Position numbers and translations under genes: made by a program. Of a stretch of DNA of 64,000 bases, positions 1-64,000 are shown one piece after another. The notes below the pieces were generated by a model, which was not told the origin of the DNA, did no database searches, and saw nothing but the letters and a program-made list of their open reading frames with translations. How positions within the stretch are numbered: position 1 is the stretch's first letter; every line of letters starts with the position of its first letter. Source of the DNA: Ceratodon purpureus (Eukaryota; Streptophyta; Bryopsida; Pseudoditrichales; Ditrichaceae); the NCBI GenBank assembly GCA_014871385.1, contig CM026426.1:72431756-72495755 (forward strand). The letters are read 5' to 3'.

Positions 1-529
1 ATAAAACAGTTGAATCAAAATCACACGTCCAACCAAATATACCGGCAAAATCAAAATCATAGGTTAAGACGAAGTTTAGACCAAGAATCAATTCCGGTGT
101 TACAATTTAAACTCCCGGTTCATTCAAATTTAGAGAATCATTCACACGGACATAATCTTTGAATATAACAAATTCTTGGCATCAAACAATCTCTTTGAAT
201 GTAACAAAGTATGAGATACATTCACACATATTAGGTATATTTTGAGATCAATACATTGTTAAAGATTTTTGTTGATTTAGACAAATAAGCAAAGGAATGC
301 AATTCACAAATTGCAATAGTTCACTTTTGAATCATATGTTCAATCCTATCCATAGGTTTACCCAAATGTGCCAAAAATCCAACATCTCAAAATTGATCCA
401 AGAAGGATCACGGTCGTTGCTGTTCAGTGAAAACCGACTCAAAAAGTATATCCTCAACTTTGAAATCCAAACTATGTGCATAAACCTATCGTCAATACCA
501 TGGCCAGAGCAACGCTCCTTCAGCAGATG
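1..529. other. No gene seen
   Basis: AT-rich sequence downstream of the leftward pseudogene that follows. I see no reading frame, RNA gene or repeat worth reporting. It may hold the 3' flank of that pseudogene. Confidence 0.4.
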
Positions 530-2015
530 TCACTCAACATTTCGGCCCCCATAGTGATACGCAAACCTGAGACGCCTAACCAAATCCACAGTAAGTCCAA
601 CCACCTGTTCATGTTCAGCATTGAGCTTCCCATCCCATTGTTTGACCCACGCTGCATCAAGCTCGGTCTCGCAGCAGAGGCAATGGTAATGGCTGGACTC
701 GATCATCTCTGCCATGCATACATGGTGAAAGAGGCAACCAAAGGAACCAAGAATTGCTGCTCGAGCCACAAATCCTTTAGAACACACGGGGAACCACTCA
801 TTCAGTTGGCCCATCCCTCCATCAATCGGCGGTAGAGATTGTCGTGGAGCATAAGGAAAGACAACTCGCGGCCGCAAGATCATGTTCTCTTGTTTGGCCT
901 TTTTGAGAGCTGCTTCGGCTTCAGCACGCACGGCCATGGTCTTCTTGGGATCTACAATGGCCATGGACACTAGACCATTCTCCTGAGCATGACTTTGCAT
1001 GGCAAATCTTGCGGTCATCAAGTCCTCCTGCAACTTGGCCACCTTCGCAGAACTTGCCTTCACCACTTCAACTTGCGCCTTGTATTTGGAAGGTGTCCTA
1101 CTGAGAAAAAGTCTTATCTGCTCTAGCAAGGCCGTGTTATTCATGGATTCACCCTTTGCCACGCCCTCCTCTATGCACTTCTCCAACACCGCTAAGTCCC
1201 TCTCGTTCTGAAGTCCTCGAGTACCTCCGCCGCGGCATCTGCAGTTGCTGTGGCCCCAGTGAAAGCCCCCTGAGCTGCAGTCACCGACTCTAATAAACGA
1301 GGAGCCAACGGCTGTCCAGTGGCAAGATCCTTGATGTTGCCGCATAAGCCTTCAACTTGACACCGGAGAGCAACTGGACCAAGCTTGGAAGGATTCTTCG
1401 TCGCGGTTGCTATACGTTTGTAACGACGCCTTACGCTTCAGCCACCCAATTCACCTCCTAGCCATGCACAAACGTTGCAGTAGCGGCCTCCAAGGATAGC
1501 ATTGCAAAATACACATTATCCGGGCGATGTCCATAAACTTCATAACAATGCTGGGAAAAATACCGAGCTTGGATCTTGCTGGTGCAGTTGACAAGATCGT
1601 ACCAATTTTGAAGCATCTCCGGCCTCCAGATCTCCTTGATGTCACCCACCAACACTTGCGGATAAACCTTCCGAACATCATCTACCATAGCACCCCGATC
1701 GCACAAGCCCACTTGGTTGGTGAAGAACTCGTCCTTGTACACTACCTCGCGGCCCGCAAGAGTAGGAGCCACCGCAAGCATGGAAGACTGCAACGTCGCT
1801 GAATTACAGCCAAGATCAAACGTTGCATCCCACTCCGAGTTACCAACTTTGTAAGGAAGGTCGACTTCAGCCAAATCAGCTTCAGCTCGCGAGGTGTGTA
1901 TCTCCGATCCTTCCCCTTCATTGTTGTAATCAGACTGGACTGCATGACGCCTCCTAGCTCAAGCACTCCTTGGAGTGTTGCCGCACATGGACTTCCGCTT
2001 CCTCTCTTGCACCAT
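530..2015 (-). pseudogene. Pseudogene of the 'QVGLC' family (unknown function, coiled coil, RING-like C-terminus)
   Basis: Reading leftward, a basic start (MVQERKRKSMCG, about 2015) is followed by a domain at about 1874-1458 with the landmarks FFTNQVGLC, KVYP, IWRP, YEVYGHRPDN and ATF. The gene at 24.3-26.6 kb has the same landmarks in the same order (FFMSQVGLC, KAYP, VWRP, FKVYGNKPDN, ATF), so the two are paralogues. The next segment matches the paralogue at NPSKLGPVALRCQVEGLC, but in a different frame from its neighbours. Further on come a coiled-coil stretch (about 1190-950) and a Cys/His cluster (about 790-650; GCLFHHVC then CLCC) spaced like a degenerate RING finger. Several stops and frame changes separate the pieces, so this copy looks dead. 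No function is recognised; a ubiquitin-ligase-like role is only suggested by the Cys/His spacing. Confidence 0.6.
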
Positions 2016-3185
2016 GTTGATATTCTTTCCAACGTGCGAGTACAACAAAATAGAAGTATGAGGCAACTAGATAGAGCAAAGGAAATTCGCTCAACAAAAG
2101 ATCAAGAGTATTTCCATAGAAGAAACGGTTGGAAATCACCTCAGCTGCAGTCTTTTGCTGTGGCTGCATTCAAAGAGCTGGAGCAGGAGCTGTTTTTAGC
2201 TTCGTAAATGGAATGGTATGCATGGTTCTCCACCTTTGAGGAATCTAGATGGGAAAGTTAGGGTCTGAATTGATTAACCCTTGAAGACAAAGCGTGCTAA
2301 AGATAATAAAAGTGGACGTGTTAATGGAGAGGGATCCCACATGCCTACCTCGGTCTAGAATTTTGTGCTTGGAGATGGGACGTTTAGGTTTTAATGAGAT
2401 TGAATAATGGTGGTGGACTGATTGAGTGGGGAGAAAATGCATTCGAGGACCCGTACATTATAGTCATGTAGAAGATGATATTGGACATCTTCATGGAGTG
2501 GGATCAGAAATGCAGTTATGGAAGAATGTACACTCAGAGGAGGGGACGTTCTCCCCATGCATTGCCATTCACAATATAGTCTATGGAATTTGATGACATG
2601 TTGGAACGCACATGATCACTTCAAAAGAGACTGATTGGTAACAATGACAAGTAGGATCTCTAGTTTTGAATCAAGTAGGATCACCACAAGACTGCATATG
2701 TCATTCAGTTGAACTAAGTTGGTTATGCAAGTAACTCCCTTTTCCACGTAAATTTGTACTCGCTAACACGCAAATTTCAAATTTGCTCTACGCTAACACT
2801 AAATCAATAGAATAACCTGTACTTGATCTGAGTTTTCTTTCATTGTTTTAATTTGAAAATTTACATTAATTACATAATGAAACCATTGATTTTGATAAAT
2901 TTTTTGCTTCTGGATGATACAAGTACTTGGCCTTGTGAAAAATAGAAATGTCATATCTTACATTAACCAATTAATAGAAAAATAGAGCATCCAAAGTCAA
3001 AGTCTATTTTCACGGTTATAGTCTCAGGCATTTGGAGCTTGACTGGTTATTGGCTCCAAAAAATGTGTACCAAATTGTTCTATTAAAATTCACAACTCTT
3101 CCATAGCAACACCAATACCCCGAGAATTGCCTCTTTGTAAAAGAATCGTGAGAAGGTACATGGTGGAAACAAATTACAATATTAA

Positions 3186-3300
3186 ACCTATGACCATTGC
3201 TTTGAGCCCACTCAATCGTCAGAGGCTTACATGACCGGAGCCTTTAGCCCCATGTCCGCTACTCCTAGGCCTGTGACCGTTGCTTCAGCCCCATATCCAC
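3186..3300. repeat. Diverged tandem repeat, patch 1 (CATGACCGTTGCTTTGAGCC-like)
   Basis: Units of roughly 30 bases built on 'CCTATGACCATTGCTTTGAG' and 'CCTGTGACCGTTGCTTCAGC' repeat imperfectly. The same motif family reappears at 4.6-4.85 kb. Confidence 0.4.
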
Positions 3301-4625
3301 TATTTTCTGAACTTCTTTCCTAAGTTTTGTGCACCCAAATTTAAGAAAAGATTCATTAAGTTTTTTTTCCCATAAGTTAAAATTGAGATTTTATCTTCTT
3401 ACACCATTCTTGGTTGTGTTCTGCTCATTTTTCACATAAATGTTTTCATGCTTTACTCTCCTTTTCTGAGTTTTTCCCATCCATTTTTTTTGTTTTTTTA
3501 AATTTTCTTTATTAAAGTCAAATCGTGTACTTCAATTTTGTTACCCTTTAATCTTTGACTTTAGCTTTGATGATACAAACTCCTGATATAAAACATACAT
3601 GTATTGATCTTTTTTATTTATTTATTCCCTGCTTGCTTCAGAAGGAGATTAGTACATTTTAACCTTCCATGTTTACACAAGGGAGCCTCTATCAATGTAT
3701 CCAGTAAGATGCCTCATAAAGATAATCGCTGACTTTTCATCCATTCACTTGGTTTAGCAAAGGGTCGATTGGATGCGTCCAAATTCTGGTATTTGTTATC
3801 ACTTTAGCATAATCCTCCCAGAACTTTGCCTTGGTGATTTACAATTACAGTACGTTTAGAATTACCATTATTAAATTAAGTCAATGTTTTGTTTTCAATT
3901 TCTTCTCCGAGTTTTGCGTACACTCTTCAAAAAAGGGGTTATCTAAGAGTGGCTTCTTCAAGTTTTGTTTTATGGATTCTTTCATATTCAACCCTTAATT
4001 GAATCCTGCTCAATGTTCTTGGGAACTGTCTTTCAGCTTCACCTCATTTTTTTTTCTAAATAGTTTATTTAAAGGATAAAGTGAAAACCTCCATTGCATT
4101 AACCTTCTATCTTTTGCTGCTGCTTTGGTAAAATTATACTTCAAATATAATGAATTTGTGAATTATAGAGTCTTCTTCAATTATTCCCTTTTTGCTTCAC
4201 CAAGGAGGCTTTGGATGTTTTCCTTGAATCTCTACTGTGGAGATTCTTTTACACTTGACAAATGTAATTACTAAGATGTTATCTAGGGAATGGAGATTTT
4301 CCCGCATCCATTTAATTTCCATAAAGGTTCAGTTCACTGAGATAGAATTTGACATTAAAACTTTGTGCCTCCACTAATTTCCAAGAGTCGGAAGGTATGG
4401 TTTGAATAATCAAAAGTCGATTACTTTGGCTTAGTTTGAATCAAATCCTTCACATAGGAATGCTGAGAAGACTTCACAATGTATTCAAGTTTTGAAGATG
4501 ATAGTGGTTAATTAAATTAAAATATTTAAAAACTGCAATGAATTAATTAAAAAGGCACAGCAGTTATAATGAATAGGTGCCTTTGTGATAAACAACGGTC
4601 CCGTCATTTAAAGGGTGCGCCGACT

Positions 4626-4860
4626 AATTTTCATGCTTCGGTAACCCCATGACTGTGGCTTACAGCCCATGACCATTGGCTTTGAACCATTGACTGCTGC
4701 TTTTAGCCCATGACCGTTCCCTTGAGCCTATAGGAGCCATCTTTAGCCCCACTATTGTCACCGTCGGCCCCATTGTTGAGGCTAGAGGTCCTAAGACCGT
4801 CGCCCTCAGCCCCATGGCCGCAGCCTCCAGCCCCATGGACGTCACTTTTGGGCACGTGAC
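4626..4860. repeat. Diverged tandem repeat, patch 2
   Basis: About seven or more degenerate units of 25-35 bases share 'CCCATGACCGTT', 'AGCCCATGACCATTGGC' and similar words with the patch at 3.19-3.30 kb. The short leftward reading frame across it is a by-product of the repeat (repeating MG and GP motifs) and is not called as a gene. Confidence 0.5.
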
Positions 4861-5765
4861 GGTTTTTGGCCGCCCCATACTCGTCTCTCTGGGCCCAACA
4901 AGTGTCAATAACAATCGAACTCCGTTCATGCCTTAGATGGTATCATTTGGGATGAATGTGTTCGGTCTTTAAGACTTTGAAATAAAAATATATTTTCATC
5001 TCAACAGCCTAAGTTACATTTTGTTGAATCCTTCCATGTTTTATCAACGCGTACTTATTAAAATTTATCAAAATTATTTCTTGGTTACTTACCACATGCT
5101 GTTCTTTGTAATCTCCAATTCCCTTCTTCCTCATTATCCTAATACATACCATTCACATTTGCATAACTAATAACCATTTTAGTATGGAAAATCTGGAATT
5201 GGTTCATTTACTCCAGTCTAAGTTCAACGGACTTCACTAAATTTTGCAAACTAACCAAATCAGATTCCAAGCTGATTAGACTTTGATCTTAATCACAATA
5301 TGTAATAAGCATGGTTCAAAATATAGATCAAAGAAGTTAAAAAATAGTGAACTACCGTTTAGCTTCATCATCAAGCAACTTCAACATTTACAAGCACAAT
5401 AAAATGGTTTGAAGCAAGTGCACAATGTCTAGATACATAGAGCAGTAGGTTCTAACACTGGTTCATCTACTTCATGAACATGTGCTTCTGCCTACAATGT
5501 TACTACGAACGCCTCCTACCTGTGAGACAACGAAGAAAATTCAAAATGGACATTACATCCGGAGTATTAATTTTACAAAAATGGTGTCATGAAGGTATCA
5601 ATGAAAAAGAAAAGTCCGTCGTAATTGCTTATGGTAAGTAATCATCACAACCTCGGCCACCACTACTTCGAACTAAGTAACTATGAGCCTAGAACACCAT
5701 ATTCATTAAATTGGGACAAATGACATTCATGGAACTAAAATTCCTATTTTCTAGGAGGCCCCTTA

Positions 5766-7062
5766 CTATGAGCTAAATTGCTTAAAGAATAGGTTCTCGA
5801 CAGTGTCATCCTTCGTAGAATGGACTAGGGTATCTCGCAGATCTAACAATGAGAGACCAAGTCGCGGTGCATTGTCGTAGCGCCACTGCGCCCTAAGTTC
5901 TTTTTTGACAGCATTAAATAGCCTCGTCCAAATCCGTCCGGATGGAGCAACAAAATTACCCTTCACCTTTAGGAACTTCTGGAAAAACGGATAAACATTG
6001 GGCCATTTCTCCGTCAAATCCCGTGCCGTCTTAAACATCCCCTTCTTTTCTGCACGAAAACTACAAAATGCCTTGTCAAATCGGTCCAGAGGAACATTCA
6101 ACGTAGCGTTGGAGATACCATGCTTATCCTTCCACTCGTACCACTTATTCCGATTAATAGTCATATATGCATTACAAAGCACGAGAGTTGGTTTGATGTC
6201 GTGGAGTTCCCAGATGCAGATCCGCTTCCGCTCCTTCTTGGCCATCTAGTCGCCAAATGAGTAGTGATGTGGCAACATTGTGCCACGGGTTTTGTGTACC
6301 GATACCTTTGGGTTTCGGTACTTCCAATTCTTTGTCTGCATCAACAAGTGGGTGACCAAGGGCTTCGTCTCCTCCTTCGTCATGAAGCCCATCCCATGAA
6401 AGAAGCTGCGTTGGAGTTGAAACGCCTTTCCGCCTTTGAATCCCTTTTTCTGGTTGAACCCATTGCACGTTTCCGGATCTATTAACTCTTCCATGTTGTG
6501 CTTCCATTAGGAGAAATTTGGGGTCATGAAAAGGCCGTGTAAGCCTGCCCTTTCTAGGTGAACTCCCTACTTTGGGCACCTCTGCCGCTGGCAGCGGATG
6601 CTAGAGTTGCTGCCCGCACAGAACTGCGTGGCGCACTCACAACGAAGGTCCTCGGAATATTAGTTGAGACATGAATGCCTTGGCTCGGGCTTTCGTCCCA
6701 AGTGGGCAGGTTGTGTCAGCCCGACACTGTAGCTTGTGCCCTCCACACGCCTCGCTCGGAGGTCATTTGTTCGAGCCCCTGTGGCGGTTGCTGGCACCAC
6801 GGTGGCATAGCCGGTGCCATGTCAAAAAGTACGCGGGCAGCCCCTGTTTCTTTCTCTCACGTGCCGCTTACACGGCCTTTTTGTGACCCGATTTTTCTCC
6901 TAATGGTGATAAACTCCTTCCAAAGAGTGAAATGATCTTTGGGGGCCGTGATTATTACCATCTCGTTTTTTATATCAACCGGCCCCTTGACTTGCTTTCT
7001 ATCCTTGCTGGGGTCTATGTTTTGGAATCGCTTTGTAAGCAACTCCACAAGTTTCTGCCAAA
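5766..7062 (-). pseudogene. Unknown leftward gene, interrupted by a MITE-like insertion
   Basis: An exon begins after a plausible acceptor (TTGGCAG, about 7062) and reads KLVELLTKRFQN... until about 6908. There a 0.4-kb element with inverted ends is inserted. The frame resumes at about 6494 (MEELIDPETCNGF) and runs to 5766. One in-frame TAG lies at about 6248, between HHYSFGD and MAKKERKR, and the protein-like character is the same on both sides. The last 159 residues are rich in Lys, Arg and aromatic residues (KWYEWKDKHG, NVYPFFQKFLK). I do not recognise a family. It may form the 3' part of one transcription unit with the leftward pieces at 7.6-8.2 and 8.66-8.92 kb, which face the same way downstream of a TATA-containing region. 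The insertion plus the stop suggest it is no longer functional. Confidence 0.4.
6507..6907. mobile_element. MITE-like non-autonomous element, about 400 bp
   Basis: The two ends are inverted copies of each other. Both begin CATTAGGAGAAA and share GGGTCA, then GGCCGTGTAAGC, over roughly 42 bases (6507-6549 and 6866-6907). No coding frame lies inside. The interior contains GTTCGAGCCC (about 6770), which resembles a pol III B box, but I see no matching A box, so a SINE is less likely. Because the ends read through symmetrically, the target duplication is unclear; a TA target is possible. Confidence 0.55.
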
Positions 7063-7634
7063 TTCAAAATTGTCAGAATAGTCAAATTAAAACCAGTCAT
7101 TTTATCTTAAGGAAAACAACACAAATATCCAACTATATAGATATAAACTATTACATCATACAAATATACAACTATACAAACCCATAACCAATACAACTTA
7201 ATGACTATATTCATCCTTAAACCATACAACTATTAACCTATAGAAACCCTCAAACCAGAGAATTATACAACTACACGAATCTGCAAACCATACAACTATA
7301 CAATCCTTTAAATCATATGAGATAAAACAATTAGCTCACTAGTAAAGGGAGGATTTGCCTACAAAACCCTAGCCTTTACAACGGGGAAAGGTTGTATGTG
7401 AGCGGAGAGCGGGAACCGGTGAGCGTAAAATTGGAAATTTTAGGGCCAGTCCAAGGTTTAGTGTCGCCTAAGGCCGCGCATTTAAAGCTCATATTTTAAA
7501 ACATTTTTCAAGAGATGTCACCCTAGGTTTAGGGTATTGTGAATATATCTGCATCAAAAAGATGTCTCATGTGCAGATTACCTCTCTTTGTGATACAAAA
7601 ATTAGGGCTGATGTCATCATGACATCATGGTGAA
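7063..7634. other. Non-coding interval, probably intronic
   Basis: AT-rich sequence with many 'ACAACTATAC' and 'ACCATACAACTAT' words, a loose simple-sequence tract (about 7110-7320), lying between leftward coding pieces. No gene seen. Confidence 0.4.
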
Positions 7635-8162
7635 TCAATTGTACGGACATCTGATTTGAAATAGGAGCAAAATACCTTGCATGGTGTCTTGACCTTCCCA
7701 GGTGAAAGGCAATCTTGGAATTGGGAAGCATGTAGAATCTGGAGGAAGCTCTTTACTTGAAGGAAGCACACCTTCCACTCGGCCAATATAAAAGTTGGCA
7801 GTCAACACAAGAGCGAAAGTTTGCATGGTGTCTTGACCTTCCAATGTGAAAGGCAATCTTGGAATTGTGAAGCATGTAGAATTTGGAGGAAGCTCTTTAC
7901 TTACACGAAGAACACCTTCCACTCGGCCAATATAAAAGTTGGCAGCCAACACAAGAGTGGAAGTTTGGGCATCTCCTTCATCTCCATCGTCATCATCCTC
8001 TTCAGATTCATTGCTGTGATAATTTTGCTCGTGAGCGTTGAGGCAGAAGATGGACATGTATCGTAGGTCTCTACTGTACAATCCGTTCATTTTGGGGCAA
8101 TCGATAATCCAATATCCTTCCACATCTTTGAACCAGCTTGCATTGGTTTCCATTTCAACCAT
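7635..8162 (-). CDS. Unknown leftward exon with an internal 48-residue duplication
   Basis: Open for 175 codons. An acidic stretch (ESEEDDDDGDEGD) is followed by two copies of a unit starting LVLAANFYIGRVEGVL and LVLTANFYIGRVEGVL and ending in EGQDTMQ. At DNA level these are two tandem 144-bp copies at about 7677-7820 and 7821-7964. They are very similar, so the duplication is fairly recent. I do not recognise the family. The piece lies downstream of the 8.66-8.92 kb exon and is probably part of the same leftward gene, with an intron between 8.16 and 8.65 kb. It might instead be an isolated fragment. Confidence 0.4.
   Translation of the reverse strand: MVEMETNASWFKDVEGYWIIDCPKMNGLYSRDLRYMSIFCLNAHEQNYHSNESEEDDDDGDEGDAQTSTLVLAANFYIGRVEGVLRVSKELPPNSTCFTIPRLPFTLEGQDTMQTFALVLTANFYIGRVEGVLPSSKELPPDSTCFPIPRLPFTWEGQDTMQGILLLFQIRCPYN
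7677..7964. repeat. Tandem duplication, 2 x 144 bp
   Basis: Both copies start TTGCATGGTGTCTTGACCTTCC (7677 and 7821) and stay aligned through GCCAATATAAAAGTTGGCAG. The period is a multiple of three, so the coding frame is kept. Confidence 0.8.
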
Positions 8163-8655
8163 CGATGGGCCTTAAATGGTTTAGAATTTTTGCGCTTCGA
8201 TGGAGACATCCAATTCTTCAAATCCACAACAGATTCTCTCTTGTAGCCCTTGAATGCTAATCTCTCTCAAGTGTACTATAACTAACAAACTGAACGTGAC
8301 TAGATTGGCTTCGAGAGCAGGATCAGATGATCCATTGCCTAGCGCACTATCAAGTAATTAAGTAGCACACCTGCCAATCCACAAGCAATGCCACCAAAAT
8401 CAACACGAAAAGTAACTTCCAATTATGCTTGAAACCTGAAAACAAAATGTAGTGGACAGAACACATACTAAGCCATTAGCTAAGAAACATGCGGATCGAG
8501 AACAACGAAGACGCAAGCATTTCAACTTGTTCAATTGTGCTCCTCCATTAATCGATGATAAAACTTGTACATAATATTGGCCGACCAGCGCTAGCACAAT
8601 TAAGACAAATTAGCTCTTTAATTTCTAGCTACACTAGAAGCTAGGCCAAGCTAAT
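8163..8655. other. Non-coding interval, probably intron
   Basis: Lies between two leftward coding pieces. No other structure seen. Confidence 0.35.
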
Positions 8656-8922
8656 TCAAGAAGAACCCCAAATATGGATTAGCTCTGCGGAAGGCGGCTC
8701 CCAGGTGTACTTGCAGATGTCGACAAGTCGAGAAAACGCAACGCCTGCCTCATAGTTCCAAATTGCAGTGAGGTCCTTAGAATACAGAATATTCTCCCTC
8801 AGAATCAAAGGGTACTCCTCCACCTCAGCCTCAATCTCCAGAATGACTCCGATGAATCGCACGTCCCCAAAGAAGCTCTTCATCTCCACCTCCGTTTGCG
8901 GCCGCGCCATCTTCAAGTGCAA
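8656..8922 (-). CDS. First exon of the unknown leftward gene
   Basis: Reads leftward as 88 codons. The likely start is the internal methionine of MARPQTEVEMKSFF at about 8910, because the upstream sequence is a pure CT-rich leader on this strand. The leader (about 8935-9060) follows a TATA-containing GC-rich repeat at 9061-9126, the classic layout of TATA box, pyrimidine-rich leader and start codon. The protein contains FFGDVRFIGVILEIEAEVEE and KYTWEPPSAELIHIW. No family recognised. A second gene starts rightward at 9.84 kb, so the two share the region between them. Confidence 0.45.
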   Translation of the reverse strand: MHLKMARPQTEVEMKSFFGDVRFIGVILEIEAEVEEYPLILRENILYSKDLTAIWNYEAGVAFSRLVDICKYTWEPPSAELIHIWGSS

Positions 8923-9060
8923 AAAAACATAAAGAGAAGCAAAGAGGGAGAGGAATGAGACAAGGGAGAGGAGAGATTGGTGGAGAGAAGAAGGGAGAGC
9001 ACAGAAAGGAGAGAACGTGAGAAGAGAGGAAGGAGAGATTTTGAGACGAGAGGAAGGAGG

Positions 9061-9126
9061 GCGCCCTTATAAAGGGCGCCTTTATAAAGGGCGCCTTTAT
9101 AAAGGGCGCCTTTATAAAGGGCGCCC
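9061..9126. promoter_or_regulatory. Four to five tandem GGGCGCCTTTATAAA units (TATA-bearing promoter repeat, leftward)
   Basis: A perfect 15-bp unit carrying TTTATAAA is repeated without spacers. On the minus strand each unit offers a TATA box upstream of the CT-rich leader of the gene at 8.66-8.92 kb. Function as a leftward promoter is inferred from that spacing. Confidence 0.55.
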
Positions 9127-9179
9127 CTCTCACCCAGCGTTAGGTCAGAAAGGGGGGCGCCGCAAAGGCGCCCTATTTG

Positions 9180-9640
9180 GAAAGGGCCGGGTGGCCCCCA
9201 ACATCAAGGGGGTTGCCCATGAAACCCATCTAAGAGGGCTCTCGCTGCCGAGAGCCCTATGGCTGCAAGGGGCACCCGCTACCTAGAGCCCCTTCATAGG
9301 GGCTCTTTGTACCGAGGGCCCCAGGCGGCCATAGGGCTCTCGGTACGGAGAGTCCCTACTAGGGACCCTCGGTATAGGGAACCCCATATCTATGGGGCTC
9401 TCGGTATTGAGAGCCGTTAAAGCGAGGTCGCCGCCTTAAGGTGGCCTTTGCCCTCAATGGGTGGCCGCCGCCTAAGGGAGGCGGCGGCCTCCTCTCCTCC
9501 ATTGAGGGTTGGAAGGGTAGCGCCCTTCCAACCACGGGAGGAGGCTTCCTTCCTCATGATTGGGAAGGAGCGGCCTTCCCAACCCTAAGGAGGGAGGGCT
9601 TCTTTCAGGGTTGGGAGGGAGCCACCACTGAGCCCTAGAA
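9180..9640. repeat. GC-rich cluster of short inverted repeats between divergent genes
   Basis: Successive hairpin-forming pairs are visible: GGGCTCTCG/CGAGAGCCC (9236-9266), CTCTCGGTACGGAGAG (9340-9355), GGGCTCTCGGTATTGAGAGCC (9395-9415), GGTTGGAAGGG...CCCTTCCAACC (9507-9533) and TTGGGAAGG...CCTTCCCAA (9560-9582). The CTCTCGGTACCGAGAG-type core is shared with the cluster at 18.3-19.0 kb. The weak reading frames across it are by-products. Confidence 0.65.
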
Positions 9641-9670
9641 AGAGGAGGCGGCCGTGTGGGCTTGGTGGGG

Positions 9671-9720
9671 CCCATATAAGGGGTCCCACTCCCCCTCATA
9701 ACTCACACTTCTCTCCTCAC
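9671..9720 (+). promoter_or_regulatory. Rightward TATA box and CT-rich leader start
   Basis: CCATATAAGG at about 9672-9681 is followed by a long pyrimidine-rich stretch (9705-9838) and the start codon at 9844. This mirrors the leftward promoter at 9.06-9.13 kb. Confidence 0.5.
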
Positions 9721-9843
9721 TTCTCTCTCTCACTCTCTCCTCTCCATTTTGACTACTCTCTCCTCTGCTTCAATTCTTCTCTCTTCTCATTCTCTCTTCT
9801 CTTCCTCTCTCCTCTCTCTTCCCTCCCTTTTCTCTTTAGAAAG

Positions 9844-10350
9844 ATGGTTTGCAAGATGGCAAAGGTGGCTTCCAAGGGGTAGTGCTCGAAGACAATTGGC
9901 AAGAAGAGGGGAAGGGGAGAATGCACTTTCGGAGGGTCCATGGTGGAGGTGCCGAAGGTGGAGGTTCCGAAGGTGGAGGTGCCCAAGGTGGAGATGGAAA
10001 AAGTGGAGGTGCCGAAGGTGGAGGTGCCCAAGGTGGAGATGTTCAAGGAGGATAACATGGTGGAGGTGCCGAAGGAGGAGGGCGATTTTTTTGGAGGTCA
10101 ATGGTTGCCTGTGGGACGAAGGGGAGATACCCTCATTCTCACCATCGTTGAGTATGAGGGGGAGAGTGTCCACATGCAGATGGAAGATGCTGAAGACTAT
10201 GATTCCGATTCTCACCTCCATTGGTTGGGCTTCGAAGATCAGGAGGCGGGACAGGCTTATCGGCGGAAGTTGGAGGAAGATGCAACGGGTTTGGAGGAGA
10301 GGATTGCCCCGGGAAATAATGCTGATGAATTTGAGGATGATGTAGCCTAG
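9844..10350 (+). CDS. Unknown acidic protein with VEVPK repeats
   Basis: The first ATG after the CT-rich leader (9844) gives MVCKMAKVASKG, then an in-frame TAG (about 9880). The same frame continues to a methionine at 9940, which starts a 136-residue open frame. That frame begins with eight or so VEVPK/VEMEK pentapeptides encoded by a perfect 15-bp repeat. A probable folded part follows (GDFFGGQWLPVGRRGDTLILTIVEYEGESV, quoted here only to mark its ends at 10083 and 10170), then an acidic C-terminus ending DEFEDDVA. Translation may really begin at 9940, with the upstream methionine a short upstream frame, or the TAG may be a disabling change. Family not recognised. It forms a head-to-head pair with the leftward gene starting at about 8.91 kb. 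Confidence 0.45.
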
Positions 10351-10767
10351 ACATTTGCTAGATAGTAGCCTAGAAATTGGCTAGGAATGTGTGCTAATTT
10401 TGGGGTATCGTGTTGCTCAGTGGAGTGGCGCCTCTTTGGCAGGTTCTTCGCATTTGTGTAGAGGATTCTGTAAACACTGTACCATTTTGTAAGTACTATA
10501 AATGCGAGTTATAATGATAACCTTAATGTTGTTATGAGTTTTATCTTTAATCTCAATATCATTTTCATCCTCAATTATTTGGTTTTGATTTCCCTTTCTT
10601 CCTCTTTTGCCAATTCTTTATTTTGTCATTTGATTATTATTGTCACTCTTCTTTTATTTTTATTCTTGCTTTGGTACAATTGTTTGACCTTCTTCCCCCA
10701 CCTCCCATCCACTTCTCTTTTCTTCCACTTATTTATTTTTAAAAAAATAAAAAATGCCACTGTCTCG
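10351..10767. other. 3' flank of the VEVPK gene, no gene seen
   Basis: AT-rich, with long T- and TC-rich tracts. It likely contains the 3' UTR; AATGATAACC and similar words occur but no clear polyadenylation signal was picked out. Confidence 0.35.
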
Positions 10768-10925
10768 AGTCCCGCCGCGAGTCCCGAGTCCAGGCGCGGG
10801 GCGGGACAAAGAGTCCCGCTGCGAGTCCCAAGTCCCAGTGTGGGGCGGGACAGGGAGTCTCGCAGCGAGTAGGGACATAGAGTCCCACCGCGAGTCCGAG
10901 TCCCGGCGCGAGGCGGGACGAGGCG
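10768..10925. repeat. GC-rich tandem repeat (GAGTCCCGCCGCGAGTCCC-like)
   Basis: Three imperfect units of about 50 bases, each containing GAGTCCC(G/A)C(C/T)GCGAGTCC and a GGGGCGGGAC tail. They can pair with each other as well as with nearby copies. Lies just before the large minisatellite. Not coding. Confidence 0.6.
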
Positions 10926-11069
10926 CCCTTCCCCCACATAGTACTCTTTGTGGGATTCGGCACACTCCCCTCTTTTGGGTCTGAGAGAGTTCCGAGACAC
11001 ACTTTCTTTTTGGAAGACCACCCACCCTCCTCCCTACCCCCCCTTGTCTCCTTGTCCAGACGAGACTCC

Positions 11070-13215
11070 CGACCCTGTTTCTCTCCCTCTCCCTAGCGGT
11101 CACTCCCTGTTCCTGTCCCTCTCCCTCATAGTCAGTCCCTCTCCCTCTCCCTATCCCCCGCGGTCAGTTCTTGTCCCTCTCCCTCTCCCTCTCCCTCGCG
11201 GTCACTCTCTGTCCCTTTCCCTCTCCTTCTCCCTCACGTTCAGGCCCTCTCCCCCTCCCTCACGGTCAGTCCCTCTCCCCCTCCCTCTCCCTCTCCCTCT
11301 CCCTCTCCCTCTCCCTCTCCCTTTCCTACACGGTTACTCCCTCTCCCTCTCCGACTCCCTTGCGGTCACTCCTTGTCCCTCTCCCTCACCCCCTCCCTCA
11401 CGGTCAGTCCCTCTCCCTCTCCCTTTCCCGCTCCCTCTCCCTGGCGATAAGTCCCTCTCTCCCTCCCTCTCCCTCTCCCTCTCCCTATCCCTCGCGGTCA
11501 CTCCTTGTCCCTCTCCCTCTCCCTCTCCCTCGCGTCACTCCCTCCCCCTCTCCCTCTCCCTCGCGGTCACTCCCTGTCGCTCTCCCTCTCCCTCACCCTC
11601 ACCGTCACTACCTCTCTCTCTCCTCTCCCTCTCCCTCGCCGTCACTCCCTGTCCCTGTCCCTCTTCCTCTCCCTCGCCCTCACGTTCAGTCCCTCTCTCT
11701 CTCCCTCTTTGTCTCTCTCTCCCTCACGGTCAGTCCCTCTCCCTCTCCTTGTCCCTCTCCTTATCCCTCGCGGTCACTCCTTGTCATTCTCCCTCTCCCT
11801 CACGGTCACTCCCTCTCAGTCTCCCTCTCCCTTGCGGTCACTCCCTATCCCTCTCCCTCTCCCTCGCGGTCACTCTGTGTCCCTGTCCCTCTCCTTGTCC
11901 CACTCCCTCTTCTTCTCCCTCTCCCTTGCGGTCACTCCTTGTCCATGTCCCTGTCCCTGTCCATCTCCCTCACGGTCAGTCCCTCTCCCTCGTTCTCTCC
12001 CTCTCCCTCTCCCTCTCTCTATCCCTCGCGGTAACTCCTTGTCCTTCTCCCTCACCCTCTCCCTCACCGTCACTCCCTCTCCCTCTCCCTCTCCCTCTCC
12101 CTCGCGGTCACTCCCTCTCCCTCTATCTCCCTCGCCGTCACTCCCTGTCCCCGTCCCTCTCCCTCTCTCTCTTCCTCACGGTGAGTCTCTCTCTCTCTCC
12201 CTCTCCCTCTCTCTCTCCCTCACGGTCAGTCACTTTCTCTCACCCTCTCCCTCTCCCTATCCCTCCCGGTCACTCCCTGTCCCTCTCCCTCTCCCTCTCC
12301 CTCACGGTCACTTCCTCTCCCTCTCCCTCTCCCTCGCGGTCAATCCCTGTCCGTCTCCCTCTCCCTCTCCCTTGCAGTCACTCCCTCTCCCTCTCCCTCT
12401 CTCTATCCCTCGCGGTCACTCCTTGTTTCTCTCCCTCTCCCTCTCCATCGCCGTCACTCCTTGTTTCTCTTTCTCTCCCTCTCCCTCATGGTCAGTCCCT
12501 CTCCCTCTCCCTCTCCCTCACAGTCACTTCCTCTCCCTCTCCCTCTCCCTTGCGGTCACTCTGTGTCCGTCTCCCTCTCCCTATCCCTCGCGGTCACTCC
12601 ATGACCCTGTCCCACTCCCTTTCCTCGCGGTCACTCCCTGTCTCTGTCCCTCTCCCTCTCCCATTCACTCTCTCTCTCCCTCTCCCTCGCGGTCAGTCCC
12701 TCTCCCCCTCCCTCTCTCTCTCCCTCTCCCTATCCCTCGCGGTCACTCCCTGTCCCTCTCTCTCTCGCTCTCCCTCACGGTCACTCCGTCTCCCTCTCCC
12801 TCTCCCTCGCGGTTAGTCCCTCTCCCCCTCCCTCTATTTCTCCCTCTCCCTCTCCCTCGCAGTCACTCCCTATCTCTGTCCCTCTCCCTCTCCCTCATCC
12901 TCTCCCTCTCCCTTGGGGTCACTCCGTGTTCATGTCCCTCTCCCTCTCGCTCTCCCTCACGGTCAGACTGTCTCCCTCTCTTTCTCCCATTCCCACGCGG
13001 TCAGTCCCTCTTCCTCTCCCTCTCCCTCTCCCTCTCCCTATCCCTCGCGGTCACTCCATGTCCCTCTCCCTCTCCCTATCCCTCGCGGTCACTCTCTCTC
13101 CACCTCCATCTCCCTCTCCCTCTTTCATTCCCTCATTGTCACTTACTGTCCCTCTCCCTTGCGGTCACTCCCAGTCACTCTCCCTTTCTGTCTCCCTCTC
13201 CATCTCCTTGGTGGA
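11070..13215. repeat. 2.1-kb pyrimidine minisatellite (CCCTCTCCCTCGCGGTCACTCCCTGT family)
   Basis: The top strand is almost pure CT, made of CCCTCT hexamers. A longer word, CTCGCGGTCACTCCCTGTC (or CACGGTCAGTCC), punctuates the hexamers about every 30-60 bases. Units are diverged and variable in length. All three rightward frames stay open for hundreds of codons (up to about 620) and give Ser-Pro-Leu repeats. That is what a stop-free CT repeat produces by itself, so none is called as a gene. The bottom strand is a long polypurine tract that could form triplex DNA. Confidence 0.9.
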
Positions 13216-13689
13216 AAATGGATTCAAAATAAACATAAAGTAAACTTGCTTGATGGGATACAACAACAACACTCATAATTGCAACATATGACTGTACTAG
13301 AATTAAAATTACGAAATATTGGAGACGTTAAAATATTTTGGTCTTAATATCAAGAGTATGTATCATAATACTCTGATTCCTTGTCATCTAGATCCAATGT
13401 ATTATCCAAATGTAGGTAGCCTATAACTGCCTGGTCGTATCTCCGCTTTGTCTTTCGTTTTCTTGGGGATGGTAATGTAGCCTGGTATCTTGTTGCCTGC
13501 TCAGCTTAGACAGACATGCGGCTGAACGTAAGTACCGGCGACAAGGGAACTTGGGCCACTCTGCATACGAAGGCAGTATCCGAGAAAAGACGATTCTATG
13601 TCTAACCGTTAAAATCACAAAATGTCCAAAAAATATCGAGGCACTTGTCCATTGTTCTCTCTATCAAATACGAAACCTGACGACTACAC
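13216..13689. other. No gene seen
   Basis: Flank between the minisatellite and the methyltransferase-like 3' exon. Nothing recognised. Confidence 0.35.
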
Positions 13690-13940
13690 TCAATGCCTGC
13701 TCTTTGCTCGGATTTCCAAAGGATGGTAGGCCATTTCTTCTTCTGCAAGCAAGACCGGTGGAAGATCTTCATCATCGCCGTCGTCTTCATCGTCGTCCTG
13801 GCTACTGTTATAGCCCACGGCGGGTGCACCATGAATCAAGTCAGATCTCATAGGAGCAAAAAGTTCCTTGAATATGTCCTGGTCCTCCTCGATGGCAACG
13901 ATGTGACGGCCACGATGGCGACAGACTTGAATGGAGTCAC
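13690..13940 (-). pseudogene. C-terminal exon of the methyltransferase-like gene
   Basis: Reads leftward from a good acceptor (TTTTTGTAG, ending about 13941) as DSIQVCRHRGRHIVAIEEDQ and DIFKELFAPM, then an acidic tail (DDDEDDGDDEDLPP). A segment of the type C-x3-GRH-x-V-x-I-E-x-D-x-D-I-F is typical of the C-terminal SAM-binding part of class I DNA N6/N4 methyltransferases. There it follows the recognition region in the second half of the protein. The exon lies on the same strand as, and downstream of, the 16.4-17.8 kb piece with the catalytic-type segment, so I join them as one gene. Assignment to this family is by pattern only. The large gap between the two pieces (14.0-16.4 kb) is either a long intron or an insertion. 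Confidence 0.45.
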
Positions 13941-13959
13941 CTACAAAAATCAACAAAGG

Positions 13960-16434
13960 TAGGAGTAAGTGTCAAGGCAAACTAAAATCTGGAAGTATGG
14001 GTAAGTCTGTATCATTAGATTGTAAGCACGTACTTGTTCCCATCGTGAGGTCAACAACAATGCCTCCAAGAGATGTGCAAGATTTTGTCGTAGCACGGTG
14101 GAACCGTATACAGCTAAATAACCTAAATAACGCGTAACACGCTATAACCGCGCCAAGTTCGTTCCCACAAAGAACCTGTGATTGTAAACACAACTGAGAG
14201 AAGAGATAATCTAAAGAAAAGACATAAAAAATCCAACCACAAACCCAAGAAACACCCAAGGCCACAAAATCTAAGGGATTGAGAAATCCCGGATACTCCC
14301 TATCACGGAAAATTCCACTATCCGTAGGTGGAAAGTGGAACACTATCTACCTCAAAGAACTACAAGTAAAACATACTACCTTAGCAACACCTACAGGTCC
14401 AGCGTCCTGCACCTATAGTCTACAATTATGTACAATCAAATACCAGAGATCCCATATTAGTTAGCTACTCTATGACAACAATTCCGAGATCACTAGTGGA
14501 ATCTTCACTGCTGCTTCACCTTTCATTCACCAACAAATTTCCGCAACCGAGATAATAATTCTAGCGGTTTATGAGAGAATGCTCAAAGAGGCTTTATAGT
14601 TATTTCTCCCTACTTCAGGTCTTCCTACACTAATACTCCCTTCACCTGATGTTTTGATGGGGTCAGTCTTCTCGCGGAAAACCGTCCCACTCAAGTCACG
14701 TACCACTCCTGAAGAACGGGTGGAAATGCGGAAATAGGCCACTACCCTCACAACGGGTACAATGTTGTGTTCCGCAAGTCACACAGAGTAGGGCCACGTT
14801 TCTACGATTCCAAGATGATGGGGCTAACTTAGGGATGGGGATACCACTCCTTCCATCCACCAGGAAAACCTAGCGTCAGATAATGGCAGGTGCACGAGTG
14901 TCTCGACCTTCCATGTGCTGTCTACAGATGGCCAACGGAATTACTCCAAGCCAGATCCTCCCGCTACTACTGACACGTTGCCCACCATCTTTCTGTGTGG
15001 GTCCCTGGGGTGGAACGCGGAAATGGTGATAGCCTATCCTTGTACCGGAGTACCCCTCCAAATCCCCAAGTATCCTTGTGCCGGAGTACCCCCTTTGCAC
15101 CCCAAGTCGGTATGCTTCCACTTCCACTTTCCGCCCTTTCCTCCTTTCTGCCCTTAGTATTCCTCAGTCTAACACCTTCCGCACAGGGGGTGATATCGAA
15201 CCGATTAAACAAGTACACCAATCCTAAACAGGGGCGGCTGCTACCTCACCAAGTACCCCCTTGCATGAGAGCAACGACTTGAATTAGGGATGTTTAAAAC
15301 TTGCTTAATAGAGGCTCACAGCCCAAACTGACGTAACACGGAATACCAACCTAGCTAACCTACACAGTGATAGGGGTCCGGTGGAAACTCGGATACAACA
15401 AGAATGGGAAGAAGGGACCACTCACTTTGCTCATGCACTCAAGAAAACAACTCAAGACAAATGTGGAGTAAAATATAAAGCGTGAATTGAACAAAAGAAC
15501 ACAAACATCGCAAAATGGTGAGAGAAAACCCTATAGGTTCTTCCTTTTAAGCTACTGAGCCACGGACCGCGTGATCAGAATCACGGGCCACGTGCCAGCA
15601 GGTTGACTCTCCGCTAGCCGGAGAGCCAAGGCCCGAAACTAACAAAAAGACAAAAATATAAAGTCTAACTATCTTTAACCACCTACCACACAACTTGCAC
15701 CTGAATTTAACTAGAATCCCTAGCACTACCCCTCTTCTTTCACATCTTGGCCTCCATCTTCTTCAGCTTCCGCTATTCCTTGCGGCCTAGCGCCGCCGGT
15801 GGGGCAAGTGGAGTCGCCACCGGCCCGGTCTCGACACGTGTCCCGGATTCATCTCCAGTCCGACCCATGACCTCTGCATTCTCCATTGCCACGGGGGTGG
15901 ACAACTGGCTGTCGTGCATAAAGTCCGCGGCAAGTGGGGCACCTGGCAGTCCACTTGGCCCACCATCCGAAGAAAGTGGCGGCGGTCACCTGACTGCCGT
16001 CCGACTTCCGCGGAACACGTGGCAGTTCCACCGGTCCACTTTCTGGAAAAGGTGACGGCGGTATCGAGGAAACAACCTGGAAGGTTGATGGAGGGTTGGA
16101 CCCTTAAACCCTAGCCGCCTTTCCAATACCGCGGTTGAAACCCTAAAAAGGAGAGAGTCGGATCCTGCCTGGTCCGGTTATCAACCTCTCAACTTTCGAC
16201 TTTCCTTGTTGATAGTGCTCCACCATGGCAAAGCTCCTCTACTCCCTGTCGCGAGATTTCCACCTTGAGGGGAGTTCTAACAGAATACTAATTAAGTGTT
16301 TTTAACTAATTTAACATTTTCTATTTTTCCACTATTTCTATTTCTAACATCCTAACCTAATGTCTACAATTGTTTCTAACTAACTTATAACTTCGATCCA
16401 TTTTACTAATTTTAATCTAAAAATTAAGTCAAAA
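13960..16434. other. Non-coding interval inside the methyltransferase-like gene
   Basis: About 2.5 kb between two pieces of the same leftward gene. Base composition changes several times, with GC-rich 15.75-16.15 kb. A sequence near 16.25-16.28 kb (CCTTGAGGGGAGTTCTAACA) would suit one boundary of an insertion, but I could not pair it with a second boundary. No gene recognised. Either a long intron or an intron plus an old insertion. Confidence 0.3.
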
Positions 16435-17844
16435 CTAAAATTCACAAAAAGTTGTGACACGACAGCAACCTCGGAAATACTTATCAAGCTCCTTAGGACC
16501 ACGCCAAGGCCGACTGCCGTTCATTTTCACAGTTTTGGCGTTAGCCGAGATCATAAGCACGTTTCCCTTCACAACGTCACTATCTTCGCTAGGCGTTGGC
16601 TCCAGGGCAAAGGCAGAGTTCCGAATGCTAGCAGAGAGAGATGCTGGCCTGGAATCCGGAGTGCATCTGACATAAAGACCCACCTTTAAAAGGTTGGTGG
16701 TCTGAGCCATAGATGGAACCCGAAGCAGCAGTATGTTAAAGCGGATCCACTCCTTAAACATCTTGAACCCGAGGCTTGGGCAGAAGGACCTGATGTTCTT
16801 CCTTGTGGAGTTATCGTCAATGTAAACAAAGACAAGGGCGCCATCATCGTGCAATAAATTATGGGCAAACACAAATGTGTTCTTAAACCAGTCCTTGTGA
16901 AGGACATTCCACTTAGGGACATCCGAGGCCATTCTTGATATGCTTGGTACCGGAGAGTTGTCCGGAACCTGAGCAACTACAAGGTCCATCATCCCATCCT
17001 TCATCTGATTCTTCCCATAAACCCGACAGGTTTAATCAGAATTGCACTGACTTGCGTACTTGTACACTGCATCAAACTTCGATTTATCGAGGACACCGTT
17101 CATGATCAAATCAAAAGTATTGTACTCTAGCTCCTTTCGTTCGTCATTCAGTCAGAACTCAGGCTGAGACAGAGTAAAAGCTGTCCCGAAGGAGTTCCTT
17201 GATGGCGAAGGTCCATCTAGTCTGCGTTTTGAGTTGGGAGACTTAGGGGACCGTTGTCCTCTTCGTTTATCGCCCCCAGCGTTTGACGGTGACCCAGCAG
17301 CTGAACCAGTACCACCCTCTTGTGATGCAGCGGTCCTCTGCGCTACGCGCCTTCCTAGCTGCGCCTCCATTTTCTTTCTCCTCTGACCAACTTTAGGGTC
17401 CTTTGGAACCAACTCTTCGACGTCAGGTACTTCCTCCGGAGTGGCGTTAACAACACCTAGTCGTCTCTTCAGATCTCCCTCCTCGGCAGGGCAGAAAGTC
17501 TTTGCACACTCAATGTACCACCCGCATTCCCTGAGATGCGCAGTGGGATATGTGTTCTTCTGGTACTCTGTGAAGATGAACGAGTCATGGCTAGGCTCAC
17601 TCTAAGTATCCATCCAATCTGGTTCCTCCGAGATTGCCTTCTTTGGAATCAACTCCCTCTTGTAGTATCTACAGAACACACGGTATTGGTTCAAGTTACC
17701 AAACTGCGCAAAGACCAAACTAAAGATAACGGCAAGCCGACCAATGTTTTGATGCTTACCAATAGATAAATAAGCTGACAATGAGATGGCCCTTAGGCAC
17801 CTGGTCCCAAGTGTTGTTCCTCTAGAATGCATTTTTTTCCCCAA
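16435..17844 (-). pseudogene. Core of a class I methyltransferase-like gene (N6/N4 DNA-methylase-like), decayed
   Basis: One leftward frame runs for about 470 codons, broken by three in-frame stops: TAG about 17604, TGA about 17151 and TAA about 17031. Sequence character is continuous across each. The N-terminal part holds VFCRYYKREL, FIFTEYQKNTYP and a Cys-containing segment (HLRECGWYIECAKTFCP). A Lys/Arg/Ser/Pro-rich linker follows (about 17400-17160), then a Rossmann-like block: MMDLVVAQVP, which sits where methylases have DxxxxDPPY, then ALVFVYID, FNILLLRVP and PWRGPKELDKYF. Strand order and the late P-x-RG-x-KE segment resemble N6/N4 DNA methylases. The DPPY-type motif is degenerate (QVPD), so even an undamaged form might not be a standard methylase. 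Upstream exons lie at 17.9-19.2 kb, the C-terminal exon at 13.7-13.9 kb. Confidence 0.45.
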
Positions 17845-17923
17845 AGACAGCTGGAAAAGCCTTTTGCTAGACCTTCTTCTTCCAGTAGTTCAGACACACT
17901 TTCCAAACCTTCGGTCCCTTATA

Positions 17924-18208
17924 TCACTCTGGAACCGGCTCTTCAATAAGGATGTCGTTTATCTTCTCCGTGATCTCGTCCTCCAGCAACGCATAGAAGC
18001 ATGCTTTGTGCACCCACGCGTGAAGTTGAGTCTTACTGCACGCAATCCTCGGAAAACTCTTTGCAGCCCTTGTATTATCAGAGCCATTCCACATCTTAAG
18101 CCAACGCACTTTATATATCCCTTTCACATTAGTGGTCGCTATAAGCTGCAATTTGTCTAGCCCCATTTCGCACTTTTGATTAGGGCCATTGTTGTAATGG
18201 TTTCGAGT
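17924..18208 (-). pseudogene. Upstream exon of the methyltransferase-like gene
   Basis: After a CAG acceptor at about 18209 the frame reads TRNHYNNGPNQKCEMGLDKL, then KVRWLKMWNG and LHAWVHKACFYALLEDEITE, ending at a stop at 17924. The TxNHYNN-like opening and the Trp-rich middle look like a DNA- or histone-reading module, but I cannot name it. Same strand and immediate spacing to the 16.4-17.8 kb core support one gene. The intron upstream of it holds the palindrome cluster. Confidence 0.35.
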
Positions 18209-18289
18209 CTGAAAAAACCCACGATAAAGGAATAAACAACATAAGAATCAAAGTCATGTCATAAGAAAGATTCTCACAAGATTGCCCTT

Positions 18290-18965
18290 AAAATGACTTA
18301 GTGGCTCCAACCTCGACCGCGCCTGTGAGGCCCGGAAGGGGTTCTCAGTACCGAGAGCCTCTTCAAGGCCTCACAGGCGCCGTCGGAGATTTAGCCCAAA
18401 GGGACCTGAATGGCCTCTTTGGGCCTTATATCCGACCGCGCCTTTGAGGCCCGGAAGGGGCTCTCGGCACCGAGAGCCCCTTCCGGGCCTCACAGGCTCG
18501 GTCGGGGTTGGGGCATTTAGGGGCAACTTTCGCCCCGCAAGGCACCAACCCCGACCCCTCTCTTGACGGTGGGAAGGGGCTCTCCTGTAAGGGTCTCCTT
18601 CTGGGCCTCAGATGCGCAGTCGGGGCTCGGGCCCAAAGGGACCCTTACAGGCCCCTTTCGGCCCAAGAAGGGCCGGTAAAGGCCCTTTGGGGCCGGAAAC
18701 CCGACCACGCCTTTGACGCCGGAAGGGCTTCTCGGCACCGAGAGCCCCTTCCGGGCCTCAATGTTGCGGTCGGGGCTCGGGATCAAAGGGGCCCTTACAG
18801 GCCTTTCAAAGTAAAGGGGACAGGTTAGGGCCTGTTCAGGACTCTTACCCGACCCCGCCTTTGAGACTGACGAGGGTCTCTCAGTACTGAGACTCCCTCC
18901 TTAGTCTCAAGGGCAGGGTCGAGTACTGGATCGTAGGGCCTCAATTGGCCCTCAATTAGAAAAGA
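18290..18965. repeat. Cluster of GC-rich palindromes (CGGAAGGGGCTCTCGGCACC type)
   Basis: About five units of 100-150 bases. Each has a near-perfect hairpin in which GGCCCGGAAGGGGCTCTCGG faces CCGAGAGCCCCTTCCGGGCC around a 2-4 base loop. The hairpins are framed by a GACCGCGCCTTTGAGGC-like entry and a GGTCGGGGTTGGGGC-like exit, and the spacers share AGGGACCCTTACAGGCC words. The hairpin core is also found at 9.2-9.4 kb. Not coding. Confidence 0.8.
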
Positions 18966-19014
18966 AATACCTTACTTATTGAAATCTAACTAAAGAATGT
19001 CCAATAATTACATA

Positions 19015-19225
19015 CCTCTGTAATAAAATTCTTTTCGTTCTTAGGATTTGCAATGGCTTGGAGCTTGCTGAAAAGCTTATTTAGCGCTTCTTTCTTCTTC
19101 GGAATGGCATTGAAATTGACCTTACGTAAGCGCTCCCTTGTCTGCTTATTCACCGGCGCCGTCTGCTTGTAGTTATTGCAAGCTTCCTCGCGTGCACCAG
19201 CTATTTCTTCCTACCACATTCAACC
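19015..19225 (-). pseudogene. 5' exon of the methyltransferase-like gene
   Basis: The leftward frame reads EIAGAREEACNNYKQTAPVN, then KQTRERLRKVNFNAIPKKKE and ALNKLFSKLQAIANPKNEKN. It ends near a splice-donor-like site at about 19015. A Lys/Arg-rich, probably alpha-helical segment. Joined to the downstream pieces by strand and spacing only. Confidence 0.35.
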
Positions 19226-19229
19226 TCAA

Positions 19230-20060
19230 AAATTTAGTTTATGAATGTATGTTACCTAAACAAGGGATTGGGAAGTGTGGAAGACTTGGAAGGAGCAGTA
19301 GAGGCGTGGAAGGTGGCAAACTGCTGTTCCAACGGTGGTACTGTTAGTGACAACAAGGACTACTTGGCAGTATCGATTAGTATAAAGCTATAAAACTTTA
19401 CTGAATAGGGACTCCATAGTTTTGTATGAGTCGCGGTTCGGTCTTAGAGAGTAGACTCTAGTTTTGTATATCCCTAGGCCTCGGTCTTGGGATCCATGGC
19501 ACACCCTGACCACTCTGGAGACTCTTCTTCTAATACTAAGTAAACTGATTTCCTTGTATGACTCGATTGTTCTCTTTGTATATGTGCATGCTGCCTGTCC
19601 CTTTAATATGACTCTGCTGTTCCCTTACTATCTATGTAGCTTCTGACGGATAGAGTATACCCTGCACCCTTATTCCGGCTCCACTATTCCCTGTCTTCCA
19701 AGAACTAACCCTCTGGGCAGGCTCACGCTACTCCAGGGTTTACTTGGATTTTGGACACCCTCACTAACTATCTTCGTGCTCTGTCCTAGCTACTCACTCA
19801 GTTAGTCTCTCTGTATCTGTCTTCCCTTTCCCAAGGTAACTCTAGAACCTTGGAAAACCATACCTGCCTGGCCTACCTTACTTTCCCACCTCACTCGTCC
19901 ATCCTAGATCCCAGTGTAACAATGTATTTCAACATATCCTTTCAAATCAGATACAAATAATTATGTTTGAAGGACTTACAGACATTAGAAACAATTTCGG
20001 CTCATGGGAGGGCCCTATAAGGCGGGTCCGGGCAGCACATATTAGTTGACTTACAGGGCG
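19230..20060. other. No gene seen
   Basis: Mixed-composition sequence between the leftward methyltransferase-like gene and the rightward gene that follows. CT-rich words occur around 19.55-19.9 kb. No frame or repeat supported. Confidence 0.35.
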
Positions 20061-20071
20061 GGCAGTGTGCT

Positions 20072-21916
20072 TTGAGGGACGGGCAGCTCCCAATGTATCA
20101 GCATCCGCATGCTCTGAAACAAATGATGGATGGGTTAGTTCTGAGCCGTGGGCTTACATGGAGTCACCCGTGGCCAATGCTGCGAGGAGATAGGGTCATG
20201 GTCATGATGGGGTTGGAAATAAAGAAATGTGTAAACAAAGAATATAGTGTGCGGAGCTTTAGGGACAGACTGGCGGCAAATCCAGGTGTATGAGCCAACT
20301 GTGCCAATTTGGGCGGGAGAGCTTGTGGAGGGGGTAGCTCGCGTGGACTAGTTCAGACCGTTATGAACGTCATTCAGCAGGAGGCGCTAGTTTGCTGCAT
20401 GAATTGTGAAGCGAGGTTGAGTGTGAGTTGCAGTTGATTTAGCAGGATGGCCTTGAGAGATGTGACGAATATAGTGCCTGGTAATTATGTAGTGCAGATT
20501 TCGATGGACAAGAAATATACTCCGGTCATTCAGAAAGGGAGGATAATTGAAGAGCAAGTGAGTCGTTCTAGTTTCCCTACGCAGAGAGCAGCAGGCGAAA
20601 CACATATTGATCTGTGGGTTGATGGGAGCTTGTACCCGCCAGATCCTGCGACCAATTCTCCGCTTGAATTTAAGACTACCAAACAATATTTAGAGTTCTT
20701 GTGCCATGGTGAGAGTGGAATGTTGGATTATACAAAGCGCCTGAAGATTGCTGGTTTGAACAGTGATGGAAGCACGCGGTGGAGGCCAATGGCTGAATCA
20801 TTGCAGAGTACCGTCACATTGTTAGAAGAAAGAGTGAGAGGCTAGGAGAATGAGATACAGCAGCTGCGAAGTCAATGTAATCAACTCCACGTAGAAATGA
20901 GGACCATGTCCACTGCTGAAGCATGTCACATAGAGGAACGTCAGCAGCTAGAAAGTAATGTGAAAACACTGGAGTCCGCAGTCTTAGAGTTGAAGGTGTT
21001 GCTAACTCAATCGGAAAGTACTGTGGGGGCAGAGGGCTTACGATGCCAGGAGGAGGTGCGGGTGCTCCAAGAGAAACTTAAAAAATGCCAAGCTGATTAT
21101 GATAGGGTCGAAAAAAAATGTAGGTCGATGGTGAAGACCCCTCTTGGTTATCGCGAACGGGTCCGGAAGAGAATGAAGAGCCTACACGAGCTTGCAGGTG
21201 GGTCAGGACATGCTAAGCGTTGTAGGACCATGGTGAGAGCACAATTACAACCATCTATCGTTGAGAGCGTGCAAACGAGTAATAGACTTGGCGGGTCCAG
21301 GAAACGGCTGATGGGAGATTCATGTGCTCAAGGTGTAACTGCTGCAGCCGTTGCCAGCATGCTATCTCAAGGTGAAGCAAATGCGCTTATTGACCAACCC
21401 AGAATGAGCCAAGCAAGCGCCGGTGTAGCGAAGAAGGTTCTCCAGAAGATTGGCGACAGTGTGGGGCCTGATGCCATGCTGGACGCATGTGATGGAGCAG
21501 GGGTGACTCATTGAGGATACAAGGCGATCTATCGAACACTGAAGAACCGGATTGGGTTGATTGGTCCTGGTATGACCGCGAGCATTTTGCCTGCTCCACA
21601 TCGACTAGCTAGTTTGCGACAAGATATGAATGCTAAGTTGCCTCAATTCATCGGCAAGTACTACAATATTGAGGGTAGACGTGTGATTCCAGCAGTTCGT
21701 CAAGGGAAGAAGGAGATAACGCCAGCAAAGGAGGTCATCCTTCATAGCAAGAATAATTTGTTTGTGGACCTCGAAGTTGTTCAACGATCTATGGTTCTGT
21801 TTTACAACATCACTGTTGAAGGTACTTTGCTGCCTCAACTCAACTTAGCTGTTCATTCATTTCAACGTATAGATTCTGCCATTTCCATATTTGCAGTGCT
21901 GCCCAGTTGTGGATAA
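20072..21916 (+). pseudogene. N-terminal half of a transposase-like gene (coiled coil), broken
   Basis: One rightward frame is protein-like from about 20.07 to 21.92 kb and is interrupted by a few in-frame stops. The first well-supported start is MALRDVTNIVPGNYVVQISM at 20447. A coiled coil (about 20780-21110; RVRG/ENEIQQLRSQCNQLH/LESNVKTLESAVLELKVLL) runs straight across one of the stops, which argues for a single ancestral gene. It is followed by a basic region (YRERVRKRMKSL) and LGGSRKRLMGD, then GPGMTASILPAPHRLASL and KLPQFIGKYYNIEGRRV. An intron of about 0.2 kb then leads to the 22.13 kb exon. Likely role: DNA-binding and multimerising half of a DDE-type transposase. The family is not named with confidence. 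Confidence 0.45.
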
Positions 21917-22132
21917 GTAGAAGTTGACTTACCAACAGTAGAGAGGGTCTTGTTGTTCTAATTTTATGATTTATAAGGTATGTGATTATGAAATGCACGA
22001 GTCAATGTGTGTAAAGGGATATAAAGCAACATTTAAAATTTAAATATCAGATTATTCAATTACTTTGTAGTCATGCTTTTGCATTACTATTGAAAAAGTG
22101 AAATGAAAAAATTGTAATGTAAACTTCTGACA

Positions 22133-23938
22133 GTGCTTCAGAGTGTTGCAGAGTGCAATGGTGGACCGCTTATCTTTGTGCTGAAGCTGGACGAAGCGGA
22201 AGTTCAACAGGGCAAGAAATACGAGCGTGTCAGCTTAACGTTGATGAACCGGGCACTCAATCCAGCAATCCAGAAGAATGATGACAGGTATTTCTCAATG
22301 CAGTCAGAGCAGGAGATATGGCCAATTGCATGCTTCCAAGTCGGTAAGGAGTCATTTGATGTGCTTGACTCGGTTTTTAAAAAAACCAAGTTCCCAGAGG
22401 TGATAGAAGCACAAAGCAATGGTCAAGAGTTGTGCGTGGATGGTGTTGGATCTTTCACCGTGGAATGGCACATGAGTGCAGACATGAAAACTATCAAGTG
22501 CATGCACGGGCTTCAGCATGGCCCTTCCAGCAAAATGAACTGCATTTATTGTGAACAGGTTAGAGAGCAACCGAAGAAGTGTGCCAATGCTTCAGCGGCA
22601 CATCGTGAGCATGCAAGTCGAGAGAAAGGTAAGTGGCAGGGTGGACTATTTGCAAGCGGAATCCAAGGAGAACCATGTGATGCCGCTACTCACCCTCGGT
22701 GGAAAATGGTGCTGCCAATTCCTCTATCAAGAACACACATGTGTACCTTGCATGCACAGGTTCGCATGGTAGAGAAATTGCTTCATCTCCATTTCATTTT
22801 TGTATGGAACATGCAAAACGAAGAGAGGAGGGCCGTGGCGATTGAGTCTATGGAGAAGTCTTTGTCTGCTATTGGGGTGGAGGGAGGGAATTGCCAACTG
22901 AGGAAGGACGAAAAACTGTCTGGTAAAGCAGGTAACGTCGTGATGAAGCCGAGCTTGAGCGGAGTAGTAGCAAGCAGGCTTTTCCAGCCTAGCTCTTGGT
23001 CAAAACAGGATAGGGCATGGAAAGATGTGGTCATGTCCGAGAATAACCACCTGGAGAATGGTCAAGCACGAAGGAACCGTTTTCAGGTGTGGGAAGCCTT
23101 GGAAGAACTACAACCATACGTCACTGGGCTTGTGCTAACAGCGGAGCAACGAGGAGCTTGCAAGGCGAAGCTGGATCAATTTGGAAAGGCTTTCTTAAAA
23201 GCATTCGGAGAAAACCATGTTACACACTACATGGTGAGTTGGAGCTTGATGTGGACGTCGTGATTTCTTTCTACTATGGATATGTGGAGGGAGGGGTCCC
23301 AGTCAAGTTTTGCTTGAAGCAAGGCTATGGTTAAACATTTGACGGCGTTACTTGCTATATTGATTGGTTTTGCAGCACGTAATTGTGCGGCATGGAGCAT
23401 GGTTTGTGGAGAAATATGGATCCTTGTCGGTCTGGAGCTGCCAAGGGATGGAGAAGTCGCATCATGCTGCAAAGGCGGCTAGTCAAGCACATACGCAGCA
23501 TGGAGGTACGAAGGATCGAACAAGTATCATAGTGCAACAATATCAACATTGGTACAGGAATATTCAGCATAGATATGCTAGGAAGATGGCACAGCAGTCA
23601 ACGGCAAGTGCTTGTTCTGCTGCGGAAGCCAGCCACGTTGCGGAGGAGGCTCAACGTCGACGTAGGGCGTGGACCAGTTCTGGAGCTGCAGCAAGTGGCG
23701 CGAAGGACGTGTGCGGCAAGGACGGAGGTGGGTGCCAATTGCCAAAACAAATATCCGTCAAGAGGGCCTAGACACAGGTGACACTATTGATACAACACCT
23801 GCGGCTTCGACGAAAGATCATATTGCATCACAATGGGAGGATGAAGATGGTCCAAGTAGGACAGTAGAGTATGCGGGGAGTACAGAAGAGAGTCAAGAAA
23901 CAGAGTACGGTGAAGACCATGTTACGAATATTAATTAG
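22133..23938 (+). pseudogene. Catalytic half of an unassigned DDE-transposase-like gene
   Basis: An exon opens after a TTCTGACAG acceptor (about 22132) and runs to a good donor (ATG|GTGAGT) at 23233. A 142-bp intron (23234-23375) leads to a second exon starting HVIVRHGAWFVEKYGSLSVW. Key features: DGVGSFTVEWHMSADMKTIK with an Asp at the centre, then KCMHGLQHGPSSKMNCIYC, a GL-x8-C-x2-C pattern. In the second exon WSCQGMEKSHHAAK and TQHGG hold a well-placed Glu. An Asp-Lys before a CxxC knuckle plus a late QG-x-EKSH block is the layout of some eukaryotic DDE transposases of the KDZ/CMC-like kind. I offer that as a hypothesis. The tail is Ala/Arg-rich and then acidic, with frame changes after about 23.77 kb. 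Confidence 0.45.
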
Positions 23939-24291
23939 CTGGTCTATATTTCCAATGCGCACATAATTTTCCCTTACTTTAACGTGCATGGTATAGAAAT
24001 TCAGAAACGGTGGGAATTATAAAAACAAGGTGTACTTTGCTCATCCTCCTAGATCCTAGAAGTCACATGTGACAATTTAAGCATCCGATCAAGCTTATAG
24101 TTTGCAGCACATTGTAGCCGTTGTTGTTCGTTCCCAAAAAACCCATATATACCGTATTAGTTTTTTTTGCAAATTGTGAACAAACATTAGTTTGCATGGG
24201 CGTTGTCGTTGTCCTTCCGTAATAGAAGACGTCGTGGAAGTTTACATGGACGTCGCCGTTGTTCTCGTTTTTGCAATAACATGTACATAGG
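23939..24291. other. No gene seen
   Basis: Intergenic sequence between convergent genes. Nothing recognised. Confidence 0.4.
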
Positions 24292-26604
24292 TCAAGTCTG
24301 CGTCTCTGCATCAAGCATTGTAGCATTCTGAATTGGGCTTGGTGTAGAAAGTCTGAGTGACTGCTGGCGTGCTTGTGCAACCTTTGCTTGAGCATGAGTC
24401 AACGCTTCAACCGCCGCGTGGTGTGCTGCACCCTGTGTTGCCCAGGTGGACTCGAGCTCCAGCACCTCCTCCCGAAAAGCGGCGTCTGCTGCTCGCAACA
24501 AATCAAGGTCAGTGGCCAACGACTTCACCTCCGCAGCCTTCTTTGCGTAGTCGGCAGGTGGAGCGCCCTTGCGTAGGAGTTGCTTTGCCTCCTTTGATGC
24601 TGCAAGATAAGCTGCATGAAGCGCAACTGAGGCCTCGTCGTCTTCCTCACGCAATTTCTCCAAAGCAGCATGGTGCCTTATCCGCGTCTCCTTCAAAGGC
24701 GCTTCCGTCTTAGCGGCCTCCTTTGCCGCGGCTGACTCCTCCTCCTGTGCGTCAGCAAGTGCGTTTGGAGTCTGCGTCCATTTGTTGCAGGTAACCGCTG
24801 TTTTGCAAACATTGATGTTAGTAGGTCTTGATGAACTGATTGTACGTGGTGAGTACGTAGATTCTCTAGAGAAGAAAACTCCCCATACACTAGAGGGAGT
24901 GTTTTAGATTTGAGCTCGTGATATTCCACCCTCATTTTTAGCAAATTGCAAAGTCGTTAAATATCAAAAACAAAGAAACACTCTTCTGAAGTAATTATGA
25001 AGGCACAAGTCAGAAATGATTAAGCGAACGCCGACATCTATCTTTCTTTTTTTTACTAAAAACATTGCAAAGTTGGTCAAGTATCATTCAATAGAAGAAC
25101 ACTGAAGACTGAAGCTGAGGGACTCTACATTTTTTAGTTCTTTCCACAAATTGCCGTTATTTCCAATGTGCTAAAAAATATAACTACTTCCCAATCTGCC
25201 AACACGAACTTCTCAACGCTATGTATTACTTTTGAGAAATTTCAAAATAAATCCCACTCCGGGTATCAGAGTGGTCTCACGATTCATACAGGACACGCCT
25301 TGTATAAATCAACAAAACAGTCCGCAAATAATAGTGGTTAGGAATCGAACAGACTCCATAGGAATTGCAAACTACTACTAACAGTTACCAGACGCTGACT
25401 TTGAGGATGATCAATTCAGACCTATGACTCACTCCACTTGAACATACCAAAAATTGAAATAGCCGAGGCCAGAAGATCGTTCTGCTCTACTCTAACATTC
25501 TTCATATTACAAACTCTTCTAAAATAAATCAAAGTCTGGGATAGATTTGTTAATTCTGATCTTATCCCTAATCAGGTGACTTGTAAATAATAGATTGAGA
25601 AGTTGTTCCTGTACATTTATCTTGATTACGTAGGAATCATTCCCAACACTGTTCAGACTGGACGAGACAGTGAAAGGATGAAACCAAAAAAACCAATTTG
25701 ACAGAACTTTCAAGAAACCTTAGAAGTAAAGAGCATCGTCAATACAGAGTGGAAAAAGAAAGACAGAAAACGAGAAACAATTAAGCATATAACATAAAGA
25801 CTCAAAACAGGTCCTCCCAAATTATAGATGAAAGTGGAATATTACAAAGTGGAATAAAGCAAAGGCAACTGAAGAACCTGAAGTGGATGCCCCTAGGTCG
25901 AGGTTCACCGCTACTGCGCTCCCGCACGACAATTGTGCAATGATTTTGCACAATCCTTCGACTTGGCAGCGCGTCGCCACCGGCCCAAGCTTTAGGGGAT
26001 TGCGGCGCTGATTCTTCTGTCGAAGCGCCATGCGTGACATTGCTTCCGCAAGCCAATTCACAGGTAAACCATAGAAAAAAGTAGCGTAGCACGCCCTCAA
26101 GAATCGGAGAGAATAGTACGAATTGTCAGGCTTGTTCCCATAGACTTTGAAGTACTGGATCGCAAATTGCTTTCGCTCAGCAAGATCTGTACACCTCGAG
26201 ATCTCGTACCGGTTTGGTTGACCACCTGGCCTCCACACAGCTACAATCTGCTCTTCGGTGATGAAGGGATAGGCCTTTGGCAAAAGCGTAAGCAACGGAC
26301 CTTCGGAGCAGAGGCCCACCTGAGACATGAAGAACTCAGGGTCGTAACGCGCCCCACGCCCAAGCAGCATTGGTGCTGCAGCCACCATGCGATGACGAAG
26401 TTCGGGGAGGATTCCAGACAGATCAAACGGTTCATCAAACTCCTCCATTGTCACTGCCCGCCCGTTCGCTGGCTCGATGTTACTGCCGTCTGAAGAGGAG
26501 TCATCGGAAGCATATTGCGATGGAGAACCATGAGGAGTCGGGGGTGGGCTGCGGCTTGGCTTCCGCTTGGCACGCTTCTCCATCTTCTTGGAACGCAACG
26601 TCAT
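24292..26604 (-). CDS. QVGLC-family protein (unknown; coiled-coil C-terminus), two exons
   Basis: Exon 1 starts at the methionine of MTLRSKKMEKRAKRKP (26604) and runs to about 25.87 kb. A basic, Ser/Pro-rich head is followed by the family domain (about 26440-26050): FDLSGILPELRHRMVAAAP, FFMSQVGLC, YPFITEEQIVAVWRPGG, FKVYGNKPDNSYYS and ACYATFFYGLP. Then comes KLGPVATRCQVEGLC. After an intron of about 1.1 kb, exon 2 begins near 24771 and codes for an Ala/Glu/Lys-rich coiled coil (KLREEDDEASVALHAAYLAA) ending ATMLDAETQT. Exon boundaries are approximate. The paralogue at 0.5-2.0 kb is broken, whereas this copy shows no stop in the family domain. The start lies 35 bp from the start of a divergent CACTA gene. 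The family may be a transposon accessory protein or a host gene picked up by one. Confidence 0.55.
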
Positions 26605-26638
26605 GGGAGCGACAGGTAGAAATACTAAGGAAATCAGC

Positions 26639-29600
26639 ATGACTCGGAAGAGGGATACAAGCGACCACAACGACGACGTTGAAGAGTCACAAGAGGAAGA
26701 GGCGGAGGAACCAGAGATCAACGAGTATGAGAGAGAGAGAGACAAAAGGGTAGCGGATAACCGAGGTCGAATGCAATCGGCATTAGAAGCTGCACACGTA
26801 TTGTTAGTTCTACCTAGACCCCAAAACCCTACTGTCGTGTACATGCTGTCCGTCAGATGGTTGCCACGTGGGTAATCAAGCGACTGTGATTCATCGTCCG
26901 AACACTCCATGTCTGTTTTGTTGGGCACTGTAGATCCATACTGCGTGCATTCTGTGTTCCGCATGGTTATAGTGTTTTCATGTAAGCTGATTTTCAGATT
27001 TGAATGTGTCGCCCTGAAGCAATGCCGATGTTCGTAAGAACAAGCCCCAGAGAGAGCGGAAACGAAACAACGAAAGCCCTCAACCGAAGCGACGTAGTGA
27101 CAGGTTGGGGAAATTAAGACGTAGCCGAAGCGGAGATGAACAAGCCGTCACCGGTGATGAGGACGAGGAAGAAAATCAAGTGGAGGAAGGCGACACTTTT
27201 TCCGGCAGTGAATCCGAGGGTGAGTTGCTCTTCTATTTTTTACTGTTACCACCGAAACCCTAAGTATAGAATCCATCGCAGTTGTGGATGCGTTGTATTT
27301 AGGTCTTTTGTTACCCTAAGTAGATAATAATTTACTTAGACTCGCTAAATCTTTCATGTGTTATAGTACGGTGTTTCTATGAATTTGTTGTTGCTGTGTC
27401 ATTTCATGGACGAATTTGCTGCGAATTCTGTCCGGAATACTAAACCCACATATGAAATGAGATAACATTATTTTTGGGAACCTAAACCACCTCGAACAAA
27501 CATTTATTTGATGCTGTGGATTGAAGAAACTTTGACTTACCTTTGCAGATGACAGCGACAATATCTTTTCGTCGGATGCAAGAGCGGGTTCTCATGCGGG
27601 ACAGGATGAGCGCCGCACTCGCTCAACATATGAGACAAGGAAGGAGGTTACGCAGTCACCCGAACGCAGCCGTCCAAGAGAATTTCAGCAAATGCCGAAT
27701 GTTTCACGGGGGGGGAGTGTTCACGCCCACTCCGGAAGGAACTAATCTGCCTTCCTCTTCAACACCACACATGCAAGCACCACCTGGGTGTTTCTGGGTA
27801 CCAATGCCGCAGGCACAGGCTGGAACCAACGCATTCCTTGTCGTCGGAGGTATGTCAATCCCACCATTTCCTGGTAATTGGCAGTATGTTCCACGACAGA
27901 GTTTTCCAAATGTAGCAAACATAGTTGGAATCGAGAATTTGGAGAATGAAAAGACTGTTCCATCTAGATCTTCTTCAATTAAAGATGACTCTTTGAAGAG
28001 ACGAATTAGTAGAGCAAAGAAAAAGGAGGTAGATGAGGCTGCTAGAAAAAGAGAGAACAGTGGACTAAAACCCTTTGTTGTCCAAGTAAACCCTGCTGCC
28101 CTGGTGGATAGTGGCTGCGTTGGACATTTGAAATGGCAGGAATGGATAAGAGATTACACTCCCCGCATGCTCGACATGAGCATCATCAAATATTCGGATC
28201 AAAATGACGATTCCAAGGCCAAGCTACGGGAACTGCTGAGAAAGAAGTTCGAATTTGTCGAAAACGGTGTCACTGATGCATCCCTTGATAAGATGATCAG
28301 CTTGTGGATGAGGAAAGATCGAGAGAGAATGAAGAGACTCCATAATGGGAAACAGAAGGCGCCGGACAACTATAAGGATTCAGAATGGGATGCCTTGCGG
28401 AAGTATTGGAATATGCCAAGTTCAAAGGAGCAGTCTGAAAAGATGTTGGAGATGAGAAAGAAGGTCGCCTACAACCCACGGGTGGGCCGTCATGGATACG
28501 CAGGGAGGAAAGCAAAACTGGTTTGTAGTTCCTATATTTCTCACAAGTTATACGTCTAAATTGTTCTTGGGCATCGTATTTTGATTCCATGTTTTGTATT
28601 AACATCTTTCTGATTGAACACATGTTGCCCCTGATCGCTATTGGAATTGACAGCCCGTTGTGATTTCACTTGGTAAGATGCGAGAGAAAGAAGGAGCACA
28701 AGGATTAACGGACAGGGCTGAAGACGTCAAATCAACTCAGGGAAAACCTGTCAGCGAGGTATGTTGTTTATATGTGAATTCGACCTTCTTAAATATTGCA
28801 TCCACCAAATTTGCAAAGATCTTTAATTTATCTCTGTATTTTCTTCCTATCCAGTATGTAATCGTATGGATGTATATCTACCCCTCTATATAAATCGAGT
28901 AAGAGCGGAGTATGTCAAGTGACATATGACTGTGTACATCTAATTGTTTTTCATTTTAGATTTAGTCATCAAATATGTGTGACATATTTGAACCATACGG
29001 CAACCAAGCTAGTAGAACAACGTCTCAGCTTCATGTCCATTTAATTGATATTAAAAATCTGTGCATATTAGAAGGACGAACAAACGTTGTAATAACACAA
29101 AGGAATGATTCCAGACTTGCCGTCGATGCAGGAGGTAGAGTTGAAAAACTCTCGAAGACTAACTGCACTGGAGCGCAGTCAAGCAGAGACAAATCGTAGA
29201 CTTGAAGCGGGACTTGAAAATGTAATGCAAACACTAAGAATTTGCAAAACATGTTGGAGTCCGTTCTGACAACTCTTTCATGTAACAGTGATGTAGACGC
29301 GCGATTAAAAAAGCGTTCAGATGGCACAGCGTTAGGTGAATCCAGCGGCTCCCCTCGAAAAACCAAGACTGTCGGTGTGATGAAATCCAGTGGTATGGAG
29401 AGCAGCGAGGTATGGTGGGACAACCTCTGCAAATCATCTGCGGAAGAGGACACTGACGAGAGAGAACGTTCCTCTGAAAGAGTTAAAGATGCATTATCAC
29501 ACCAAAAGGTCAGTGTCTAAACCAGAATGAAGTATGATAGGTGTATGCCTGCTCCACTTTTCAGGAATGGGTCCGTGAAGTATGAAAAAAATAAGATTAA

Positions 29601-31670
29601 TATGCATCACCGTTAATTACGAAGATGGTGATTAACCTATTCCTCTTCTTTTTCGACAACATTCAAATGGGATGTGTGGCAAGTGCGTAGGTTAAGACTC
29701 ATCCGCTCCACTTATTTTATTACTTCTGTTGTCAAAATCCGGTTCAGTGATGTGAACAGCAAATTGATGGCTGATGTACACAACTACGTCCACAGTAGAA
29801 ATATGATACAATTTCACGTTGGATGGGGTTGAGAATGCAATGTTTACATATATGTCGCAGTTTAACGTGCACATAGTGGCTGAGTTAAAAACAAGCGTAG
29901 ACTGTGTGACTAGTGGAGTAATACATTGTCGTTGTTTCGTCATGACCGACTGTTGCTTATGTCAACACGGATACAAGCAGAAGAAGATAGGCAGAAATCA
30001 GTGATGGAGAAGTCGAGGACAAACAAGGATATGGTACGTAGTCGCTAAACCTGCAGTCAAATGTTGATCAGCTGTACCTGCGAAATATGAGTATGATGTT
30101 AAAAACCGATACAGTGCAAAGAATGATGTGACGGTTGATTTTGATATTACATCAAGTCAGTCGATCGGATGCAACGGTGGTATGTAAGATCCTTTTTAGT
30201 CTAACATTGAACCTGTTGTCACGTAATCCTAAACCGTAATGGAATAAACAGAAAATGTACAAAAATAAAATAAAAAAATTTGGAGGACAATGAATGATGC
30301 GGTGAATGATTTTAATATCGCAGTAATTTGCTTGATCAGATGCTAGGGTAGTATATGAGGCCCCATTAGTTTAATGTTATATTCACAATTCCCTCCTTGT
30401 TCTTCGATGCATTGTTTCCTTCTTGTGCTTCCATTCACCAGGCCGTCACTTGGGGTCACGGGAGTTAGTCTATCTTCCTAAATACCCGGGGCTGACAACG
30501 CTTCATTTCATTCTCTAATACGTAGGAAAGGACGCGGCAAGGAAGGAGCAACAAGAAGGGCGTTGTACTACAGGTAACTTTATAAAGTCTTTCCCTAAAC
30601 CTATGTAATTTCGCATACTAGTTGGATCATGACGGCCACATCTCCTGTAACGTATAACATGCACAGTGGAGCTTTAAGCAAACTCTGCATAACTATTCAG
30701 CACAGTGGACTTCGTCAGTGGTCAAAACACTATGGAAATAGGACTTCCAAGATCAGTCACTACTGTCTACATCTGACTTAATTGTAGGCACACAGTACTG
30801 TACAATCCTATGCGATATCGACAATGCATTTGAGGAAGTTTATTTCTAACTTGTCTGGACGTTGTGTCACCCCTTCCTTTTTAATCTAGATATTCCGTAT
30901 CTATGCATTTTGAGTTATCCCTCAATGTGTCTTCAAGTGATCTATTCTACAAATAGATACATGTTTAAAGGGATTTTGAAGAACAAAATCAAACCATCTG
31001 ACTGTAGTGGTGATTCTGTCTTGCAGATTACAACACATAGAGACAATTCTGATGACTTATTGAATCACGTAAACACCCTAAACCTTCTATCCCCTAATCT
31101 ACATTCCTTGCATCAATTGTTTTTTTACGGTTCACAATTCCCTGTTACACTTCTCACGTACTCTTGGTGTTTTTTCAAGTGCCTAGATTGATTAACAGAA
31201 TTAGCCCAATAATTTTGCAGGAGAAAAACAACACAGCCAAAGACTTGCCGTCATCGAATAAAGGAGACGATGAGGTAAAAAACAACCATAGGAACTTGTT
31301 ATCCATTCTTGATCACCGCATGAACTTCAATATGGAACATTCACACATACACATGTAATTTATGTCTAATGGTAATTGTATATTGCAGTTATATGTGGGA
31401 GATAGTGTATGGCTGGCTGATACAATTGAACGCAAATCAAAGGTGGCAAATGGGACCGTGACCGCGCTCGGAGGAGAAGGAGTTTTCCACGGTCGTCCTA
31501 TTGCCTCAAAGTATCTGCGCGTTGATCTCGAAACAGTCTTAATCAACCTACCGTTGTTGGTGCCAGTGGAAGCAGCAGATCAGGTGAATTTGAATGACGC
31601 AATTGGATCGAGTGTACTCTAGTTGAAGGGACTCACGTTTCTCGAGAAGCGTCGCTAACTCTTCGACATG
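26639..31670 (+). pseudogene. CACTA element accessory gene (Ptta/En-Spm transposase type), multi-exon
   Basis: The start at 26639 gives MTRKRDTSDHNDDVEESQ and EYERERDKRVADNRGRM, an acidic head typical of these proteins. An exon at about 27035-27217 reads PQPKRRSDRLGKL and ends at a GTGAGT donor. The main exon (from about 27548) holds the diagnostic region: LRELLRKKFEFV, MISLWMRKDRERMK, WDALRKYWNMPSSKEQSEKM and YNPRVGRHGYAGRKAK. Later exons give a coiled coil (about 29110-29230; MQEVELKNSRRLTALERSQA) and a C-terminal block at 31390-31620 (LGGEGVFHGRPIA, LRVDLETVL, DAIGSSVL). That block corresponds to the conserved end of the family. A frame change near the G run at about 27.71 kb and a stop at 31.62 kb suggest inactivity. 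In CACTA elements such a protein works with TNP2, and a TNP2 gene lies head-on at 33.6-37.1 kb. Confidence 0.6.
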
Positions 31671-31679
31671 GACAAGTCT

Positions 31680-32489
31680 TGGAGAACGGTTGATGAGACA
31701 CAGGTAAAAATAGAAGAAAATTACTTGCACGTATACTTTGTGCAATTGACGGCAGTCGGCAGTTAGGGCTCAGGAAGTTCTACCAGAATCAGGAGATTTC
31801 ACTTTTGGCATAAATAGAGTTGAAGAATAGAATGTGTCTTCACAGCAAGAGTTGATGTAATCTTACGTGCTCTGATATTCTTTCGGAGATGACGTCAATT
31901 AATGCATATAGATCCGCCAGTGGATCATCTTCTTCAGAATTACAGACCTAAGGGTGTATGGTTGTGGACACCTGGCATTTTGATGCATTTCGTCATCGTA
32001 ATATTTAAATTACTACATTAAGCATAAATTTCGGAAGAGCCTCCTCAGATCGAGACACGTGTCGGTCAATCACTGGACAGAGTGTCGGTCCGACTAAACT
32101 GCCAGTCAATGACACGGTCCAGGCGATACTGCCATCTGTGCCTTCGGACAACATGAAAATCGGTGGAGGTCGATGACATATTTGTCAGATGATCATTCCG
32201 AGAAGAATAGTCATCAACGCATGAAGATGGCATAAAAGACCTGTACCAGAGATATTGGGTAACTTATCTAAATCCACCCATGATGAAAAGCCCTTTGCTT
32301 GAAATCAAGATAACAGAATGTCCACAGGTCGTGCATGTCGAAGCTGCAGTGCACCCAGAGTTTCTGGTTGCTGCCTGGGCAGAATGGTCCGTAATGACCA
32401 AGACAAAAGAATGACCTGTCCCTATTGACCTACTTCGACTAGGTCATTTTTTTTGCAGACCGTCCAAAGGGACTCCGAATTGGGTCATT
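31680..32489. other. No gene seen
   Basis: Spacer between the CACTA accessory gene and the copia fragment. No frame of note. Confidence 0.35.
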
Positions 32490-33662
32490 TTTTTGGTCAT
32501 TAAAGACACGATTTCTACTAGTGCTATCGCTGATGGAAAAGGGCGACCCAAAATTCTATTTGATTCTAATCAATTCTGGGTTCTTCGTGATTGTCTACCA
32601 CCAGCTGCTCATCAAATCATCGTAAAAGGCAAGCGGGACCACAAGAACGGCCTTTACAAATTTCATCCTCCAAAAATGACGATAAACAGCGTTGAAGTTG
32701 CTTCCCAAGAATCTGCCGCCCTACTCTGGCATCAGCGGTTAGCTCACGCAAGTCACAAGGTTCTCACTTACATAGCTATCAAGGGTACAGTAAGAGGCTT
32801 AGCTGTCTTGCCATCTTTAGCACCTTTTTGTGCTGGCTGTTGCCAAGGAAAGCAATCGCGGAAGCCGAAGCCCAGGATGCAGTCCACTCGTCCAGCTGCC
32901 TCGTCCAATGCTTATCATCACTCAACTCGAACCAAACAGCCTCTTGAGCTTATCCACAGCGATATTTGTGGGCCTCTCTCTGATTCACTATCTAGTTCAA
33001 GGTACATGTTATCTTTTACTGACGACTTTAGTAGATTCTCTTGGATTTATTTCCTCAAGCGTAAATCAGACACTTTGCTTCGATTCCAGCAGTTCAAGGC
33101 AATGGTTGAGCTTCAGAGCTCCCATAAACTCAAAGCTATACGGTCTGATAATGGTGGGGAGTATATCTCCCATGCTTTCATCCATTTCTGTGACGACTCT
33201 GGAATACTCAGGCAACTTATTCAGACTTACACTCCCCATCAAAATGGGGTGTCTGAACGAAAGAATCGTACACTACTTGATAAGGCTCGGTGTATGGCAT
33301 TCTCCAGCGGCATACCTACTCATTTATGGACTGAGGCAGTTGCTGCTGCAAATCATGTCACTAACCAAACTTCTACAAGAGCAAATGGAAGACTTACACC
33401 GTACGAGAAGCTGATCGGCCAAGCACCATCTGTCTTGCATCTTCGGGTTTTTGGGTGAAGAAGCTTTGTGCTTGACACCTCTCCAGTAAGACAAAAATGG
33501 GCCCATCGATCAAAAGAATGCATTTTCGTCGGTTATGACACCACCTCGACAGGCTATCGTAACTATCACAAGCCTACCCGGAAGATCATTATTTCCAAGG
33601 ACATTCAGTTTGATGAATCAAACTTTCCTTTCGGATCCGTAGCACGACCTCAAGTGTATAGG
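32490..33662 (+). mobile_element. Ty1/copia retrotransposon fragment (fossil): pre-integrase and integrase part of pol
   Basis: A rightward pol fragment with a GAG-pre-integrase type zinc region (LWHQRLAHASHKVL, FCAGCCQGKQ) followed by an integrase core (LIHSDICGPLS, FTDDFSRFSWIYFL, RSDNGGEY, ERKNRTLLDKARCM). Gag, reverse transcriptase and both LTRs are absent, so this is a broken, partial fossil. Its right edge abuts the truncated end of the leftward CACTA TNP2 gene at about 33.66 kb, which suggests that an insertion or rearrangement joined the two. Confidence 0.85.
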
Positions 33663-36600
33663 CCCGAACCAATCTAGTTCTTTGACAAGATGCAAAACAA
33701 AATGTGGCATAATGTCGAAGAAAGCCGGGGAGAACCATACCTCAAGAAGGCACATTGTCTCCACTACGTACTGCTGTAGAGACGCCATTTCGGCTGGGTC
33801 AACTACCTTAGTACATATTCTTCTGAAGGAATGGCCTAGTCTGATTATGGCATCCCGCGCCACAGGGTGAAGCAAACCCCTAACGGTGGCCGGAAATATG
33901 TCCTGGAATAGGGCATGGTGATCATGGCTTTTCAGGCCATGTAACTGTTTGTTATGCACGTCTTTGGTCAGGTTCGAACTGTAGCCCGTGAGTAGCTTCG
34001 TCATCTTCACAGCCCGTAAGAAAGTATCGCATTCGTGAGGCTTGAGGGAGTAGGGTGCGTCTGGCTTGAAGTAGTTATTGCTACCAGGTCTCTCTTGCAG
34101 GTGGAGTTGATTTCGAATGCCAAGCTCCTCCATGTCCTTGCGGGTAGCAACTGTGTCTTTGTCGCCCAAGACGAACCCCAATATGCTTGCCGAGACATTT
34201 TTCTCAACATGCATTACATCTAGGGTATGGCGGATTCGAAGCTTCTGCAATACAAAGCGACAAAGCGAGTAGTTGTAGAAATAGGTATCATAGAATTATT
34301 TCTTATAACTTCCAAACAAGAAGCCGTAAAGCAAGAAGATTACAGGAGATGAAGTTCGAATATACAGAATTGTTGACTACTAGCAGCTTTTAAAAATGAC
34401 AAAAAGACTGTAGACATTCATTTATGGATCCATTTTGTACAACACTGCACATCAAGTAAGACGGATACGGCTTAATCAGTAACACATGGAACAACGAGTC
34501 TTACGGTACGTGCTAATCTTCTAAACACCTGACAGTAATTTGTAGAAGATGATGCACTTCGCCTTCTTAGACGTATCGTTACAATTCCTATGTAACGTGA
34601 GTCAGACTGTAACTATCAAATTGATTTCTGATATGGTCAATGTGGATAAGATTTAATTCGGGCACAGAGCCAAAAAAACAAAACGACTTAATAGGACAAG
34701 GTCTCTATACACTTATCACAGAATATCAACACGCATTAATCTCGACAACTAGGTAATTAAGAAAAATGACAAACAATGTGTCAGGGTGAATTACTAACAT
34801 AAATCAACAGCCTCTCCAGGGGCGGTCCTACACATGTAGGAAGGCCTTGGGCTACTATAAAGCTACATTAAGAAATCCAGCAAACTCGAGTTGTAACTGT
34901 GACATGGAGTTCTATCAAAATCGAACGCACTGCCTCTATCTCTATGAGTGATTTTTTGGTTTCATACAGAAATCAACTACATTGAAGATTGACTAAATCG
35001 AAGCCTTTTGTACGTTGAACCAAACAATTATAATATGTTGTACAAATGCATGAGAGGGATATTGTGTTGCACCTCCCAGTAACGTAGACGAAATAGGATA
35101 GACCAACGTTTAATTCTGGAGTATCTCACGGGGTCTGCCTGAGCTCCTGGTACACCGCCTGCATCCAACCACCTTTGTTGTTCATCTGCGAAGGCAATCA
35201 CTTCACTGCCTGTCAGTCTCTGAGGCGCCGACCTAACCTCCACCCGGCCCCGAAAGTCTCTAGTATTCATCCGCATGACATGGTCCCCGGGTAGGTGAGT
35301 ACGACATTGATCGTCGTAAACATTTTTCTTCGCGAAATGAGAACGCCGTGACACCATCATCGGACCACAGATAGGGCATCCTCTGTAGCCCTTGGTGACG
35401 CATCCTGCAACCATGCCGTAAGCCGAAAAGTCGTGTATGCAAAACACTAACATGACTTTCATAATAAAAACAGGCTCATTCCGAAATCTCGAAGCGTCTC
35501 GCATCATGATGCCTTGGTACCATAGTTGTTCGAGTTTTTCTAAAGGTTCAACTAGGGTATCAAAGTAGTCTCCACTCGGCGCCTTCGGTCCTGGAATAAG
35601 CAGCGATAGCATAATGAAGAACCTCTTTGTGGTGAGCCATGGGGCAAGATTGTACTTCTGTAGTGTCACAAGCCAAGTGGAATAAACGTTGCGTTTTTCA
35701 GAAAACGGGTTCATTCCGTCCGTGGCGAGTGCAAGAAATAAACGACGCGGATTGCTGCAGAATTTGGGCCATTGCTCCCTGATATCTTCCATGTGTTTGG
35801 ATTGCAATAGGTGCCTGAAAAGACCATCTCCCTTACGCTCTCTAGCAATCCAAATCATAGCCGCAGATTGAAGGGGACTCCTGAACATGCGTCGAATCCG
35901 CGCTGATAGGGGAAAGTGCCGTAGAACTTTCTGCGTGATCCACGATCTTCCATGTCTTCGCCTCCTCATGGAACCACAACTCGGGCACAATTGTTGCTCT
36001 TCAAACACACCCCTGAATAACACACAGTTATTCAGGCATACGTCCAGACATTTGAACTCCAACCCGAGTCTCCTCAACATTTGAGAAGCAGCGTACTCGG
36101 AGTCAGGGAGGGTGTTTGGCTGTGGAAGCAGCACGCGGTGGTTCAACATAAACGCCTGATCAGTCTGTACATTAGTGGAATTGTTCGACCTGTGGTGATT
36201 TAGAAGCAAAATCACAGCTTCAAGGCAGCTAAGGTGAGATCCCTCGTACAATGGAATTCGGGCCACCTCTTGAATCCTCCGCATCTCCTCCGCAGCTTTT
36301 GCGTCAATATTTTCCGGAATCGACTCAGGTACATCGTCATTGACAAACCCCCTAAAACCGTCTTCTTTTGGTATGCCATCGCGGTTCCCCTGCAGTCCCT
36401 CGACGCGAAGGTCTTTGTCGTCAGTGTCGTATTCCCCCCTTCTTGTTGAGCTCCCGCTTGCGCCATTTCCTCTCTAGCAGTTGCCTCGACTGCTGCTCGA
36501 TCTCGCACTTCGTCCCAAATTCCGAATGCTTGTTGGACTACGGCTGCTGTGTCGACGTTAGCAGCGTAGGGGTCCATCGGTCGCATATTCATCCTCCTCG

Positions 36601-37060
36601 CCGCTAGACCGTACTCACGGGAGACATAATCCTCCCACTCGCGGTCACAGTCATCGGGGTCCAAACCAGGGCCCTGCTACGCACACACTTTTGTGCGCAG
36701 AATCCATAGCCACCCCAGAACTAGATGTTCACACCGCGAAGTTGAAGAGAATAAGCAAACAAAACGAATGTTAGAGCCTCACCTCTGTAAACCCTCATTG
36801 CCAGGGGTGGTAACCAAACCACCTGACATGCTTGACAATGGTGTTGCGAGAATAATAGGAACGGATGCCCCGGTTGCAGATGCGACATGGGCACAGGAGA
36901 GTCCTCTCTCCTCCAGCAATCGAACGAGCAAGTTCTTGTTGGAGGAGCTTAGCATCCCTTGCTTTCTCTCGGCCAACAGTGCCTATGAGTTCCCGGTGAG
37001 CAAGACCCCTCCGAGGCATGTGTTCAGAATCGCAGATGTAGTCAGCAGCCCAATCCGGTA
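33618..37060 (-). pseudogene. CACTA element TNP2 transposase gene, truncated
   Basis: Leftward order: an exon at about 37.02-36.78 kb with a Transpos_assoc-type motif (CPCRICNRG, KHVRWFGYHPWQ); an exon at about 36.68-35.07 kb whose later part is Transposase_21 (LFLALATDGMNPFSEKRN, WLTTKRFFIMLSLLIPGPKA, MLVFCIHDFSAYG, GYRGCPIC); an intron of about 0.83 kb (35072-34245); and an exon from 34244 with the DUF4218 start (LDVMHVEKNVSASILG, LKSHDHHALFQD, FFDIMPHFVLHLV). The protein then stops short where the copia fragment begins. The remainder of DUF4218 and all of DUF4216 are missing here. An in-frame TGA after YHPWQ (about 36793) and a frame change near a G run (about 36.44 kb) also argue for an inactive copy. 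A CAGGGGCGG word in the intron (about 34.81 kb) may be a stray hAT end. Confidence 0.75.
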
Positions 37061-37670
37061 GGCACTGGTCTCCTCCGTAGTTCGACCTCTGAAGATCGAA
37101 ACATCTATTGCCTGATTAATACCATGTTCGCTAACGCTTGCAATAGACTTGTAAGAGCGCTCAAACCCTAATGCAAGACTGGAAACAACGCTAAAACCAG
37201 AGAGTGATGGAAGGAAACTCCCGATTGCAAAGGATATTGCAATTTCGCGTTTGGAAAGATCTGGTGCATCCGTCGTGGCTGGCATACCAGCACCGGCGAA
37301 GCGGAGTTGGACTCCATCTTCCAAATAGCAAGTGTTCCGTAAAGACAGAAGTGACGGTGAGAGCATGACAACAACAACTACACACCACATTCCTGTAAGA
37401 GACAACAATATATGCTAAATTCGGGAATAAGCAGAAATAGATTATGTCAATCGTGGCGTTTACAATGACACACCAAAAGCGGTAGAAACATTGTAAGTGC
37501 GTTCGCGCCTGCTTGGCCGCAACGCTGTGACGACGCAATGCGGAGCATAGAGTCCCTTCCCGCGGTTATGGGTACGGTGTGGATATTGATGTTTATATCT
37601 CCGTGGGCGCTCGTTGCAATGACTGTCTTGGTAGTGGCGGGTATGGGGTTGTTACCAGGGTTGTGCCCTT
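37061..37670. other. CACTA 5' flank, no gene seen
   Basis: Region upstream of TNP2, up to the pogo-like element. No convincing frame; the CACTA terminus was not located. Confidence 0.35.
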
Positions 37671-38156
37671 AAGGTAGAGGTACCGAAAACCACCAGCACT
37701 CCCATAGGCGTGCCGTAGCCCTCCCCAAAAGCGCCGTTGGGGTATGAGAATTCCGTAATATCTGGATCTGGGGGCCGGATTTAGGTTCAAACTGTTTTGG
37801 TGTACTGCGTCATGCAAAATCAATCTTCGTGGCGGCTGAAACGGTTTTAGGTTGTTAAATATATTGTAAAGTGCAGTTGTTAGTTAGTGGAATTAAGAAA
37901 GAAGTGAGAGTGGTTTCCCCATTTGGGCATCACATTGTGTGGTTGGTGTGATAACAAATAAATACATGCTGAGTCATGCTTTCATAATCCAATCTGGGCA
38001 AGGTCTACACTCTTGCATGATAGAATTTCATACATTCCGTGACACTTATAATAAGCACTTCTCACACTACAATGATCAACCAAGTCGATATTTCATTCAG
38101 GAGGGAGGGGTGCTCTGTACTAGCAAGTGTGAGAGGAGTGATCTAGCTCAAAGTAG

Positions 38157-41100
38157 TTGGCGGAGTTCAAGCGCAGCATCATGTCAGCTGTTGATTTAGC
38201 GACTAATGATGGTTTCTGCTACGTAGAAGATGACTATGACCATAATGAGTGTGAGCTGGGTATAGAGGATGATGGTGAGTCCGGTGACAGATCAATTAGC
38301 TCTGATGAAGAAGGCCGGTGCACCAGCCAGCCAGTGGACTATAGTTGCCTACAGCTGGAGCAAAATCGACGCAGTCGATGGGCTAGGAGAGAGAGCCGCG
38401 GTGTACAAGCTGCTGCTGTAGCCTTTGTCGATCAGCGACCGGCAGCAAGCGGCCTACAACGACCGACAGCAAGACGGGTAGGAGGAAGTGCAATCGGTCG
38501 TGAACGTGCTTGGCGGCAAGGGACTCGAGGCTCTGTAGCCGGCATCAGACTCTTCACGAATCCTGCTCCTTGCGGTAGAAGCGATCTGCAGCAGTCTCAA
38601 CCAAGTGAGGCAGGTCAATTGCGAAGGAGTTCACAAAATCCAAGACGAAACAGAGAACGAAAGAATGGTAACTGGACAAACGATCAACTGAGACGGGCTA
38701 TGGCAGCTGTAGACAACGGGAAATCCATGAAGAAAGCAGCTGCAGAGAACAATATTCCTTACTCGTCGTTCCGTGATCACTGCTATGGCAAGACCAGAAG
38801 TTGAAGGCGTGGAGTTGAAGGAGTTCTCACAGTTGAAGAAGAGAAGAAGCTAGTTGATTACCTTGTTAAGATGTGCGATGTGGGTTTTGGATTATCTCCT
38901 AGTGCTCTCAAAATGAAAGTTTATGAGATTACTAAGAGCAGATGGACCCCTTTTCGAGACGGGATACCTGGTGGAGGTTGGATGAGATGGTTCAGGCATC
39001 GTCACCCAGAACTCACTATTAGAGCTGCTCAAGGTTTGGAGAGCGCAAGAGCACGTGCACTCTGCCCGGAGAATGTGCAAACGTTGTATGAAAACTTGGA
39101 ACGCCTCTTCACATTGCACAATTACCCACCCGAGCGCATCTGGAACTGCGACGAGTCCGGCGCCCAAGCAAGTAATGTACAAGTTTTGATTTCAGCTGAT
39201 GAGTTTGAGTTGTAATTTTCTTCGCAGCCTCTGAGTCTACATTCTGTTCACAGTCAAGGGTAGACAATGAGAAAGCAGTGACTTTTCATACTATGAATAC
39301 AGTGCAAGTGAAGTGATGATATCAACTATTTTGTTTTTAAGAAAGAAATTACTTGGATTGGAGCCCAGGTTCATGACCTGGGGTCCCTAGGGTCATGACC
39401 CGGGGTCCCTGGTTTATGACATGGGATGAGGTACGGCCTGGAACATAGAGGTTCGGCCTGGAACTGAGTCCTTAACTACCTGACATAGAGGTTCGGCCTG
39501 GAACAAAATGAAAAAATGCTCGATGATCAAGGATCACGATGCGTGTGTCTTAATGTCTCTTGAACCTGTGCAAAAGGAACTGATTACAGGTAGGTTAGCT
39601 CTGGTGAGTTCATGGCACTGAGTCGGAGCTGTGCTCATCAGATAATGGTGATTTCAGTCACAAATCTGCGCTGAATTGATAGTCTGCTGGGGAGAATAAG
39701 ATGGGTCTATACGGTATTGTACATAAGGTTGAAAAAAAATGGGTACAAGCACTATGCTTACTTCATGATGGTGAGTCCTCGGGTCAGAGCAATGTACTCC
39801 CCAGTTGAGGCGAGGTTGTTCTCGGATAATTAAGCATGACTATTACAAGTGTTGTGCTGAATGCCGAATAGTCTTTCAGTGGTATCCAATAGAAAGCTCC
39901 TGTGTTTAAATGCTTAGCTCCCCCCTGTAGGTCAGAAAATGACATATCACAGTTAGTAGATGACAGTAATATTCAGCTAACATTTTCATAACGACTAACA
40001 TGTGGCTGTTTTGATGTAGGTAAATGCGGTGGCGGATGGTTATAGCGAAGACTGGTGCGAAACGGGTGCAATCGATAGTTCCAAACCAAAGGGAGTGGCT
40101 GTCTGTATTGGTATGTGTAAACGCAGCAGGTCAGTCAATACCATCTTTCTACATTTTTAGAGGAAGACGGTTTAGGCAAAATTACATCATACACTGTGAA
40201 CAAGGTGCAACCATGGCAATGCAACCGCGAGCATGGATGACGTCTTACCTTTTTAGTGCATGGATTTCTCATTTCGTAGCATCAATTAGACGTCAGGGTC
40301 TTATTTCACCACAGCAACGCCATCTGTTAATCCTGGATGGGCATAACTCACACGTTACTTTAGAAGTGGCGCGACTAGCTAAGAATGTTGGACTTGATCT
40401 AATCAGCCTCCCATCTCACACTTCGCATGCACTACAACCCCTAGACGTTTCTGTATTTAAACCATTCAAACAATATTTCAGAGAGTATAGGGACTACTGG
40501 ACTTCACGTAACATAGACCAATCGGCCACAAAGGAAGTCCTGGCCCAGTAGGTATCACTTGGCTTGAGAAAAGCTCTATCAGTTTGCAATATCTATAGTG
40601 GATTTCGGCGCACAGGAATTTATCCTCTCAACAATACAGCAGTCGACGGGCAATTCTCACCATCAGAAGCTTACCGGCTGGGTTCTCATGAGGCACCGAC
40701 TTCAGCTAGGGAAGGTATGATCGGTGAACGAAGGCAACATGGAGAGGATCACCAACAGTTGGGAGCCGACCAGGAGCAACCACTTGGCGATGATCACGGA
40801 GACGAGGGCGATGACGGACTGGTCGGGCACAACGGACCGCGAGCACAAGGGATGACAGACCGCGAGCCTAGAGGACCTTGCGGGCTTGGGGCACTGTACG
40901 CACCACCTTCCAGCGAGGAAGACATCGCCGCCGACTTGAGCCGCGAGCCCGAATCAGGTACCGAGCACTACTTTGTCTCTGCAGACGCGTCGGAGGAGGC
41001 TCCTGAGAGCGACGTAGCGCCTTTGGACCTTGAAGCTGATCCAGCGCCGGAGTCGATAACACAATTCTTGCAACTGCCGAGGTTCACGCCCAACGCTACT

Positions 41101-42033
41101 TCACGCCGTAGGGATCCAGTCGTCGATTTTGCAAAATCTGTTATACTAACTAGCTCTGAATATGAAGAGGCTGCAGCTAAAATCATCACTGCAAGAGAAG
41201 ATGCTGCGAAGGAAAAAGAGCAGCAAAGACAACACCGTGAAGAATCTAAGAGACAAAAATTGCAGGAGAAAGAAGAGGCGATGGCACGAAGAGCAGCCAT
41301 ACGAGAGGAGGCCCAGCGTATGAAGAATCAGAAGGCAGCAGAGAGGGAAGAAGCAGCGAGGGTCAAAGCGGAACGAGCGTACCAGTTGGCAATGGCGCGA
41401 GCGGAGAAGGCCGCTCAGAGATCCAGTAGAGGCGAGGACCTCCGAATTCCTCGTGGAAGCAGGGCGTCGGAGACTAAGGAGATACGTCAAAACGCAGAGG
41501 AAGGCTTTCTTGGTCGGGGCTGCTGGAGAGGAGAGTCCACCTCTGAGGGAGCCGCATTCCTCTACCAAAACCTGAACCAAAACCTCCAAACTTCGTCGTC
41601 ATTCGTACCACTCGTACACGCCACTCCTTACCACCCTCCTCTCCCTGCAGAAGCCCCCCATGCACAGTTCTTCTTCACGTCGCCTTCGAGCGGCCTCTCC
41701 CCCCTCTCTCAATTTGACGTAAGTCCACACTCTACGAGGCCCAGTACACAAAACGCAAACCGATTTCTTGTCCCCGCAATTCCACGACAACAGCGCAACA
41801 CATTCTTCCAACGAGTAGGAGTTCAAACGGAGGAGGGCCCTGCAACGAGCCGTTGCGCAGCGCGACAAAGTCTCGCGGGAGAGGCTTGCGACGGAGACCG
41901 CGGGCTACGGGCGCTGGGCGAGCGGGTCACAGACGACCCACGCAAGACACTCCGCCCCACAACTGGTCGGGACAGGGCAACTGCGAGAGCGGGAGTCGAA
42001 CCATCAGGGAGCGTGGGCATCTCACCATGGTAA
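38157..42033 (+). pseudogene. Pogo-like DDD transposase gene with long coiled-coil tail
   Basis: The start at 38157 (MAEFKRSIMSAVDL) or 38181 is uncertain. The N-terminus is acidic, followed by an HTH psq-type domain (about 38.66-38.80 kb; WTNDQLRRAMAAVDNGKSMK, AAAENNIPYSSFRDH). A CENP-B-type second helix-turn-helix follows (GGGWMRWFRHRHPELTIR), then the first catalytic Asp (WNCDESGAQA, 39150). An intron of 874 bp (39172-40045, GT...TATAG) keeps the frame. Next come LLILDGHNSH (Asp at about 40336) and LQPLDVSVFKPFK (Asp about 40444), separated by 35 residues as in pogo. The family signature SGFRRTGIYPLN lies at 40600. A TGA (about 38802) and a TAG (about 40549) interrupt the frame. Beyond the catalytic part is a tail of more than 450 residues with a Lys/Glu/Ala coiled coil (41.16-41.42 kb), much longer than usual for the family. 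Confidence 0.8.
39366..39503. repeat. Short tandem repeats in the pogo intron
   Basis: Two copies of a GGTTCATGACCTGGGGTCCCT-like unit are followed by three copies of GAGGTTCGGCCTGGAAC with variable spacers. Confidence 0.6.
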
Positions 42034-42459
42034 CGGCACTGTGCACACCGCCCATGTGGGGTTGCGAGGGAGTTCATGCCACTTTCCACCTTAGCCTGAC
42101 ACGGTGCATTGAAATAGATAACGCAGAATATGGTCCACATGCGACTTAGAGTTGCACTAATAGAGTGCTCGTTTATTCAGTCCAGGCTGAAACGGTTTTA
42201 TGTATCTCGAGGCACAAGCAATAGGCTGAACCCAGTTTGGACTTCCCTGAACCTACAGGTCGGATATGGGTCTGCAAGTAGTTTTGCCTTTGAAAATGTG
42301 TATTTATTTCAGTAATGGGAGTTAAATTTTGAAAAAAATTGCATCATGTAAGAAACCTTCTTTCGTACATCTGAAAATTACAAACTGTAAATAACCATCC
42401 CCAAAAAAGCTCCTGAAGCTTAAGTTGGTGGTTTTCGGTACCTCTACCTTACTTACAAC

Positions 42460-44345
42460 TTGCCCACTCTCCTTCTGAATGAGCGCCTTTGTACCCCATC
42501 CGCCGCTACTTTGCCTTCAACATCCTAAGTGTTAGCGGCGGAGTACGACCCCCTCAACTTCCAGGCAACGAAACGGCGATGGCGACTGCTGGCGATTCCC
42601 CTCAGGTGACTGTCGATATAGCTGAGTGTACCTTGCGTGTCCAGATTTTCACGTCCATATCGACGTGGAGTCGTTTTGATAATGTTTCTATGAGACTTAC
42701 AAATGCATGCAGTCATTTTGCTTTAGGACGGGCTATCAGAGACGGAAGATAGTAGTAAGATATGATACTTCGCACTCCAAAATATGTGATTCCCTGAAAA
42801 GATTCTATGTCATGGCAGGTGGTAGACGTCGACAAATTCATGGAGATGATGCGGGAGCAGTTCCCGAGGATGTATGGCAGCACTATTCCGAGGACTCCAT
42901 GCACGACCCCTTCTGTGTCGTCGACTTCAACAGCACCTTCAGTACCAAATCTACGGCAGACTTATTGGCACATCCATTCATGCAACAGATAATGGCCGTG
43001 TACTCCGCCACACAGCATACACGGCAGTCTGTCCCAGGACAGCAGGAGACATGTACCCCCTCGGCCGCATGTCGAGATACAGCAGGACCTCCAGTACCCT
43101 CAGTTGCTGCGGTGGAGCAACCTGCCGTAGCTCCGCCCACTCGTAGACCAATAGGTAGTGCTCTAGGTGGAAGTGCCGATGGATCACCCATACCGTGTAC
43201 TCCACCTTCGTCCATGTCGTCGTTCGAAGGAGGTACGACCATGTGCACACCACCTCTACATCAACCAATGTCCAGTACCAGGCGCAATATCAGTAGCGCT
43301 GTGGATGCTTGCGCTATGAAGTCCAGGACCCCTTCCAGGGCGCCGACGACTCATCGTGGTGTGACCGGGATCCCTGATTGTCAGGTTCTTAATGAACAAA
43401 GCGGTGCGGCAAATCCTCGGAGCGCAAGTTCGTCGCGGCAAACAAGCTGGGCAAGCCCCCTAGCACTCTCACACCTAACGAGCGTAGAAACATCCTTTGG
43501 AGGCAAGGCGCAGTGTACGTTAGAAACGAATGGAATAGTCAAGGCGAAGACGGTACAAACAAAATCCAAACAGACAAGGAGGGTAACGTGACAGGCATGC
43601 GTACTTAGCTGAATAGGGCGATCGGGGACATAGCAGGTCAATTTCTGGACGTGACTCAGACGGAGTTCATCAACCATCCGGCAATGGCTTTTGACCTCAT
43701 ATATCACAACTTACATGCCAAGTTTTTGTTTGACTATCCACTGAAGAAAGGATACACTAAGGAGTATTTGCAGGAGTCTCTAAACTGGAGTCGATACCAA
43801 TGGCACACTTACTGGATTGAACACAAAAGTAGCACTACTAGAATATCGTCTAAAAAACAACTAAAAAACAACTAAAAAGTGTTGATGCTAACACCGGACC
43901 GGGTGCACAGTTGATTACGGGGAGGATCCCAAGAAAATTAGCGCGACTCTTGAAGCCAAGAGAAAATGTGTTGATTTCCCTGCTGATAAGTGAATCACGC
44001 GGTGACGTGTCCGAGAGAGTAAATTGGAATCAACGACTGCAATTGAAATTGAATAATGTGGACATGGCGGGAATTAGGGTTTCGGGTATGGGACATACTT
44101 CGGCCCGCTGTCTCGGCTGACTTCAAATCTGGAATAAATCCCCATGCCTATGGATTTAGAAGCCAGACATCCGTGCATTTGATTGAATACGGTTCGATTC
44201 ACATTGCTCACGCGACGAAGAAAGGAGACTTGAAGCATTTTCAAAAATTCATGGTGGTAATTTTATTTATATACGACTCGATATACACAGGTGCACAAAC
44301 CAGCGCCGAAACCCGAACAACGGAAAACCGGGCAACAACGACGTA
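42460..44345 (+). CDS. Second CACTA-like accessory gene (probable Ptta/En-Spm type), several exons
   Basis: A first exon at about 42.58-42.70 kb (MATAGDSPQVTVDIAECTLR). A long second exon after a TGGCAG acceptor (about 42818) reads VPEDVWQHYSEDSMHDPFCV, LAHPFMQQIMAVYS and then a Ser/Thr/Pro-rich stretch to about 43.59 kb. A third exon, from an acceptor at about 43610, gives DIAGQFLDVTQTEFINHP, KFLFDYPLKKGYTKEYLQES and RYQWHTYWIEH, which resembles the helical core of Ptta/En-Spm proteins. Exons beyond 43.9 kb are less certain (IPRKLARLLKPRENVLISLL). It sits to the left of, and points toward, a leftward TNP2 gene, the same layout as at 26.6-37 kb. The family call rests on this context plus weak pattern similarity. 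Confidence 0.4.
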
Positions 44346-44553
44346 ACGCAATGTCAATGGATCTCAATCCTCTGAGCTGGAATAAGAAAACTATAATCTA
44401 CTTCCTGCATTCATAGGGACGACTAAGACATGTCTCCGGAATATGTAGATTCCCTCCGACGCTCAAAGAGGAGGACGTATGTACATCTAATTTAGAATCT
44501 AATGGTGCTCCTGCTAAGAAGGTTCCTCCAGCTTCACACGACGAAAATGGCAG

Positions 44554-45292
44554 CTACGCAGAAGGTCGGCAGTATGAGTCAACGATTCCGTGGAGGTTTA
44601 CTGCGCTCCAAGGACCAAACTCTGCTGCAATGGACAAAACAGGATATTCTTTCTTAACGATTTGAAACAAACATGGGCCTCGGCAACCTCGTTTCAAATT
44701 GCAGACTCTCAACCAACAAAATGCTGAACTAGAAGCACACTGACATGAAGGGGTCAGACTTACCGCAATGTAAAGAAAGTCATCCTCTGTGAATGTGGGA
44801 GACCCATATGTTCCGACCATGACGAAGGTACTCGCCCTCCTCCACATCAATACGCATGTTTGCGGGATCCCACAGGTGACTTCGGAGGACGCTCAGCTCT
44901 GTCTCCGTCAACCAGCCAAGAGGATCCATACGAATGCGAGGACATCTGATGGGGGTGGCCAGAATCCAAGACGTAGTGAATAGCTCCCAGGAGACGAAGA
45001 AGCGGTTGACGACGTAGTTGTCGTAAGGCTCCCACGCTTGGCCAAACTCGTTCTCGAAATCCCAGCGGGCCAGTCTGATCAGCGCCCATTCCGGACTTTC
45101 GTCGATGATATCCCGCCACAATGGGCTTGCCACGCGAGCATCCTCAATGGCCTGGATAACACGGACAGTGTTGCGGACTGCCGACTCCCCGGTTCCATCC
45201 CAGTCTTCGTCCCATGTAGTGGGCTTCATGGTGAGCTGCGACAGGAGCCTCGCCAGAATGCCATCGCAAACCACCATATTCGGGGACGCCAT
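44554..45292 (-). CDS. Unknown leftward gene
   Basis: The start at 45292 gives MASPNMVVCDGILARLLSQL. The frame is open for 170 codons, with TVRVIQAIEDARVASPLWRD and IIDESPEWALIRLARWDFEN, a faintly F-box-like opening (helical, ending ASPLWRD), followed by a Trp-rich region (RFFVSWELFTTSWI) and YLRHGRNIWVSHIHRG. The frame closes at about 44.78 kb and a further leftward segment to 44554 may be a second exon. It lies downstream of TNP2 on the same strand and could be element cargo. I do not recognise the family. Confidence 0.35.
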
Positions 45293-47089
45293 TTGCGCAC
45301 GAGTCCTTCTGGAGTATAATTCTATATTGCTGCACAGAACCTTGGCACAATTGTGCGTCGGAACCCCCGAAAAGAGAGAAAGAGTTATCTAAGTAGGGTG
45401 TGGGGTTGACGGATAGTGAACACGTTGCTGGGACTTAACGAAGAGACACCAAACTCCCCGCAGATTAGAGGAAGAAAACAGTAGAGACGAGGCGAAGAGG
45501 TAGAAAAGAAGTGGAATTAGAGGGGAAGGTGGGTAGAATAAATACCTTGCCTCCTTGGAAGACAGCATTGGATCTGGGTAGCAGTGAAGAAGGACAGTGA
45601 TTCCGCTCACAATGCTCACAGTACGTGGAAATCATGACGCACCAGCTATCACTTCTGAATTCTCAATGTCATTGATGAAGGTATTGGATCGGAAGTGAAG
45701 TGGGGAAGACACCCCGTTTCATGTCCAGGATCCTCTCAGTGGCCATCACTCTAATCACAGGGAGATTGAACTGACCTGCAATTATTAAAACACAAGTTAT
45801 TGATACACATCATCCCGAAATCATGACAGCAGTCGCTTCATTGCATCCTAGCATGTCAAAACAGAAGTAGGGACAGAGGTTGATGGGGCAGGAGTGCATT
45901 TCATAGTGATCATTATGAAGATATCCATTAACGATTTGAAATAAGACTGATGGATTGAGAAGATAAACCAGGGGTTAGAGTATAACAGAGTACTAAATCA
46001 GAGAAGGGTTTAGTGGTACCTGCGGGTTAATGTGCTGAAGTGTCTATGATGATGAAGGAGAGCTGGGGTGTTATATGACATTACTATTAAAATTGATATA
46101 AACTGTGGTGCATTAGCACGTAACAGGTTTCACGCAAAGTGGGAGGCAAATTCGGACCTCAACGGAATACCCGTTTTGCATTTCAATATTATGCATGAAC
46201 TACTGACGAGCTCAGCGCATATCATTTGGAAAATGAATCCAGAACCATGCAAATACTAAAGAAATCCAACGGTGCATTGAGTAGAACCAACTAGTATATC
46301 AACTCACGTGTAGGAAAGGTTTCCAATCGAGGTCAGAAACCAACCGATCGGCTCATTTGGAAATGCAGGCATCAAAGCAGAGGCATAAACTCAGAATCGG
46401 AGGGAACAGCCAAAGCCTTGACCCAGACTCACTGAAGACCACGTCTGGATACATACCCGTACAGCCGTATCCACAACCGTTATTATTGTGAGGACTTCTG
46501 CGAACACTCTGATCAATCTACATTGATAAAAATTGCATCTTTCACCGAGTAGTAGATCTCCAGTGATGTTTGACATGTGACGTCAAACATCAGTATTCAT
46601 TGCATCGTATTCTAATAAGAAGGTTATTTTATTAGTACTTCCGAAAAGAGGAATACCATAAGAATACAGAAAAGGACATACAGCTCGAAAAAAAAACGTA
46701 TAAAAACCGGATACCATGGTGCTCGAACTATCATCTCCGCGGATCTACATTGGGTCGATAAGTGTCACGAAATTCTGCTCCCGTATTTGCAGCCAAGAGA
46801 CTGGAACAGTAAATTCTGCAACGTTGCAACAACGAAGAAACGAAACATTAGAGGGCAATGGAGTACACTAAACAATTTGAGCAGAACAACTGGATGCGCA
46901 TGAATATCAACAGGAAAACGAGACGTCAGTCTCTCGAGGGAAATCATACGGGAGTGGAATTAGAGACTTAGCTTAGACTCAATCCCGGGTGGCAATTAAG
47001 AGGAAATTGATGAAAATGGTAAGAGAGGTAGAGAACAACATGGACTATATGTGGAATGTGGAGTGCATGCAAAAATGTGTAGACTCACC
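45293..47089. other. No gene seen
   Basis: About 1.8 kb between the unknown leftward gene and the end of TNP2. No convincing frame on either strand and no repeat noted. Confidence 0.4.
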
Positions 47090-47963
47090 TTAATCCTCCT
47101 CCGACGATGCACCCAAATCGGCATCAAATGTTGCCAATTCCTCTGGAGGGTCATCGGCGAGTACGTCTGTCCTGCGTATAACTCTTCCAGAATTCGATGG
47201 TTCGATTGGATCTTCGGACACAATGTCAGGCACCCGCAGAGCTGAGAAATCAGAGTCCCTGCCGTGACAGAATAACAAACCTTGTCCAACCTCTGCGGAA
47301 CTCGCTTCAACTCTCTTTCCCCTAGGCTCAGTTCGAACCACCACCTTCCAACCCGGAGATTCAACACAGTCACAGAAGAAGACCTGTTCCACCTGCTGGG
47401 GAAAAGCAAAAGATTCCCTACCGAAAGGAATAGTTCTTGTAAAATTAGCGATGGTAAAGCCCCATTGGTCTTTCTTCACTGTAGCGTTGGTGCCCCTGTA
47501 ATTTGCCCTGACCCAGGTACCGATGAGAACCACTTGTCGAAACACAGTATAGTCTAACTCTATTATCTCTTCTAAGTTCCCAATGTATTCCACAGGTGCA
47601 ACGACGGGGTTCCTGTCTCTCATGCCGAATCGGCATTCTCTGATAAAAGTAGCCGCGATACCTGAATCCATTGACTTGAGAGGGACCTCTGCAGACCTAA
47701 CTCTGTAATGAAAGCCGTAACCATACATGCTTCGGTATCGAGTGGCAACGGTGGAGGGAAAACACGAGACTGCTTCAACTTCGGGGTCAACATTGAGGCC
47801 CTCTACTTTTTCCCGCATTACACGAGCACGTAACCAGTCTCTAAATGGAGGCAGATTGGACAGTTCAGGGGGGTAATTGCGAGCGTGTCCGCCATCGCGT
47901 CGTGGATGCCGCGACCTCCACCTTTGTCTATCGAGATTGCGCTGTTCGACCTCAGGCTGGTAG
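47090..47963 (-). CDS. CACTA TNP2 transposase gene 2, C-terminal segment (DUF4216), split by the hAT insertion
   Basis: Leftward from the hAT edge the frame reads YQPEVEQRNLDRQRWRSR, LSNLPPFRDWLRARVMR and a DUF4216-type domain: VSCFPSTVATRYRSMYGYGF, GNLEEIIELDYTVFRQVVLI, WVRANYRGTNATVKKDQWGF, and QVEQVFFCDCVESPGWKVVV. It ends in an acidic tail (FDADLGASSEED) at a TAA, 47090-47092. The matching upstream part of the same exon lies 13 kb away at 60939-61018. The codon phase is identical on the two sides of the insertion (TAC of the target duplication is in frame in both), so the gene was open before the hAT landed. As it stands, the gene cannot make the full protein. Confidence 0.8.
47956..47963. 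repeat. Target-site duplication of the hAT element, left copy (GCTGGTAG)
   Basis: Eight bases identical to 60939-60946. An 8-bp duplication is the hallmark of the hAT superfamily. Confidence 0.95.
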
Positions 47964-48191
47964 CAGGGTTGTCTATTCGGACGGACATGGGCAAAATTTC
48001 CGGACATAGACGGACGGACGGACGGACGGACCGGTCGGTCCGCAGACACAATCGGACATTGAGGGGAGGAGGAAAATTACTAAGTTAATTTTTTTTTTTT
48101 ACAACTTACCTATAGGGGAAACATATTGATGACATGGACAACAAACGATGACGGGGAATTCCACATACGCAAAAGGGGTGCCAGCATGTGT

Positions 48192-48386
48192 AGGGGGCGA
48201 GAGCGGGTACAGGGGGGGGGCGCGAGCGGGTTCAGGGGGGCGCGAGCGGGTTCAGGGGGGGGCGCGAGCGGGTTCAAGGGGGGGCGCGAGCGGGTTCAAG
48301 GGGGGGCGCGAGCGGGTTCAAGGGGGGGCGCGAGCGGGTTCAGGGGGAATGGGCGCGAGCGGGTTCAGGGGGGGCGCGAGCGGGGT
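48192..48386. repeat. G-rich array 1 (left subterminal), about nine GGGGGGCGCGAGCGGG units
   Basis: Units of about 20-24 bases with core GGGGGGCGCGAGCGGG and spacer TTCA or TTCAA. G-rich on the top strand. It starts about 230 bp inside the left end of the hAT element. Confidence 0.9.
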
Positions 48387-48637
48387 AGATAGTAAATTTT
48401 TGACAATGCAAAACAACCTAACATTTTCATCAGAATAATATATTCGGGCTAAGCGCAATGACAAAAGTGTAAATTCAGCATAGAAAAAATGAGATACTCG
48501 TGAGCCAAAATACATGGACTTTGCAAAGTTGTATACATTTATGAAAGTAAAAGCATTTCATTACCAATTCAAACCAAAACATTACAAAAACTGTAGTATA
48601 TGAAAACTAGTCACTTAGTACTAAGTTGTAACTATTC

Positions 48638-51016
48638 CTATTCATCTGCATCTACTCCTGCTGTGCCACTTGGTCCCGCTCCATCGTCCAGCGTCAAGCT
48701 GCGCCTGGCTCTCGTCCGTGTCCGCCGGAATGGGCCATCACCTTCACTGAGAGAACGCAAAATTTGCGAGTTCCTCAATTCTCTCAATGTACGCAATGTC
48801 TGTGGAGAGTGTTCCTCCAGAAGAAAGTCAACAGCCTCATGTTTGAAAATTAACTTCCACTCCGAAAGAGACATTTGGACTGCATCACGGGCGGTCAAAG
48901 ACATGAATTGACCTTCGAGGTCTGTAACCAATTCCCCGTCCTTGTTCCATATGAGGCCTTTTGGGTGATTACCAAGTTGGAACTTCCTATGCTTCAGATC
49001 CTAGTATCCATTCAAAGTCTGATAGAAGAAATTTCGTTTCCCTTGGTCCTCCTTCTTTGATCCAATTATCTTCTTTGCCACCCTCACAATCTGATTGGGG
49101 TCATCCTCCCACCCCAACTCGTCACTTACATTGCTCTTGAAGACCGAGTGAGTCTGGGCCCGCCAACTCCAAATCAAATCTTCCCCCCACATGTTGCGGT
49201 ACTGTTCACCTGGTGTGTTTTCGGGATTTCTCTCATGGCTTGGTGGCATGTATGGAGTGAGTCCAAAAACCTCGTACAAGCGTTCATGGAACGGGGATTT
49301 GCACACCGGGCAAAATCTCCTTACCAAAAAAATGTTAATTAAACACATAGGATGGAACATGTGGGTACATGATCCAACTGCCCATCCACCCTCAGGACCA
49401 AATGAATTCATACACACAGGGCATTCTTTTGAACCATCCATCACCCACGGTTGAGGATTTGGCCAAAGCTTTCTGCTATTAACTCCTTCCTTCATTTGAA
49501 GATCATGGCACGAAGTTGCGTTTACATCGAAATTCAACTTGGCCCAATCTATGAGTTCAGGATTCGATTCTTGCTTTGCCATGGTATCTGGATACATATC
49601 ATCTGCGTTAGTCCATGAAGTGAGGCCAAAATTCCTTCGTCTGTTGTGTTGCAAGTACGATTCGTCGATCTTCTTGAACTCTAATGCAATTTGGCGACCG
49701 CTATCAACGCTGAGAATGGTTGCCACTTTCCACTCGTAGTATGCTTTAGCAAACTTAGAAACAAGGAGCCGCAAATCATTATTGGCTCTCTTCAATGTCT
49801 CCACTTCTCCCGTTAGAGCATCGGGTGGAAATGACAAGGAATCTTGACTTAATGGTCCATCGATGTCCACATAGGGTCGCGGGTATGGGGCTGGTGGAGG
49901 CAATATCACTCCAACTCGTCGTCGTTTTGCTGGAGTGGAAATATTCTCCAGCACACCGGCCGTTGCAACATCAACCGTGTTGTTGATGTAAGATTCATCC
50001 ACCAACATTGGATCTTGAACTACAGGTATATCATTGGCTTGAGAAGACTGAGGTCTTTCTCGTTCTTGCAATTGATTGCGCAAATCTGATATTACTGCAT
50101 CTTTTGCTGCTGATTCCAATCGTAGTTTTCGGATGGTCTCTTGTAACTCTGCAATGAAGCCATCCTTTTCTATTAGCTGTAATTGTAACTCCCCGACCTC
50201 CTCGGTCTGGTTAGACTGGTCATTTCTAACTAGAACCGGCATGCCAAGAACCATCGTAGGTTCAGTTCCGACCACGTCCAAATTAGCTGCCATATTTGGA
50301 TCGTTTTCCACGAAGATGGTGTTCGCATCGTCATGAGGTTCTATGACGTCCGCTGGATGGTTCATTGGAGGCTCTACAGCCATATTTGCTGGTGCTACAA
50401 TTCTACGTGGTGGACGTTCTCCACGACGACCATCGGAATCAGAATCTGGTTCAGACTCTGCTGTATCAGGCTCCCGTACTTGTGTTTTTTCCTTCATTTT
50501 TTTCCCCAGGCCACCATCTGCGTATTTCCTTTGTTTGGGAATGTCACGCTCTGTCGGCGCCCTAACACTCGGCGTGGATTTGATGGTGGACCAATCCACC
50601 ACTTTGTGAAGCACCACCTCAGCATACACCATTCTGCAAATGAACAATGGTACTTCATTGCGTTCAACACATCGTTGCTTGTATAGATGCTGGTAAACTT
50701 GTATAGAACGTTCAACAAACTCCGCATTCAAGCAATAATAGAGGTTAGCCTTGTCTGAGATCCTGTGTTTTCTGTGCCGATCATGTGGAAATATTTTTGT
50801 GATGTGGCACCACTCAATGAATTCTTCGCATGTGGAATATTTCCACGGTTCCGGCTCATCTTGCCAACCTCTAAATGCCAACTTTGTGGGGTTGTTCAGC
50901 ACATGAAGCCGCTTCTTCATCTTCTTGCCACCACGCTTCCGTTCACGATCTCTGATTTTCTTCTTTTCGGCCTTGGTGAGTGGCCTTTCCTCCGCCGGAT
51001 CTGGGTTTCCCTCCAT
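48638..51016 (-). CDS. hAT cargo gene: coiled-coil protein with RING-H2 finger (putative E3 ubiquitin ligase)
   Basis: Start at 51016 (MEGNPDPAEERPLTKAEKKK). Basic head to about residue 36, then a helical domain (about 45-150; WKYSTCEEFIEWCHITKIFP, LFICRMVYAEVVLHKVVDWS). After an acidic linker comes a coiled coil at about 275-315 (ELQLQLIEKDGFIAELQETI). The RING-H2 lies at about 530-575: ECPVC, SCTHMFHPMC and FCPVC in the order C2-C-H-H-C-C2. In known RING proteins this binds zinc and recruits E2 enzymes; the substrate is unknown. The frame meets TAG at 49001-49003 (codon 672), but the same frame goes on for 120 more codons (DLKHRKFQLGNHPKGLIWNK ... GAGPSGTAGVDADE) to 48638. The stop could be a mutation, readthrough, or the true end. 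TATA box and G-rich array 2 lie upstream at 51.35-51.63 kb. Confidence 0.75.
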
Positions 51017-51135
51017 CGTGGTGTACTGGTAAAGTTTTCTGTGTTAAAAAACACACCAACTCCTCAAAACTTCCCCCAATTGATTTTAAAATTTTCCTCC
51101 GTGGTTGATTATGGTATTGTAACTATACTTTGTGG

Positions 51136-51300
51136 CCCACCCAAGTATTCAGCAATAAGCCACCATGAGGTAGTTTAGGGCCCGAATTCCCGGATGAGCG
51201 TACAAAATAAGGCTGAAAGCTGGTACGTGGCGTTGTCAAAATACTGTAGACCCCACCCAAGTACTCAGCAATAAGCCACCATGAGGTAGTTCAAGGCCTG
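51136..51300. repeat. Direct repeat in the RING gene leader (two copies of about 45 bp)
   Basis: CACCCAAGTATTCAGCAATA (about 51138) and CACCCAAGTACTCAGCAATA (about 51250) each continue through AGCCACCATGAGGTAGTT. Spacing is about 113 bp. Lies between the TATA box and the start codon of the RING gene. Confidence 0.8.
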
Positions 51301-51349
51301 AGTGCCAAGGTGGAGCTAAAAAAAGTGGGGGGGGGAGGGCGCCCCCTTC

Positions 51350-51361
51350 ACTTATATAGTC
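51350..51361 (-). promoter_or_regulatory. TATA box of the RING cargo gene
   Basis: The minus strand reads GACTATATAAGTG here, about 340 bases upstream of the start codon and directly next to G-rich array 2, which lies just upstream of it on this strand. Confidence 0.7.
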
Positions 51362-51630
51362 GGGGGGGGGGGGGCGCGAGCGGGGTCGGGGGGGCGCGAG
51401 CGGCTGAGGGGGGGCGCGAGCGGGATTAAGGGGGGGCGCGCGCGGGTTTAGGGGGGGGGCGCGAACGGGTCTCGGGGGGGGGGGGCGCGAGCGAGGCAGG
51501 GGGCGCGAGCGGGTATGGGGGGGCGCGAGCGGGTATATGGGGGGGCGCGAGCGGGTTCAGGGGGAGGTGCGCAAGCGGGTATGGGGGGGCGCGAGCGGGA
51601 TCAAGGGGGGGCGCGAGAGGGTCCCCCCCT
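51362..51630. repeat. G-rich array 2 (RING gene promoter)
   Basis: About ten units with core GGGGGGCGCGAGCGGG and mixed spacers (TATGG, TTCA, ATTAA, GTCGG). It ends in a GTCCCCCCCTTAA boundary. Confidence 0.9.
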
Positions 51631-51999
51631 TAAAACAAACTCTCATTTCCTTAGGAGTACCATTGAAGAAGGTTGGAAGACAATAATAAAAACAAATGCA
51701 ATGGATTTTTTCACCATTTCTCTCTAAAATAAAATTAAAAATTAAAAATTAAAATGGGATATGAAAATAAGGAATACTGATTTGAATAATTTGGGGATGA
51801 GAAATCAAATTATAGAAAAACAATCATGACTATAATAAGGGACTCGGGATAAAAAGGGATGAATAACATGGGATGAAAGAAGTTATCAAGATGAATAAAT
51901 GTCATGGTGGTTAGAAACTGAGTTATCCCATAACGGAATATTGATCTAATGCACCATGAATAATATAATGTTGACTACAAGGAAATTAGTGTATTAATA

Positions 52000-53893
52000 T
52001 TAGAATAAAATAAAAAGAATAGCATGGTATGGAAGAGAGTTCGATTAGGGTTTAAAAAAATAAAAAATATAATGCATTGAACATATGGATCCTACAATGC
52101 TCTAACATATAATTAAAAATATAAAGAATCATAAAGAAGGGCTCGATGCAATTGGTTTGGCATATAAACGGAATAAAATTAAATCAATAGCATGGAGTGG
52201 AAGAGATAAAGGGAATAAAATAAAAAGAATAGCATGGTGTGAAAGAGAGTTCGATTAGGGTTTAAAAAAATAAAAAATATAATGCATTGAACATATGGAT
52301 CCTACAATGCTCTAACATATAATTAAAAATATAAAGAATCATAAAGAAGGGCTCGATGCAATTGGTTTGGCATATAAACGGAATAAAATTAAATCAATAG
52401 CATGGAGTGGAAGAGATAAAGGGAATAAAATAAAAAGAATAGCATGGTGTGAAAGAGAGTTCGATTAGAGTTTAAAAAAATAAAAAATATAATGCATTGA
52501 ACATATGGATCCTACAATGCTCTAACATATAATTAAAAATATAAAGAATCATAAAGAAGGGCTCGATGCAATTGGTTTGGCATATAAACGGAAAAAATAA
52601 AATCAATAGCATGGAGTGGAAGAGATAAAGGGAATAAAATAAAAAGAATAGCATGGTGTGGAAGAGAGTTCGATTAGAGTTTAAAAAAATAAAAAATATA
52701 ATGCATTGAACATATGGATCCTACAATGCTCTAACATATAATTAAAAATATAAAGAATCATAAAGAAGGGCTCGATGCAATTGGTTTGGCATGTAAACGG
52801 AATAAAATTAAATCAATAGCATGGAGTGGAAGAGATAAAGGGATTAAAATAAAAAGAATAGCATGGTGTGGAAGAGAGTTCGATTAGAGTTTAAAAAAAT
52901 AAAAAATATAATGCATTGTTTATACGGATCCTACAATGCTCTAACATATAATAAAAAAAAAAAAAAAAATCATAAAGAAGGGCTCGATGCAATTGGTTTG
53001 GCTGATAAACGGAATAAAATTAAATCAATAGCATGGAGTGGAAGAGATAAAAGGAATAAAATAAAAAGAATAGCATGGTGTGGAAATACGTAGGATTACA
53101 GTTTAATAAAATAAAAAATTATAATGCATTGTACATACGGATCCTACAATGCTCTAACATATAATTAAAAATATAAAGAATCATAAAGAAGGGCTCGATG
53201 CAATTGGTTTGGCATATAAACGGAAAAAATAAAATCAATAGCATGGAGTGGAAGAGATAAAGGGAATAAAATAAAAAGAATAGCATGGTGTGGAAGAGAG
53301 TTCGATTAGAGTTTAAAAAAATAAAAAATATAATGCATTGAACATATGGATCCTACAATGCTCTAACATATAATTAAAAATATAAAGAATCATAAAGAAG
53401 GGCTCGATGCAATTGGTTTGGCATATAAACGGAATAAAATTAAATCAATAGCATGGAGTGGAAGAGATAAAGGGATTAAAATAAAAAGAATAGCATGGTG
53501 TGGAAGAGAGTTCGATTAGAGTTTAAAAAAATAAAAAATATAATGCATTGTTTATACGGATCCTACAATGCTCTAACATATAATAAAAAAAAAAAAAAAA
53601 ATCATAAAGAAGGGCTCGATGCAATTGGTTTGGCTGATAAACGGAATAAAATTAAATCAATAGCATGGAGTGGAAGAGATAAAAGGAATAAAATAAAAAG
53701 AATAGCATGGTGTGGAAATACGTAGGATTACAGTTTAATAAAATAAAAAATTATAATGCATTGTACATACGGATCTTACAATGCTCTAACATATTATAAA
53801 GAATCATAAATAAGGGATCGACGCAATTGGTTTGGAAATGGACGTTTTACAATTAAATCAATAGCATGGAGTGGAAGAGAGGCTAGAGCTGCA
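52000..53893. repeat. 210-bp AT-rich satellite, about nine units with trimeric higher-order structure
   Basis: The landmark TCGATTAG recurs at 52041, 52251, 52461, 52670, 52880, 53302 and 53512, a spacing of 209-211 where adjacent. Units at about 53091 and 53723 carry a variant (GGAAATACGTAGGATTACAG). Variants repeat every third unit: the block starting at 52863 is copied almost exactly at 53495, 632 bp later. Each unit includes GGATCCTACAATGCTCTAAC and GGGCTCGATGCAATTGGTTT. The last unit (53780-53893) is shortened. Identical 76-codon frames at 52863 and 53495 are by-products of the satellite. Confidence 0.92.
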
Positions 53894-53899
53894 TGAGAG

Positions 53900-54037
53900 G
53901 TTGTGCAAGTATAAAATCCCAATACTTTGTATTTTCTAATTTGTTTTATTTTATTTTTTTCTCTTAGAAAGTAGTGTAGAGATTTCACAATTTCAGAAGA
54001 GAAATAGAAAATAAAAAATGAGATCGAAAACAAATGG
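53900..54037. other. Short AT-rich link between the satellite and array 3
   Basis: No structure seen beyond T- and A-rich tracts. Confidence 0.4.
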
Positions 54038-54250
54038 AAGGGGGGGGGGGGCGCGAGCGTGTCTGAGGGGGCGCGAGCGGGTTGGGGGGGGCGCGGACGG
54101 GTATGGGCGCGAGCGGGTACAGGGGCGCGAGCGGGTGGGGGGGCGCGAGCGGGTACGGGGGGGGCGCGAACGGGTATAGGGGGGGGGGGCGCGAGCGGGT
54201 ACAGGGGGGCGCGAGCGGGTTCAGGGGGGGGGGCGCGAGCGGGTCCGTGG
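54038..54250. repeat. G-rich array 3 (kinase gene promoter)
   Basis: About ten units of GGGGGGCGCGAGCGGG with spacers such as GTACA, TATGG and TTCA, on the top strand. Confidence 0.9.
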
Positions 54251-54252
54251 GG

Positions 54253-54264
54253 ACTATATAAGGT
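54253..54264 (+). promoter_or_regulatory. TATA box of the kinase cargo gene
   Basis: GACTATATAAGG follows the last unit of array 3 within about 10 bases and lies about 155 bases before the start codon at 54417. A CT-rich leader (CTCTCGCCCCCCTCACTCCT) follows. Confidence 0.75.
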
Positions 54265-54416
54265 GGGGAGAAGCTCTCGCCCCCCTCACTCCTTCCCACT
54301 GCGGCTCCTTGTCCTGACGTGTGAAAACACGCCTTGCTTGGAACTGCTTATGTGGGAAGTCTTCATTGGGGCGGGGGGGGAAGTTGTTGATTTTTTTTTC
54401 AGGGATTTACTTTGCG

Positions 54417-55997
54417 ATGTCTTGTAGACAAGGCTCCGGCAAGCGGCCTATGTATGTGGACTTGGATGCTCCAGATGCGGTGGACCATATGAGTTGCGTA
54501 ACACCTCATGGTTCTAGTGGTTCTACTCCTTCATCTAGCTCGAAGGGTAAAAAGAAGAAGAGTATACCAGCGCACGAGAAGGATGACGGTTATCCACCAT
54601 TGGAGTATACGCATTTCATCAGGAAGGTGGCCGTCGAGTACTACAAGGCCCGTACCATACGAATGTTGAAGGCAATGTACCTTGATCACGGAGAGAATGG
54701 TATCTACAACCTCCAACGTGATTTGGAAAGGGAATTTTGGAGCGCATTGGAAGGATCAGAGATGTACATGGATTGCAAGACGAAGTATTTTCACAGCCCG
54801 AAGTGGTTGACACAACAAGTGAGTAGTGCTACGACAAATGTCATTCATGTGTTTGAATCACATGTCAAGAAACCACAAGGCGAAGAATGGAGCAACCAAG
54901 ACAAAGTGTTTATTCAAAAACTGACAACGGTTCAGGAGGCATGTTTGAGATGTTCTAAGGGGAAAACAAAGATTATGCCTTGGAATGAGCAAGCATTGAA
55001 CTCAGCATTGGAAGCACACATGTATGGTGCATTGATATGGATTCCGGTTACGGCCAAGGTTGTGCCATTATCTGGCTTCAATGCCGAGGGGGGGTATGGC
55101 AAAGTGCGAAAAGTGCGAATAGCCAATATGAAGAAAATTCCAATTCACATAGAATTTGCGGGAAAACTTTCCAAGGCTAAAACCGAAGTGAAGAAGCGAG
55201 AGGAACGGGCGATTGAGGCCACGGTTAACCCCGTAGAGCATCCGGGTGTGATAAAATTTTGGGCCATTCACGCTAAGACCATGGAAGCTTATACCCTGTG
55301 GTGGAATGGAGATTGCCTCCGCAACTTCCTCAAGATAAATGAGAAGGCATCCGAGGCAATAGATTACAAAGAAATTTTGAAGTCGAGGGATATGCCCATG
55401 GAAGAGTGCCAAAGAATTGTTGCCTACCGAAAGAACCGGGGAATGTTGGCGTGGAGTCTCATCTACGTTATGGACATAGTCCATAAGGCTGAAATCCTCC
55501 ACAACGACTTAACGCCATCCAACATTCTACTCCACTTTCCACCTCATGACAAGAATAAAGTATATATTGGTGTGTGCGATTGGGGTGTGGCAAGCAGAGT
55601 CATTGAGAACAAGGCCTCCCCTTATGGTGTGATGGACCCCGATGAACTTGTACAAGTAAAGGAGAGGAGGGTAGGAGTTGCACCGGAGTTGTTCTTTTTA
55701 TATGGCAAAAAAGATGATGAGGAACGGAATTTGGAGCGCATGAAGAGGATGCATCCATGTACGACGCTATCTGATGCATTTTCGGTAGGCCATTTGGCAA
55801 AGAAGATATGGAGAGAAGAAGATTGCCCAGAACTCTTCAAGGATTCAATCTCAAAGATTGTATTCTCATCAAAGTTGGATAGCTTGCTTAACGAAGATCC
55901 TACAAAGAGGCTTTCACTTGCAAAAGTTGTGAATGATTTGATGAGCCCCCCTTACAACTTCCAAGCTCCCAATGGTTGTTTTAGATACACATTGTAG
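54417..55997 (+). CDS. hAT cargo gene: protein kinase-like protein
   Basis: I choose ATG 54417 (MSCRQGSGKRPMYVDLDAPD), 526 residues. The N-terminal 200 residues are a helical domain of unknown family (LEYTHFIRKVAVEYYKARTI, FWSALEGSEMYMDCKTKYF). The kinase fold follows: a glycine loop with GGYGKV (about 223), a candidate ATP-site Lys in FAGKLSK (about 243), a helix with Glu residues, a catalytic loop HNDLTPSN (about 360-367; Asp and Asn kept, the usual Lys is Thr), DWG in place of DFG (about 387), APE (about 421), SDAFSVG for DxWSxG, and a late Arg (KRLS). Length and motifs fit an active or recently active kinase, specificity unknown. It lies between array 3 with its TATA box and array 4, on the strand of the transposase. 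Plant hATs are not known to need a kinase, so I infer cargo modifying the transposase or host proteins. Confidence 0.8.
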   Translation: MSCRQGSGKRPMYVDLDAPDAVDHMSCVTPHGSSGSTPSSSSKGKKKKSIPAHEKDDGYPPLEYTHFIRKVAVEYYKARTIRMLKAMYLDHGENGIYNLQRDLEREFWSALEGSEMYMDCKTKYFHSPKWLTQQVSSATTNVIHVFESHVKKPQGEEWSNQDKVFIQKLTTVQEACLRCSKGKTKIMPWNEQALNSALEAHMYGALIWIPVTAKVVPLSGFNAEGGYGKVRKVRIANMKKIPIHIEFAGKLSKAKTEVKKREERAIEATVNPVEHPGVIKFWAIHAKTMEAYTLWWNGDCLRNFLKINEKASEAIDYKEILKSRDMPMEECQRIVAYRKNRGMLAWSLIYVMDIVHKAEILHNDLTPSNILLHFPPHDKNKVYIGVCDWGVASRVIENKASPYGVMDPDELVQVKERRVGVAPELFFLYGKKDDEERNLERMKRMHPCTTLSDAFSVGHLAKKIWREEDCPELFKDSISKIVFSSKLDSLLNEDPTKRLSLAKVVNDLMSPPYNFQAPNGCFRYTL

Positions 55998-56214
55998 TTC
56001 CATAGTGAATTACGTTTGGAACATTTTGATTGCCTATGTGGCCTTCTTTGCACATTTCGAATATTTTAATAAATCGTTTTTTCGGCGTATACATGCCTTG
56101 GTGGAACATGAAATGGTATTGTTGGTTTTGTAATGGAATGAAAAATTGTTTTTAAAAAAAAAATGAAAAAACTGTATGGCCCATTCACCGGGACTGCCCC
56201 TCGTACAAGGGTGC

Positions 56215-56607
56215 CTCCCCCTGAACCCGCTCGCGCCCCCCCCTCTGGAAGCTCGCGCCCCTCCCTTCCAGAAGCTCGCGCCCCCCCTCTGAGAAGCTCG
56301 CGCCCCCCTTTGCAGTAGGTTGCGCCCCCCCCCTTGAAAAAGCTCGCGCCCCCCCTTGGAGAAGCTCGCGCCCCCCCCCTTGGAGAAGCTCGCGCCCCCC
56401 CCCCTCGGAGAAGCTCGCGCCCCCCCTGTTGGAGAAGCTCGCGCCCCCCTGGAGAAGCTCGCGCCCCCCCCTGGAGAAGCTCGCGCCCCCCCCTGGAAAA
56501 GCTCGCGCCCCCCCCTGGAAAGAGAAGCTCGCGCCCCCCCACCTGGGGAAACTCGCGCCCCCTGCACACGGTCGCGCCCCCCCGCCTGGAGAAACTCGCG
56601 CCCCCCC
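56215..56607. repeat. Array 4 (transposase promoter), C-rich on the top strand
   Basis: About eighteen units of GCTCGCGCCCCCCC with spacer TGGAGAA or TGGAAAA, i.e. the same core as arrays 1-3 in inverse orientation but with its own homogenised spacer. Long frames across it are by-products. Confidence 0.9.
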
Positions 56608-56610
56608 TCA

Positions 56611-56622
56611 CAAGTATAAATG
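56611..56622 (+). promoter_or_regulatory. TATA box of the hAT transposase gene
   Basis: CAAGTATAAATG lies about 8 bases after the last unit of array 4 and about 200 bases before the start codon. Same array-TATA order as at the other two genes. Confidence 0.7.
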
Positions 56623-56818
56623 CCACCAACTTAGCCCAAGCCCAATATCATTTGAAATCATGGCCTCTAGTCCCGGAACTCCTTGTGGGCTCCTTGCTTG
56701 AGACTATGTGCATCACATTGGCCTGTGGTTGATGTCTACACATACCATTTTTTTCTCACATGTGTCATACTAACACTTGCAGACAGGAGATCATTGTACT
56801 TTTTCAGAGACACGGAGA

Positions 56819-59800
56819 ATGGCAGGTCAACAGCGTCAGTCGACGGCTGAGTGGGCTCCGTGGTGGACGTTCATTGATAAGGACCATGTGGAATGTGTGT
56901 GGTGCAATTTCACCTTTCGTTATAAACGACAAAGAGCTTTCAAGCACTATGGATGGGGTGAAGGTTCAAGCAAGAGTCATTGTACCAAGGCCCCCGCCGC
57001 CGTATTTAGGCGCTTTGCCAATTGTGGTAATGTAATACCAAAAAGAATGACACATGCGGAGATATACGGCACTGATGGTGGTGATGGCGAGGCACACTTG
57101 GCACACTTGGCACCATGTTCTAGCCAGTCTATGCCTGCTGAGCAATCTACGGAAGTGCCTCAAAGAACGGAGGAGGTCCAAGAGGAGAGGATTTCCCAAG
57201 TTCAACCGTCTCAGTCAACTCCGCCTATAAGCAGAGGCGATTCATGTACACCAAGATCTATGCGGCAACAAAGTTTTACCGAGGCCTATCAGATTGGGAT
57301 GCGCAATGAATTGGATGAGAAATGGGCGTCCTATTTTTATTAAGCGAATGTGCCTTTCAATGTGGTTAGACATCCATCTTTTATCGCTGCTGTGGAGGCA
57401 ACATCGAAAGCGGGTTTTGTCTACCGTCCACCAGCATACAACGCAATGCGAACCAAGCACATCCAGCCAACAAAGCAGCTTCTCAAGTTGAGAATAGAGG
57501 AGAAAACGAAGCAGTGTATTAGCTTGTACGGGGCAACTATTTGCTCGGATGGATGGGACAACGTTGTTCATCGGCCGTTGATGAATGTCATGCTTGTGTG
57601 TCCAGCAGGAGATATATTCCTGGGTTCTATTGATACAACGGGGTACAAGAAATCAAAGGCATACATAGCTGGGAAATTGAAAGAGTACATCAAAGAAGTT
57701 GGACCGCAGAATGTGGTACAGATTTGCTCCGACAATGCTAGTGCGATGTTGGGAGCCATGGACCAGGTGGTTGAAGCTTATCCTCACATTTACAAGCAAG
57801 GTTGTGCAGCTCACATCATGGACCTCTTACTAGAAGATTGGGGGAAGGAAGCAACCTTCAAAGAGCTGATTGCCTTGGCAAAACGCATACCAAATTTTAT
57901 ACGTCGCCGTCATGTCACCATGGCTTTGTTTCGCCAATTCAGCCCGAAGTTGTCTCTGTTGTTACCAGCGGAGACAAGATTTGGATGCTCGTACTTGATG
58001 ATTGTTCGATTGTTTGAACTGAGGGAGGCACTAATCCAGGTGGTAGCCAGTCCGAAATGGGACGAATATGTGGGTACTTTATTCAATCGGTCAAACGGGT
58101 ATCGAGCTCACACCTTAGCATGTCAAGTACGGAGTACCATTCTCGATGAGACATTTTGGTTACGTTGTGAGAATCTTGTGCATGTTATGAAGCCGGCTGT
58201 TGTGACCTTGAAGACATTTGATGGACAAACACCGGCAATGGGGAGGGCATGGTTGGCCATGAATAATTTGAAGAAGTATGTGTTCCGTCTACGGGGTGAT
58301 CCTTTTTTCCTAGACCCCGCTATAGCAGATCGCTTTGAGAAACATTTTACGAAGAGATGGAAGATGATGTTGACAGATCTCCATTACGCAGGCGCCATTT
58401 TGAATCCCTACATTTTCCCGGAGAGCCACGAGCTATTGACTAACAGTGCTGCGAAGCGTGCACTCCTGCAAGTGCTAATTCATTTGAGTGAGTGCCTTAA
58501 ACTGGACCACGATACTGTGTTGTTTGAGCTAACACAGTTTGAGGAACGCACCGGTCCATTCAGCCCTTTGGAGGCCCCAAACATCAGACAGACTAAGATG
58601 CTACCTCATCAATGGTGGCAGCGGGTTGGGGGCGATGCGTTACCGTTGATAGCAAAGCGCATCCTTTCGTTAACATGCTCGGCATCATCATGTGAGCGAA
58701 ATTGGAGCATGTATTCCTTTGTTCACAGTAAGGTTCGCAACCGATTGGCCGTGAAGAAGGCAGAGGACTTGGTGTACATTTACACGAACAGTAAGCTCCT
58801 TCGAGAACGACGTGGAGCGGATCCTGTTCTTTGGTACGAGAACCAACCGTTCTCCGAAGACTCGGATGAAGAAGTGCCAGCCATGTACGATGAAGACGAA
58901 TGTGATGATGATGGAGATGAAGGATTCCACGACGGACTTGAAGTTAATGAAGGCGATGGTGATGACGGTGGAGTTCATTACACTCCTGCTACTATGGATG
59001 ATGAGTATCCAGAGTTACCCGTGGACAATGGTGATGGTGACATGCCACGCACTGAACCCGTTAACCAGCCGAATGGAGTTTTTGACTGGGCAGGATTTGA
59101 TGAAGAGGCAGCTACTTCGCCTCACCACGTTGTCAATGAAATACAAGCTAGAGGCGAGGTCGCATACGATCGGGCAGACGATGATATTGACGATGAATTT
59201 GAAGTCGAAATGACTCAGCATCAAAGCGACGATGGTGGCAATAATGATGACATTTACCCCGTTCGTAGCGTTGCGAACAATGACAATGAAGAAGGGGGTA
59301 ACAACATGGGAGAGCAAATTCCAATTCCAGAAGACGTTGAGGGAGGAGAAGAAGTTGAACAACTCCAGGCCACTCTGCCAGTAAATGTTGAGGAAACAAT
59401 CAGGTCTGGAGGTTTGGATGAAAGCCCTCCAAGAAATGAACAATCAGAGACAGTCAGAAATGGACAAGAAGATGAAATTCCTATTGGCCAATTGTTTCAA
59501 ACACCCCTGCCCCAGAGTACACCTTCAATCGGAGCAGTACTTGCAGGGTTGGGTCGACCCCCCCCACCTCGTTCAAACACTTCTACTGGGCATGGTTCAT
59601 TAACTCCAACACCGAATACAAGCATTCCACTCACTTCTTCTGGACGAAGTCTACCAGCTGGACCTTCTACGACGCGTCATGGAGTGATACGGTCACGGAA
59701 AGGTCCAACAAACGTTCGCCCTTTTTTTTCAGGATATACTGTTGGAACTACCCCGTCTGTACCTGTGGCTTTGGGTAAACGTAGATTACCCGTAATGAAT

Positions 59801-60103
59801 GTGGACGGAATCACCGATAAGACCAAAAGACGGAAGATCAAAAGAATTGTGACCACAGTGGTGGATGGTACAGTTGACCACGAAATTCGCAACATTCATT
59901 CCACGGTGGAGGAGTATGTGCCTAATCAGGGGGGAGATGGAGATGACGAGGGGTCGAAATCCTCAGAAGGATATTACTCATCAGAAGATAGCCGTGAAGA
60001 AGCACCTGATGATGAAGACATTGTTGTAAGAGTACCATTGGGTAAGCCCGGTACTCGAAGGAATCCAGAGCGGCGCACCGCCAAAAAAAACAAAAAAAAG
60101 TGA
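56819..60103 (+). CDS. hAT transposase (BED finger, DUF659, hAT dimerisation domain, acidic tail)
   Basis: Start at 56819 (MAGQQRQSTAEWAPWWTFID). BED-type zinc finger at about residues 14-58 (VECVWCNFTF, FKHYGWGEGSSKSHC). A Ser/Gln-rich linker follows. The frame has one TAA at 57341-57343 (codon 175) between KWASYFY and ANVPFNVVRHPSF, then stays open for 917 codons. DUF659-type core: TICSDGWDN, QICSDNASAM and QGCAAHIMDLLLEDW supply the Asp residues. The hAT C-terminal domain (about 58.61-58.79 kb) has WWQRVGGDALPLIAKRILSL, SSCERNWS with the catalytic-type Glu, and HSKVRNRLAVKKAEDLVYIY. A tail of about 430 acidic then basic residues ends KKNKKK at TGA, longer than usual. It would cut and join the element at its CAGGGTTGT ends. 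Whether the TAA is a disabling change or is bypassed (readthrough, or splicing around it) cannot be told here. Confidence 0.9.
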
Positions 60104-60191
60104 TACATTTATTAGCATATTACATATAGAAGGTATATAGAGAAAGTATAATATATATGTCTCCAAAATAATTTAAAAAAAACACAAAAAA

Positions 60192-60195
<4 letters not shown>

Positions 60196-60271
<76 letters not shown>
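60196..60271. repeat. (AT)n microsatellite
   Basis: About 38 uninterrupted AT dinucleotides, 90 bases downstream of the transposase stop codon. Confidence 0.95.
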
Positions 60272-60272
<1 letters not shown>

Positions 60273-60443
60273 AAATTTTATACGTAGATACTTATATGTT
60301 AACCTTAGTCAATGTCCATAAAACATTAGCTAAGGCTACTGAATGTAATTTTGTTTCGACATGAATTGAAACTTCTCTCATTTATGTCACTATGAAAAAA
60401 TCAGTAGTGTCTTAATTTCCTTCAATGGTTGATTCTTGTTCCC

Positions 60444-60734
60444 AGCTCGCGCCCCCCCTTCGCAGGCGCTCGCGCCCTCCCTTCGCAGGCGCTCGCGCCC
60501 CCACCCCAAACCCCTTGCTCGCGCCCCCCTGCAATCGCAGGCGCTCGCGCCCCCCCCGCCATCGAAGGCGCTCGCGCCCCCCCACCATCAAAGGCGCTCG
60601 CGCCCCCCCCCCCTCGCAGGCGCCCGCGCCCCTCACAGTCGCTCGCGCCCCCTCGCTCGCGCCCCCCTTCCCAAGACGCTCGCGCCCCCCCTCTCACGTG
60701 CTCGCGCCCCCCTCACTCAAGGCGTTGGCGCCCT
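60444..60734. repeat. Array 5 (right subterminal), C-rich on the top strand
   Basis: About thirteen units of GCTCGCGCCCCCCC with spacers CGCAGGC and ATCAAAGG. It ends about 200 bp before the right end of the hAT element. Its orientation is inverse to array 1, so the two subterminal arrays form a large inverted pair. Confidence 0.9.
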
Positions 60735-60938
60735 TCCTCTTAGCCACGTCATCCCCGGAGTCAACAATTTTTGGTGACATGTCAGACGCGTGGCATCCTA
60801 GGTGGCCAAGGTAACTCCCATTTCACCATTTGGGTGGTCAACCGTAAGTCCTGGTCAAACGGACCTCCCCTGACCCCTAACGGACGGACGAGCGGACCGG
60901 ACGGACGGACCGGTCCTTTTGTCCCATGAACAACCCTG

Positions 60939-60946
60939 GCTGGTAG
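60939..60946. repeat. Target-site duplication of the hAT element, right copy (GCTGGTAG)
   Basis: Identical to 47956-47963. Confidence 0.95.
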
Positions 60947-61980
60947 GCTCTGTATAAATCACCAACATCAGGAAAGTTGAGAAAGCGAATTAGCCGTGCC
61001 ATCGGATAGATGAGGCCTCTGATAGGGGCCATGGGTCACAAGCAAAATAATAGAGATAAGTATTGGAGAAGTAGGTCTTACTCTCTGTAGGGTTCCATTA
61101 TGTCGACATTGTCAATGACGAAGTCATGGATATCTTCGAGTAGAGCCTGATCGAGGATTCGCACTTTCCCTTTGCCCTCCAGAAAAATATCATTCATTAC
61201 GGGATCTTCCTCACTCTGCCACACGCGTTTGACAGTGGACTGTCCTGCTCCTAAGTACTCAGAAGCGAAGCCACAGGACTCCTCAAGTTCATATCGTTTC
61301 GCCATACACCCCTCAGGCTTCGCGTGATTTCTCACGTACCCCTTCAAAGTCTTGTAGTATCTTTCGAATGGGTACATCCACCGGACGTGCACGGGACCAC
61401 ATATGAAAATCTCCTCTACTAAGTGAATGCACAGATGAATCATGATATCAAAAAACGATGGAGGTAGTTGCTTTTCCAGCAAACACAGAGTCTCAGCACA
61501 CTCCTCAAAAAGTGCGTCCTGTTCGGCGATATCAACCTTCTTTGCACATATCTTTTTGAACAGGCGGCTCACCCGAATGACGGCAGCAGTCATATGATCG
61601 CATCCACAGTTTCTCATGCACAGCGGCATCAGGTCTTGTAAAAGTACGTGATAATCGTGGGACTTAAGACCCATTAGTTTACAAGAGCTGATCTTTCCAT
61701 GCAGAAAACTGGAATAGTGGGAAGGAAGCTTCATGTTCTTCAAAGTGTCCAGAAAAATTATCCGCTGTTCCTTGGTGAGCACCCAAGGGGCCTCTGGAAT
61801 GAACGCCCGCTGATCCTGCCCGGGTACACTTCGCAACCAGAGGTGTCTGCGGATATTTCTACGCTGGAGATCGAGACGTACATTGGGACCATCCTTTTCC
61901 CCGAACAGTGTACGGAGTAGGTTCTCTGCGACATTTTTCTCCACGTGCATACAGTCCACCAGATTTCTGATTGGGAGTTC
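60939..61980 (-). CDS. CACTA TNP2 transposase gene 2, middle exons (DUF4218)
   Basis: Exon from a TTTTGTAG acceptor at 61980 (ELPIRNLVDCMHVEKNVAEN) to a donor at 61082. It includes LRSVPGQDQRAFIPEAPW, LKSHDYHVLLQDLMPLCMRN, SFFDIMIHLCIHLVEEIFIC and GPVHVRWMYPFERYYKTLKG, the landmarks of DUF4218. A 63-base intron (61081-61019) is followed by an exon reading GLIYPMARLIRFLNF, PDVGDLYRAY into the hAT target site. The phase across the intron is consistent (GA|A GGC), and the frame continues in the piece at 47090-47955. No stop seen in these exons. Confidence 0.88.
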
Positions 61981-61984
61981 CTAC

Positions 61985-62914
61985 AAAAAAGAAGAAACGA
62001 GATATGATCAGAAAATAACATAAAGTGGACAAAACACTTGCAAGAAGAGTCCACGGGGTTAATATGATCAGATATACCACATCCGTGGCCTAAGTAGCCA
62101 AGTACACTGGGTTAGGAAGTCTTGGACAACAGGCATAGGTTCTGAGGTTGGGCCGAATCTACGTGGTTTAGTCCTAATGTAGCTCTCAAAATTTCGGGAC
62201 AACGAATCTATTTTCGACAAAAAGGAACCAAAGTATGTTCACCGAGGCATGAAGGTGACTGATGCACACGATGCATACTCTATACTACTTGGTTTGCAAA
62301 TTCATGACTGTGCGAATGGCTATTCTTAATACTTACAATAGAGTACCATGCAAACTACTGACAAACTAAACAGAATTAAAAAATCAATGGAAAGGAGTAT
62401 TGTAGATGGCGGATTGCACAGTGTCAAAGTAAGGAACTCACTGTCGACTTAGCCTGCCGACAGCTACGCAAACATAGTCATTGGGACTGACTGGACCACC
62501 TGAAATGACCTCATGTGTGTTCATGGACTAAACATGCCTTGAGCAAAGAAAGATCCAGACTAACACGTATATAAATAACTTCTACAGATGCGAGTACAAA
62601 AAAATTACCCTTGTATTTTCCCGGCAACTCAAAAATTAAAGGAATAAATAGAGGACCGTGTACAGAAGAAGGACCGGCGGACAGCGAAAGATACTGCACG
62701 TTTGGAAGTAATGATGGCCATGGAGGACTGGTTGACATGAGAAGTTGCTGATAGTACTGCACGTCCACATCCGAAAGGGAGTGTCCACGTAGTAAGGACA
62801 AACCGGCAGTGCACGCTAATAATGTTGTTTTCTTAGGTTCAGGACCTCAATCTAATGTTCACGTCATGCTTTAATAATATTGAGTGGAATATGACAGTTG
62901 ACACAGAGACATAC
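61985..62914 (-). other. Intron of TNP2 gene 2
   Basis: About 0.93 kb between donor GGAAG|GTATGTCTC (62915/62914) and acceptor TTTTTTTGTAG (61981). No other gene seen within it. Confidence 0.7.
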
Positions 62915-64000
62915 CTTCCAATAAGGTAATGCATAGAGAATAGACGCTCTCTTGACACCGTGAGTCTTCACTGGGTCATCCGGGGAATCTTCAGAGCCAC
63001 CGTTGCGCAACCACGCGGTCCGGGCCCTCCCTTGCTCTAGCACTTGCTCTCCAGTTCTGCGTGGAGGAAGCACACCATGCTCCGGTGAGTTGTCAAATGC
63101 CGCCCTGGCTCTTCGAAAGCGATGACCCTCCGGCAAGAATCGTCTGTGGCCTAAGTAGCACATTTTCTTCAGGTGTGTCGAATGCTTAGCACATGTATTT
63201 TCCCCGCATACAGGACACGCCACGTACCCTTTTACAGTCTGCCCTGCTATCAAGCCGAAAGCTGGAAAGTCGTGTATAGTCCAGAGTAGCATGCCCCGTA
63301 ATGTGAAACGACGATCCCCTACAGCTTTACTCATATTTAGTGCAGGGACACCGTCCCATAATTGAAGCAGCTCGAGAACCAATGGTTTCAGGAAAACGTC
63401 AATGCTGTCAGAGGTGGGAGCCTTCGGGCCTGGGATAAGTATAGAGAGGTTCAAGAAGAATTTCTTGGTGGCAAGCCAGCCTGGGAAGTTGTATATCGCC
63501 AACAATATAATCCACGTCGAATGCCGGCTGTTTTGGTTCCCATGTGGACACACTCTGTCTGCGATGAGAGCCATGCGGAGGCTCGTCTCAAAGTCGCGAA
63601 AGAGAGGGTACATCCTCGAAACCTCCTTCCATTGGTGACTGTCTGCGATAGATGTCATTACTGGTGAGTCACCGGAGTGTCCATTGAAGTGCCTCAGTAA
63701 TTCTGCCAGGGTAGGGCAGCGATATACCCGCAACAACTTCGGGATTATTGGAAAATACCTAGTCACAGCATGCGGCACCTTGGAAGTCTCTGAGATGTAT
63801 CTCGGGTGCTGGCACCGTGGACACTCCGTCAGGGCACCATTAACTTCGCCCTCGAATAAAATGTGTCCGTTTGGACACGAGTCAATCCGCTGGTGATCCA
63901 AGCCGATCCTCATGATCATCCGCTTTAACTCGTATGCTGTTCTTGGAAGGACGTTCTGCCGCGGCAGTAGAGTTCCGGCTAGATATGTTAAGAGTGCAGA
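62915..64000 (-). CDS. CACTA TNP2 transposase gene 2, Transposase_21 exon (runs off the window)
   Basis: The leftward frame is open from the window edge region (about 63919, and probably beyond) to the donor at 62915. Landmarks: RIDSCPNGHILFEGEVNGAL (a zinc-type segment with CPRCQHPRY), FETSLRMALIADRVCPHGNQ, WLATKKFFLNLSILIPGPKA, GMLLWTIHDFPAFGLIAGQT, GYVACPVCGENTC and ASILYALPYWK. These are the Transposase_21 features of CACTA TNP2 proteins, aligned block by block with TNP2 gene 1 at 35.1-36.3 kb (WLTTKRFFIMLSLLIPGPKA, GCPIC, ILFRLRYWE). The Transpos_assoc domain and the start lie outside the window. No stop is seen in this exon. Confidence 0.9.

Follow-up and report, generated by a model that had tools for sequence, protein, structure and literature searches.

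VANDALs are Mutator-like elements, and Hoen et al. reportedly described Kaki-type Mutator-like elements that carry genes for ULP-like proteases; we know of no kinase in Kaki elements. Among plant hATs, Ac carries one gene. It is described as 4.6 kb long, with AAACGG clustered in its terminal 200 bp, and the same source calls gene capture rare among members of the hAT superfamily (PMC3260210). Enzyme genes are reported from other DNA transposons; for example, fungal hAT7 carries TET/JBP, and the TET-bearing IS3EU carries TET/JBP together with an alpha-kinase (PMC12730594). VANC, an anti-silencing protein, is described as having targets that are repeated in tandem in the non-coding parts of VANDALs, both upstream of and inside the element genes (PMC5735166).

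We analysed 64,000 nucleotides from Ceratodon purpureus (here called the window) and found that positions 47964-60938 are a single hAT insertion of 12,975 bp. Our main reading, which we consider somewhat probable, is that this is a fairly recent insertion of a large composite hAT in which a kinase gene and a RING gene are integrated accessory genes, with one copy known here. A common GC-rich repeat occurs near both ends and upstream of three genes, which look as if they formed one working unit.

Borders and insertion site

The matching ends and the perfect 8-bp duplication claimed in an earlier note on this DNA were both borne out. The terminal inverted repeats, of a short length typical of hATs, are 9 bp long and matched at 9 of 9 positions (CAGGGTTGT at 47964-47972 on the plus strand and ACAACCCTG at 60930-60938 on the minus strand), and the hAT-type 8-bp target-site duplication GCTGGTAG is perfect at both borders (47956-47963 and 60939-60946). 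We scanned the window, with arrays and satellites masked as starting points, for inverted ends that match exactly over at least 8 bp, lie at most 30 kb apart and have exact duplications of at least 8 bp; this yielded two pairs, the hAT element (9-bp ends, 8-bp duplication) and 18651-18792 (8 and 8 bp). A further CAGGGTTGT at 37656 was rejected as the end of another copy, the site being just outside a pogo-like element. No Rfam match at gathering scores was found anywhere in the window.

The element sits within one CACTA gene, with the DUF4218 part on one side and the DUF4216 part on the other, in a neighbourhood made up of nested CACTA, copia and pogo-like transposons. CACTA genes with DUF4216/DUF4218 by themselves point to a plant or a streptophyte alga as the host. 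When the flanks were joined with one duplication kept, the frame could be read without a stop over about 30 codons up to the junction and on into the CACTA DUF4216 stretch, which agrees with insertion into the CACTA gene, 30 codons by themselves being weak evidence.

The transposase gene

The hAT transposase gene is located at 56819-60103 on the plus strand (start codon picked by eye), and its frame is split by an in-frame TAA (57341-57343) into parts of 189 and 919 aa in the same frame. Of the BED-DUF659-hAT transposase proposed earlier, the DUF659 and hAT parts stood, with Pfam matches to DUF659 (E=5.6e-33; 114.2 bits against a cut-off of 34.7) and to the hAT-type dimerisation region, Dimer_Tnp_hAT (E=1.2e-06; 28.7 bits against 21.4). 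For the BED finger, neither Pfam nor PDB sequences gave a match up to E=10, which counts against our main reading; a C-x2-C...H...C pattern at the N-terminus was seen by eye. The C-terminus carries a long acidic extension. The D, D and E residues of hAT transposases have a catalytic role, and comparison with the Hermes transposase gave a colinear match with a whole-sequence E of 0.006, the two stretches singly having i-E values of 2 and 19. In this weak alignment, the first Asp (SDGW vs IDLW) and the Glu (CERNW vs SERTF) are aligned, and the second Asp (CSDNAS) is displaced. With the transposase frame not intact and a further in-frame stop in the RING gene at 49001, the copy is probably not autonomous.

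The kinase and RING-H2 genes

The kinase gene, at 54417-55997 on the plus strand, encodes 526 aa in an uninterrupted frame from an ATG chosen by eye. The kinase-like protein with HND, DWG and APE motifs of the earlier note was confirmed by a Pkinase match (Pfam; E=2.3e-10, 40.7 bits against a cut-off of 31.7) that spans model positions 9-153 of 263 only, and the Lys, HxD, Asn and DxG residues that define the protein kinase superfamily are all present. Its motifs are GGYGKV, AGK, HNDLTPSN, DWG and APE, of which GGYGKV, AGK and APE, as well as the assignment of the Lys to AGK, were recognised by eye, and HNDLTPSN and DWG were aligned to PRP4 kinase. The best match to solved kinases had E=1.3e-3, and a single-sequence structure model, with a mean pLDDT of 33.2, was set aside. 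Judged from its sequence, the kinase gene is divergent, with a low Pkinase score and motifs retained in an open frame, a pattern to be expected if selection had long drawn it away from ordinary kinases; the comparison is with solved kinases.

The RING-H2 gene lies on the minus strand at 48638-51016, with the start codon (ATG at 51016) picked by eye, and an in-frame TAG at 49001-49003 splits it into parts of 680 and 120 aa, the same frame continuing down to 48638. The protein matches zf-RING_2 (Pfam; E=8.2e-07, 29.6 bits against a cut-off of 27.3), and alignment of its RING domain to RNF24 (E=1.4e-6) showed all eight C3H2C3 metal ligands, by which set the protein is a predicted E3 ligase. In the large coiled-coil RING-H2 protein described before, the RING-H2 domain held up, the coiled coil is represented by weak coiled-coil-type matches, the only ones beyond the RING domain, and the frame is interrupted. 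Both the kinase and the RING protein retain the expected motif residues.

Repeat arrays and promoters

A GC-rich repeat with a GGGGGCGCGAGC core forms five arrays, near both ends of the element and upstream of all three genes. Counting the 12-nt GGGGGCGCGAGC with at most 1 mismatch, we found 55 cores inside the element, 54 of them in the five arrays, compared with 0 in the remaining 51,025 bp of the window and none in any of 5 sequences simulated from the element by a first-order Markov model. Tandem cores are not independent events, and the weight therefore rests on the five separate arrays. In arrays 1 to 3 the G-rich strand is the plus strand: array 1 (48193-48384; 8 cores) is subterminal, with 229 bp between the left end and its first core, array 2 (51368-51622; 11 cores) lies upstream of the RING promoter, and array 3 (54047-54245; 8 cores) lies upstream of the kinase promoter. 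Arrays 4 and 5 are C-rich on the plus strand, the G-rich strand being the minus strand: array 4 (56229-56607; 16 cores) precedes the transposase promoter, its unit closest to the kinase gene having the left-half spacer GGGTTCA, and array 5 (60441-60733; 11 cores) is subterminal, with 227 bp between its outermost core and the right end. The two subterminal arrays thus point inward alike and lie at almost the same distance from their ends. The 25 longest of the element's 557 inverted-repeat pairs are all pairs of array stretches. One exact match to the array unit in viral_contigs, on a contig of 65% GC where it was unrepeated in the 170 bp examined, was attributed to chance.

In all three genes a TATA box lies no more than about 15 bp from the nearest core. 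Those of the RING gene (51353-51358, minus strand) and the kinase gene (54255-54260, plus strand) are identical, GACTATATAAG, and that of the transposase gene is TATAAAT (56615-56621, plus strand). The spacers vary from array to array and the core is constant, which gives the core the look of a putative binding site. The observed/expected ratio of CpG is raised in array 1 (1.21), array 2 (1.12), array 3 (1.35) and array 5 (1.16); in array 4, at the transposase promoter, it is not raised (0.78 vs 0.73 outside the element), which counts against our main reading. The extreme ends carry another repeat, CGGAC, which occurs 9 times within 106 bp of the left end (left cluster, 47978-48057, plus strand; GACCGGTC at 48029) and 7 times within 100 bp of the right end (right cluster, 60860-60915, plus strand; GACCGGTC at 60908). 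The RING and kinase promoters are divergent, and the stretch between them contains nine copies of a 210-bp satellite (52003-53880, no strand assigned); the element also contains an AT run.

G-run minisatellites can grow through replication slippage, and the arrays may accordingly be selfish GC-rich minisatellites that grew in non-coding spacers of an element already harbouring the 210-bp satellite and the AT run, with the accessory genes maybe functional and regulated otherwise. Similarly, array sharing could stem from minisatellite spreading within the element without function, a point that counts against our main reading. However, the arrays precede a TATA box in three of three genes and are symmetric at both ends, and the core is conserved while the spacers diverge, so that we regard this explanation as unlikely.

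Relationship of the kinase and RING genes to the element

The view that kinase and RING genes are part of the element gained support from the common cores, the array-TATA promoters and the lack of exact separate ends; the window scan detected no exact element ends around single genes, the arrangement that, according to the earlier note, would mark the genes as chance insertions. Inside the element, with arrays and satellite masked, exact inverted ends with duplications comprised just the outer pair and a pair at 49245-56097, which has 9-bp ends and a 5-bp repeat. This pair encloses the kinase gene and, like the nest of CACTA, copia and pogo-like transposons around the element, could be taken to mean that kinase and RING genes each sit within a smaller transposon nested in the hAT. 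Yet it begins within the RING gene, and by a rough estimate chance alone would give about 0.3 pairs of this kind in 13 kb; with the scan covering exact inverted ends, and imperfect ends, Helitrons and retrocopies outside its scope, we consider nested insertions very improbable. Shared arrays and the lack of exact nested ends argue that the kinase and RING genes are integrated, co-regulated parts of the hAT and not chance passengers.

Accidental, one-time capture of two host genes (or their processed copies) that play no part in transposition would fit the single copy known here. It has a precedent in maize Ds elements, in which captured pieces of genes are described along with one capture annotated as an entire gene, a rare occurrence for hATs (PMC3260210). 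Against it, both genes have long open frames and an array-plus-TATA promoter of their own like that of the transposase gene, the kinase, being distant from solved kinases, is not obviously a fresh copy, and neither gene is more decayed than the transposase gene, the three frames, of about 2,410 codons, containing 2 stops (kinase 0, RING 1, transposase 1) and no evident frameshift. Passenger capture therefore seems to us rather unlikely. Reassignment of stop codons was set aside as an explanation of the in-frame stops, there being just two (one TAA, one TAG) and the kinase frame ending at TAG.

Codon usage correlated between RING and kinase (r = 0.88), between RING and the 919-aa transposase part (0.89) and between kinase and the transposase part (0.77), with lower values (0.65-0.74) for the short N-terminal piece of the transposase. 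Two ORFs outside the element correlated nearly as well with RING, kinase and transposase part (0.87, 0.76 and 0.85 for 22118-23263; 0.80, 0.69 and 0.82 for 27525-28559), indicating that codon usage does not discriminate common residence. Searches for relatives in viral_contigs, a collection not meant for plant genomes, gave 1 pattern match for the 919-aa transposase part, 2 for the kinase and 17 for the 680-aa RING part, none confirmed, and genome_contigs, likewise not meant for plant genomes, gave 74 for the transposase part, none confirmed.

A model for the three-gene element

Building on the integrated accessory genes, we tentatively propose, as a possibility, that this hAT lineage may be a three-gene unit of transposase, private kinase and private ubiquitin ligase, in which the common GC-rich array drives each gene and also marks the ends, recognition of the ends is coupled by one element protein to joint expression and local relief from silencing, and the enzymes modify the transposase or host silencing factors. 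An element-encoded DNA-binding protein would bind both the GCGCGAGC arrays and the outermost CGGAC clusters; the likeliest binder would be the transposase N-terminus, perhaps partnered by the kinase or the RING protein. At the element ends the binder would assemble the transposition complex, and at the promoters it would co-regulate the three genes and keep these stretches open. Kinase and RING ligase might act on the transposase or on host silencing/repair proteins, thereby timing transposition and relieving silencing, and repeat recognition would in this way couple transposition to the helper genes. The earlier note assigned the element to a cargo-bearing family and had phosphorylation and ubiquitylation control transposase level, host silencing or cell-cycle timing; such control is a hypothetical role for the two enzymes. 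The interrupted transposase and RING frames count against our main reading, and the copy examined would depend on intact relatives. In the literature, hAT-derived DNA-binding domains are described as often favouring CGG, CGC or GCGC, and CGGBP1 as being missed by Pfam (PMC8097297); some hAT proteins are described in the same source as favouring AT-rich over CG-rich motifs, which again counts against our main reading.

According to the model, a protein of the element should have GGGGGCGCGAGC as its specific DNA target. If a hAT retains genes for a kinase and a ubiquitin ligase whose promoters resemble that of its transposase, then plant hATs, too, evolve helper proteins, and the element offers a simple system for asking whether silencing is escaped, or transposase level controlled, through post-translational modification.

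Comparison with known systems

Among the matches listed in the literature searched, the texts, as far as excerpted, describe no hAT that combines a kinase with a RING ligase. Kaki elements resemble the examined element in being plant transposons with a gene of the ubiquitin/SUMO pathway, but are reportedly Mutator-like and carry a protease instead of a RING ligase. Like Ac/Ds, which are plant hATs, the element has an 8-bp duplication, short terminal repeats, a hAT dimerisation region and short repeats clustered near both ends; it differs from Ac in being 13 kb long, in having three genes and two types of repeat associated with its ends, and in the presence of the array repeat at each promoter as well. 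Arabidopsis VANDAL21/VANC shares with it several genes and a short tandem-repeated motif in non-coding parts, repeat layout alone being compared; however, VANC carries DUF1985/DUF287, neither of which was found by Pfam in the examined frames, and the VANDAL motif is given as YAGTATTAY (PMC5735166), in contrast to GGGGGCGCGAGC here. Fungal hAT7 and IS3EU are, like this element, DNA transposons with accessory enzyme genes. However, hAT7 is described as having 7-bp duplications, in contrast to 8 bp here, and its cargo is a dioxygenase, the pertinent passages of the source mentioning no kinase or RING ligase (PMC12730594), whereas the kinase of our element fits the classical Pkinase model and that of IS3EU is an alpha-kinase. 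Accessory enzyme genes in DNA transposons are thus already known, and common arrays near the ends and at three promoters are the new observation.

The hAT element and its target site

The hAT element at positions 47964-60938 of the window is real, with a total length of 12,975 bp. Its terminal inverted repeat, CAGGGTTGT, starts at 47964 and has its inverse ending at 60938, the duplication GCTGGTAG is present on the left and on the right, and together with the transposase domains these are three features by which a hAT is recognised; the matching ends and perfect 8-bp duplication read in the earlier note were thus borne out. The whole window was also scanned for inverted ends with an adjoining duplication, each required to match exactly over 8 bp or more; start points in arrays and satellites were masked. 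This gave two pairs, namely the element and a short pair at 18651-18792. The latter, in which ends and duplication are both 8 bp long, belongs to a region of nested inverted repeats of 14-19 bp (18323-18792; CCGGAAGGGGCTCTCGG family). The tips of the element are marked by plus-strand CGGAC, found nine times in the first 106 bp and seven times in the last 100 bp, against two copies in the remaining element sequence and 19 outside the element; the corresponding numbers for the reverse form, GTCCG, were one, zero, five and 31.

The insertion lies in a minus-strand CACTA transposase gene, in which DUF4218 (frame 61078-61980) gave a profile match and DUF4216 (frame 47090-48076) scored 26.2 bits, under the cut-off of 30.6. 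With the flanks joined and one duplication kept, a reading frame spans about 30 open codons ahead of the junction and then continues into the DUF4216 stretch. The joined flanks agree with the element having inserted where two successive parts of one CACTA gene meet, about 30 open codons alone being a weak sign. A second CACTA copy is located at 32415-36473 (DUF4218 in frame 33618-34295 and Transposase_21 in 35028-36473, both minus) and is adjoined by a plus-strand copia-type integrase ORF.

Other features were observed elsewhere in the window. A DNA transposon at 37670-42451 is read by us as pogo-like; its inverted repeat of 26 bp (TAAGGTAGAGG...) is perfect, and it contains an HTH_psq ORF (38157-38804). 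A 2.1-kb minisatellite of TCCCTC and CGCGGTCA blocks (11073-13198) contains long overlapping frames, probably a side effect of the repetition. The open-frame cluster at 20438-23771 is possibly a further unclassified transposon; codon usage of 22118-23263 resembles that of the hAT genes, and neither this frame nor 20846-21514 had a Pfam match up to E=0.01.

Genes of the element and the state of this copy

The transposase gene (plus strand, ATG 56819 to 60103) encodes DUF659 (E=5.6e-33) and the hAT dimerisation region (E=1.2e-06), and its product is weakly but colinearly similar to Hermes transposase (whole-sequence E=0.006; the two stretches alone, i-E 2 and 19). Among the matches listed were four Hermes chains and four Legionella proteins, eight sequences together, the latter with E of 0.26 or more. 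In the Hermes alignment the first Asp and the Glu of the catalytic triad have counterparts, and the second Asp is displaced. Of the BED-DUF659-hAT architecture claimed previously, DUF659 and the dimerisation region stood, while the BED finger had no match by Pfam or PDB sequence search, its Cys/His pattern being recognised by eye only; Pfam reportedly also misses CGGBP1, which derives from a hAT and has an apparent BED finger (PMC8097297).

The kinase and RING genes claimed for the element were likewise recovered. The RING-H2 gene (minus strand, ATG at 51016) matched zf-RING_2 (E=8.2e-07), with RNF24 as the best solved relative (E=1.4e-6); its 5' leader contains, at 51136-51290, two copies of a sequence about 40 bp long (minus strand, CTACCTCATGGTGGCTTATTGCTGA.TACTTGGGTGGG). 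The kinase gene (plus strand, ATG 54417 to 55997) has an uninterrupted frame, and its product matched Pkinase with 40.7 bits over only model positions 9-153 of 263. HND, the subsequent Asn and DWG have counterparts in the alignment to PRP4 kinase (three chains listed; best E=1.3e-3). A glycine loop, an APE motif and the Lys of AGK were recognised by eye; a predicted structure model was not usable. The kinase is distant from every solved kinase, yet its motifs and frame have been kept. The divergent promoters of the RING and kinase genes flank an AT-rich 210-bp satellite (nine copies, 52003-53880), which could be a spacer or boundary.

Across all three frames, about 2,410 codons, there are two stops and no evident frameshift, and damage to this copy is light. 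Because the transposase frame is split by a TAA (57341-57343) and the RING-H2 frame by a TAG (49001-49003), beyond which it is open for a further 120 codons, this copy is probably non-autonomous.

Repeat arrays at the ends and promoters

Tandem Repeats Finder located GC-rich arrays at five places inside the element, numbered 1-5 from left to right, all sharing the core GGGGGCGCGAGC. Allowing one mismatch, this 12-nt core occurs 55 times in the element versus none in the other 51,025 bp of the window; first-order Markov controls gave zero in five versions of the element and one, zero and zero in three of the remainder. The arrays hold 8, 11, 8, 16 and 11 cores (54 of the 55), with one stray at 54273; since tandem copies are not independent, the weight lies on five separate arrays rather than on 55 cores. 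The shorter 8-mer GCGCGAGC occurs 48 times in the element and once outside, at 41395. Four of the arrays show a raised CpG observed/expected ratio (1.12-1.35); array 4, at 0.78, does not, the value outside the element being 0.73.

Spacers vary between arrays and the core is constant; as the array 4 unit closest to the kinase gene shares its spacer with arrays 1-3, the five arrays may well be of one origin. Possibly they represent no more than a minisatellite spreading through the element's spacers. Their placement bears on this: the outermost cores of subterminal arrays 1 and 5 lie 229 and 227 bp from the element ends, and these arrays are mirror images, the G-rich strand being plus in arrays 1-3 and minus in arrays 4-5. 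Arrays 2, 3 and 4 directly precede the TATA boxes of the RING (51353), kinase (54255) and transposase (56615) genes, the first two sharing GACTATATAAG. With 11 TATAWA sites in about 11 kb of the element (satellite and AT run set aside), chance would place one no more than 30 bp from a given array edge in about 3% of cases (an after-the-fact estimate), as against three of three promoter arrays observed. A promoter design common to the three genes thus also marks the transposon ends.

Separate ends around each cargo gene, set beforehand in the earlier note as the mark of chance insertions, were not found: a scan inside the element for exact ends returned, apart from the outer pair, a single 9-bp/5-bp pair (49245-56097), which starts within the RING gene and encloses the kinase, and none isolating a single gene. 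On the simplest interpretation, the kinase and RING genes have long been resident in this element. Codon usage does not discriminate whether the three genes share residence, the arrangement is known from one copy, and no relatives of the element proteins were found in contig collections, which are not meant for plant genomes.

Comparison with known systems

An element protein may bind the repeats at ends and promoters, and the kinase and ligase would then act on the transposase or on silencing factors. The proposed binding leans on three precedents: Ac transposase binds AAACGG repeats close to the Ac ends (PMC3260210), VANC targets are tandem repeats in non-coding parts of VANDAL elements (PMC5735166), and many hAT-derived binding domains favour CGG, CGC or GCGC, some others being AT-rich in preference (PMC8097297).

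Gene capture by maize Ds is called rare for hATs (PMC3260210), and in the searched text of a recent review on how plant transposons capture genes, hAT, kinase, RING and ubiquitin do not occur as whole words (PMC13317346; word search). Among the papers listed by literature searches on hATs with kinase or RING genes, accessory proteins, subterminal repeats and transposon kinases, as far as titles and abstract starts go and with Repbase and most subscription journals outside the scope, none describes kinase and RING genes together in one hAT. Accessory genes in hATs and a transposon kinase are already known. Fungal hAT7 carries an accessory TET/JBP gene (PMC12730594), whereas the element here carries kinase and RING genes; TET-bearing IS3EU contains an alpha-kinase gene (PMC12730594), whereas the kinase here is a Pkinase match.
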